A stretch of DNA of 38,754 bases. Source: Candidatus Nealsoniibacteriota bacterium. GTDB taxonomy: Bacteria; Patescibacteriota; Minisyncoccia; Minisyncoccales; PWPS01. Of this stretch, positions 1 to 38,754 are shown piece by piece. The stretch lies in the NCBI GenBank assembly GCA_003560665.1, contig PWKK01000030.1, positions 1 through 38,754 on the forward strand, written 5' to 3'. The position numbers and the translations under genes were made by a program. The notes under the pieces are model-generated. The model was not told the DNA's origin. It searched no databases and saw nothing but the letters and a program-made list of their open reading frames with translations. Position 1 is the stretch's first letter; every line of letters begins with the position of its first letter.

Positions 1-163
1 AACTTATTTTCCAGTGACTATCTTTTCCAGTAAGTGAACATTTGTGGTGCTCGTACAGTGTTTCACAATTAGGACATCCGTAAAGCCACACTCCCGAACT
101 CCACTCAGACATCCCACAAAAGAAAACTTCCTTTCCACATTTTGGGCAGAATTTTATTACCAT
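1..163 (-). CDS. Small zinc-ribbon protein (partial, C-terminus outside window)
   Basis: This ORF is absent from the supplied track because it runs off the left edge. The minus strand reads ATG at 161-163 and stays open to base 1, giving about 54 residues that begin MVIKFCPKCGKEVFFCG. CPKC near the start and CPNC about 24 residues later form a plausible four-cysteine zinc site, followed by a His/Cys-containing stretch (YEHHKCS). A strong Shine-Dalgarno, GAAAGGAGGG, lies about ten bases before the ATG and decides the start. It sits 156 bases downstream of clpB in the same direction. The function is unknown; zinc ribbons of this kind are generic nucleic-acid or protein-binding modules. Confidence 0.6.
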   Translation of the reverse strand, partial: MVIKFCPKCGKEVFFCGMSEWSSGVWLYGCPNCETLYEHHKCSLTGKDSHWKIS

Positions 164-319
164 TACCCTTTTTCCCTCCTTTCAGACGATTAAGTTTAAT
201 ATCTTTCGATAAAAAAGAACTTTCAGGTACCCTCCTTTCAACATTCTGTGGCATAGAAAATCTGCTCGCAAATTTATCAAGAAAAAACTCCTTGTGAGAA
301 GGTTAAGTACCCACAAAGA

Positions 320-3043
320 TTAGTTGTTGACACACATTTTTTGCTTTTTCTTTGTTTTTTTGTTTGTTCCTTCAAAGACGATTTCACCGTCCTTCGCTTT
401 TACCGTCACTCTTCCTCCTTTTTCCACTTCTCCGGAGATGATTTCCAGCGCCAAAGGATTAAGTATCTTTTTTTGAATTATCCTTTTCATCGGACGAGCT
501 CCTTTTTCTCTGTCAAAACCTTCTTTTGCAAGTAAGTCTTTGGCAGATTTTTGAAAAGTGACCGTTATATCATTATTCTCCTTCATTCTCTTGACTACTT
601 TTTGCAACTCTAAGTCAACGATTTTGTTGATATCTTCCGTGGTCAGGTGATTAAAGACAATAATATCATCTATTCTGTTGATAAATTCGGGGCGAAAGGT
701 GTTTTTCAGTGCCTCGGTAACCTTTTCTTTCAACGATTCTCTTACATTGTCTTCTTTCTTTTCTTCAAAACCGATTGCTTCTATTTCCGTAATATACTCC
801 GACCCCACATTAGAAGTCATGATAATAATCGTATTTTTAAAGGAAACTTTTCTTCCTTTTGAGTCACTGAGGATCCCGTCTTCGAGCACTTGAAGCAAGA
901 TGTTAAACACATCCGGATGAGCTTTTTCAATTTCATCGATAAGAATTACGCTGTAAGGTCTTCTTCGTACCGCTTCGCTTAGCTGCCCTGAATCTTCATG
1001 ACCGATATATCCAGGGGGAGCTCCGATCATCTTGGAAACAGCGTGCTTTTCCATATACTCGGACATATCTACACGGATAAGAGAGTCTTCACTGCTAAAG
1101 AGAAACTCTGCCAATGCGCGAGCGGTTTCCGTTTTTCCTACCCCTGTCGGACCAAGAAAAAGAAAAGAACCAAGTGGTTTTGCTTCATCGGAAACTCCTG
1201 CACGAGAACGGCGAATAGCGTGGGAGATGGCCGATATTGCTTCTCCTTGCCCGATAACACGGCCGGAAACAATACTTTCCATCTTTTTTAGCTTTTTCGC
1301 CTCTTCTTCCAACAAGTTAGTTACCGGTATCCCCGTCCATCGAGAAACAACATTAGCCACATCTTCTCTGGCAACCGTCTCTTTGACAACTGCTTTTTTC
1401 TTCTGCAGGTTTTTGAGTTTTTTCTCTTCTGACTTCAATTCCTTTGTAAGTTCCGGTATCTTTCCGTATTTTATCTCCGCTACTCTTTGTAAATCGGCTT
1501 CTTGTCCGGCTCTCTCCGATTCGTATCGAAGGGCATCTATCTCGTTCTTGATTTTCTTTATGCTCAAAATAGTTTCCTTTTCCGCACTCCATCTTGCTTC
1601 AAGCTCCTCCGCTTTTTCTTTTAAATCGGCAAGTTGTCTTGAAATAACTCTCTTTCTCTTTTCCGACTCTTCCGTGCTACTACTCTTTAAAGATTCCATC
1701 TCTATTTCAAAGTCCTGAATTTCTTTCTTCAAGTCTTCCAATTTCGTCGGTTGTGATTCCACTTCTAGTCGCAAAGAACTCATCGCTTCATCCATCAGAT
1801 CCACCGCTTTGTCGGGAAGAAAACGATCGGTAATGTATCTTGCCGAAAGTTCAACAGAAGCTTTAATTGCCGAGTCCTCAATTTTCACTCCGTGGTGCAT
1901 CTCGTACTTTTCTTTGATCCCTCTCAATATCATTGTCGTTTCTTCTTCGGTCGGCTCTGAAACGGTAATCGGTTGAAACCTTCTTTCAAGTGCAGGATCT
2001 CTTTCGATATACTTTTGGTACTCTTTAAGCGTAGTTGCCCCAATAGCACGAAGCTCTCCTCTGGCAAGGTCCGGTTTCAGGAGGTTAGAGGCGTCAATAG
2101 AGCCTTCCGCCGCTCCCGCACCGATAATGGTGTGTAGTTCATCGATAAAAAGGATGTACTTCCCCTCTTTGCCCTTTATTTCTTTAAGAAGGGCTTTTAT
2201 CCTGTTTTCAAACTCTCCCCTGTACCTCGTTCCGGCGACAAGAGATCCGATATCCAAACTTATTACTTCCTTGTCTTTCAAGCTTTCGGGAACATCCTTT
2301 TTGGCAATTCTTTGTGCAAGTCCTTCAATTACCGCTGTTTTTCCCGTTCCTGCTTCTCCGATAAGCACCGGATTGTTTTTTGTTCGCCTTGAAAGGACCT
2401 GCATTAAGCGCCTCATCTCTTTTTTTCTTCCGATAACGGGGTCTATTTTCCCTTGACGGGCCATTTCGGTAAGATTGTTCGTGTACTTCTCGATAACTTG
2501 TATTTTTGACTCCGGGTGAGGGTCGGTAATCTTTTGATTTCCACGGATATCACTAAGCACAATCTTTGCTTTTTCGTAATCCAGCTTATCGACATCCATC
2601 GGGTCGGGACCTCCTTTTCCGGGAGGAAGAAAACTGGCCGTCTCGAGTATATCCCTTGCTCGTGCATCAATCTGGAGAAGAGAAAGGAAAAGATGCTCTA
2701 CTGAAATAAACTTGTCTCCCATTTTCTTTGCCTCATCATCTGCAAACTGAAGTGCTTTTGCTATCTCTTGTGAAAGATAAAACTGACCTCCCTTTGGAGA
2801 ATCAACATCGGGTACTTTTGGGAGTGCTTTCATAGAACGCTCTGTTCTTTTTTTCAACATCTCAACATTAACTCCTATTCTCTTTAAGAGGCTTAAAACA
2901 ATGCTTTCTTCCTGAATCAGAAGAGCAAACAAAAGATGGAGAGGATCTATCTGCTGATTCCTTTTTCTGTGCGCAATCTTCTGCGAATTAACAATCGCCT
3001 GCTGGGCTTTGTGTGTAAAATTTGCACCTGGTACTGTTGGCAT
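320..3043 (-). CDS. clpB: ClpB-type AAA+ disaggregase
   Basis: This is an ATP-driven unfoldase that pulls polypeptides out of aggregates, normally with DnaK. The 907 residues show the ClpB layout: an N-terminal Clp repeat domain (about 5-150), the first AAA+ module with Walker A GEAGTGKT at 229-236 and pore loop GTRYRGEFE, a long charged coiled-coil middle domain (about 410-540), and the second AAA+ module with GPTGVGKT near 630 and pore loop GYIG. The full-length middle domain argues for ClpB rather than ClpA or ClpC, and I see no ClpP-binding loop of the ClpA/ClpX type. The C-terminus carries an extra lysine-rich tail (KKTKKKQK), which is unusual. It has its own promoter at 3086-3114 and follows a candidate small RNA and an HtrA protease gene, a proteostasis neighbourhood. 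Confidence 0.96.
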   Translation of the reverse strand: MPTVPGANFTHKAQQAIVNSQKIAHRKRNQQIDPLHLLFALLIQEESIVLSLLKRIGVNVEMLKKRTERSMKALPKVPDVDSPKGGQFYLSQEIAKALQFADDEAKKMGDKFISVEHLFLSLLQIDARARDILETASFLPPGKGGPDPMDVDKLDYEKAKIVLSDIRGNQKITDPHPESKIQVIEKYTNNLTEMARQGKIDPVIGRKKEMRRLMQVLSRRTKNNPVLIGEAGTGKTAVIEGLAQRIAKKDVPESLKDKEVISLDIGSLVAGTRYRGEFENRIKALLKEIKGKEGKYILFIDELHTIIGAGAAEGSIDASNLLKPDLARGELRAIGATTLKEYQKYIERDPALERRFQPITVSEPTEEETTMILRGIKEKYEMHHGVKIEDSAIKASVELSARYITDRFLPDKAVDLMDEAMSSLRLEVESQPTKLEDLKKEIQDFEIEMESLKSSSTEESEKRKRVISRQLADLKEKAEELEARWSAEKETILSIKKIKNEIDALRYESERAGQEADLQRVAEIKYGKIPELTKELKSEEKKLKNLQKKKAVVKETVAREDVANVVSRWTGIPVTNLLEEEAKKLKKMESIVSGRVIGQGEAISAISHAIRRSRAGVSDEAKPLGSFLFLGPTGVGKTETARALAEFLFSSEDSLIRVDMSEYMEKHAVSKMIGAPPGYIGHEDSGQLSEAVRRRPYSVILIDEIEKAHPDVFNILLQVLEDGILSDSKGRKVSFKNTIIIMTSNVGSEYITEIEAIGFEEKKEDNVRESLKEKVTEALKNTFRPEFINRIDDIIVFNHLTTEDINKIVDLELQKVVKRMKENNDITVTFQKSAKDLLAKEGFDREKGARPMKRIIQKKILNPLALEIISGEVEKGGRVTVKAKDGEIVFEGTNKKTKKKQKMCVNN

Positions 3044-3085
3044 AATTATAGAATTTACCTTTAAATAATCTTTTCTCAGATTATC

Positions 3086-3114
3086 ATCATATCAGTTTTT
3101 CTTTTGGAAATCAA
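3086..3114 (-). promoter_or_regulatory. Sigma-70-type promoter for clpB
   Basis: On the minus strand TTGATT is followed by a 17-bp spacer and TATGAT, giving a start site roughly 35 bases before the clpB ATG. It lies downstream of the terminator of the candidate small RNA, so clpB need not depend on read-through. No CIRCE element (TTAGCACTC-N9-GAGTGCTAA) is present here. Confidence 0.65.
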
Positions 3115-3117
3115 GAA

Positions 3118-3134
3118 CGGCCGAAAAACGGCCG
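3118..3134. repeat. Paired CGGCCG palindromes upstream of clpB promoter
   Basis: CGGCCG-AAAAA-CGGCCG: the same self-complementary hexamer occurs twice, 11 bp apart centre to centre, a few bases upstream of the clpB -35 box. The two copies could form a hairpin or be a two-site operator on one DNA face. It sits between the oligo-T of the upstream terminator and the promoter. Confidence 0.5.
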
Positions 3135-3208
3135 AAAAAAAGAGGGGAACAAGATAAAAGGAGTGTTAAGCATTAGCGAGGTGCTTTAACAAAACTCGAT
3201 CCCCCCTA
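3135..3208 (-). terminator. Intrinsic terminator of the candidate small RNA
   Basis: The minus-strand stem AGGGGGGATCGAG/CTTGTTCCCCTCT has about 12 of 13 positions paired, including G-U pairs. It encloses a second hairpin and is followed directly by TTTTTTT. It would stop transcripts coming from the small-RNA promoter and from htrA before clpB. Confidence 0.6.
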
Positions 3209-3279
3209 GACAGTGCTCTGTCTTTATTGTTCTTCCTCGCTGAATCGCTGAGGAAAACTAGTGTGCAAAACCAACTTCT
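3135..3279 (-). ncRNA. Candidate structured small RNA between htrA and clpB
   Basis: No ORF fills this gap, yet the minus strand has a near-consensus promoter at 3286-3314, then about 145 nt of foldable sequence ending in a terminator with a seven-T run. From 5' to 3' I see a hairpin TTCCTC(A)GC/GCGAGGAA, a perfect hairpin AGACAG-AGCA-CTGTCT, and a long terminator stem pairing AGGGGGGATCGAG with CTTGTTCCCCTCT around an inner hairpin GTTAAAGCA/TGCTTAAC. The loop of that inner hairpin contains CCTCGCT, a perfect 7-base complement of AGCGAGG in the first hairpin, allowing a pseudoknot or a switch. I do not recognise a known family (not SRP RNA, RNase P, tmRNA or a tRNA). It could be an independent sRNA or a clpB leader with an attenuator. 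Confidence 0.55.
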
Positions 3280-3285
3280 GCCTTA

Positions 3286-3314
3286 TTTATATCTTATTTT
3301 ATAATTTTTGTCAA
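3286..3314 (-). promoter_or_regulatory. Near-consensus promoter driving the small RNA
   Basis: TTGACA, a 17-bp spacer and TATAAA on the minus strand, beginning just after the htrA stop codon. It is the best sigma-70-type match I found in the window. The predicted start site is near 3279. Confidence 0.7.
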
Positions 3315-3331
3315 TAGTAACCGTCAGCGGA

Positions 3332-4486
3332 TCACTCTATTTCTCCAAGAGTTGCTTTTACGTTCATCTCTCTTTCTCCTCGTAAAATTTTAAGTTCTAC
3401 CTCGTCTTGTGGGTTGTAACGGGTAATAATCCTCGCCAAAGAGTTTTCCACGGTAATTTTTTCTCCTTCAAGCTCCAAAATAATATCTCCTTCCTTTATT
3501 CCTGCCCTTTCCGCCGCTGAATCGGGTACAACCGCGCCCTCCCCCTCCACTCCGGAAGAAACCATTGCTCCGTAGTCTACAGGCAAGTTTTCTTTTTTTT
3601 GTATCTCCTCGTTAACAATCAAGTAATGGACACCCAAAAAGGGATAGACAATTCTACCGTTTTCCATCGCACCTTTGATAGCTCTCTCTGCTCTGTTGAT
3701 CGGAATAGCAAAACCGATTCCTTCGGCATACATCATCGTCGCCGTGTTAATCCCGATAACCTCTCCTTTAATGTTTAACAAAGGGCCTCCAGAGTTTCCA
3801 AAGTTAATTGCAGCATCAGTCTGAAGGACATCATCGAGAACTTCCACCGTATACCCCCCTCTCGCCACTATTCTTCTTCCCGTTCCGGAGATAACTCCCG
3901 TAGAAACGGTATTTTGAAACTCCCCTAACGCGTTCCCGATAGCAATCGCCGTTTGCCCGAGACGAACCGTATCGGAGTCTCCTATTCTTACAGTGGGAAA
4001 TTCGTCTCCTTCTATTTTTAAAACCGCTATATCCTGCATCGGATCTCTGGCCAAAACCTCCGCTTCAAACTTTTCTCCACCGGAAAGAAAAACAGTATAA
4101 TCCGCATTCTCGTCTTTTACTACGTGTTTGTTGGTTAGAATAAGGCCGTCTTCAGAGATGATAAACCCTGTTCCCTCTTCTGTTTCCTCTCTTTCGCGTG
4201 TTTCCGGCTCCCCTTCAAAAAAGAAAAGACCGCCGCGAGGAAATTCCAGATACTCAACATGCTTAGAGACAACGACGTTCACCACTGCAGGAATATTCTC
4301 TTCAACGACTTCTATAACCCTTTTTTCGTGCTCGAGAAAAGGTTCATATACTTCTTTCTCTTTTTCCACTTCTTCTCCGCTTTTTTGAAAAAAGGCAAAA
4401 TCATCACCACCGATAAACATTCCGACAAACAAAAAAGCCAGAAGAACGAAAAATGTTATTAAAGCACTTAAAATATTTTTTAACAT
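3332..4486 (-). CDS. htrA: HtrA/DegP-like membrane-anchored serine protease
   Basis: This is a trypsin-fold protease with one PDZ domain that degrades or refolds damaged envelope proteins. The 384 residues begin with a single membrane segment (about 8-26), which places the protease outside the cytoplasmic membrane, then a charged linker, then the catalytic domain. The triad is visible as His121 in LTNKHVV, Asp152 in DIAVLKI and Ser232 in FGNSGGPL. The PDZ domain occupies about 285-384, with the pattern SAAERAGIKEGD. The length suits the one-PDZ bacterial family. The start is the first ATG after the kinase gene, 15 bases away, so it is probably the last gene of the adaptor-ATPase-permease-kinase string. 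A new promoter begins at its stop codon. Confidence 0.93.
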   Translation of the reverse strand: MLKNILSALITFFVLLAFLFVGMFIGGDDFAFFQKSGEEVEKEKEVYEPFLEHEKRVIEVVEENIPAVVNVVVSKHVEYLEFPRGGLFFFEGEPETREREETEEGTGFIISEDGLILTNKHVVKDENADYTVFLSGGEKFEAEVLARDPMQDIAVLKIEGDEFPTVRIGDSDTVRLGQTAIAIGNALGEFQNTVSTGVISGTGRRIVARGGYTVEVLDDVLQTDAAINFGNSGGPLLNIKGEVIGINTATMMYAEGIGFAIPINRAERAIKGAMENGRIVYPFLGVHYLIVNEEIQKKENLPVDYGAMVSSGVEGEGAVVPDSAAERAGIKEGDIILELEGEKITVENSLARIITRYNPQDEVELKILRGEREMNVKATLGEIE

Positions 4487-4501
4487 AGTGATTTCTTTTT
4501 A

Positions 4502-4876
4502 TCAAAAAAAAGAGATTCTTTCAAGGAGAAGAAGAATGTATGGTAAAATAATAATTACCGCCAAAATCACCGCGCCGATACTTGCGGTGAGCACCGCTCC
4601 CGCAGAGATGTCTTTCATTTTTCTCACTTCTTCGTTGTAATCGGGTCTTAAAATATCCAAAATACGTTCGATCTGAGAGTTTATCAGCTCCAAAGATAAC
4701 ACCAAAACAACAACGAGCACGAGAACGGCCCTTTCTAACGACTCAAATGGAAAGTAAAAAAGACAAAAAGTAACAAAGAGAGCAACAACAAACAAAATAC
4801 GAAAAGATTGCTCGATAAAGGCCTCTTTGATTCCCCTGAAAGCATTTCTAAATGCTCTAAATAATTTTCTAAGCAT
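4502..4876 (-). CDS. dgkA: Diacylglycerol/undecaprenol kinase
   Basis: This is a small integral-membrane lipid kinase; in single-membrane bacteria the family phosphorylates undecaprenol to feed the cell-wall lipid carrier pool. The 124 residues carry three hydrophobic segments (about 27-44, 48-66 and 95-117). Between the second and third lies the family signature ELINSQIE followed by KMKDISAGAV, which contains the catalytic and metal-binding acidic residues. The length matches the Gram-positive DgkA/UndK type. It lies two bases downstream of the permease gene and 15 bases before htrA, consistent with one transcript. Which lipid is used cannot be read from sequence. Confidence 0.9.
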   Translation of the reverse strand: MLRKLFRAFRNAFRGIKEAFIEQSFRILFVVALFVTFCLFYFPFESLERAVLVLVVVLVLSLELINSQIERILDILRPDYNEEVRKMKDISAGAVLTASIGAVILAVIIILPYILLLLERISFF

Positions 4877-4878
4877 AT

Positions 4879-6093
4879 TTATTCATATCGTAAAGCGTCT
4901 ACCGGTTCCATTTTTGCTGCCTGCTTTGCTGGGAAAAAACCAGAAAAACAGCCAACAAGGAAAGAAAACGCCAATCCAAACAAAACAAGCCAAATTGAAA
5001 TGTATGCTTCCAAATAAAACATTGTATCTGCTCCTGAAAGAACTGCTTCGGCCAAAAGAGCTAAAGCAATTCCTGACAAAACACCACCTATTCCACCGAT
5101 AAGACCGATAATTCCTGCTTCAAATAGAAAGATAGAAATTATGTGTTTCCTTTTCGCACCAACCGCCTTTAAGATACCGATCTCTTTGGTTCTTTCTTTC
5201 ACCGAAGTATACATGGTGTTCATAATCCCGATACCTCCCACAATTATGGCAATGCTAGCAAAAGCAATTACTGCGGCCTGAAGCACGCCCATAATACTCT
5301 CCACCATATCGGTTACTGTTTCACTGGTCATTACGGTAAAAGAGGCTTTTTCTTCATCCCTTCTTCTTATTGCCGAATCTTCAAGCTCAAACTCGATGTT
5401 TGCGACTACGCTATCGGGATCGTAACCATCTTTTATTTTTACCAGCGCAACCGGTGTTCCCTCTCTTTTTCCCGTAATACTTCTGTAATCTTCCAAATCC
5501 ATGGCAAAGGCTAAGTCGTCTTCTCTGTTTCCCAAGGAACGTAAAACTCCGGTAACTGTAAACTTTTTCCCTTTTATTGTAACACTGTCTCCAGGGAAAA
5601 GTTCTGGAAAAACATTTCGCGGAACCAGATTACCAACCATTATTTCTCTTCTCCCGGATCTTGGATAATCTCCATCAATAACCTCCCAACCCATATCATA
5701 CCTCAAAACATTAAGCCCTTGATTAAAATCAAGTCCGTAAATCATAACCGTTTCTGTTTGCTGGAAGTGCCTGGCGATTGCAACTGAAAAAGGCATCTCT
5801 ATTACCATATCAACTCCTTCTGCTCTTTTTATTGCTTCAATATCTCGGTTATCCAGTTCCGCCCCCCCCATCATCGATGTCACCATATCAGAAACATCTC
5901 CAGGAACAACTACAATCATATCTCCTCCCATCATCTGTAGTTCGTTCATCACGGATTGCTTAAGACCCTCGCTCAAGGAAAGCAGGGTAATCACCAAAAA
6001 AATCCCAATCACGATACCTAAAATCGTCAGCCAGCTCCGCAAAGAGCGAGATCTAAGATTTTTTAAAGCTATTTTAAAATACTCACTGGTCAT
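4879..6093 (-). CDS. FtsX/MacB-type ABC transporter permease
   Basis: This is a membrane subunit of a type VII (MacB/LolCE-like) ABC transporter, which uses ATP to drive conformational changes in an external domain rather than classical translocation. The 404 residues show an N-terminal membrane helix (about 20-42), a large extracytoplasmic MacB-type periplasmic core domain (about 45-270) and three C-terminal helices. The coupling region VKERTKEIGILKAVGAK is typical of FtsX-family permeases. The gene overlaps the ATPase gene by 11 bases, so translation is probably coupled. Because CPR cells are thought to lack an outer membrane, the role is more likely export or extrusion from the membrane, or signalling at the cell surface, than MacAB-TolC efflux. 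Confidence 0.9.
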   Translation of the reverse strand: MTSEYFKIALKNLRSRSLRSWLTILGIVIGIFLVITLLSLSEGLKQSVMNELQMMGGDMIVVVPGDVSDMVTSMMGGAELDNRDIEAIKRAEGVDMVIEMPFSVAIARHFQQTETVMIYGLDFNQGLNVLRYDMGWEVIDGDYPRSGRREIMVGNLVPRNVFPELFPGDSVTIKGKKFTVTGVLRSLGNREDDLAFAMDLEDYRSITGKREGTPVALVKIKDGYDPDSVVANIEFELEDSAIRRRDEEKASFTVMTSETVTDMVESIMGVLQAAVIAFASIAIIVGGIGIMNTMYTSVKERTKEIGILKAVGAKRKHIISIFLFEAGIIGLIGGIGGVLSGIALALLAEAVLSGADTMFYLEAYISIWLVLFGLAFSFLVGCFSGFFPAKQAAKMEPVDALRYE

Positions 6094-6757
6094 TTATCTC
6101 TCCATCTTTTATTTTTATAACCCTGTTAGAAAACTTTTGAAGATCTGTGTCGTGCGTAACAACAATCACTGTCCTCCCTTCTTTGTTCAAATCAGTTAGA
6201 ATATCCATAATCACCTTACCGGTTTTTGAATCAACATTTCCAGTTGGTTCATCGGCAACAATTATTTCCGGGTGATTGACCAAACTACGTGCAATAGCAA
6301 CTCTTTGTCTTTCTCCTCCCGAAAGCTCTGCTGGACGATGATGCATCCTTTTTTCAAGACCAACAGAGGATAAAAGATCCTTTGCTCTTTTTTCTCTCGT
6401 TTCTTTGTCTACTCCTTGAAAAATAGTAGGAAGAATAACGTTTTCTAACGCTGATAGATGAGTTAAAAGATTAAACTGCTGAAAAACGAATCCTATCTTT
6501 TTCCCTCTCACCGCGGCAAGTTGGTCTTCCGAAAAATTAGAAATATCTTTTCCTTCAAGAATAATCTTTCCTTTGCTTGGTATATCTAAACAACTCACCA
6601 TGTTTAAAAGAGTGGATTTTCCAGAGCCACTGGGCCCAAGAATAAGAGTAAAATCTTTTTTTAATATCTCTAGATTAATTCCTTTCAAGACTTCCAGCTT
6701 TATCTCTCCCAAGAAATACGTTTTCCAGACGTTTTGAAGTTCAATAATTTTTTTCAT
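6083..6757 (-). CDS. ABC transporter ATPase (LolD/MacB type)
   Basis: This nucleotide-binding subunit pairs with the overlapping permease. In 224 residues it contains Walker A GPSGSGKST, the Q-loop in FVFQQFNLL, the signature LSGGERQRVAIARSL, Walker B VADEPTGNVD and the H-loop VVTHDTD, all intact. The length and the N-terminal pattern ELQNVWKTYFLG are typical of the LolD/FtsE/MacB group. It is three bases downstream of the adaptor gene. No accessory domain is present. Confidence 0.94.
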   Translation of the reverse strand: MKKIIELQNVWKTYFLGEIKLEVLKGINLEILKKDFTLILGPSGSGKSTLLNMVSCLDIPSKGKIILEGKDISNFSEDQLAAVRGKKIGFVFQQFNLLTHLSALENVILPTIFQGVDKETREKRAKDLLSSVGLEKRMHHRPAELSGGERQRVAIARSLVNHPEIIVADEPTGNVDSKTGKVIMDILTDLNKEGRTVIVVTHDTDLQKFSNRVIKIKDGEINDQ

Positions 6758-6760
6758 TTT

Positions 6761-8380
6761 TTAATCAGTAACAACTTTTTCTCCTTCCTCTACTCCAGAA
6801 ATAATCTCTATCATCCTCCCCTCACCGGTAATTCCTGTTTCTACTTCTTTCTCTACAATCTCTCCGTTTTCAAGTACGTTTACGAAATGCTTACCCTCTC
6901 TTCTTCTGACGGCTCTGTCCGGAAGAAAGAGTACGTTTTCTTTTTCATCTGTTTTTATGGTCACGTCCACCGTCATCTGTGGGAGAGTGTTTTCCGGGTA
7001 CTCGTCGAGCATGATCTTTATTGAGTAGTAAACAACTCCGTCCATAATCTTGCCGGTAGGATTAACAAAAACAACTTCTCCTACAAACTCTCTGCTGGGA
7101 AAGGCAACAAAAGAAGCTGTTACCTCATCTCCCACACTTATCTTGGAGATGTCTCCTTCGTAAATATCTACCGCTATCTGGATGTCTTCTTCGGGAGTGA
7201 CAACGGCAATCGGTGCCCCCGCTGATACCACCTCTCCGCTTCTTGCAAAAACATCGGAAACAGTTCCGGAAACAGGACTTCTTAGTGTCGCATCGCTTAT
7301 TCTGTTTAATAAAAGCTCTACCTTTGCTTTTGCCTGATCAACCGTTGCTTCTCTGATGCGCACATCTGCCGGTTCCGCGCCCGCCCGAACTCTTTCAAGC
7401 TCTCTTTTTGCTTGGTCAAGGTTTTTTTCCGCAGAAGAAACACTGTTTCTTGCAGATGTTATCTTCGTTCTTTCGGCCGTATCAGCCGAAGATATGCTTC
7501 CGATAAGAGAGGTTATCTCTCCCAAGGTCCCGTTTACCGCTGTCCTGTATTCACGAAGCAACTTTTTGTGTGCATCCGTAACCCTGTCTTCATAAAAATC
7601 GGAGTCGGCAACACTGATGATGTTATCTATTTCACGCACTATAGCTCTCAACTCTTCTTTTGTTTTCTCTAACGCCTCATCTTTCTCGGAAAAAGTAATC
7701 TCGCTCTTTATCGCCATATCCTTATGCTCCTCAATCCTTTCTGTGCTTCTCCTTATCGCATCCCGACTTCTTCTTCCGGAGGTGGTTTCGGAAACCACTA
7801 ATCCGGTAAAGTACGTCGACGCGATATCATCAACCCCCAACTTTACTTCTCTAACGGTGGAAAAAACTTCTCCCAGAGCGGTAGGAACGCCTTGATAGAC
7901 GGTTCTTAGCGCCTCTTGTGTGTTCTTTTTTTGATCTTCGAGGGCGTCTTCTGCAGAAGAAAGAGCGGTTTCTGCCGATCTTACCGCCGCCTCGGCAACC
8001 TCAACCTCTTCTTTTGTTGCTCCCGTAACCGTTCTTTCCAAAGATGCCTCCGCAGAAGAGAGGGCCGCCCGAGCTTCCCTTAAAGATAATTCTAAATCCC
8101 GCTTGTTCAGTGTGGCGATTACATCGCCCCTCTGCACAATCTCTCCTTCACTCTTTAAGATGTTTTCAATCCTTCCTCCTTCTTTAAAACTTACCTGTAC
8201 GTCGTCTCCTTTTTCCGTAGAACCAGTTTCAAAAATCTCTTGCACCAAGTCTCCTCGCTCCACTTCTATGTAATCGTGCTCCTGCTCACTGTTTCTAAAA
8301 AGCAGAAAGACTGTCACCGCCAAAACGGCAGTTCCGACAATAATGTAGTGACTCTTCTTCATTTTCATTTTCATTTTCAT
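6761..8380 (-). CDS. HlyD/RND-type membrane fusion adaptor protein
   Basis: This is the periplasmic-adaptor-like partner of the ABC pair. The 539 residues start with a basic N-terminus and one membrane helix (about 11-28). They continue with a biotinyl-lipoyl-like half (about 60-95), a long alpha-helical hairpin rich in Ala/Glu (about 95-365), the second lipoyl half (SPVSGTVSDVFARSGEVV) and beta-barrel plus membrane-proximal domains to the C-terminus. At 539 residues it is longer than typical MacA (about 370), the excess being in the helical hairpin. The start is ambiguous because ATGAAA is repeated: four in-frame ATG codons follow one AGGAGG. Export of a peptide, glycolipid or surface polymer is the likely job, but the substrate is unknown. 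Confidence 0.88.
   Translation of the reverse strand: MKMKMKMKKSHYIIVGTAVLAVTVFLLFRNSEQEHDYIEVERGDLVQEIFETGSTEKGDDVQVSFKEGGRIENILKSEGEIVQRGDVIATLNKRDLELSLREARAALSSAEASLERTVTGATKEEVEVAEAAVRSAETALSSAEDALEDQKKNTQEALRTVYQGVPTALGEVFSTVREVKLGVDDIASTYFTGLVVSETTSGRRSRDAIRRSTERIEEHKDMAIKSEITFSEKDEALEKTKEELRAIVREIDNIISVADSDFYEDRVTDAHKKLLREYRTAVNGTLGEITSLIGSISSADTAERTKITSARNSVSSAEKNLDQAKRELERVRAGAEPADVRIREATVDQAKAKVELLLNRISDATLRSPVSGTVSDVFARSGEVVSAGAPIAVVTPEEDIQIAVDIYEGDISKISVGDEVTASFVAFPSREFVGEVVFVNPTGKIMDGVVYYSIKIMLDEYPENTLPQMTVDVTIKTDEKENVLFLPDRAVRRREGKHFVNVLENGEIVEKEVETGITGEGRMIEIISGVEEGEKVVTD
8360..8380 (-). repeat. ATGAAA microsatellite at the adaptor start codon
   Basis: The minus strand reads ATGAAAATGAAAATGAAAATG, three full 6-bp units plus a fourth ATG, each ATG in frame with the adaptor. 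AGGAGG lies 14 bases before the first ATG and 20 or more before the others. Gain or loss of units would keep the frame but shift spacing and the N-terminal charge. Confidence 0.8.
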
Positions 8381-8403
8381 TTTTTTATTTTTTACCTCCT
8401 TTC

Positions 8404-8431
8404 ATTATATATTTTTACACCGAAAAAACAA
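8404..8431 (-). promoter_or_regulatory. Promoter for the adaptor-ATPase-permease-dgkA-htrA string
   Basis: The minus strand has a perfect -10 TATAAT with a weak -35 TTGTTT at 16 bp spacing, lying between the comEC stop and the adaptor's AGGAGG. The transcript would start only a few bases before the ribosome-binding site. Confidence 0.5.
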
Positions 8432-9856
8432 CTACCCACTTTTCTTGAAACTGCTTATTTTATAAAACAACCAGACATAAAAAAGAAAAACAAGAAAAGA
8501 GGAAACTCCACCGATGTGAACTGCAGAAAAAGGGAGAAGATAAACAGTATCAATCACAAAAAGGACAAAAGAGAGAAGCAGATAAACAGGAAAAGCAAAG
8601 CCGACAAAACCGGTAATCGCCGTCAGAAACCCCAGTGGTATGATAAATGGCAGAAGAGGAACAATAAGAACATTTGCCGGAACGGAAAAAAGAGAAATGT
8701 GCCCGAAGTTGTACAAAACGAGAGGAAAGACAAAGATTTGTGCCGAAAGAGTAACCGCTACCAGATCGGCAATCCATCCGTTTTTTCTGAAAAACAACCT
8801 CGTCTTTTCTGCAGGCCATAGAGAAATGGGTGAGGAAACCTCCAAAAAAGTCGTGATTTTGTTTTTAATAGGGTTGTGGAGAGTGAGAATTCCAAAAACG
8901 GCAAGAAAAGACATCTGAAAGCCCAAATCATAATGCAAAAGAAGAGGATTAAAGGCAAGCATCACTGCGGCGGCGACAACCACCAGGCGAAAAGAGTTTG
9001 TTTGCCGGTAAGCGGTGTAGGATAAAAGAAGAGCACCTCCCATGATTCCCGCACGGACAGCGGAAGCGGGAGCTCCGACAAAAACGATAAAAAGTATCAT
9101 AAAAAAAAGAGAAAGAATCCCCGCCCACTTTTTTTTAATTCCCATAAACAGGAAAAAGAAAAAGAGAATCCCGGAGATAATAACGATGTGCATTCCGGAA
9201 ATCGCCGTAATGTGACGTGTTCCGGAAATACTCAGTTTTTCCCCGAACTTTTCGGTAAAAGAGTCCCTCTCTCCCAAAATCATCGCTTCCAAGAAAAAAA
9301 CTTGCGGAACGGGAACACTTTTTCTGATGTTCTCCCGTGCTTTTTCTTTAAGAGAAAAGATTGTTTTAAGAAAAAAAGAGCCCTTGTTTCCCTTCTTTTC
9401 TATTTCCGGATAAAAGGAGGTGTGGTAAACACCTTCTTTTCTTAAATAATTTGCATAATCTTCAATCTCGGGCTCATTAAACTCTCCTTTTACCTTTAAA
9501 AAGTCTCCGTACTTGTAGTCCGCATAACGGTCAACATACAAAAGAGCTCGCCCCTTTTCGTGTTCTAATATAATTCTCTGAAAATCTCCCCTGACGGATG
9601 GCTCCTCTGCAACCTTTCCGTAAACGGAAGATTCGATTTTAGAAGGAATGCTGTAAAAAGCGTGGTGAAAAGAAAAAGCTCCGATGATAAAAAAAAGAAG
9701 GCAAAAAACAACAAGGAGGCGGTTTTTCAAGAAAATATAAGTAAAGAGTGTTAAGAAAAGACCGACCATGATACTGATCGGTGCAAAAAATATTCCTGTG
9801 ATAAACGACAGACAAAAAAAGAAAGTTGTTTTTGATAAACTCACCGTATCTTGCAC
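8432..9856 (-). CDS. comEC: ComEC/Rec2-type DNA-uptake channel protein
   Basis: This is an integral-membrane channel for importing single-stranded DNA in natural transformation. The 474 residues show N-terminal hydrophobic helices (about 10-65), a soluble OB-like region (about 75-150), and the competence domain with its hallmark stretch GTRHITAISGMHIVIISGI, followed by multiple hydrophobic helices to the end. The C-terminal metallo-beta-lactamase domain present in long ComEC proteins is absent, as in many short versions. The track start is a GTG overlapping nrdG by 16 bases; a GTG at 9844, forming a four-base GTGA overlap with the nrdG stop, is an equally good start. comEC is commonly retained in CPR genomes with type IV pili; no pilus genes lie in this window. 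Confidence 0.9.
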   Translation of the reverse strand: MQDTVSLSKTTFFFCLSFITGIFFAPISIMVGLFLTLFTYIFLKNRLLVVFCLLFFIIGAFSFHHAFYSIPSKIESSVYGKVAEEPSVRGDFQRIILEHEKGRALLYVDRYADYKYGDFLKVKGEFNEPEIEDYANYLRKEGVYHTSFYPEIEKKGNKGSFFLKTIFSLKEKARENIRKSVPVPQVFFLEAMILGERDSFTEKFGEKLSISGTRHITAISGMHIVIISGILFFFFLFMGIKKKWAGILSLFFMILFIVFVGAPASAVRAGIMGGALLLSYTAYRQTNSFRLVVVAAAVMLAFNPLLLHYDLGFQMSFLAVFGILTLHNPIKNKITTFLEVSSPISLWPAEKTRLFFRKNGWIADLVAVTLSAQIFVFPLVLYNFGHISLFSVPANVLIVPLLPFIIPLGFLTAITGFVGFAFPVYLLLSFVLFVIDTVYLLPFSAVHIGGVSSFLVFLFYVWLFYKISSFKKSG

Positions 9857-10536
9857 TTTTTCACAAAAGGTTCCGCCACTTTTTTAAAATCTTCAAGTTC
9901 TTTTTTAGTAAACGGTTTTCTTGCGAGAAAACTTTCTTCAAGCGTTTTTTCCGGAAAAAAGTTTTGCAGAAAATAAATTTCCGCTCCTTTTATCGCTTCC
10001 GCCATCAGAGAAACATCCTTCTTCTTGTGAATTTCGGGAACAAGAGTGGTGCGAAACTCGTAATCGACTCCGCTTCCCATTACAACCTCTATGCTTTCCT
10101 TTATCTTTTCTGCTTCTCCTTTCTTTCTAGAAATCTCTTGATACCTGTTCAGCGGAACTTTCAAGTCCATTGCGATATAGTCTAATAGTTTTCCTTTTAA
10201 AAGAGCTTTTAACATTTCCGGTCTTGACCCGTTAGTGTCTACCTTAACGGAAAAACCTTTCTCCTTTATCTTTTTTGCAAACTGCAGAAGATCTTCGTTT
10301 ATCAGCGGCTCTCCTCCACAGATAACAACACCTTCAATCTTTCCCTTTCTCTTTTCTAAAAAATCAAAGAAAACATCTCTTTTAACTTCCGGTTGCCCTT
10401 CAATTTTTTCGGGAAGAACAAGTTCCGGAGAGTAACACCACGAACACCTGAAGTTACACCCGGACAAGAAAACGGTACAAGCCAGTTTTCCGGGGTAATC
10501 GATAAGAGTAAGTTTTTGCAATCCCCCGATTTTCAC
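9841..10536 (-). CDS. nrdG: Anaerobic ribonucleotide reductase activating enzyme (radical SAM)
   Basis: This enzyme uses a 4Fe-4S cluster and S-adenosylmethionine to put the glycyl radical on class III ribonucleotide reductase. The 231 residues begin with the family opening GGLQKLTLIDYPGKLACTVF and contain the radical-SAM cluster motif CNFRCSWC (C-x3-C-x2-C). They also contain the SAM-binding pattern VVICGGEPL and a partial TIM barrel ending near 200. The length and opening fit the longer NrdG type found in archaea and many anaerobes. It lies 11 bases downstream of the small glycyl-radical gene and close to nrdD, so enzyme, radical donor segment and activase are encoded together. Confidence 0.93.
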   Translation of the reverse strand: MKIGGLQKLTLIDYPGKLACTVFLSGCNFRCSWCYSPELVLPEKIEGQPEVKRDVFFDFLEKRKGKIEGVVICGGEPLINEDLLQFAKKIKEKGFSVKVDTNGSRPEMLKALLKGKLLDYIAMDLKVPLNRYQEISRKKGEAEKIKESIEVVMGSGVDYEFRTTLVPEIHKKKDVSLMAEAIKGAEIYFLQNFFPEKTLEESFLARKPFTKKELEDFKKVAEPFVKKCKIR

Positions 10537-10547
10537 AGTAAATCTTT

Positions 10548-10910
10548 TTATTTTTCCGCTATTTCATACTCTTTCCTTTCCCGATACTCTTGTGTCTTCC
10601 CTTTGTTCCACTGTTGTACCGGTCTGAGATATCCCACTATTCTTGAGTAAACTTCGCACTGTTTGTAGTCTTCAATTCCTCTGTCTTTGGCAAAACAACT
10701 ATCACATTTGAAAACAAAGACATTGCTTCCGTTATCTTCGTAGGAGAGGAGGTTACCGTTTTGAATTTCATCTCCTTCTAATTCTATCTTTGTTCCACAG
10801 TCAAAACAGCTTGCGTTTTGATCTTCCTTGCATGCCTTTTTTGCTTTTTTTTCGTCTCGAAATATTTGTTTTTGTGGAAATCTTTCTGCAATCATAATTT
10901 TCGGGCACAC
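10548..10910 (-). CDS. Separate glycyl-radical domain of class III ribonucleotide reductase
   Basis: The last third of this 120-residue protein, CEVYSRIVGYLRPVQQWN followed by GKTQEYRERKEYEI, matches the very C-terminus of anaerobic NrdD, where the glycine in RIVGY bears the catalytic radical. In normal NrdD this follows directly on the C-terminal zinc site. Here NrdD itself stops after the zinc site, and this gene supplies the radical segment preceded by its own two-CxxC zinc-ribbon-like region (CFDC and CDSC). The track start is a GTG; the ATG at 10895 (MIAERF) is more plausible because the AAGG upstream is too close to the GTG. The protein presumably docks onto the NrdD barrel, as the spare domain YfiD/GrcA does on pyruvate formate-lyase. 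That docking is inference. Confidence 0.85.
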   Translation of the reverse strand: MCPKIMIAERFPQKQIFRDEKKAKKACKEDQNASCFDCGTKIELEGDEIQNGNLLSYEDNGSNVFVFKCDSCFAKDRGIEDYKQCEVYSRIVGYLRPVQQWNKGKTQEYRERKEYEIAEK

Positions 10911-10923
10911 ACCTTATTGGGGT

Positions 10924-12942
10924 CTATGTCCTTTTAAACTTTTTAATAACTTCTCTGGGTTTTTTAACTCTGCAGTTAGGGCAGTAAGGAACTTCTCCTT
11001 TAATATAACCACAGTTTGAACAGATTGAAAACGTCGGAGTAAGAGTGATGTAGGGAAGATGGTAGTTCTCAAACACTTTACGAACAAAATCTTTTGCCAT
11101 TTGAGGGTCCTCAAGTTTTTCTCCCAAAAAGAGATGCACCACAGTGCCGCCGGTAAACGCTTTCTGTAAATCATCTTGCAAATCTAACGATTCGAAAGGA
11201 TCATCAGTGTAATTAACAGGAAGATGAACAGAGTTGGTGTAATACGGTGCATTTTCCGTTCCGGCAGTGATAATGTCCGGATACTTTTCTCTGTCTATTC
11301 GTGCTTGCCTGAAAGATGCGCCCTCACCGGGAGTCGCCTCCAGGTTGTAAAGATTGCTGGTTTCCTCTTGATAATCTACAAGTCTGTCTCTCATAAACTG
11401 TAAAACATCCAAAGCAAAACTTCTTCCTTTCTCCGTAGCAACGCCTTCTCCCATAAAATTGAGCAGTGCTTCGTTCATTCCGATAAGGCCGATAGTGGAA
11501 AAGTGGTTTCCGTAGTAAGAGCCACGAAGCCTTTTTACCGATTCAAGATAATATCGAGAGTAAGGATAAAGTCCTTTTTCGATAAAGTTATCTAAAACCT
11601 TTCTTTTTAATTCCAAGCTGTCTCTTGCCAAATCCATCATCTCCCCAAGTCTCTCGTAAAACTCTTCTTTTGTCTTTGACAAATAACCTATTCTCGGCAA
11701 ATTAATCGTGACAACTCCAATACTCCCGGTAAGCGGTTGTGAACCGAAAAGCCCACCTCCGCGTTTGACAAGCTCTTTGTTATCTAAGCGCAATCGGCAA
11801 CACATCGAGCGGAAGTCTTCCGGATTCATATCCGATTGAACAAAATTACTGAAATAATTGATCCCGTACTTTGCCGTTGCCTCCCACATTTTATCTAAAT
11901 TCTCGTTGTCCCAGTTAAAGTTTTTAGCGATAGAAATGGTAGGAATCGGGAAAGTAAAAGGTCTCCCTTTCGCGTCACCTTGCATCAAGACCTCATAAAA
12001 CGCTTGATTAAAGATATCCATCTCTTTCTGAAAATCCCCGTATGTTTCTTTCTGGACCTCTCCTCCGATAATTATCGGTTGTTTCTTTAAAAACTCGGGC
12101 ACGGTAACGTCCAAGGAAACATTTAAAAAGGGTGTCTGGAAACCAACACGAGTTGGAACCATGCAGTTAAACAAAAACTCCTGCATCGCCTGCTTAACCT
12201 GCTTGTAATCCATGTTATCCTTTCTTATAAAAGGCGCTAGAAACGTATCGAAATTACTCATTGCGTTAGCACCTGCACACTCTCCTTGAAGGGTGTAGAA
12301 AAAGTTTACTACCTGCCCCAATGCCGGACGGAGGTGTTTTGGTGGTTTGGATTCCACCTTAGAGGAAACTCCCCCGAATCCCCGCATGAGAATATCCTGC
12401 AAGTCCCATCCAGAGCAGTAAGTGGCCAAGAGATTAAGATCGTGAATATGAAAATCTTGATTTTTCGCTGCGTTGCGTATTTTTTCCGGATAAATCTTGT
12501 TTAGCCAGTACTTTTTGGAAATGTGAGAGGTCGCGTACTGGTTTAAACCCTGAAGAGAATAAGTCATGTTCGCGTTTTCTTTAACCTCCCAATCAAGCTC
12601 GTCAATATACTTTTCAATGATCTTTGTTGATTCATCAAACTCAGCAGAAGTCTCTCTTATCTCTCTTCTTTTTTCCCGGTAAAGAATGTAACTTCGGGCG
12701 GTTTCGGTAAGGTCTCCCATAATAAGTACTTCTTCGACAGTGTTTTGAATCTCTTCCACGTGAGGAACCTCTTCCCTGCTAAATCTTCGCATCAACAACT
12801 CCATTACCTTTTCGGAAAGCTCTCTTGCTTCGTTTTCTCCTCCTTCTTTGGTAAAAGTCAACGCTGTGTAGATTGCTTCTTCTATTTTTTGGACATCAAA
12901 ATCTACTACTTTTCCGTTTCTCTTTTCAACTTTAGAAATCAT
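10924..12942 (-). CDS. nrdD: Class III anaerobic ribonucleoside-triphosphate reductase, large part
   Basis: This enzyme reduces ribonucleoside triphosphates to deoxy forms without oxygen. The 672 residues start with an ATP-cone regulatory domain (about 1-95, VEKRNGKVVDFDVQKIEEAI). The ten-stranded barrel follows, with the conserved thiol pair in SMCCRLRLD near 380. The protein ends with a four-cysteine zinc site, CSNCGYIKGEVPYCPNC. Canonical NrdD continues from that zinc site into the glycyl-radical loop; here only a basic tail (KKPREVIKKFKRT) and a TAG stop follow. The missing radical segment is on the next gene, 13 bases downstream. Both reading frames are clean, so this looks like a stable split, not a recent frameshift. 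A terminator separates this operon from ftsZ. Confidence 0.93.
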   Translation of the reverse strand: MISKVEKRNGKVVDFDVQKIEEAIYTALTFTKEGGENEARELSEKVMELLMRRFSREEVPHVEEIQNTVEEVLIMGDLTETARSYILYREKRREIRETSAEFDESTKIIEKYIDELDWEVKENANMTYSLQGLNQYATSHISKKYWLNKIYPEKIRNAAKNQDFHIHDLNLLATYCSGWDLQDILMRGFGGVSSKVESKPPKHLRPALGQVVNFFYTLQGECAGANAMSNFDTFLAPFIRKDNMDYKQVKQAMQEFLFNCMVPTRVGFQTPFLNVSLDVTVPEFLKKQPIIIGGEVQKETYGDFQKEMDIFNQAFYEVLMQGDAKGRPFTFPIPTISIAKNFNWDNENLDKMWEATAKYGINYFSNFVQSDMNPEDFRSMCCRLRLDNKELVKRGGGLFGSQPLTGSIGVVTINLPRIGYLSKTKEEFYERLGEMMDLARDSLELKRKVLDNFIEKGLYPYSRYYLESVKRLRGSYYGNHFSTIGLIGMNEALLNFMGEGVATEKGRSFALDVLQFMRDRLVDYQEETSNLYNLEATPGEGASFRQARIDREKYPDIITAGTENAPYYTNSVHLPVNYTDDPFESLDLQDDLQKAFTGGTVVHLFLGEKLEDPQMAKDFVRKVFENYHLPYITLTPTFSICSNCGYIKGEVPYCPNCRVKKPREVIKKFKRT

Positions 12943-12965
12943 TTTTCAGGTAATTTATGAAATTT

Positions 12966-12999
12966 ACAAAAAATAATATGCCTGGACGACCAAACATAT
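12966..12999 (-). terminator. Intrinsic terminator after ftsZ
   Basis: The minus-strand RNA would form AUAUGUUUGG/CCAGGCAUAU, ten pairs including two U-G, around the loop UCGU, followed by UAUUUUUUG. The two wobble pairs would be C-A mismatches on the plus strand, which shows that the minus strand is the functional one. Confidence 0.75.
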
Positions 13000-13026
13000 A
13001 TAAAGAGGATTGAGCTACAAAACGTT

Positions 13027-13959
13027 TTAGAACCCAGTAGCGATTATCGTCACCTTGATTTCACCCTCTTTCAAATCTTTATCTTCTACCGCCCCGAAAA
13101 TAATACTGGCATTAGAAGACACTCTCTTTTTAATTACTTCTGCTATTTCGTTAACCTCGGAAAGACTTAAGTCTTCCCCTCCGTTAACATTAAAAAGAAC
13201 TCCTTTTGCATTTTCACAAGAAAGATCAACCAGCGGGAGATTCAACGCACTAAGCGCGGCTTCTTCTGCACGACGCTTCCCTTTGGCAACTCCTTTCCCA
13301 AAAAGAGCGGATCCCGAATTCTCCATAATTGCTTTTACATCGGCAAAATCGATATTGATAATCCCTGGAAGAGTTACCAGATCGGAAATACCCTGGACCG
13401 CTTGACGAAGTATCTCGTCACAAACCCAAAAAGCTTCCGTTAAAGTAGCATTCGGACCAAGTGTGGAAAGAAGTCTGTCGTTAGAGATTGGAATAAGGGT
13501 GTCTACCTTGTCTTGTATCATTTTCAGCCCCCTTCTTGCCACTCTGCCACGCTCCTTTCCCTCAAAGGAAAAAGGAGTGGTTACCACAGCGATAGTAAGT
13601 GCCCCCGCCTCTTTTGCAATCGCCGCAACTTCGGGGATTGCTCCCGTTCCCGTTCCTCCTCCAAGTCCACAGGTTAAAAACACCATGTCAGAATCCTTAA
13701 GAGTTTTTGCGATCTCTTCTCTGTTTTCCTCTATTGCTTTTTCTCCCAGTTCCGGATTCATTCCCGTCCCAAGTCCCTCGGTGAGTTTTTTCCCGATTCG
13801 AATCTTAACATCGGCTCCGGAAGATTTAAGATCTTGAAAATCTGTATTTATTGCAACAAGCTCTACTCCTTTTATTCCACAGTCGGCCATCCTCGAGATC
13901 ACGTTTCCTCCCGCTCCGCCGATACCAACAACTTTTATTTTCGGTAAATTTTTAGCCAT
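13027..13959 (-). CDS. ftsZ: FtsZ cell-division GTPase, lacking C-terminal tail
   Basis: This tubulin-like GTPase forms the division ring. The 310 residues contain the nucleotide-binding start VVGIGGAGGN, the tubulin signature GLGGGTGTGAIP near 100 and the T7 catalytic loop GIINIDFADVKAIM, so polymerisation-linked GTP hydrolysis should be possible. The protein ends at ATGF, the end of the folded C-terminal domain. The disordered linker and conserved C-terminal peptide, which in most bacteria bind FtsA, ZipA or SepF, are missing. No continuation exists in another frame before the terminator. It follows ftsA by four bases as the last gene of the operon. How it is tied to the membrane is therefore unclear. 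Confidence 0.95.
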   Translation of the reverse strand: MAKNLPKIKVVGIGGAGGNVISRMADCGIKGVELVAINTDFQDLKSSGADVKIRIGKKLTEGLGTGMNPELGEKAIEENREEIAKTLKDSDMVFLTCGLGGGTGTGAIPEVAAIAKEAGALTIAVVTTPFSFEGKERGRVARRGLKMIQDKVDTLIPISNDRLLSTLGPNATLTEAFWVCDEILRQAVQGISDLVTLPGIINIDFADVKAIMENSGSALFGKGVAKGKRRAEEAALSALNLPLVDLSCENAKGVLFNVNGGEDLSLSEVNEIAEVIKKRVSSNASIIFGAVEDKDLKEGEIKVTIIATGF

Positions 13960-13963
13960 AATA

Positions 13964-15175
13964 TTAAGGGATAAAGACCCGGAAAAACTTTTTTATTTTC
14001 GAGAAAAAACCTTTAAAATTAACTCCTCCCAAGTCTCCTTCTTCCAAATCCATTCCACAAAGAACAAGTCCGCAAAGAGTGGAAAGTGCAGGGTCATCTT
14101 CCAATGGGAAAAACCTCCTGGGCACCCCTAGTCGAGAAGGAAGTCCAAGTTTTTCTCTGGCAAACTCGGTCAAATTGGGAGTTTTCGCTCCTCCACCGGT
14201 TAAAACCACTCCTGCCGGAAGAAGCCTGTTTCGTGAAATCTTTTTTAATTCTTTTTCTATTTCATCGAAAATCTCCACAATTCTCGGTTCGGCTATTTTC
14301 TTTAACTCTTTTCTTTCAAAAGAAAACTCTTCTCCCGATGTAAGCTTTAACTTTTCTTTTTTTGTCGTTTTTCCTCCTAAAATAGATTCTCCAAACTTGT
14401 TTTTGATAAATTCGGCAGTTTCGATATCAACCCGAAGCCCGATAGCGATATCGTTGCGGATGTTGTTCGTCCCTACCGGTAAAACGGAAGTATACAAAAG
14501 ATTCCCCTCTTCATAAACCGAAATTCCCGTCGTTCCCGCGCCAAAGTCAACAACAAGAACGCCGAGCTCTTTTTCCTGAGGGGTCAAAACAGCACGTGCA
14601 GAGGCCGTAGGACCTAAAACAAGATCACTTACCTGCAAATCGGCATTTAAAATCGCTTGACTTAAATTTTTCGTATAAGAGATAAATCCTCCGACAGCTA
14701 CTATTTCTGTTTCCAGTCTCACTCCGTGGAGCCCGACCGGGTTTTTTATTCCCTTCTCCCGATCAATAATGAACTCGCGAGGAAATATTTCCAATATCTC
14801 CTTGTTAACAGGAAGTGAAAACGTTTTTGCAGCTTCAATAACGCGTTCCACGTCTTCTTGCGCTATCTCCTGGTCTGCTCGTGAAACAGAAATAAGCCCT
14901 TTCGATGAGAGACAGAAAATATGTACTCCGTTAATATTGGCATAAACTTCGTCTACTTCCGTTCCCGCTTCTCTTTGAGCTTCTTCCACTACCGATCCAA
15001 TAATTTTTCCAACTTTTTCCGGATCGGCAACCACCCCTTTGCGCATCCCCGAAGAGATGTGTTCGGCCCTCCCTAAAACCTTAAAGCCCGTTTCTTCGGG
15101 TTGTTTTTGAACAATAATCACCTTAATGGTGCCCGTTCCTACGTCGATAGCCGCGATTATCGGAGTCTTACTCAT
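13964..15175 (-). CDS. ftsA: FtsA cell-division actin-like ATPase
   Basis: FtsA is a membrane tether and regulator of the FtsZ ring. From the ATG at 15175 it is 403 residues, opening MSKTPIIAAIDVGTGTIKVI with the phosphate-1 loop of the actin fold. Further motifs are the SHS2/1C region (about 85-165), phosphate-2 VVDFGAGTTGISVY and the adenosine motif VVLTGGGAKTPNL. The C-terminus FKGFFSKIKKFFRVFIP is a basic amphipathic membrane-targeting helix. The track ORF begins 15 codons earlier at a TTG that overlaps ybeY; I prefer the ATG because it abuts the conserved core. The pairing with an FtsZ that lacks the usual FtsA-binding peptide is odd. Confidence 0.93.
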   Translation of the reverse strand: MSKTPIIAAIDVGTGTIKVIIVQKQPEETGFKVLGRAEHISSGMRKGVVADPEKVGKIIGSVVEEAQREAGTEVDEVYANINGVHIFCLSSKGLISVSRADQEIAQEDVERVIEAAKTFSLPVNKEILEIFPREFIIDREKGIKNPVGLHGVRLETEIVAVGGFISYTKNLSQAILNADLQVSDLVLGPTASARAVLTPQEKELGVLVVDFGAGTTGISVYEEGNLLYTSVLPVGTNNIRNDIAIGLRVDIETAEFIKNKFGESILGGKTTKKEKLKLTSGEEFSFERKELKKIAEPRIVEIFDEIEKELKKISRNRLLPAGVVLTGGGAKTPNLTEFAREKLGLPSRLGVPRRFFPLEDDPALSTLCGLVLCGMDLEEGDLGGVNFKGFFSKIKKFFRVFIP

Positions 15176-15212
15176 TACTTTATTGTAATCTTTTATAAAA
15201 TATTTTAAAATA

Positions 15213-15605
15213 TTAGCCAAAAAGCTTTTGTAGGCATTTTTTCTTTTTCTTTTCCATCAACTCTTCTTCTTTGTCGTTTTTGTGATCGTATCCTAAGAGG
15301 TGTAAAGCTCCATGAATAGTAACACGACAGATTTCTTTTGTAAAATCTCTTCCTTCACCACCGATTCTTGCAGGACAAAGAATTAATTCTCCCAAGAAAT
15401 CTCCTTCATTGTAGGAAAAGGAAAGAACATCTGTTGGTAAATCTTTTCCTCGATAAATCCTGTTCAGCTTCTTTATTTCTTCTTCACTGACAACGGCAAT
15501 CGATATCTCTTTTTCTTTCTCTTTTTCTTCCTCTAAAACGGTCTTTATCGCTCTACAGAGCAACTTTTCATCGACAAGTGTCTCTGTTTTATTGTTTATC
15601 TCCAT
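15213..15605 (-). CDS. ybeY: YbeY endoribonuclease
   Basis: This is a zinc-dependent single-strand endoribonuclease used in 16S rRNA 3'-end maturation and ribosome quality control. The 130 residues contain the metal site HGALHLLGYDH (H-x3-H-x5-H). Upstream is the conserved NRIYRGKDLPTDVLSFSY, which is the family fingerprint. The length is slightly short of the usual 140-165 but covers the whole fold. It sits six bases after rpsU, in keeping with its ribosome role, and directly before ftsA. Confidence 0.93.
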   Translation of the reverse strand: MEINNKTETLVDEKLLCRAIKTVLEEEKEKEKEISIAVVSEEEIKKLNRIYRGKDLPTDVLSFSYNEGDFLGELILCPARIGGEGRDFTKEICRVTIHGALHLLGYDHKNDKEEELMEKKKKKCLQKLFG

Positions 15606-15611
15606 CTCCTC

Positions 15612-15833
15612 TTACTTTTTAAGTTCTCCTATCTTCCACTTTCTGTCGTACTCTGCTTTTGCTCGTACTTTCCTTAAAGCAGAACGTTTCTTGGCTGTTT
15701 TACTAAGCGGTCTTACGCGAAAACGCCTTGACCGTGCTTCTTTGATAATTCCACTCTGAATCACCGAACGGGTGAAGCGGTGGACCAAACTGCTGTTGTT
15801 TTCTTTTTCTTTTCTTTTTACTTCTAAGGCCAT
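15612..15833 (-). CDS. rpsU: Ribosomal protein bS21
   Basis: This is a small basic protein of the 30S subunit, near the anti-Shine-Dalgarno region of 16S rRNA. The 73 residues include the family pattern SSLVHRFTRSVIQSGIIKEAR followed by an Arg/Lys-rich tail RFRVRPLSKTAKKRSALRK. Length and charge fit bS21. It lies between the HIT gene (12 bases away) and ybeY in the lepB operon. Confidence 0.88.
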   Translation of the reverse strand: MALEVKRKEKENNSSLVHRFTRSVIQSGIIKEARSRRFRVRPLSKTAKKRSALRKVRAKAEYDRKWKIGELKK

Positions 15834-15845
15834 ATTATTTTAATT

Positions 15846-16181
15846 TTAAACTTTATTTTTCCAACCTCCCATTAAGTGGACATGAAGATGAAAAACCTCC
15901 TTCCCTCCTCCTTCTCCCGTGTGGACTGCCAGCTTGTATCCATCATCCTTTATCCCCAACTTCTCGGCAGCCTCTCGAGCCGTAAGCATCAACTCCCCTA
16001 AAAGCTCTTTTTCTTCTTTTTTTACTTCATTTAAAGAAGCGATGTGTTTTTTGGGAATAACAAGATAATGAATCGGGGCCTTTGGTTCGATGTCCTGAAA
16101 AACAATTGTTTCTTCTTTCTCAAGAAGAGTTTTCGACGGTATCTTTTTGTCTATAATTTTACAAAAAATACAATTTTTCAT
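15846..16181 (-). CDS. HIT-family nucleotide hydrolase (HinT-like)
   Basis: The protein hydrolyses nucleoside phosphoramidates and related AMP conjugates. The 111 residues carry the N-terminal CIFCKIIDKKIPSKTL with two cysteines of a likely zinc site, and the catalytic histidine triad HLHVHLMGG at about 99-107, as in HinT/PKCI proteins. The length is standard. It is five bases downstream of hisS, an arrangement compatible with clearing aminoacyl-adenylates, though that link is inference. Confidence 0.92.
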   Translation of the reverse strand: MKNCIFCKIIDKKIPSKTLLEKEETIVFQDIEPKAPIHYLVIPKKHIASLNEVKKEEKELLGELMLTAREAAEKLGIKDDGYKLAVHTGEGGGKEVFHLHVHLMGGWKNKV

Positions 16182-16186
16182 AATTT

Positions 16187-17461
16187 TTACTTCTTAATCT
16201 TCTTTATTCTTTTTTTAATTTCTTTTACTATTTCATTTGTCTCTATTTTTTCCTGTTCTCCCGAGTCCATGTCACGTAGTATTAGTCTGTCCTCTACCGC
16301 TTCTTCTTTTCCGATAATAAGGGTGATTTGCACTCCGAGCGTGTTTGCTCTGCTCATCTGCCCCTTTAGTGAGTCTTGCCCAAAGGATTCAGTGACCAAA
16401 ACACCCTCTTTTTTCAATTCTTCAAATATTTTCAGTGATTTTTTCTTTGCCAAGTCACCAAGTTGAGCGATAAACACCTCTGGCTTCTCTTTTTCGTTAA
16501 AACCGTTTTCTTTTATCAGTGACACCACTCTCTCAACTCCGACAGCCACTCCTGTTGCCGGTCTTTGTTCATCTCCTAAAAGTGCACTTAATCCGTCATA
16601 CCTCCCCCCTCCTCCGACGGCAAGATTTTTTTCCTCTCCTCTTTGGGGAACAAAAAACTCACAAACCGTACCCGAATAATAATCAAGTCCTCGGACTAGG
16701 AACGGGTTAAGGTCATAAGGAACCCCTACCTCCTCCAAAAACTCAAGCACTAATCTAAAATCATCGCGGCAGCCCTTACAAATATAATCTACAATCTGAG
16801 GAGCTCTCTCCTTAACTCTGATACATTTTTTACAGTCCAGCACTCTCAATGGGTTTTTTATTGCTCTCTTTTTACAGTCAAGACAAAGTGAAGTAGCTTC
16901 TTTTTTCAGGTATTTTTTGAGTGCCTTCTTGTAATCCTCTCGGCACTTCTCGTCCCCCATGTTGTTTATCTCCACCAGCACACCATCGATTCCGAGCTCT
17001 TTTAGGATGTTGTATGTGATAATAATGATCTGTGCGTCAACAATCGAGTTTCCTTTGCCGATTGCCTCAAAACCAAACTGCCAAAACTGACGATACCTCT
17101 CCGCTTGTGGTCTCTCGTAGCGAAAGAAGGGAGCAAAGTAAAAAAACTTAACCGGTTGTGGTTTCGTATGGAGTCCGTGCTCAATATAGGCACGAACTAT
17201 CGGTGCGGTTCCTTCCGGCCTCAAAGAAACACTTTCTCCCCCTTTGGTTTTAAAAGTGTACATTTCTTTCTCAACAATATCCGTGTGTTTTCCCACTCCC
17301 CGGGTAAAAACCTCGGTGTCCTCAATAATCGGTGTTTCAATTCCCTTAAATCCGTATATTTTTGCGTTCCTTGAAACAACTTCTCTTATCTTTTCAAAAT
17401 ACTCATACTGCGAGCCGAAAACATCGTGCATTCCGCTTGGTCTTTGAAATTTTTTAGGCAT
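16187..17461 (-). CDS. hisS: Histidyl-tRNA synthetase
   Basis: This class II synthetase charges tRNA-His. The 424 residues show motif 1 near the N-terminus (KIYGFKGIETPIIEDTEVF), motif 2 FRYERPQAERYRQFWQFG, the histidine-specific signature GLDYYSGTVCEFF, motif 3 with GVAVGVERVV, and a C-terminal anticodon-binding domain (about 330-424). A cysteine-rich stretch (CLDCKKRA, DCKKC, CKGC) lies in the insertion domain and resembles the cluster seen in many bacterial HisRS. The gene lies nine bases after lepB. Confidence 0.95.
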   Translation of the reverse strand: MPKKFQRPSGMHDVFGSQYEYFEKIREVVSRNAKIYGFKGIETPIIEDTEVFTRGVGKHTDIVEKEMYTFKTKGGESVSLRPEGTAPIVRAYIEHGLHTKPQPVKFFYFAPFFRYERPQAERYRQFWQFGFEAIGKGNSIVDAQIIIITYNILKELGIDGVLVEINNMGDEKCREDYKKALKKYLKKEATSLCLDCKKRAIKNPLRVLDCKKCIRVKERAPQIVDYICKGCRDDFRLVLEFLEEVGVPYDLNPFLVRGLDYYSGTVCEFFVPQRGEEKNLAVGGGGRYDGLSALLGDEQRPATGVAVGVERVVSLIKENGFNEKEKPEVFIAQLGDLAKKKSLKIFEELKKEGVLVTESFGQDSLKGQMSRANTLGVQITLIIGKEEAVEDRLILRDMDSGEQEKIETNEIVKEIKKRIKKIKK

Positions 17462-17470
17462 AGAAAATCT

Positions 17471-18013
17471 CTAATAATCCGGTGCTTCCACCCTTGAAAA
17501 AACACTAAAAGGCGATATTTGAAAAAAAACTCTCCCGATAATATTTTTTTCAGGCAAAGAGCCCCAGTTTCGAGAATCAAAAGAAGATCCGCGATTGTCC
17601 CCCATTACAAAGTACTCGTCTTCCCCCAAAGAAATTCTTTCCTCACCTAAAGTCTGCGACAAAGTGAGATACTCTTCTTCTAAAAGAGTTGTCTCGTCGG
17701 AATCATCGGTAACAAAAATACGTCCTTCTTCGATAACGACCTCTTCTTCCGGAAGTCCGATTATTCTCTTAATATGCCTTTTTTGAGGATCTTGCGGATA
17801 ATTAAAGACGATAACTTCTCCTCTTTCGGGATCACGAAAACGGTAAGAAATTTGATCAACAATCAGATAATCGGATTCATAGAAGCTTGGCTCCATCGAA
17901 GCTCCTCGAACAATAAACGGCTGAAACAAAAAATAGCGTATCGGAAATACGATAAGTAGGGCAAGAAAGATTACCTTTGCAACTTCCAAAAAATATTCAA
18001 ATATTCCTTTCAT
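17471..18013 (-). CDS. lepB: Signal peptidase I
   Basis: This membrane protease removes signal peptides from exported proteins, such as the many surface proteins in this window. From the ATG at 18013 it has 180 residues: one membrane helix (about 12-29), catalytic Ser39 in GASMEPSF, catalytic Lys82 in HIKRIIGLP, and the late boxes FVMGDNRGSSFDSRNWG. The track ORF is 58 codons longer, but that extension lacks conservation, crosses an intrinsic terminator and is upstream of a promoter whose start site falls at the ATG. The gene is therefore probably read from a leaderless mRNA. It is the first gene of the operon running to ftsZ. Confidence 0.93.
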   Translation of the reverse strand: MKGIFEYFLEVAKVIFLALLIVFPIRYFLFQPFIVRGASMEPSFYESDYLIVDQISYRFRDPERGEVIVFNYPQDPQKRHIKRIIGLPEEEVVIEEGRIFVTDDSDETTLLEEEYLTLSQTLGEERISLGEDEYFVMGDNRGSSFDSRNWGSLPEKNIIGRVFFQISPFSVFSRVEAPDY

Positions 18014-18021
18014 ACGTCGCA

Positions 18022-18050
18022 ATGTTAGCAAATTTTCGCCCAGTTGACAA
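18022..18050 (-). promoter_or_regulatory. Promoter of the lepB-ftsZ operon, probably leaderless
   Basis: The minus strand has TTGTCA, a 17-bp spacer and TAACAT; only eight bases separate the -10 from the lepB ATG and there is no Shine-Dalgarno. The same TAACAT -10 is used at 37738-37766. Confidence 0.6.
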
Positions 18051-18095
18051 GCACCTGCAAAAAGCTCTCTGTTTGGCGCTCTAACTCTAAAAAGA

Positions 18096-18123
18096 GAAAA
18101 TTGTTGACTTTCAGGGTCAACAA
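18096..18123 (-). terminator. Intrinsic terminator downstream of the hsp20 locus
   Basis: A perfect 8-bp stem TTGTTGAC/GTCAACAA with a 7-base loop is followed on the minus strand by TTTTCTCTTTTT. It separates the surface-protein/hsp20 string from the lepB operon. The rest of the 18051-18289 gap shows only A/T-rich sequence to me. Confidence 0.7.
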
Positions 18124-18289
18124 AAGACACGGGCGGTAAAAAAAGTTGCCTTTTCTTTTTTTCGGTTACAAACACATATTTTTTCAATGAAAACAGATGC
18201 TTTGTGTTTTCTTTTTTTTAAAATTGTGCTTGTTTTTTGAGAGTAACTTTCTTTCTTTAAACAAAAACGTTTATCAAGTCTACGCAAGG

Positions 18290-18697
18290 CTACTTGTTGT
18301 CGTTTTTTTTGTTGTTAATGACTATCTTTTTCCTTTGTGCCACTTTCATTTTTGGCATCACCAGTTTAATAATTCCGTTCTCAAAAGATGCTTTTGTCGA
18401 GTAACTATCCACTTCTTCGGGCAGTATTATCTCTCGAGAAAAAGTTCCCCAGTAACACTCTTGATGAATAATTCTTTCGGCATCCTTTCCTTCCTCGGGA
18501 ACCTCTCTTTTTCCGGAAATAGTCACTGTCTCTTTCTAAATATAAATATCTAAATCATCTTCCTTTGCATTCGATATCGGTGCAACAACAATAATTTCCC
18601 TTTCGTTTTCATAGACATCCACCGCTAACTGCCCCTCTTTTGGTAGCACCTCTTTATTTTTTTTATTCTTCTTTTTTGATTTTTTAAAAAAAGGCAT
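18290..18697 (-). pseudogene. hsp20 / alpha-crystallin small heat-shock gene with in-frame TAG
   Basis: The track lists only the 78-residue downstream half. Reading from the ATG at 18697 gives MPFFKKSKKK, then the alpha-crystallin opening GQLAVDVYENEREIIVVAPI and DDLDIYI, then TAG at 18536-18538. The same frame then continues KETVTISGKREV to a second TAG at 18290. Together the halves form a normal-length Hsp20 (about 135 residues) with one amber codon in the beta-strand region, where other family members have an acidic or polar residue. There is no frameshift and no other damage. TAG ends other genes here (nrdD, epsilon), so it is a stop in this genome. The gene is a young pseudogene, a sequencing error, or a read-through case. 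A GTG restart at the second half would lack half the fold. It starts eight bases after the cohesin gene. Confidence 0.85.
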
Positions 18698-18705
18698 TGA
18701 ACTTT

Positions 18706-19671
18706 TTATATTTTATGATTTATATTTTTTAATTTTTCAAGTTTTTTAAATTGCCACAACAACAATCCCCCTAAAAGTAAACCGGCGATAATCCACGGAA
18801 CAAAGTCTTGCCATCCGGGAGAAGGATGGATAACTTTTGTTCTTTTATTCCCGGCTCTATCCACCGCTCTTATTTTTATAATACTCCTTAGTTGTTGGTC
18901 TTTCAATACAACCGGGCTTTCCACTCTTCGCCAATTTTCTCTTTCTACCGGGAAGAAACCGACTCTTCTTTGCTCGGATAGTTCATAATAATCAATTCCT
19001 GACTGATCATCCGTCGTCGAAAAAAACAGAGATTGTTTTCCATCAAACAACAACTCTTCTTGTCTGATTTCCGGGAAAAAATCTGCCGGTGGCTCTTTAT
19101 CTTTTGTTTTTATTTCATCCCAAGCGTCAAGAGGGATATCTCTTCTTTCCGGTGAAATGACGAATCTTCCTCCTATTTTTGTAAATTCAACGGGTGTTGC
19201 CTCTCCATCATCGAGCAAAACCCTTGAGCTTTCTAAAATTCTAACATCTTTTTCCGTTATCGTTCTTACTTTTTTTACCTTGAATGCAATCCTTCCAAAC
19301 AAAACCTCTTTATCTTCAATGCTACCACAGTGTCCTCCGGGAATACCACCGATAAAGGAAACTACTCCTCTTTCGTTGTCAATGTGTATCGGTCTCGGCC
19401 AAAGTTGCAACAAAGATCCACCTTCACTAAAATATTTTCCTTCGAGGACCTCTGTCGGGAAAACCAAATCGATTCTTACCGCGTTAACACACTGGTCTTT
19501 GATGTTTGCTTTGACCTCCAAGATGAAAACATCATCTGTTTGGTATTGGGAGACCATCGGCTCAACATACACGGAAACCGCCAAAATCTTCGCAGGAAAA
19601 AACGATAAAAGAAGTAAAAAAACAGTAGCAACTTTTATTTGATTTTTTTTTGTTAATTTTCTAGCTTTCAT
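18706..19671 (-). CDS. Membrane-anchored cohesin-domain surface protein
   Basis: The 321 residues start with a signal sequence (about 10-32). A cohesin-like beta-sandwich follows (about 33-175: VYVEPMVSQYQTDDVFILEV, then VVSFIGGIPGGHCG and FGRIAFKV). A second beta domain has the form seen in Ig-like or cell-wall proteins (SGIDYYEL, IIKIRAVDRAGNKR). One C-terminal membrane helix (about 288-306) ends in a short basic tail. Cohesins bind dockerin repeats, and a dockerin protein is encoded 14 bases upstream, so the two probably form an anchored complex on the outer face of the membrane. The motif SFIGGIPGG recurs as TFSGGIPGG in the other cohesin protein of this window (34318-35862). Confidence 0.8.
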   Translation of the reverse strand: MKARKLTKKNQIKVATVFLLLLSFFPAKILAVSVYVEPMVSQYQTDDVFILEVKANIKDQCVNAVRIDLVFPTEVLEGKYFSEGGSLLQLWPRPIHIDNERGVVSFIGGIPGGHCGSIEDKEVLFGRIAFKVKKVRTITEKDVRILESSRVLLDDGEATPVEFTKIGGRFVISPERRDIPLDAWDEIKTKDKEPPADFFPEIRQEELLFDGKQSLFFSTTDDQSGIDYYELSEQRRVGFFPVERENWRRVESPVVLKDQQLRSIIKIRAVDRAGNKRTKVIHPSPGWQDFVPWIIAGLLLGGLLLWQFKKLEKLKNINHKI

Positions 19672-19685
19672 TATAATAAATCTTT

Positions 19686-21449
19686 TTACTCTGTCCAGCA
19701 GTTCATCATAATGCTAAAGTCAACCATATCAACAACCCCGTCGTTATTTATATCAGCCCTCAGCTCTCCGGTACCCCAGTAGTGCATTAAAATACTGAAA
19801 TCGGAAAGACCAACGTTGCCGTCTCCCGTAATATCTGCAGCACTACATCCCACCTCTCCAACGTTAATCCTTAAAAACCCTCCAAAAGCACTCTCCTCTT
19901 CAAAGGCGAAAGAACGAACTATGACCAGATAGCGTCCCCTTTCTAATTCTCCGGGATTAAGGGCAAGAGACCACTCTCCTCCGGAATCAACATCTACCGT
20001 TTGATCGCTCACTCTCTCACTATCTTTTAGTATTCTTACATTTACCTCTTCCCCGGGGACTCCTCTACCGAAAACAACTATGTTTTCTTCGGTCACAAAA
20101 TTCTCTTTTTCAGCTTCCAGTGTGGGCGACAACAAGATTCTTCTAATGGTTATTCCTCTTGCCGGTTCGGTTTCAAGAGTAAAAGAGATGTCTGTTGAAA
20201 CCAGATTTTCTCTTTCTTCTACTTTAAGAAGAAAGTTGAAGTGGCCGGAAAGAGGGGTGTTGACTTCTATCTCAAACTCTCCCGAAGAGTCTGCTCCGGT
20301 TTCCGCAAAAACCTCACCATCTTTCAAAAGAGTCACTTCTCCTCCCGGATAAGCCCATCCTTGAAGATAAAGATAAGGAGGCGGATCTTGTATTTCCGGA
20401 GGAGGTGGATCTGCCGGCTCTCCTTCTCTTATGCCGTCATCGGGACCCCCCGCTCCTCCCTCAGCTCTCCCCGTACCATCGCCAACCCCAGGGTCATCAT
20501 ACTCTCCTGGGTCATCATACTCTCCGGTACCGTCTTCCTCTCCCGGCTCTTGCTCCATGGTAACAAAATCCACTATCTCGCCGTAAACTTGCTGCAACTC
20601 TTCTTCTTCTTCGTTATACCACTCTGCAGCTGCACGAAACTCGTATTCGGTTCCCATTTCCAGTCCACCAACAAAATCAGAAAAAAGTACAATTTCACTT
20701 CTCCCGAACTTCCCTGTTTCGTTCCATGTTTCTGCCTCTTTTTCACGGTACTGAAGGAAAACATCAACATAGTCTACAGGTCCGAGATTAAGAAGTTCTC
20801 CTCTTAGAACGACACTGCTTGCTCCGACGACACCGGCTTCAATGGTTCTTACTATCGGTTCAGGAAAAACAGGTGCTACCCCGACACTAACGGGGTTAAC
20901 AACAAAAATCGCAGCTTGTCCGTAAGAGAGCAGAGAGTCGGCATCGTCAAGTATCTCGATATCTATCCAGTAAGCACCCGTATTAACGGGATTGGTAATC
21001 TTGTTTTCTCCCCCGATTCTTACAACAACGACATCACCTTCGCTTAAAGACAAGTTCTCCGCTAAAGTAACCGTTACCTGCCCGTCCACTCCGCTGACGA
21101 TGCTCACTCCGCTTACATCTTCAAGAGGATTCGCTCCCAGCGGTTTTTCCTCTGCGTTGATATAAAGGGCGACATCGGAATAATTCATCTCGGGAGGAGT
21201 ATAAAAAGCACTGCCTTCCTTGGAAACGGGCTTAATAACAATCTTTCCGAGTCCGGGAACATCGGCGGTAGCGGTAAATCTTACTCTGTGGTCGGCTTCA
21301 ACGTTTGGATGAGAAGTTGAAATCGTATCGGAGATACTCACCAAATCGGTTTGAGATTTAACCGAGTCGGCTTTAAGAAAATAAAGAAAAGAAAACGTAC
21401 CGAAAAAGAAAAGAAAGACAAATATTATAGATAAATACCTTTTATGCAT
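19686..21449 (-). CDS. Large secreted dockerin-containing surface protein
   Basis: I start it at the ATG at 21449 (587 residues; MHKRYLSIIFVFLFFF is a clear signal peptide), not the TTG at 21497 that overlaps the previous gene. After a beta-rich domain (about 35-200) comes a fibronectin-III-like domain (about 205-300), then an acidic Gly/Asp/Pro linker with repeated EYDDPG. Two Ig-like domains with the pattern GWAYPGGEVTLLKDGEVF and a similar second copy come next. The last 55 residues are a dockerin: DITGDGNVGLSDFSILMHYW and DINNDGVVDMVDFSIMMNCW, two calcium-binding loops each followed by a helix. It should bind the cohesin protein encoded next. No catalytic domain is visible, so it looks structural or adhesive rather than cellulolytic. 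Confidence 0.82.
   Translation of the reverse strand: MHKRYLSIIFVFLFFFGTFSFLYFLKADSVKSQTDLVSISDTISTSHPNVEADHRVRFTATADVPGLGKIVIKPVSKEGSAFYTPPEMNYSDVALYINAEEKPLGANPLEDVSGVSIVSGVDGQVTVTLAENLSLSEGDVVVVRIGGENKITNPVNTGAYWIDIEILDDADSLLSYGQAAIFVVNPVSVGVAPVFPEPIVRTIEAGVVGASSVVLRGELLNLGPVDYVDVFLQYREKEAETWNETGKFGRSEIVLFSDFVGGLEMGTEYEFRAAAEWYNEEEEELQQVYGEIVDFVTMEQEPGEEDGTGEYDDPGEYDDPGVGDGTGRAEGGAGGPDDGIREGEPADPPPPEIQDPPPYLYLQGWAYPGGEVTLLKDGEVFAETGADSSGEFEIEVNTPLSGHFNFLLKVEERENLVSTDISFTLETEPARGITIRRILLSPTLEAEKENFVTEENIVVFGRGVPGEEVNVRILKDSERVSDQTVDVDSGGEWSLALNPGELERGRYLVIVRSFAFEEESAFGGFLRINVGEVGCSAADITGDGNVGLSDFSILMHYWGTGELRADINNDGVVDMVDFSIMMNCWTE
20491..20525. repeat. In-frame tandem repeat in the linker of the dockerin protein
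   Basis: GGGTCATCATACTCTCC occurs twice with an 18-bp period, encoding two copies of EYDDPG. Being in frame, copy-number change would only alter linker length. Confidence 0.75.
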
Positions 21450-21465
21450 ACGTTTTAAAAAAAAT

Positions 21466-21855
21466 CTACTCTTCAAGTCTTCGAGCTTGATAATCAAAAT
21501 AAAAGTTTACAAGCAAGAGTATAAAAAGAGATGTTACCGCCCCTAAAATGAGGTTGAGCATAAATCTGTTTTCCTTTTCCGCTTCTATTAACGCCCCCTC
21601 CAATCCCTTCTCTCTCATTTCTAACTCCTCTTCTTTCTCGATTAACTGTTGCGCCAGCGTATTGTAGGGGTTGCTCGGAACCTCTACGCTGGTTCCCGAT
21701 GCCGCTCCGAGAGTTGCCGCAAAATACTTGGCAACATCCCCGGGATTAACACTAAAGTAATGCCACGAAACGAAAAGAAGAAAAACCAAAGATACCGTTA
21801 GACCCGTAATCCCTCCTCTCAAAAAAGTTTTAATTTTTTTTCTTCTGCAATTCAT
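21466..21855 (-). CDS. Small two-TM protein with external coiled coil
   Basis: I do not recognise a family. The 129 residues have a basic start (MNCRRKKIK), a membrane helix at about 14-32, a loop that includes a Glu-rich helical stretch LIEKEEELEMREKGLEGALI likely to form a coiled coil, and a second membrane helix at about 97-117 followed by a short charged tail. By the positive-inside rule both ends are cytoplasmic and the coiled coil is outside. It lies between the DUF916-like genes and the dockerin gene, same direction, which suggests an accessory or scaffold role in the surface complex. Confidence 0.65.
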   Translation of the reverse strand: MNCRRKKIKTFLRGGITGLTVSLVFLLFVSWHYFSVNPGDVAKYFAATLGAASGTSVEVPSNPYNTLAQQLIEKEEELEMREKGLEGALIEAEKENRFMLNLILGAVTSLFILLLVNFYFDYQARRLEE

Positions 21856-21883
21856 CTTTTTTGATTATACCAAAGAATTACAT

Positions 21884-22840
21884 TTAGTCCATATACTTTT
21901 GTTTGAAATAATCAGCAACGGTAATTATCAGTAAAAGGAAGAGAACCACTCCTAGAAGTGTAACAACTATATCGAGAGGAATTATCCAAAAATAGATGTC
22001 TTGATCTATCAATTGAACCGCCTCCTCTCCATACACCAAAGTCAGGGACGCCTTGTATCTTCCCGCCTCAAGGAACGAATCTCTTCCGTCCCATTGAAAG
22101 CTCCATCTTCTTCCGCTTTGAGGAAGAATGTTTCCAAACTCGGTGTTCCGGTTAACAAAAATAGTTTCAACTTCTTTGTTCCACTGATTGTAGATTTTTA
22201 TGGTTCCCCTGGGCTGAATATGCGTATTTCCCTCGTTTCGAAGAAAAAGATTAAACTCAACTTCAGGGCTCGTATAGAGGGTTCTTTTTGTCGAAAACTC
22301 CCGGAGAAACGCCTCTTCCGTTACATCTCCACGAACATTTAAAAGAATAAGTGAGCCAACCGAAGGGGATACTGCCAAGCTGGTTCCCGGAGAAAAGTCT
22401 TCCGGCATCATGATTGCCGCTGAAATAACCGCGTATTTTCCTCCCGGCCCGGCATACTCCGGGATATCGATTTCAACAGGAAGGACCTTGCTTTCGTTTG
22501 CAGGAATAAAGATTAAATCACGATTAACTTCAATCCACTGGCTAAGCAGAAAGTCCTTTCCTACGTCAATGCTTTTCTCTATCTCTCTTGTATCGATAAA
22601 CCGGACTCTCCCTTCTTCTCCTCCTCGAAAATCCCTTATAAAAACAGTGAAGTAGAGGTCTTTGTCGTTGCTGTTGAATATTTCCACGGAACCGGACCAG
22701 GTTTCTCCCGGAGCAATATTAATCTTTGTTAAGAGAGGAGTGATGGCAAGACTAACGTTTTTTTCCTCTTCTGCAAAAACAGGGGAAGAGATTGTCGTAA
22801 TAAAAAGAAAAAAGAGTAAAAAGAGTTTTAGTTTTTTCAT
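21884..22840 (-). CDS. DUF916-like (WxL-interacting) membrane-anchored surface protein 1
   Basis: The track ORF begins at 22990, but MKKLKLFLLFFLFITTISSPVFA at 22840 is a perfect signal peptide and its ATG overlaps the previous stop as ATGA, so I use that start (318 residues). Two Ig-like beta domains follow: the first has ITPLLTKINIAPGETWSGSV, the pattern of DUF916 in Firmicutes WxL-interacting proteins, and the second has FNLFLRNEGNTHIQPRGTI. A C-terminal membrane helix follows the motif YFWIIPLDIVV. The protein is probably anchored with both beta domains outside. In Firmicutes such proteins bind peptidoglycan and WxL proteins; whether that holds in CPR is unknown. Confidence 0.8.
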   Translation of the reverse strand: MKKLKLFLLFFLFITTISSPVFAEEEKNVSLAITPLLTKINIAPGETWSGSVEIFNSNDKDLYFTVFIRDFRGGEEGRVRFIDTREIEKSIDVGKDFLLSQWIEVNRDLIFIPANESKVLPVEIDIPEYAGPGGKYAVISAAIMMPEDFSPGTSLAVSPSVGSLILLNVRGDVTEEAFLREFSTKRTLYTSPEVEFNLFLRNEGNTHIQPRGTIKIYNQWNKEVETIFVNRNTEFGNILPQSGRRWSFQWDGRDSFLEAGRYKASLTLVYGEEAVQLIDQDIYFWIIPLDIVVTLLGVVLFLLLIITVADYFKQKYMD

Positions 22841-23781
22841 TTCTTGGAAGAAAGATCTAATGTTGTAACTGTGCTCCGGTAGACGGGAGCCTTTTTGTTC
22901 TTCTTTTTTCTTGAAAAAGAGAAAAGAAAGAAGATTAACAGAAACAACCCGACACCGGAAAAAATTAAGAATTCTCTGGGTATGATCCAAAAATAAATTG
23001 TATCTTGAATGTCTCTTCTCGCTTCTTCCCCGTATTCTCCTATCAAAACCGCCTTGTACTGACCAAAGCCACCCTTTGCATCCCAGCTGATTTCAAATGT
23101 TTCTTTTTTCCCCGCTTCAACAAACAATCCTTTTTCGTTAATCGGCAGAGAATCAAGCTCTTTTCCGTGCCTGCTTTTGTAGATAATAACGGATCCGTAC
23201 GGTTTTAACTCTCTGTTTCCGATATTTTCCACCATCAGGGAAAAGTCAACCGCCGAATCATAAAACGATTCTTTGTCGGAACGGAAGTTTATCAGTTGCA
23301 TTCTTTCGACTATGTCCTCTTTTACATCGATATTGATTAGTGTTTCAGGATAATTAAACCTCACTGCATTCCTCCTTGCTTCATCTTCAGTGCTTCCTCT
23401 GGCAAAAACGACAACGGCATAGTATTTTCCCGGCTCTGCATCGTTATCAATCCGAACGGTGAGTTGCAGCTCTTCTTCCTCTTCCGGGTTAATATCCATC
23501 CGACTCCGTCTAATATTAATCCAAGAAGACAAAAAAGATTCTTGCTCGAGAGGGTTTTTTTCGCGAAGAATTCTTCCTTCTTCCACAGAGACATCTTTTA
23601 CTAACGGATACAAACGCGTTCTTCTTTGTCCTTCGTTTTTAACGTTTATCGTAAAATCAAATCCGTCACGTACACTACCCTCTCCACTTATAACAGAGGG
23701 GTAGACAACAATTTCTGCCTCTCCTTTTCCGGGAAAAGAAAGAAAGAGGGCGAGAAAAATTAGAAAATAATATTTCTTCAT
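22837..23781 (-). CDS. DUF916-like membrane-anchored surface protein 2
   Basis: This second member of the triplet has 314 residues. A signal peptide (MKKYYFLIFLALFLSFPGKGEA) leads into an Ig-like domain with INVKNEGQRRTRLYPLVKDV. A second domain has FSLMVENIGNRELKPYGSV, and a membrane helix follows YFWIIPREFLIF. The cytoplasmic tail is basic (SRKKKNKKAPVYRS). It is more divergent than the other two in the first domain. It begins one base after the upstream gene's stop and overlaps the next by four bases, so the three are surely co-translated. Confidence 0.78.
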   Translation of the reverse strand: MKKYYFLIFLALFLSFPGKGEAEIVVYPSVISGEGSVRDGFDFTINVKNEGQRRTRLYPLVKDVSVEEGRILREKNPLEQESFLSSWINIRRSRMDINPEEEEELQLTVRIDNDAEPGKYYAVVVFARGSTEDEARRNAVRFNYPETLINIDVKEDIVERMQLINFRSDKESFYDSAVDFSLMVENIGNRELKPYGSVIIYKSRHGKELDSLPINEKGLFVEAGKKETFEISWDAKGGFGQYKAVLIGEYGEEARRDIQDTIYFWIIPREFLIFSGVGLFLLIFFLFSFSRKKKNKKAPVYRSTVTTLDLSSKK

Positions 23782-23782
23782 G

Positions 23783-24931
23783 CTATGCGAAAAATAAGAA
23801 AAACATCAAACCACCCGTTAAAACAACGGCAATTGCTATCGCGGCAAAAACGAGGAAAGAGCTTAGAGGTGAAGATGGTTCTTTTTCTTTTTTCCTCTTC
23901 TCCTCCCTGTTTTTTAGTACGGCTTTTTCTCTTGCTCCCAACTTCCCGGTATCTTCTTCTAGTCCTGCTTGTCGGAGTACTTCCCGTACGGCTTTGTCCT
24001 TATACCATTTGGTAACAAGAGTAATAATTATAATTAGAACAAGAAGACCTACTCCCGCCGGGATAACTACATCCCACGGTATTATCCAAAATGTTGTCTG
24101 TGCGGTAACGGTCCTGATACCCACCCCCGTATCACCACCCAAACCACCAAAACTTAAGACAAGAGTGGCGGTATACTTACCCAATCCAAAATCATCTTCC
24201 CACGTGTTTTCAAAGCGCCGAATAGAGTCCGGTAAGGCGTTCGCCCCGGCTTCATTTACGGGCAAAGCCGCTACCTGAGAGCCACGCATGCTCTCTATCT
24301 TGATTGTTCCAACGGGTTTAACGTGAACGTTGCCCAGATTCTCTACTCTTGTTGTAAAATTAACGACAAAAGGGTTTTCGTAAAAGTTGTAATCGGTGGT
24401 AAACTCTCTGATTCGTGCCTCGTAGTGTGCATCTCCTTTAACCTGAAAAAGAACCAAAACTCCCACCTGATGGGTAAGCGCAATCACGCTTCCTTCTCCC
24501 TCCTTTATTTCCGGAGCTTTAGGGCCGAAAACAACTGCTCCATAGTATCCTCCGGGTCCGACGTTTTGGGGAACACGAAAATTCACCTGTACTTGTTTTT
24601 TTTCTCGAGGCGCAAAAGTCATTCCTTCATCCGGTATGTCCACCCAACTACTTAAAAACGGTCCTTCTTGCGTCCCGATAGGAAGAAGCCTCACCGAACC
24701 TCTTTCTCCTCTTGGAGCAAAATCCATCACAAAAGTGTGAAAGGTTTGTACTTCATCGGAAGCGTTGGTGACGGTAATAAAGTTAGTTACTCTTTCTCCC
24801 GGCTCAACAACCTCTTCTATCCTGAAAGGGCTCGCCTCAACCACCGCATCTACCGTAGGTTTTTCCAAAAAACCGAAAGAAAATACCAATAGAAAAAAAG
24901 AGAAAAAAAGTATTTTTATTTTCATAATCAA
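23783..24931 (-). CDS. DUF916-like membrane-anchored surface protein 3
   Basis: This is the first gene of the triplet, with 382 residues. A signal peptide (about 1-29) is followed by a DUF916-like domain (SPFRIEEVVEPGERVTNFIT; VNFRVPQNVGPGGYYGAVVF). A second beta domain contains VENLGNVHVKPVGTIKI, and a membrane helix follows TFWIIPWDVVI. A 60-residue charged cytoplasmic region (KWYKDKAVREVLRQAGLEED onward) ends in another hydrophobic helix at the C-terminus. The extra helix distinguishes it from its two neighbours. It has a promoter at 24952-24979, just beyond the terminator of the WxL-like gene. Confidence 0.8.
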   Translation of the reverse strand: MIMKIKILFFSFFLLVFSFGFLEKPTVDAVVEASPFRIEEVVEPGERVTNFITVTNASDEVQTFHTFVMDFAPRGERGSVRLLPIGTQEGPFLSSWVDIPDEGMTFAPREKKQVQVNFRVPQNVGPGGYYGAVVFGPKAPEIKEGEGSVIALTHQVGVLVLFQVKGDAHYEARIREFTTDYNFYENPFVVNFTTRVENLGNVHVKPVGTIKIESMRGSQVAALPVNEAGANALPDSIRRFENTWEDDFGLGKYTATLVLSFGGLGGDTGVGIRTVTAQTTFWIIPWDVVIPAGVGLLVLIIIITLVTKWYKDKAVREVLRQAGLEEDTGKLGAREKAVLKNREEKRKKEKEPSSPLSSFLVFAAIAIAVVLTGGLMFFLFFA

Positions 24932-24951
24932 AACAAATTAAACTAATCTGT

Positions 24952-24979
24952 ATTTTACAGAAATTCCCATAAAATGCAA
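24952..24979 (-). promoter_or_regulatory. Promoter for the DUF916-like operon
   Basis: TTGCAT, a 16-bp spacer and TAAAAT lie on the minus strand. The -35 box abuts the hairpin of the preceding terminator, so termination and re-initiation are packed into about 65 bases. Confidence 0.5.
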
Positions 24980-25016
24980 AGAGCTTCTTTTGCCACAATC
25001 GGCTAAAAGAAGCTCT
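24980..25016 (-). terminator. Strong hairpin after the WxL-like gene
   Basis: AGAGCTTCTTTTGCC pairs with GGC(T)AAAAGAAGCTCT: 15 bp with one bulged base and a 6-base loop. On the minus strand it is followed by TTTGCATTTTA, a weak T-run. It should trim transcription after the WxL-like gene and leave the DUF916 genes at lower expression. Confidence 0.65.
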
Positions 25017-25037
25017 CTTTAACTCTCTCTTTAAAAA

Positions 25038-26096
25038 CTAGAATGTAGGAGTTGCTATATAGGTTAGTGTGTTGGTGTACTCACCTGCAGGCTGAAGATC
25101 ACTAATCTCTATCTGGTACCCAACACGAGTTGTTCCAGCGTGCAGTGTCTCTCCATCTGAGGGACCAACATGACACATAATCTCTTCGGGAGTGTCTCCA
25201 TCAAATCCAGCCCAAACATTACTACCAAAATATCCATCTGCTCCATCAAGCTCAAGACAGTTTTCGTCAACCTGAACATCTTCAGTGGTAAACCCGAAGT
25301 GTCCCCAAGTATCTGGATCAGCCAACTGGCCACCAGGACCCGCCCAAGTCGCTGCTGCACTTGTTGCTACTGGTGTGCCATCTAAGAAACTTTTAATGGT
25401 ATCTCCTCCCGGACTGGTTAAGTCCTGGTCCTGGAAAACGGTTACCGAGTAACCCTCAGAAGCGTTGGTTGATACTGTCAAATCCTGAGCGGCAGCCAAA
25501 GGTGTTTCCGTATCAAGAGTTCCAAACTCAATACTGGTAGCGGTAGTGGTTATATCAATATTTCTCTCACCGTGCAAATCATCTGCCTCTTCACCCACAC
25601 CCTCAACGGTAAAAGAAAGAAGAGCACTAACTCTTGCGGTTACCACTACCGGTTCAATGATAGCAAACATCGCGTTACCCCACTCTCCCGTATCAGCCTG
25701 AAGCTCAACAACATAAGTGTCGGCTTCTCCTTCTGTCGTTGTTTTCCCAGGATTTGTTACTGTGAAAGTAACAGTATCTGTTGCACTGAGATCTGTACAA
25801 GTATAAACCTCATTTGCAGTGTCTTCTGCACAACCCCCAGAATCTGTTATTGCACCACCATTGCTATTGAAATCTTCCTCAAAAGTAAACACTACTTCGC
25901 CTTCAAAAGCATCACCATCAAAGGGGTCTTGAAACTGGAAATCAAAAACGTACTCGACTCCCGTCGCATCTGGTGCCGAGTCGGAAATGGTAACTCTTGC
26001 ATAAGAATCGGTAGCCAATCCTTCAAAACCAACCATCGAAATCGTCATTGCAAGAACAAGTGACAAAACTAAAAATTTTCCTAAAGTCTTTTTCAT
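25038..26096 (-). CDS. WxL-like secreted surface protein
   Basis: The 352 residues open with a signal peptide (MKKTLGKFLVLSLVLAMTISM). They continue as acidic, Thr/Ser-rich beta sequence with almost no lysine after the signal, typical of S-layer-like or cell-wall proteins. The C-terminal half (about 165-352: VSALLSFTVEG, NASEGYSVTVFQDQDL, ending AGEYTNTLTYIATPTF) resembles WxL-type C-terminal domains in layout but has no literal pair of WxL motifs. The WxL assignment therefore rests largely on its DUF916-like neighbours. The related protein at 36980-37633 ends in the same way (DYTDTITVTATAG). Its own promoter, 5' leader hairpin and downstream terminator suggest strong, separate expression as a major surface protein. 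Confidence 0.68.
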   Translation of the reverse strand: MKKTLGKFLVLSLVLAMTISMVGFEGLATDSYARVTISDSAPDATGVEYVFDFQFQDPFDGDAFEGEVVFTFEEDFNSNGGAITDSGGCAEDTANEVYTCTDLSATDTVTFTVTNPGKTTTEGEADTYVVELQADTGEWGNAMFAIIEPVVVTARVSALLSFTVEGVGEEADDLHGERNIDITTTATSIEFGTLDTETPLAAAQDLTVSTNASEGYSVTVFQDQDLTSPGGDTIKSFLDGTPVATSAAATWAGPGGQLADPDTWGHFGFTTEDVQVDENCLELDGADGYFGSNVWAGFDGDTPEEIMCHVGPSDGETLHAGTTRVGYQIEISDLQPAGEYTNTLTYIATPTF

Positions 26097-26165
26097 GTTT
26101 TTTAATAATTTATATTTTTTTTCTAATTATACTAACCTTTATATTCCCTCCTTCGACCTTTCTCG

Positions 26166-26189
26166 TTTTCTGCGCTTCTTCGCAGAAAA
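26166..26189 (-). promoter_or_regulatory. Perfect hairpin in the 5' leader of the WxL-like gene
   Basis: TTTTCTGCG and CGCAGAAAA form a 9-bp perfect stem around six bases. It lies about 70 bases before the start codon and downstream of the promoter at 26216-26243. Possible mRNA-stabilising element; it is too far from the start codon to mask the ribosome site directly. Confidence 0.5.
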
Positions 26190-26215
26190 GGAGAGAGACG
26201 ATCTTCATTGTGTCA

Positions 26216-26243
26216 ATTCTATTGGAGATAAAAATTTTGTCAA
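26216..26243 (-). promoter_or_regulatory. Promoter for the WxL-like gene
   Basis: Consensus TTGACA, a 16-bp spacer and TAGAAT on the minus strand, giving a leader of about 110 nt. The 26097-26373 gap otherwise separates two divergent genes and shows no convincing plus-strand promoter to me. Confidence 0.6.
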
Positions 26244-26373
26244 TAGTTTTTCCCCTTTTTTTCCACATTCTTTCCACGGAGTTTTACCCGATCAAGAGAA
26301 GAGTATTCCCATTTATCGGATATATGGTAAGATGTATGCAAGAATTTAAGGGAAAAAAGTATAAGGTTAAATT

Positions 26374-27753
26374 GTGAAATCTATGAAAAAAACAAATAAA
26401 AACAGTAATCTTTTTCCTTTTTATGCGGGATTAGTTGCTTTTCTCTTCTTGTTTGCAACCTCTCTCTACTTTTTGGAAGAAAAATCGGTAGCGGCTCAAG
26501 AAGGTGCTTCTTTGAGAGGAGACAGCCCTTTTACAAAGCTTCTTACGGAACCCTATTTCAATATCAAGTCAAATGCGGGCATTGAAGGAACTCTTTCTGC
26601 GAGAGGAGCGGTAAGGGCCCCTGTCTTCGATATAGCTTCACAAGGATTTAGAGGAAGAGTTTACACGGCCGGACTTACCGAAGAAAGAAGATATTTTTTC
26701 CCTGATCTTTCAGGAGAAATATGCCTAACTGCCGGTAACTGTGAGTTTGCTCCCACCGGTATTCCCAACAGACTGGCCAAGTTTACCGAAGAAGGACTCA
26801 CTGCTTCTTCTGTCACCGACCTTGATACAACCACCGGTGTCGGAATAGCAAACCCGGCATACCGCCTTCATGTAGGGGGAAGGATTCAAGCCGAAGGAGA
26901 TATTTGTACGGATTTGGGTGGAGGATTTTGCTTAAGTTCAGTGGGAGAAGGACAAGAGTCTTTCTCTGAATCAATCGTAGACGGAGAGGGTAGTCTTTCC
27001 TACATTCCTCTGTGGAGAAACGACCGAAATTTAGGTGATTCGATAATCCGCCAAAGCGAAGGAAACATCGGTATCGGAACCTCCCCGGTAAACAAGTTGG
27101 ATGTTGCAGGAACAGTGAGAATGCTCGGCTTTCGACTACCGGTCAATCCTACGGACGGATACGGTTTGATGACCGACGATCGTGGTTTTGGAACCTGGAA
27201 ACCGGTTCTCACTCCCGAAGGAACAAGAGCCGATGTTGCCGAAAGATTTGAAATCAACCCTCTTTGCAAAGAAAAAGGAAACTGTCCCAAGCCGGGAGAT
27301 GTTGTTTCTATAACAAACAAAGGATTTATCGAAAAATCAACTGTTCCTTACGACTCGAAATTAGTCGGTATCATTTCCACCGACCCGGAACTAACTCTTA
27401 ACACAGCTCTGGATTTAAAACTATCAAGACCGGTTGCACTGATTGGAAGAGTTCCCACAAAAGTGTCTCTTGAAAACGGAGATGTGTCCGCTGGAGATTT
27501 TCTAACATCTTCATCCATTCCCGGCGTAGCGATGAAAGCAGTCGCTTCGGGAAGAGTTGTCGGTATCGCGCTAGAGTCACTGTCTTCCAGAGAAACATCC
27601 TCGGGAATAGGAGAAATTAACGTATTAATAAACCTTCATTATAACGAAAAAAACTCTTCTGAAGAGTCTTTAAAGATAACCGACAAAGAAACCGGAAAAA
27701 AATACTGTCTTGAAATAAGGGGAGGAGAAATGGTCAAGTCTCTTTGTGAATAA
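26374..27753 (+). CDS. Tail-fibre-like surface protein with a C-terminal beta domain shared with the c-like ATPase protein
   Basis: This is the only convincing plus-strand gene. The 459 residues start with a membrane anchor/signal (about 15-35; a GTG with AAGG seven bases upstream, or the ATG at 26383). Repeats of the phage tail-fibre/adhesin kind follow (GVGIANPAYRLHVGGRIQAEG, NIGIGTSPVNKLDVAGTVRM). The C-terminal beta domain (about 300-430) contains KLVGIISTDPE, VALIGRVPTKV, GDVSAGDFLTSSSIPGVAMKA and GRVVGIALES. This domain resembles the auto-processing or chaperone-like domains at the ends of fibre proteins. The same pattern forms the ectodomain of the c-like protein at 33182-33982. It converges on the epsilon gene with four bases between stop codons. 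Extracellular fibre or adhesin is the best guess. Confidence 0.7.
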   Translation: MKSMKKTNKNSNLFPFYAGLVAFLFLFATSLYFLEEKSVAAQEGASLRGDSPFTKLLTEPYFNIKSNAGIEGTLSARGAVRAPVFDIASQGFRGRVYTAGLTEERRYFFPDLSGEICLTAGNCEFAPTGIPNRLAKFTEEGLTASSVTDLDTTTGVGIANPAYRLHVGGRIQAEGDICTDLGGGFCLSSVGEGQESFSESIVDGEGSLSYIPLWRNDRNLGDSIIRQSEGNIGIGTSPVNKLDVAGTVRMLGFRLPVNPTDGYGLMTDDRGFGTWKPVLTPEGTRADVAERFEINPLCKEKGNCPKPGDVVSITNKGFIEKSTVPYDSKLVGIISTDPELTLNTALDLKLSRPVALIGRVPTKVSLENGDVSAGDFLTSSSIPGVAMKAVASGRVVGIALESLSSRETSSGIGEINVLINLHYNEKNSSEESLKITDKETGKKYCLEIRGGEMVKSLCE

Positions 27754-27757
27754 AAAG

Positions 27758-28021
27758 CTACAGTCCTAAAAATATATCTACCTTGTTCTCACGAACCTCC
27801 AGCACCCCTCTCTCAAACTGATAACTCTTTTCTTCTTTGTTTTCGTTGTAAATAACAACGTTACCGAAAATAAGGGTGATAAAGTTGGTGTGATAAGGAA
27901 GAACGTCAAACTTTCCCACTCCGTTTTCCGAAGAAACGGCAACCGCTTTGCTTTTAAATATATCTTTTTCCAAGACTGCGGAAAAAAATACTCTTACCTG
28001 AAGAAGTTCTTTGTTTTCCAT
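27758..28021 (-). CDS. atpC: F1-type ATPase epsilon subunit, N-terminal domain only
   Basis: Epsilon sits at the foot of the rotor and contacts gamma and the c-ring. The 87 residues cover just the beta-sandwich domain (SSENGVGKFDVLPYHTNFITLI; FERGVLEVRENKVDIFLGL), ending where the usual two-helix inhibitory domain would begin (normal length about 130-140). Loss of that domain removes epsilon-type inhibition of ATP hydrolysis. It starts three bases after the beta stop and is the last gene of the string. Confidence 0.85.
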   Translation of the reverse strand: MENKELLQVRVFFSAVLEKDIFKSKAVAVSSENGVGKFDVLPYHTNFITLIFGNVVIYNENKEEKSYQFERGVLEVRENKVDIFLGL

Positions 28022-28024
28022 AAA

Positions 28025-29422
28025 CTACTTCTCTAATTCGTTTATACCTCCGATATACAAAAATTTTTCCGGAAGAACATCATCTAAATCTCCTTTCAAA
28101 ATAGCTTCCACACCTTGAACCGTTTCTTCCACCTTTACATACTTTCCGGGTTTTCCGGTTTGATTTTCAACAACAGAAAAGGTTTGGGTCATAAAGTTAA
28201 GTATCTTTTGTGCCCGGTGATAAATAGTCCTGTTTTCAACGGAAAGCTCCGCTTCACCGACAATGGAAACTATCTGCTCTAAGTTTTTGTGCTGTTCTAA
28301 CACTTTCTTCGCCTCTAGAAAAAGATCGTGATGTTTTTGCCCGACAATATTGGGTGTAACCGAGGTTGAAGAAGAAGCAAGAAAGTCTATCGCCGGATAA
28401 CGTCCTTCTTGATAGATGTCACGAGAAAGAACGGCGTTAGAGTCAAAATAGGGCAGTATCGCCTGAACGCCGGCATCTGTTATGTCGTCTGCAGGAACAT
28501 AAACCGCCTGAACGCTGGTTATTCCTCCACTTTTAGTGGAGACCAGTCGTTCTTCAAGATTCCCTATCTCGCTTTTTAGTGTTGACTGGTATCCTCCTTC
28601 GGAAGGAATATCACCGAGCATCATTGACAGTTCGTTACCTGCTTGCAGGAATCGGTAAATGTTATCGATAAAGACAAATGTGTCTTGCCCGAGAGAGTCT
28701 CGAAAATACTCGGCGATGGTTGCTGTAACGTAGCCCACATTCGCTCTAACCGAAGCTGCTTCGTCCATCTGCCCGTAAACCAAAACCGCCGACGGCAAAA
28801 CTCCCACCTCTTTTAGTGTTTCGTACAACTCGTGCCCTTCTCTAATTCTCTCTCCCAGTCCGCCAAAGACCATTAAGCTTTTCTGATGAAAAACAACATT
28901 GTGCATCAGCTCTATCAAGAGAATCGTCTTCCCTACTCCCGCTCCTCCGAAAAGACCTATCTCTTCTCCTTTCACCAGCGGGGTGAAAAAATCAATCGCC
29001 TTTATTCCTGTTTGGACAACGCTTTCTCCCGAGACAACCTCTTCATAGGCCAGTTTTCTGTAAATCGGCCACTTTTCTTTCGTTTCTACCGGTAAGCTTC
29101 CGTCACGTGGGTTTCCGAAAACATCAACTACTTTTCCCAAAAGCTCTTTTCCGACGGGAACCTTTAACGGCTCTTTTGTTCTTAAAACTTTCGCCCCTCG
29201 AAATATCTTTTTAAATCCCGAAAGAACAACACAGGAACAGATAAATGTTTGATCAACAGAGACACGATGAACCTCAAGCAAAACATCTTCATTGTCCTTC
29301 AATACCAAAATCTCTCTCAGGAAAGGAGATTTTTCATACATCTCAATCTCCACCACTTCTCCGTGAATAGCACGAATATATCCTTCGCCACTCCCTGATA
29401 ATTTTTCTTCATTTACTTCCAT
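28025..29422 (-). CDS. atpD: F1-type ATPase beta subunit
   Basis: This is the catalytic subunit. The 465 residues carry Walker A GGAGVGKT at 159-166, the catalytic-glutamate segment GLGERIREGHELY, Walker B TFVFIDNIYRF and VQAVYVPADDITD, so nucleotide hydrolysis should be intact. Divergent points are visible. The DELSEED lever that pushes gamma reads AELSVEN, losing several acidic residues. YPAVDPLDSTSR is replaced by YPAIDFLASSST, and LVYGQMNEPPGAR by LVYGQMDEAASVR. These match neither typical bacterial ATP synthase nor V-type subunits exactly and suggest a specialised lineage. The gene overlaps gamma by ten bases. Confidence 0.93.
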   Translation of the reverse strand: MEVNEEKLSGSGEGYIRAIHGEVVEIEMYEKSPFLREILVLKDNEDVLLEVHRVSVDQTFICSCVVLSGFKKIFRGAKVLRTKEPLKVPVGKELLGKVVDVFGNPRDGSLPVETKEKWPIYRKLAYEEVVSGESVVQTGIKAIDFFTPLVKGEEIGLFGGAGVGKTILLIELMHNVVFHQKSLMVFGGLGERIREGHELYETLKEVGVLPSAVLVYGQMDEAASVRANVGYVTATIAEYFRDSLGQDTFVFIDNIYRFLQAGNELSMMLGDIPSEGGYQSTLKSEIGNLEERLVSTKSGGITSVQAVYVPADDITDAGVQAILPYFDSNAVLSRDIYQEGRYPAIDFLASSSTSVTPNIVGQKHHDLFLEAKKVLEQHKNLEQIVSIVGEAELSVENRTIYHRAQKILNFMTQTFSVVENQTGKPGKYVKVEETVQGVEAILKGDLDDVLPEKFLYIGGINELEK

Positions 29423-30252
29423 AGGTGATACGGAATTACAATTTCTAATTGTTTTTTATCAACTATTCTTTTGTTTATTTTATTCCACGTACTTTCAAGT
29501 TTTTTTCTCCTTTCTTTTGCGTTTTCTCCTGCACGGTGCATTGCAACCATCCTTGTTGCGTGCCTCGACAAACGGTGCTCTAAAAAGGCTTGGTTGAAAA
29601 AAGCGGCAATTAATTCTTTTTCAAAAAACTCTAAAACTGCTTCCGGTGAGGGTTCAAAAAGATAGCTGGGAATACTTTCATCATCTTTCGGATTTTTAGC
29701 TTCCGCGGAAATATTGGTTGCCCCCACCTCTTGGGACAGTATTGTTTTAAATCTTCCGTGAAAAGCAATAATCGTATCGTAATTCTTGATAAAATCAATA
29801 ACTTTCTTTAACTCTTCTTCGGTGGGATTTTCGTCATCTAGGTTAAAGTAGGAAAATTTCGTATCCGGATTACTCTTTTCAACAAGATTCTTGCCCACTT
29901 CTCCTATTATCACTAAATCACTTTCTTTGTTTTTTAAAAAAGCAAAAACACTGCGCCAAACATCCAAAATCAAGGATCCGTAAAATCTTGAATTGGCAGA
30001 GAAAAAAACAGAGACTGTTTTTTCTTTTTTCTGGGCAACAACTTCCTCATCTTTTCCTTCTTTTTCGGCAAGATAGGACTTTTTTGCAATAGAGCACATC
30101 CTTGAAAGTTCTTCGATAAAATCTCTGTTTTTCAGTGCTCTTCCCCGAATATCGTTCATCTCTTTTTGTGAAACCTCACGGTAAGTCGCGGTAATTACTC
30201 CAATAGCAGAGACCGCTTTTAACTTTTCTTTAATTTTGCGAAAGTTTGCCAC
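29413..30252 (-). CDS. atpG: F1-type ATPase gamma subunit
   Basis: Gamma is the rotor shaft inside the alpha3beta3 head. The 279 residues keep the two terminal helices that form the coiled coil (MANFRKIKEKLKAVSAIGVITATYREV at the start; LSRHATRMVAMHRAGENAKERR near the end, with the conserved ARMVAM pattern) and a divergent central Rossmann-like part. The extreme C-terminus ends IVIPYHLWK instead of the usual ITEIVSGAAAL. Its position between alpha and beta is standard. Confidence 0.9.
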   Translation of the reverse strand: MANFRKIKEKLKAVSAIGVITATYREVSQKEMNDIRGRALKNRDFIEELSRMCSIAKKSYLAEKEGKDEEVVAQKKEKTVSVFFSANSRFYGSLILDVWRSVFAFLKNKESDLVIIGEVGKNLVEKSNPDTKFSYFNLDDENPTEEELKKVIDFIKNYDTIIAFHGRFKTILSQEVGATNISAEAKNPKDDESIPSYLFEPSPEAVLEFFEKELIAAFFNQAFLEHRLSRHATRMVAMHRAGENAKERRKKLESTWNKINKRIVDKKQLEIVIPYHLWK

Positions 30253-30271
30253 TATTTACAGCTTCTTAAGT

Positions 30272-31741
30272 TTATAAAAACCTTTCTATCCTCGGTGCTA
30301 GCTCCTCACAAAAGTCTTTTAACTCTTCTGCGTTTTTCATTCTTTTTATCTTTTCTTCAATTTCAAAAAAAAGCTCTCCTCGAACATTTTCAAATATTTT
30401 TTCAATTTCTTTTTTCATCGAACCGGGTGCAGAATCTTTCCAAAATCCCGAAAAAAGAAGTCCGAAAAGAAGAAACTGCATTGTCCGCGGAATTATCGTC
30501 TTAATGTCCTGATTTAAAAGTATTTCCATTTTTTTCCCGAAATCGAGTGCTTTCTGCTTTTCTTTGCTGAGCTCCGCTCCAAATTGTGCAACCTCCAGTG
30601 TTTTCCGATATTCTATCAACCTTTCTTCTATTTTTCCAACTATCTCTTTGTCTAAAGAATCTCTCGTCTGGTTTCCTACCCGCGATACCGAGAGAAAAGA
30701 ATTGACTGCCGGATAACGCCCTCTTTTTAATTCGTTGATATCGAAAAAAATGTGCCCGTCGGTCATCGAGAGAAGGTTTGTTTGAATGAATCCGGAAATA
30801 TCATTTTCCAGTGTTTCTGCAACCGGAAGCATCGTGATACTTGCAACTTTGTCGTGAGAGATTTTAACATTTCCCGCTCTTTCAATAATCGACGCATGAA
30901 TGTGGAAAATATCTCCCGGGTAAGCCTCTCTTCCCGGAGGGTTTTTCAACAAAAGCGATATCTCCCGGTAAGCTTTTGCGTGATTGCTAAGATCATCGAA
31001 AATAACAAAAACATCGTTTCCTTTATCGCGAAAATACTCGGCCACCGTTATGCCTGCAAACGGAGCGATGTAGTGGAGGGTAGAGGGATCGTTAGAAGGG
31101 GTGATCATCATCACCACTTTATCAAACACACCCTTTTCTCGAAGATAATCCTCCACTCCTTTCAACGCCGAGCTTTCTTTTCCGATTCCGACATAGACAC
31201 AAATCACTCCTTTCTTTACCTGATTGCACATTGTCTGAAGAAGAAAAGTTGTTTTTCCCGTTTTCGCATCACCGACAACCATCTCTCTTTGACCGTGACC
31301 GAGAGGAGAAAGCAAGTCAACAATCATCACCCCTGTTTCAAAGGGGCGACTCACAACTTCTCTTTTCGTAATTCCGGGAGCATCTCTCTCGAGAGGAAGA
31401 GGCGTTTTCTCTCCCGAGACAGGACCCACTCCGTCTATCGGTAGGCAAAGTGGATTAACTATCCTTCCTAAAAGATTATCGGAGATCTCGATACGGAAAA
31501 GATTATTTGTTCTTGAAACTCTTTCTCCTCCTCTTATCTCTCCCATTTCAAACATTAAAACCTCCGCCTTGCCTCTATCCATTCCAAAAACAACTCCTCT
31601 TTCTCCGTTCTCCGCAATAATCGCTTCTCCTTTTTTCAAAGAAGGAAGCCCGGAAACATAAATAATAGGGTTACTCGAGTGGATAACATAACCGACCTCT
31701 CCGGTTTTTTCCAAGTATTTTTTAAATTTTTCTTTACTCAT
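30272..31741 (-). CDS. atpA: F1-type ATPase alpha subunit
   Basis: This is the regulatory partner of beta, supplying the arginine finger. The 489 residues contain the P-loop GDAKTGKT (157-164; bacterial consensus GDRQTGKT), the Walker B region VFVIFDDLSNHAKAYRE, PPGREAYPGD and the arginine-finger segment LSVSRVG. The N-terminal helix that normally binds delta is shortened: only about 14 residues precede the first beta strand. The C-terminal domain is full. It overlaps delta by eight bases and precedes gamma by 20. Confidence 0.93.
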   Translation of the reverse strand: MSKEKFKKYLEKTGEVGYVIHSSNPIIYVSGLPSLKKGEAIIAENGERGVVFGMDRGKAEVLMFEMGEIRGGERVSRTNNLFRIEISDNLLGRIVNPLCLPIDGVGPVSGEKTPLPLERDAPGITKREVVSRPFETGVMIVDLLSPLGHGQREMVVGDAKTGKTTFLLQTMCNQVKKGVICVYVGIGKESSALKGVEDYLREKGVFDKVVMMITPSNDPSTLHYIAPFAGITVAEYFRDKGNDVFVIFDDLSNHAKAYREISLLLKNPPGREAYPGDIFHIHASIIERAGNVKISHDKVASITMLPVAETLENDISGFIQTNLLSMTDGHIFFDINELKRGRYPAVNSFLSVSRVGNQTRDSLDKEIVGKIEERLIEYRKTLEVAQFGAELSKEKQKALDFGKKMEILLNQDIKTIIPRTMQFLLFGLLFSGFWKDSAPGSMKKEIEKIFENVRGELFFEIEEKIKRMKNAEELKDFCEELAPRIERFL

Positions 31742-32219
31742 AAGAAGATTGCTTAGCGGCTCTTATCTCCATCTTGTCCATTTTTTTCGCAAGAGAAAAA
31801 TCCGCCCATCTTCCTCTATATTCAACAACCGCTCCTCCGACAACTTCCCTGTTAAATCTTAAATCAATAACTGTTTTCTGCTCAAGCTCTCTTTGTAACC
31901 AGTCGCTAATCTTCTCGACTGCTTCTTCGTCGGGACGAAAGGCAACCTCCAGTCTTATCTGAGGCAAAAAAAAGATGTGCTTTTTTAGCAACTCAAGAAA
32001 GAATGTTTGTTGATCAACGTCTTCGCTCTCCTTCTCTTCGTTAAACTGTAAAAGAATCTCCTTTAATTCGCCTGTTATCTTTCCCTCTATTTTTTCCGCA
32101 AGCGGTTTGTTGACATCACTGAGAACCGCTTCCGTCGCCAAATCAATCTCTTTTAAATAAAAAATTAGGTCGCTCTTTGTCTTTATTTTTTTCTCAAGTG
32201 TAATAAAAAACTTCCGCAT
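31734..32219 (-). CDS. atpH: F1-type ATPase delta (OSCP) subunit
   Basis: Delta joins the peripheral stalk to the top of the alpha subunits. The 161 residues are weakly conserved. An N-terminal helical part is followed by the C-terminal pattern VIDLRFNREVVGGAVVEYRG, equivalent to the family's conserved ending (DPSLIGGxxVRxGD). The assignment also rests on the position between b and alpha. The length is about 15-20 residues short of typical. Confidence 0.8.
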   Translation of the reverse strand: MRKFFITLEKKIKTKSDLIFYLKEIDLATEAVLSDVNKPLAEKIEGKITGELKEILLQFNEEKESEDVDQQTFFLELLKKHIFFLPQIRLEVAFRPDEEAVEKISDWLQRELEQKTVIDLRFNREVVGGAVVEYRGRWADFSLAKKMDKMEIRAAKQSSYE

Positions 32220-32227
32220 AGTATTTG

Positions 32228-33151
32228 TTAGTCCTTTCCTTCTACTCGAAAAAAGCTTTCTTCCTTAGCTCTTTTTAGGGCATCTATCACCAAATCCTCA
32301 TGAGTTGAAGGGTCGATGGTCTTCCCGACAACCTGCTTGGTAGTATCTTTTATTATCTGATAGATTTTTTGGTCTATTTCCGCCAGTTTTTTTCTTTTGT
32401 ATCTTTCAATCTCTCTCTCCGCCTCTTCGTTTTTATCTCTTACGGCCTCTTCCAGTGGCTTATAAATTTGGCTTATTTTTTCATCCATTTCTGCAAGCAG
32501 CTCTTCTGACTTCTTTCGACTTTCAGTTATTAAAAAGTTACTCACCTCTTTGTTTTCTTCACGGTGTTTTGCAAACTCTTCCTCGAACATCTGAGTTAAC
32601 TGAGCTTTAATCTTCTCGTTTTCTTGAGATATTTCCTGGAAAAGACTGCTGTACATTTCTTTAACTTCTCGATCGGCACTTTCAATCTGCTTCCTGTAGT
32701 CTCCTAAAATCTCACTTGATGTTTTTCGAACTTCTTCTCGAAAGTCAACAACAGTTCTTTTTACCTCTTCTTCTAAAACTTTTTCCAGTCTCTCTTGAAA
32801 ATCATTTGATGTTTTCAGGAAAAACCCATCGTCTACAAAGCCCTTTTCTTCCTGCCTTTCGTTGCGGTCTTGATTTACCGGACTAACTTTTTCTTCTTCT
32901 CTTTCTTCGTTTTCATCTTCTTGTGATTCGGGAACAGCTTCCGTGAATTCTTCTTTTTTCGTTTCCTGGTCTTTTTCCACTGATTCTCCGCTCTTTTTTT
33001 CAAAAACAACCCTTCTTGCATTAGGTTTTAGGCCATCCCTTGCTTTAGAGTCGGGACCTTCATAGCTTTTTATCAGAAAAAACATTCTAATAGCCACTCC
33101 CACTACGGCTAAAAAAACAATTAAAAGAATCGATGGAATTATGTAATTCAT
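32228..33151 (-). CDS. atpF: Elongated F-type ATPase b-like stalk protein
   Basis: This protein has one N-terminal membrane helix (about 4-27) and a very long charged helix ending in VVGKTIDPSTHEDLVIDALKRAK, which matches the delta-binding end of b subunits. At 307 residues it is twice normal length. The extra is an acidic, presumably disordered linker (about 50-110, rich in Glu/Asp/Lys) followed by an extended coiled coil (about 115-280). A longer or more flexible stalk would be needed if F1 is held farther from the membrane than usual. It is 30 bases after the c-like gene and eight before delta. Confidence 0.82.
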   Translation of the reverse strand: MNYIIPSILLIVFLAVVGVAIRMFFLIKSYEGPDSKARDGLKPNARRVVFEKKSGESVEKDQETKKEEFTEAVPESQEDENEEREEEKVSPVNQDRNERQEEKGFVDDGFFLKTSNDFQERLEKVLEEEVKRTVVDFREEVRKTSSEILGDYRKQIESADREVKEMYSSLFQEISQENEKIKAQLTQMFEEEFAKHREENKEVSNFLITESRKKSEELLAEMDEKISQIYKPLEEAVRDKNEEAEREIERYKRKKLAEIDQKIYQIIKDTTKQVVGKTIDPSTHEDLVIDALKRAKEESFFRVEGKD

Positions 33152-33181
33152 AATAAATTCACTATTCTGTGTTATTTCATC

Positions 33182-33982
33182 TTATAGTAAAATAACAAAC
33201 AAGGCAAGAGCGATTCCCGACAAAGTGAGGATTAAAATACCGATTAAGTTTAAGATCATTGCAAATCGAATACTTCCCTTTGCGAGAGGATTTCTACTAA
33301 TTCCCTTTATACCCTCTTTCAGAGTTCTCGAGAAAGAGTAGAGACCGAAAACAAAGCTACCGGTGACAAAAAGTGCCGCCAGGAGGTATCGTAAAATTTG
33401 AGGAGCATCTCTTTCCATGGTCCGAATAATCCTTCCGACTGCTTCCCAAAAAGTTATTTCTTGCCACGGCTCTTCATCTTCAATGGTTGTTTCGCGCGGG
33501 TCAACGAAAACTTCAATCAATCCTTCTTCTCCGTCAAGCTCTTCCATCGCTCTTCCGATAACAAAACCGGGATAAAGCGCTTTTTGGCCTACTCCCGGCT
33601 TGTTTGAGGAGGTGATAAAATCTCCTTTCTCTACTTTTTCGCGGCTCCCGTCAACTTTTACAAGAGCAACTCCGGAGGTTACTATCGGTAGACTATTTTC
33701 AGAGTCACGACCGACAACAACTATCGGATTAAAGGCCACTACACCGAAAATATTGTTGTCGTAGGGAGAATTAGCCCTTCTCAACTCTCCTCCATCTTCG
33801 GAAATAATGTCACCTTCCGCTGCGTTTCTGTCAGCTACTTCCAGCTGAACGGCCGTATCGGGAAGAAAAAAAGTTTCTTGGGCAAAAAGATGCCCGCATC
33901 CGGCAAAAAGGAAAACGGAAGAAATAAAGATTAGAAGCATCTTTCGGGAAATTTTTTTGAAAAAAGTAACAAAAAATCTCAT
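33182..33982 (-). CDS. Ectodomain protein with a c-subunit-like membrane hairpin, no ion-binding carboxylate
   Basis: The gene occupies the atpE position. Its 266 residues start with a signal sequence (about 12-36, possibly with a lipobox-like FAGC). An external beta domain follows (about 50-165; IFGVVAFNPIVVVGR, KGDFITSSNKPGVGQKAL, FVIGRAMEEL) that matches the C-terminal domain of the plus-strand fibre gene. Two membrane helices come last, joined by the polar loop EGIKGISRNPLAKG. ISRNPLAKGSIR aligns with the c-subunit loop (GIARNPEAAGKIR). In the second helix, however, the position of the essential Glu/Asp is Leu (NLIGILILTLSGIALALF contains no acidic residue), and the GxGxG packing motif of helix 1 is mostly lost. 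Topology would put the loop inside, facing F1, and the beta domain outside. Ion translocation seems excluded. Confidence 0.75.
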   Translation of the reverse strand: MRFFVTFFKKISRKMLLIFISSVFLFAGCGHLFAQETFFLPDTAVQLEVADRNAAEGDIISEDGGELRRANSPYDNNIFGVVAFNPIVVVGRDSENSLPIVTSGVALVKVDGSREKVEKGDFITSSNKPGVGQKALYPGFVIGRAMEELDGEEGLIEVFVDPRETTIEDEEPWQEITFWEAVGRIIRTMERDAPQILRYLLAALFVTGSFVFGLYSFSRTLKEGIKGISRNPLAKGSIRFAMILNLIGILILTLSGIALALFVILL

Positions 33983-34006
33983 AATATTACAGACTTTTTA
34001 GCGAAA

Positions 34007-34312
34007 TTAAACCTCTTCTTTTTTATCGTCAATATTTTTTATTTTCTCTCGGATAACTTTTTCCGAGCTATTCAACGCCTCTTGCAGCTCATCACGAATT
34101 TTTCTTTCTTCTTCGTTAAGGCCGGGTTCTCCGTCAAGCATTTCAATCTGTTTTTCAATTTTTCTCTGTAAATTAAAAAATGCTTTATTGACAACTTGGT
34201 CTGTTTTTTGTTGCTGCTCTTTTATTTTTTTTCGCCACTGAAAGACCTGATACCAAGTGTAGGTAAGAACAATGGCGGCTACAGCAACGATTATGTGTGT
34301 TATATCTATCAT
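34007..34312 (-). CDS. Small membrane-anchored coiled-coil protein
   Basis: No family is recognised. The 101 residues comprise an N-terminal membrane helix (about 5-25), a basic stretch and a cytoplasmic helical region. The segment LQRKIEKQIEMLDGEPGLNE plus EERKIRDELQEALNSSE closely parallels LEKKIKEQINYLEEKTDLSR plus GEKRVLEGLKGALDTVHE in the tail of the next gene upstream, so the two share a cytoplasmic helical-hairpin module. Its place directly before the c-like gene, where atpB or atpI would be, suggests a role at the membrane base of the F1-like complex, perhaps as a stator. That role is inference. Confidence 0.7.
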   Translation of the reverse strand: MIDITHIIVAVAAIVLTYTWYQVFQWRKKIKEQQQKTDQVVNKAFFNLQRKIEKQIEMLDGEPGLNEEERKIRDELQEALNSSEKVIREKIKNIDDKKEEV

Positions 34313-34317
34313 ATATT

Positions 34318-35862
34318 TTATACTGCTGTCTTGTTTTCTCCTCCCTCATGAACAGTATCTAAAGCCCCTTTTAATCCTTCTAAAACTCTTTTTTCACCCC
34401 TACTAAGGTCTGTCTTTTCTTCTAAATAATTAATCTGCTCTTTTATCTTCTTTTCGAGTGTTTCGTAAGCCTCTTTCTCTTCTTCACTACTGCTCTCCTC
34501 GAGCATCATTTGTTTTTCTTTTTTCTTTTTAATTTTACGATGGAAATAAGCGATAAGGCCAATGCCAACTAAGATTAAGAAAAGCAGCAGAATAATAATA
34601 ATGCTCATCATTCCTTCGGACTTTATCTCTAAAAAAAACTCTTCCGTGGTGCTTCTAACTACTCCTTCTTCGTCTTCAACTTCAAGCCAAACCAGATACT
34701 CTCCTTTGGGAAAGTGGTTTTCAAAAGTGAAATTACCTTCATCGTCAGTCACTACCTCTTTGAGAAACAGTGTCCCTTCTCCTTCTTTTCTGAAAGTCTC
34801 TCCTTCCAGACCGCCGTCTACGTTCCAAGACTCCCTAAAACCTCTCAACAGTATATTGATTTTTACCGTCGAACGGGGAAGCGTCTGCCCGATAATGGTT
34901 AGCGGTGTTCCTTCAGAGATTGAAGAAGATATCTCTCGAATCTCCAAAGGTGCGGGCACAACAGAAAAGTTTTCTGAGGCGGAATTGTGGTTATCATCTT
35001 CATCGAAAGCTCTTACCTCCAACAGATAATCTCCCGGAGGAAGAGAAGACACTCGATATCTTTCGTCTTCTAGATCATCAGGAAAAATGGTATCGTGCAA
35101 CTCGTCATTTAAAAATATTTCGTAGTATTTTGTTTCCGGTAAATCATCGCTTTTGTTTATAACAAAAACGGGCGTAGGATTTGCAGGGTCGCCCTCATTG
35201 TCAATTTCAACAAAAAAACCTTCTCCTTCAACAATATTTTCTTCCGAAAAATCATCTTCGAGAGTTGGTGGATCACCTCCCGGGGGCGCTGAAGGTGGAG
35301 TTGTGGGAGTGGAAGAGGCTTCCTTTATCGTGTAAGATGCTCTTCCCAAGTCGGCATCTAGCTTCTCTCCCGCCCTAAGAACCGTACCCTTCGTAAAGGA
35401 CAAAGAAGCGGTACCGGTTCTTATCGCTCTAAAGTTAACTGTAATGATATTGCCCTCAGTTCCTCTTAATCCTCCGGGAATCCCTCCGCTGAAAGTAATG
35501 CTGCCTCCAGAGTGTCTTGGTCTTCCTCCCGGAGACCAAGCCTCAACAACCGATGCTGCCTCCGAAATGCTTTCTACCATCAACAAGTTATTGTCGAAAC
35601 TTAAAATAGCGTTTACCGCATCCCCGCCTCCTCTTAACAAAACATTAACCGAAAAAACACTTCTTTCTTCGTGTGTTCCCGAGGAGGGGCTCAGAGAAAG
35701 AGATGCATCGGCGGTTACAAAGAAAGGAAGAAAGAGAGATAAAAAGAAAAAAGCAAAAAAACAAGTTTTTTTTGCCAACAAACGAAAAAGAAAATTATCT
35801 AAAAAATTCTCCTTTTTATTGTAACCGCCATTTCTCGTTTTTTTCTTAAGAAAACATTTCAT
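34318..35862 (-). CDS. Cohesin-domain surface protein with cytoplasmic coiled-coil tail
   Basis: I use the ATG at 35862 (514 residues); the track start at 36006 lies inside the previous gene. A long basic N-terminus leads to a signal helix (about 33-50). The cohesin-like domain follows (about 52-185: LSLSPSSGTHEERSVFSVNV; SITFSGGIPGGLRGTEGNII; ITVNFRAIRTG), then a Pro-rich linker, two or more Ig-like domains (GDYLLEVRAFDEDDN; TPLTIIGQTLPRSTVKINI) and a membrane helix (about 418-438). The tail of about 75 cytoplasmic residues contains the helical hairpin module shared with the protein at 34007-34312. A cohesin on the outside and an F1-neighbour module on the inside make this a candidate link between surface and ATPase. 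Confidence 0.75.
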   Translation of the reverse strand: MKCFLKKKTRNGGYNKKENFLDNFLFRLLAKKTCFFAFFFLSLFLPFFVTADASLSLSPSSGTHEERSVFSVNVLLRGGGDAVNAILSFDNNLLMVESISEAASVVEAWSPGGRPRHSGGSITFSGGIPGGLRGTEGNIITVNFRAIRTGTASLSFTKGTVLRAGEKLDADLGRASYTIKEASSTPTTPPSAPPGGDPPTLEDDFSEENIVEGEGFFVEIDNEGDPANPTPVFVINKSDDLPETKYYEIFLNDELHDTIFPDDLEDERYRVSSLPPGDYLLEVRAFDEDDNHNSASENFSVVPAPLEIREISSSISEGTPLTIIGQTLPRSTVKINILLRGFRESWNVDGGLEGETFRKEGEGTLFLKEVVTDDEGNFTFENHFPKGEYLVWLEVEDEEGVVRSTTEEFFLEIKSEGMMSIIIILLLFLILVGIGLIAYFHRKIKKKKEKQMMLEESSSEEEKEAYETLEKKIKEQINYLEEKTDLSRGEKRVLEGLKGALDTVHEGGENKTAV

Positions 35863-35905
35863 TTTATAAAACGACGAAAGATACTCTGCTAAAAGAGATT
35901 CCTCG

Positions 35906-36826
35906 TTAACTCTTTTCCGACAATCCGGCTTCACCCTTAACCAGAATTCTAAAAACAGTAGCCCATCTCTTGCGTGTAAGAAAGAAGAACAAAACCACCA
36001 AAGCAATCAACAGCCCCGCTTTCCACGGGAAAGCAAAAAAAGTAACTGATTGAGGTTCAATATCATTGTCCAGCAGTTCTCCGTAGACACCGTTTATGGT
36101 GGCGGTGTACATCCCACCCCAAGCCCATCCGACATTCCAATCCGCCTCTATTTTTCTCACAGCTCCGGGCAGAACATTTCTTTTTTCTATCGGGACAACA
36201 GCAACATCCCCTCCGAAGATGTTCCTGACTGTGATATTTGCGTTAGGTATCAGATGAATGGTTCCGGTGTTTTCAAAACGAGTTTCAAAAGTTACGGGCC
36301 CGTGTTCGTAGTAGTTTCGCGAAGTGTCAAATCCAACAACAGAAAGATCTTCTTTCATTTCTCCGGGAACAGTCAAAAGAACCAGTGAGGCAATGCGGTG
36401 GACAATGCCCACTCCCGTTCCTTCCACTCTGCCGGGAGGCGTTCCGGCAATCAATCCAGCATAATGTCCTCCGGGCTCGGCATTTTCCGGAACATTGATA
36501 GTAAAGCGAACCGTTTTCTCTTCTCGAGGACCCAAAACAAACTCTTCCGGCTCAAAGCTCACCCACCGAGAAATAGCCAAAACATCAAGCTCTTCATCGG
36601 CTCCTTGAAGAATCACTCTTCCCTCTTCTCCCTCGGGAAACATATCTTCTACCTCCATTCTTACGGTCGTATCTTCTTCATAGGATGGGTTGAGTACTCT
36701 TATCGTTTCACCGGTGCTTCCCCCTCTTTGTGCTGTAAGCTCAAAAGTGAGCGGAGTAACGGCAATCCTCCTTCCTCCAGCTTGACCAAGGCAAAAAGCG
36801 GGAACCAAAAGAATGAGAGTTCCCAC
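35906..36826 (-). CDS. DUF916-like membrane-anchored surface protein 4
   Basis: The 306 residues carry a DUF916-like first domain (IAVTPLTFELTAQRGGSTGE; FTINVPENAEPGGHYAGLIA), a second beta domain with FENTGTIHLIPNANITVRN, and a membrane helix after FFAFPWKAG, with a basic tail. It is closest in layout to protein 3 of the other locus. The start is uncertain: the track uses a GTG that leaves a short signal (GTLILLVPAFCLGQA); upstream in-frame codons back to an ATT would give a fuller basic signal region. It is the first gene of the string that runs into the F1-like genes, separated from the cohesin gene by 43 bases. Confidence 0.78.
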   Translation of the reverse strand: MGTLILLVPAFCLGQAGGRRIAVTPLTFELTAQRGGSTGETIRVLNPSYEEDTTVRMEVEDMFPEGEEGRVILQGADEELDVLAISRWVSFEPEEFVLGPREEKTVRFTINVPENAEPGGHYAGLIAGTPPGRVEGTGVGIVHRIASLVLLTVPGEMKEDLSVVGFDTSRNYYEHGPVTFETRFENTGTIHLIPNANITVRNIFGGDVAVVPIEKRNVLPGAVRKIEADWNVGWAWGGMYTATINGVYGELLDNDIEPQSVTFFAFPWKAGLLIALVVLFFFLTRKRWATVFRILVKGEAGLSEKS

Positions 36827-36886
36827 AAAAAAAAGTTTTAAATTAAGAATGCCTTTTTGTTTTTCAATGAAAGAAGAGCGGTTTTA

Positions 36887-36943
36887 GAAGAGTCTCTTTT
36901 AGCTCTGAAATAACCTTGGCAATAACAACCGTAAAGAGTCTTC
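36887..36943. other. Imperfect inverted repeat between the two surface genes
   Basis: GAAGA(gt)CTCTTT pairs with AAAGAGTCTTC, 11 bp with a two-base bulge and a loop of about 33. It lies between the WxL-like stop and the DUF916-like start. There is no T-run, so it is not a clear terminator; it might limit read-through into the F1-like string. I found no convincing promoter for that string. Confidence 0.3.
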
Positions 36944-36979
36944 TTTATAAGACAAGAGAACGAAGCAAACTAAAAATAA

Positions 36980-37633
36980 TTATTCAAGACCCGCGGTAGC
37001 AGTAACAGTGATAGTGTCCGTGTAATCTCCGGAAGGAGTGGTGGATTCGGCAGCAGCTCTTATAATAAAGCTGCCTACAGTTTCATCACCATGAGGCGCC
37101 TGAGAACTCGCTATCGTAACAGGGGAACTGGCAACCGGTCCTGCTGCGTTTGCGGCTTCCACCCAATCGCTCTCCACACTAAGAGTCCCGGAAAATCCTC
37201 CGTCTGCTTCAACGGTTAATCCGTATCCGTCCGAACCCGCCGATAAGATAGCAGGCAAAGTCCCAGCCTCAGGGTCTACGGCGTCTATCGTATGGCCTTC
37301 TTCTGGGTCAGTGTGCAATAATCCGTCATTTGTTCCTTCAATTTGGATGTACCATCCGTCAACATGGTTGGTTCCTACATCAAAGGTTGAAGAGAAAGTT
37401 CCGATATTGGTAGCTCCATCCGATTCAACAAGATCCGGGTCGAGTATAAATGCTGTTTCCTCTACCGCAAAGTTAAGCCAAGCTTGAATTGTTCCCGTTA
37501 CAGTTATAGTCTCATCTTCGGTTTCTTGACCAAGAACTGTAGGAAAAAGAGGCAAGATGACGAGTGCTACTACCATTCCAAAAGCTAAGACACCGATTAT
37601 ATTTCTCCTGTACTTTAAAATTATTTTTTCCAT
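36980..37633 (-). CDS. Second WxL-like secreted surface protein
   Basis: The 217 residues comprise a signal sequence (about 12-34, ending VLGQE) and a single acidic beta-rich domain (AWLNFAVEETAFILDPDLVE; VDGWYIQIEGTNDG; ending SGDYTDTITVTATAGLE). The ending and overall layout match the C-terminal half of the protein at 25038-26096, so the two are paralogues, this one lacking the N-terminal half. As in the first locus, it is followed by a DUF916-like gene. It is probably a small abundant surface subunit. It has its own promoter and a leader with a duplicated 15-nt element. Confidence 0.65.
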   Translation of the reverse strand: MEKIILKYRRNIIGVLAFGMVVALVILPLFPTVLGQETEDETITVTGTIQAWLNFAVEETAFILDPDLVESDGATNIGTFSSTFDVGTNHVDGWYIQIEGTNDGLLHTDPEEGHTIDAVDPEAGTLPAILSAGSDGYGLTVEADGGFSGTLSVESDWVEAANAAGPVASSPVTIASSQAPHGDETVGSFIIRAAAESTTPSGDYTDTITVTATAGLE

Positions 37634-37650
37634 ATCCTTATATTTTTTTA

Positions 37651-37711
37651 TTGTTATCGCCTAATTTTTATCGACTTTAGGTTTTTTTCTATAATTTTGT
37701 TATCGCCTAAT
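37651..37711 (-). repeat. Duplicated 15-nt element in the leader of the second WxL-like gene
   Basis: ATTAGGCGATAACAA occurs exactly twice on the minus strand (37651-37665 and 37697-37711), 46 bp apart. Both copies lie downstream of the predicted promoter and upstream of the start codon. Regulator binding at DNA or RNA level is possible; spacing is close to four or five helical turns. Confidence 0.75.
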
Positions 37712-37737
37712 CCCGACCTTTTTAAAATCATTGTTTC

Positions 37738-37766
37738 ATGTTAACCAAGTTGAGGTATTTTGTCAA
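37738..37766 (-). promoter_or_regulatory. Promoter for the second WxL-like gene
   Basis: Consensus TTGACA, a 17-bp spacer and TAACAT on the minus strand, placing the start site near 37731 and leaving a leader of about 100 nt. Confidence 0.65.
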
Positions 37767-37807
37767 ATATTTTCCCCTTAGTTTTCCACAACACTTCCCT
37801 AAAAAAT

Positions 37808-38605
37808 TTACTCTCTAACACACCTTACAGACATTCCCATTCCCTTTGACGATTTATTGCGAAGAACACCGGCTCTTGCTTCTCTTAAGTTGCGAAAAAG
37901 TCCTTCTTCTTCAGTTACAGAAGATGTCCAAAAGTAAGCTGATGAACTCAATCCAAAGTATGTTCCCGATGTGTAACGACTACCACTCGGAAGTGTATTA
38001 AATTCAGTACACTCGTACTCCTCACCTCCACTACAGTTAAACTCACCTCTGTTCCACTCGCCATCACTATCTTCGTGATACGCCTTTATCTTCGCTCCCG
38101 CGGGATCACAACCAAGAGAACCCACTCTTTGAGAGTTGCAAGAAACACCCTCCTCTTTAAGGTAACTTTCCAGCTGATGCCAATCCTCGTCGGAAGGAAC
38201 AGACCATCCCTGCGGGCAAAGATCTAGAAGTTCCACTGCATAAAAATTATAGAGGTAGCCGTAATTTTCTTTGTTTTTTTCATCATTGTTGTAAACCGCA
38301 TAAGCCGGCACACCTTCTTCCCCGGCATTACTCCAATCTCCCTTACCTTCCCGATACTCCAGCTCTTCTATTTCATCGCTTCCAACGGCCAAGTTTTCAG
38401 TAAACCAAAACTGCTCCCCTATTTTTTTGTACGGATACTCTTTTCCGCTTCTTTCGTCAACAACGACGCGCTCCTCTCTTGGCAACACATCATCAACTGA
38501 TTTTTTTAAGTCCGGAAAAAGAAACATTAAGATTAAAACTATTCCGACAATTCCGAGAATCACAATCACCCCCAAAATTGCTTTTTTCCTCTCTTCTTTT
38601 GTCAT
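37808..38605 (-). CDS. Membrane-anchored FISUMP-domain protein
   Basis: The 265 residues begin with a short basic cytoplasmic stretch (TKEERKK) and a membrane helix (about 10-30). An external domain follows with the Fibrobacter succinogenes major paralogous (FISUMP) pattern: YKKIGEQFWFTENLAVG, YNFYAVELLDLCPQGWSVPS, DEDWHQLESYL, ASSSAYFWTSS-like SSAYFWTSSVTEEE and the ending SVRCVRE. Several cysteines suggest disulfides outside the cell. The domain's function is not established; in other bacteria it occurs in secreted or surface proteins. It starts about 21 bases after the upstream partial gene's stop. Confidence 0.82.
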   Translation of the reverse strand: MTKEERKKAILGVIVILGIVGIVLILMFLFPDLKKSVDDVLPREERVVVDERSGKEYPYKKIGEQFWFTENLAVGSDEIEELEYREGKGDWSNAGEEGVPAYAVYNNDEKNKENYGYLYNFYAVELLDLCPQGWSVPSDEDWHQLESYLKEEGVSCNSQRVGSLGCDPAGAKIKAYHEDSDGEWNRGEFNCSGGEEYECTEFNTLPSGSRYTSGTYFGLSSSAYFWTSSVTEEEGLFRNLREARAGVLRNKSSKGMGMSVRCVRE

Positions 38606-38626
38606 AATTTTTTCTTTTTAATTTTA

Positions 38627-38754
38627 CTAAGATTGAAACAATGCTTTTCTCGCCATTTTAATTCTCTCCTTTCCAAAGAAAACTAAGCTAAACAATGTTA
38701 GCAGTATTATCCAGAAAATAAAAGGGGTTGTGCTAAAGATGGAAAGAGAAAGAA
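38627..38754 (-). CDS. C-terminal end of a membrane protein (partial)
   Basis: The minus strand is open from the right edge to a TAG at 38627-38629, about 42 codons, not in the track. It encodes a hydrophobic helix (TTPFIFWIILLTLFSLVFF) followed by a basic tail (GKERIKMARKALFQS). Same direction and close spacing to the FISUMP gene suggest a shared transcript. The family cannot be told from this fragment; a short M-A-R-K peptide alone is unlikely to be a gene. Confidence 0.5.
   Translation of the reverse strand, partial: LSLSIFSTTPFIFWIILLTLFSLVFFGKERIKMARKALFQS

Follow-up and report, generated by a model that had tools for sequence, protein, structure and literature searches.

A predicted cytoplasmic hairpin tail shared by a cohesin-type surface protein and a small membrane protein beside an F1-like operon in Patescibacteria

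Introduction

Two described systems come closest to the locus considered here. In mycoplasmas, F1-like X0 ATPases of types 2 and 3 comprise alpha-, beta-, gamma- and epsilon-like proteins, have no a subunit, and are encoded with membrane and surface proteins; three of their seven proteins are described as being without similarity to known proteins (Beven 2012, PMC3369863; PMC12994834). Such an ATPase is needed for a surface protease system: it is required for the surface MIB-MIP system and cross-links with it (PMC12994834), which gives a precedent for an ATPase serving a surface system. The second parallel is with non-cellulosomal cohesin-dockerin systems (PF00963/PF00404), which the locus resembles in two respects: a membrane-anchored scaffold bears a cohesin-like domain, and there is a dockerin type I protein, whose gene belongs to the same operon in relatives and lies at 19686-21497 in the window (the whole stretch of DNA analysed, a 38.7 kb contig). 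We found no paper on cohesin or dockerin in Parcubacteria, and, within the open literature searched, none describing F1-like ATPases in CPR; the latter two terms occur together only in a motility review, where they stand apart.

The locus differs from both systems. Unlike the mycoplasma ATPases, the machine encoded here has a c-like hairpin protein, a b-like stalk and an OSCP-like delta subunit. Unlike the known cohesin-dockerin systems, the cohesin protein continues after its C-terminal transmembrane (TM) helix into a conserved cytoplasmic hairpin tail, and free-standing tail proteins exist as well. Membership of this hairpin module in the ATPase, by comparison with the X0 machines, is not evident.

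The gene run

The window belongs to a genome of 679 kb with an estimated completeness of 100% (G000). The closest named relatives at the locus are the Candidatus Nealsonbacteria MAGs B1Sed10_182, T1Sed10_186 and CSSed10_83, whose names suggest that they come from the soda-lake sediment survey of PMC6146748. A single strand carries the cohesin, small protein, c-like, b, delta, alpha, gamma, beta and epsilon genes, ending at epsilon (27758); the intergenic gaps are at most 30 nt, and otherwise the genes overlap shortly. The features are as follows.

35906..36826, minus strand: WxLIP-like membrane-anchored surface protein, upstream in the run (weak Pfam WxLIP_PGBD match, below cut-off)
34318..35862, minus strand: cohesin-type surface protein, 514 aa (ORF; 100.9 bits against the N-terminal cohesin profile of homologues)
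34552..34608, minus strand: TM helix of the cohesin protein, aa 419-437 (hydropathy peak 3.24)
34345..34476, minus strand: hairpin module in the cohesin tail, aa 463-506, shortened (hhalign; hmmsearch 48.3 bits)
34007..34312, minus strand: small membrane protein, 101 aa, with N-terminal TM helix and full-length hairpin (ORF; module profile 1.8e-33; AlphaFold2)
34058..34189, minus strand: hairpin module in the small protein, aa 42-85, gapless against the cohesin tail (hhalign)
33182..33982, minus strand: c-like subunit (alignment; AlphaFold2 model; structural matches)
32228..33151, minus strand: b-like stalk protein with charged juxtamembrane insert (position; alignment with homologues)
31734..32219, minus strand: delta/OSCP-like subunit (Pfam OSCP)
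30272..31741, minus strand: alpha-like subunit (Pfam PF00006; NCBIfam below cut-off)
29413..30252, minus strand: gamma subunit (Pfam PF00231)
28025..29422, minus strand: beta-like subunit (Pfam PF00006; atpD 461.8 bits against a cut-off of 462.85)
27758..28021, minus strand: epsilon-like protein, N-terminal domain only, 87 aa (NCBIfam ATP_synt_epsi, E 2.8e-8)

Both module genes lie on the minus strand. The cohesin gene ends at 34318, the small protein occupies 34312-34007 and the c-like gene starts at 33982, leaving gaps of 5 and 24 nt, so that the module genes directly precede the c-like and b genes, as the first-pass annotation had described. The span that it had given to the shared feature, 34007-35862, is too wide: 35862 is the ATG of the cohesin ORF, and the shared region itself covers only ~34010-34303 and 34321-34608. 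The WxLIP-like protein is of a type that recurs beside module-bearing cohesins. A scan for promoters and terminators gave counts no higher than the shuffle level.

The cohesin protein comprises a signal peptide, a cohesin-like domain, Ig-like domains, a C-terminal TM helix and the cytoplasmic tail. Its identity as a cohesin holds through its relatives but not by direct match: it has no Pfam Cohesin (PF00963) hit at E 0.1, whereas it scores 100.9 bits against an N-terminal profile made from 22 homologues, and a homologue passes Pfam Cohesin with 33.4 bits. When four module-bearing long proteins were scanned, two passed Pfam Cohesin and two Big_13. In relatives, the canonical run has the order secreted protein, WxLIP-like protein, dockerin protein, short cohesin and long cohesin with tail. 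Across the 20 loci read, 18 dockerin genes were found upstream of the module protein, and the loci without one lie at or near contig ends. The canonical operons in these loci contain no F1 genes, and the genes downstream of them vary between loci. In the window, a 603-aa protein (19686-21497) is Dockerin_1 by Pfam. It belongs to a second surface gene run (18706-26096), which has a secreted protein, three WxLIP-like proteins, the dockerin type I protein and a short cohesin-like membrane protein (18706-19671). This run and the F1 side together look like a canonical cohesin operon split in two. Elsewhere in the same genome, type IV pilus-like genes (PilB/PilC-like, pseudopilins) adjoin the gene of a third cohesin-like protein, whose hairpin tail is truncated (contig 11, locus L039, 5322-6416).

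The F1-like operon proper (27758-33982) has genes for c-like, b, delta, alpha, gamma, beta and epsilon-N proteins. Neither a match to an a subunit (PF00119) nor a second alpha/beta pair was found anywhere in the genome; alpha, beta, gamma and epsilon without an a subunit, as assigned by Pfam and NCBIfam, are the marks of an F1-like X0 ATPase. The c-like protein has a signal peptide, an ectodomain and a c-type TM hairpin with an RNPLAK loop. In its AlphaFold2 model, residues ~190-266 match F-type c subunits (VIA-align, Z about 11 over 70-80 residues), with which they share a two-helix hairpin and a cytoplasmic RNP loop; residues 42-161 match the C-terminal domain of phage phi29 gp12 (Z 13.9) and phage head decoration proteins. 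The protein differs from F-type c subunits in its large secreted N-terminal domain, in the lack of an a subunit to go with it, and in having no acidic residue at the ion-binding position of helix 2 among aligned homologues. The operon looks like an ATP-driven rotor that would move no ions. Its relatives are found in Nealsonbacteria, Woesebacteria, Daviesbacteria, Gottesmanbacteria and Curtissbacteria, and more diverged ones in Saccharibacteria. The c-like ectodomain (window 33500-33860) recurs in giant CPR surface proteins and in a 459-aa protein whose gene lies beyond epsilon in divergent orientation (26374-27753). In G001 and G003, the operon holds genes for a response regulator and a histidine kinase between its alpha and gamma genes (L035 9576-11361 and L037 7028-8814); in G019, these two genes come after epsilon.

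Homology of the two tails

The first-pass annotation had noticed the likeness in short peptides, KKIKEQINYLEE (34417-34452) and GEKRVLEGLKGALD (34357-34398) in the cohesin protein, and RKIEKQIEMLDG (34130-34165) and EERKIRDELQEALN (34070-34111) in the 101-aa protein, all of which stand where it had placed them. The bare pair of tails gives a BLOSUM62 local score of 71, which is reached by 6 of 20,000 composition shuffles and by 30 of 20,000 rotations that keep the hydrophobic/charge pattern; BLASTP of the same pair yields an E value of 0.036 only. Taken alone, this similarity would be only suggestive, and the homology becomes decisive because profiles of relatives match where the bare pair is insufficient. 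With hhalign, the alignment of two small proteins to two cohesin tails is significant (prob 96, E 3.8e-9) and spans 44 gapless columns. A 27-row module profile, from which the F1-linked cohesin tails were left out, aligns to those tails with prob 97.8 and E 8.4e-13.

The window cohesin tail scores 48.3 bits against the 27-row profile, compared with a maximum of 13.3 across 5,000 shuffles. The top unrelated protein in the loci examined, a b-like coiled coil, reaches 15.6 bits. The genome-wide search that the first-pass annotation had suggested finds the module in three places only at a threshold of 1e-3, namely, the small protein (1.8e-33), the cohesin tail (2e-12) and the cohesin-like protein of contig 11, which is 365 aa long (5e-8), and no unrelated protein of the genome matches. 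Sequence comparison thus confirms that the small protein and the cohesin tail are homologous, and that the two adjacent genes carry the same inward-facing hairpin. The shuffles and the own-genome search rule out that the similarity arose from chance or composition. The possibility that the module is also hidden in the b-like or delta subunits was considered too, and b-like proteins are at background (at most 15.6 bits).

Form and spread of the tail

The module consists of a TM helix, a basic stretch, a helix, an LDxKPGLS-type turn and a second helix, and both window proteins fit this description. The cytoplasmic hairpin that follows the TM helix is about 70 residues long. Its register and length are fixed, and the LDxKPGLS turn and a KEIKDIEKELE-type motif, which forms the extreme C-terminus of the module, are conserved. 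This end is altered in the small protein (EKIKNIDDKKEEV) and missing from the window cohesin tail. AlphaFold2 gives the small protein two helices, 4-61 and 67-100, in one hairpin (pLDDT 85); the model thus predicts a membrane helix continuing into a cytoplasmic hairpin. Solved structures searched with the hairpin fold returned only generic helical hairpins with E values above 1, and the tail matches no Pfam or NCBIfam family above cut-off.

By profile search, the module is present in 63 of the 247 genomes of the order and in 25 of the 379 sampled across the phylum. The matches are mostly at the C-terminus of long proteins, typically of 480-620 aa. In this Patescibacteria order, cohesin surface proteins of about 570 residues usually end in the module. 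To a large extent the module is thereby what the first-pass annotation had said would speak against its proposal of docking on the ATPase, something generic found on many membrane proteins. In every pair compared, the tail is better conserved than the ectodomain (for example, 78 vs 59%, and 69 vs 44% in the F1-linked clade), which argues for a specific job.

Could the hairpin be a generic coiled coil, basic to acidic and close to the membrane, that has no specific partner and has become similar in the two proteins by convergence? PDB sequences do match the module profile weakly, designed coiled coils at 2.5e-4 and apolipoprotein E at 0.03, and the best of the unrelated proteins is, as mentioned, itself a coiled coil. 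However, a generic coiled coil is not expected to keep a fixed register and length, a conserved turn and a conserved end, nor to evolve more slowly than the ectodomain to which it is attached. The gap between 48 bits and the 13.3 of the shuffles, and the lack of any other membrane protein matching at 1e-3, likewise tell against convergence. This reading appears largely refuted by the sequences, and we regard it as highly improbable.

Relation to the F1-like ATPase

The gene order cohesin-small protein-c-like-b-delta-alpha-gamma-beta-epsilon is kept in four genomes, those of the window, G080, G193 and G197, whose cohesin ectodomains are about 40-60% identical. The first-pass annotation had proposed a common docking site for the two hairpins on the F1-like ATPase, either the b stalk or F1, which would couple ATP hydrolysis mechanically to the cohesin outside. 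The tight one-strand run with its order maintained in three relatives is in favor of this proposal, as is the mycoplasma X0 precedent (PMC12994834). The b-like proteins of the four linked genomes have a charged insert, tens of residues long, next to the TM helix, and those of the five unlinked ones lack it, although it could be a salt adaptation.

The wider distribution of the module does not follow that of the ATPase. Fifty-six of the 63 module genomes of the order have no F1-like operon. Of the module genomes without an F1-like cluster, 25 were tested for PF00006, and 17 of them have no rotary ATPase alpha/beta gene of any kind; these 17 include a one-contig genome and several that are 97-100% complete. 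F1 is therefore not the general partner of the module, and as a universal partner it is ruled out by these genomes. Conversely, full-length c-like genes are present in 9 of the 247 genomes, and the module adjoins the F1-like operon in four of the nine; the other five clusters (G001, G003, G006, G019, G186) are without an adjacent module gene. Among GTDB genomes, 37 of 40 c-like loci have no module within the flanks examined, some of which are short, and the three that do are the same three relatives.

The genomes in which module and operon are linked form one clade. A beta tree unites the four linked loci (100/100), and for this reason the linkage most simply arose once. G197 is placed in another family and has an estimated contamination of 5%, and its contig may have been transferred or misbinned. 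At the level of whole genomes, module and c-like genes co-occur in 7 of 9 cases, compared with 63 of 247 overall (hypergeometric 0.0012); without the linked clade, co-occurrence is 3 of 5 (0.09). The tail is not a dedicated adaptor to the neighboring ATPase, because it is widespread on cohesin proteins, mostly in genomes without a rotary ATPase. Nor is the similarity of the tails by itself evidence for a linkage between ATPase and cohesin. With other F1-like clusters lacking the module and the linkage being one event, docking on F1 or the b stalk, as first proposed, is not borne out, and we consider it unlikely. The sequences point neither way on a lineage-specific coupling of cohesin and F1 within the linked clade.

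Free-standing copies

Apart from the F1-linked small proteins (window, G080, G193 and G197), the tail occurs on its own in several genomes. In G136, a copy without a large ectodomain lies directly behind a tail-bearing cohesin gene, and in G013, G028 and G068 free-standing copies lie among unrelated or housekeeping genes. Free hairpin proteins of about 104 aa are encoded at L146 (6814-7128), L147 (7857-8168) and L148 (9184-9498). Their neighbors are housekeeping genes, with cohesin and F1 genes distant; those of L147 and L148 sit between rRNA-methyltransferase-like and EF-P-like genes. In a tree of the module, the F1-linked cohesin tails come together in a single long-stemmed clade (100/99). 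The small proteins are placed, weakly supported, among the canonical tails, and the copy of G136 joins its neighboring cohesin (92/78). These placements, together with the copies in G136, G013, G028 and G068, suggest that free-standing copies probably arose more than once.

A small protein that consists of exactly a TM helix and a tail, and lies directly behind a cohesin gene as in G136, might be taken for the leftover C-terminus of a second cohesin, split off or pseudogenised and without function. Against such decay, the protein is intact in four species at 41-78% identity, its hairpin is more conserved than its TM helix, and the free-standing copies elsewhere are intact. Moreover, in the F1-linked clade it is the cohesin tail that is shorter and has lost the last segment, while the small protein has kept this segment and with it the full canonical tail. 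The sequences thus disfavor a functionless remnant, and we hold it to be the most improbable of the readings considered.

Function of the tail

The explanation we prefer, with confidence a little better than even, is that the module serves a surface scaffold as a tail for assembly or anchoring, and that this tail was duplicated and split and, secondarily, came to be co-expressed with the F1-like machine. Hairpins would either pair with one another in the membrane or grip a common cytoplasmic anchor. Cohesin scaffolds, which would hold dockerin-bearing proteins outside, would thereby be clustered and held in place. The trees and the lengths suggest that two tails took different courses in the soda-lake Nealsonbacteria lineage: a second copy, which has no ectodomain, would have retained its full length, and the one on the neighboring cohesin would have turned short and divergent. 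The small protein may then serve the cohesin anchor as a spacer or as a partner in assembly. The set as a whole would have been placed before the F1-like operon and is probably co-expressed with its genes. The similarity can be explained without any direct docking on F1 or b. Two observations sit less easily with it. The free copies far from cohesin genes (G013, G028, G068) indicate that the tail can act without a neighboring cohesin, and the conserved order of cohesin, small protein and c-like genes in four diverged genomes suggests a functional tie to the F1-like machine, which the assembly-tail explanation treats as co-expression only.

The second branch of this explanation can also stand alone. 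The hairpin would then dock on some cytoplasmic partner common to the order and distinct from F1, for example, a cytoskeletal, division or secretion protein, and so anchor the scaffold from inside. The strong conservation of the tail, its lack of dependence on F1 and the free-standing copies far from cohesin genes are what such a partner would predict. No candidate co-varying with the module was seen among the loci examined, where the downstream genes differ, and we regard this as a possible but not a probable alternative. A bolder proposal concerns the linked clade only: the free hairpin protein and the short-tailed cohesin would have joined an F1-like rotary machine that translocates no ions. 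The hairpins would brace the b-like stalk, with its charged insert beside the membrane, against the outer cohesin scaffold, and ATP hydrolysis would move a c-ring carrying phage-spike-like domains on the cell surface. We consider this quite unlikely.

Implications

The analysis defines an unnamed cytoplasmic tail family that is common to cohesin surface proteins across one Patescibacteria order, and indicates that a cohesin tail can exist as a free copy in the guise of a small orphan membrane protein. It also guards the literature against a wrong step, namely, taking the similarity alone as evidence for a linkage between ATPase and cohesin. The more surprising object in the window, and the stronger novelty, is the F1-like operon, widespread in Patescibacteria, with its carboxylate-less c-ring protein and the phage-spike-like ectodomain of that protein; a carboxylate-less rotor with a phage-type ectodomain lies outside the question of the tail module. 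The tail family itself offers a handle on the surface organisation of ultra-small cells.
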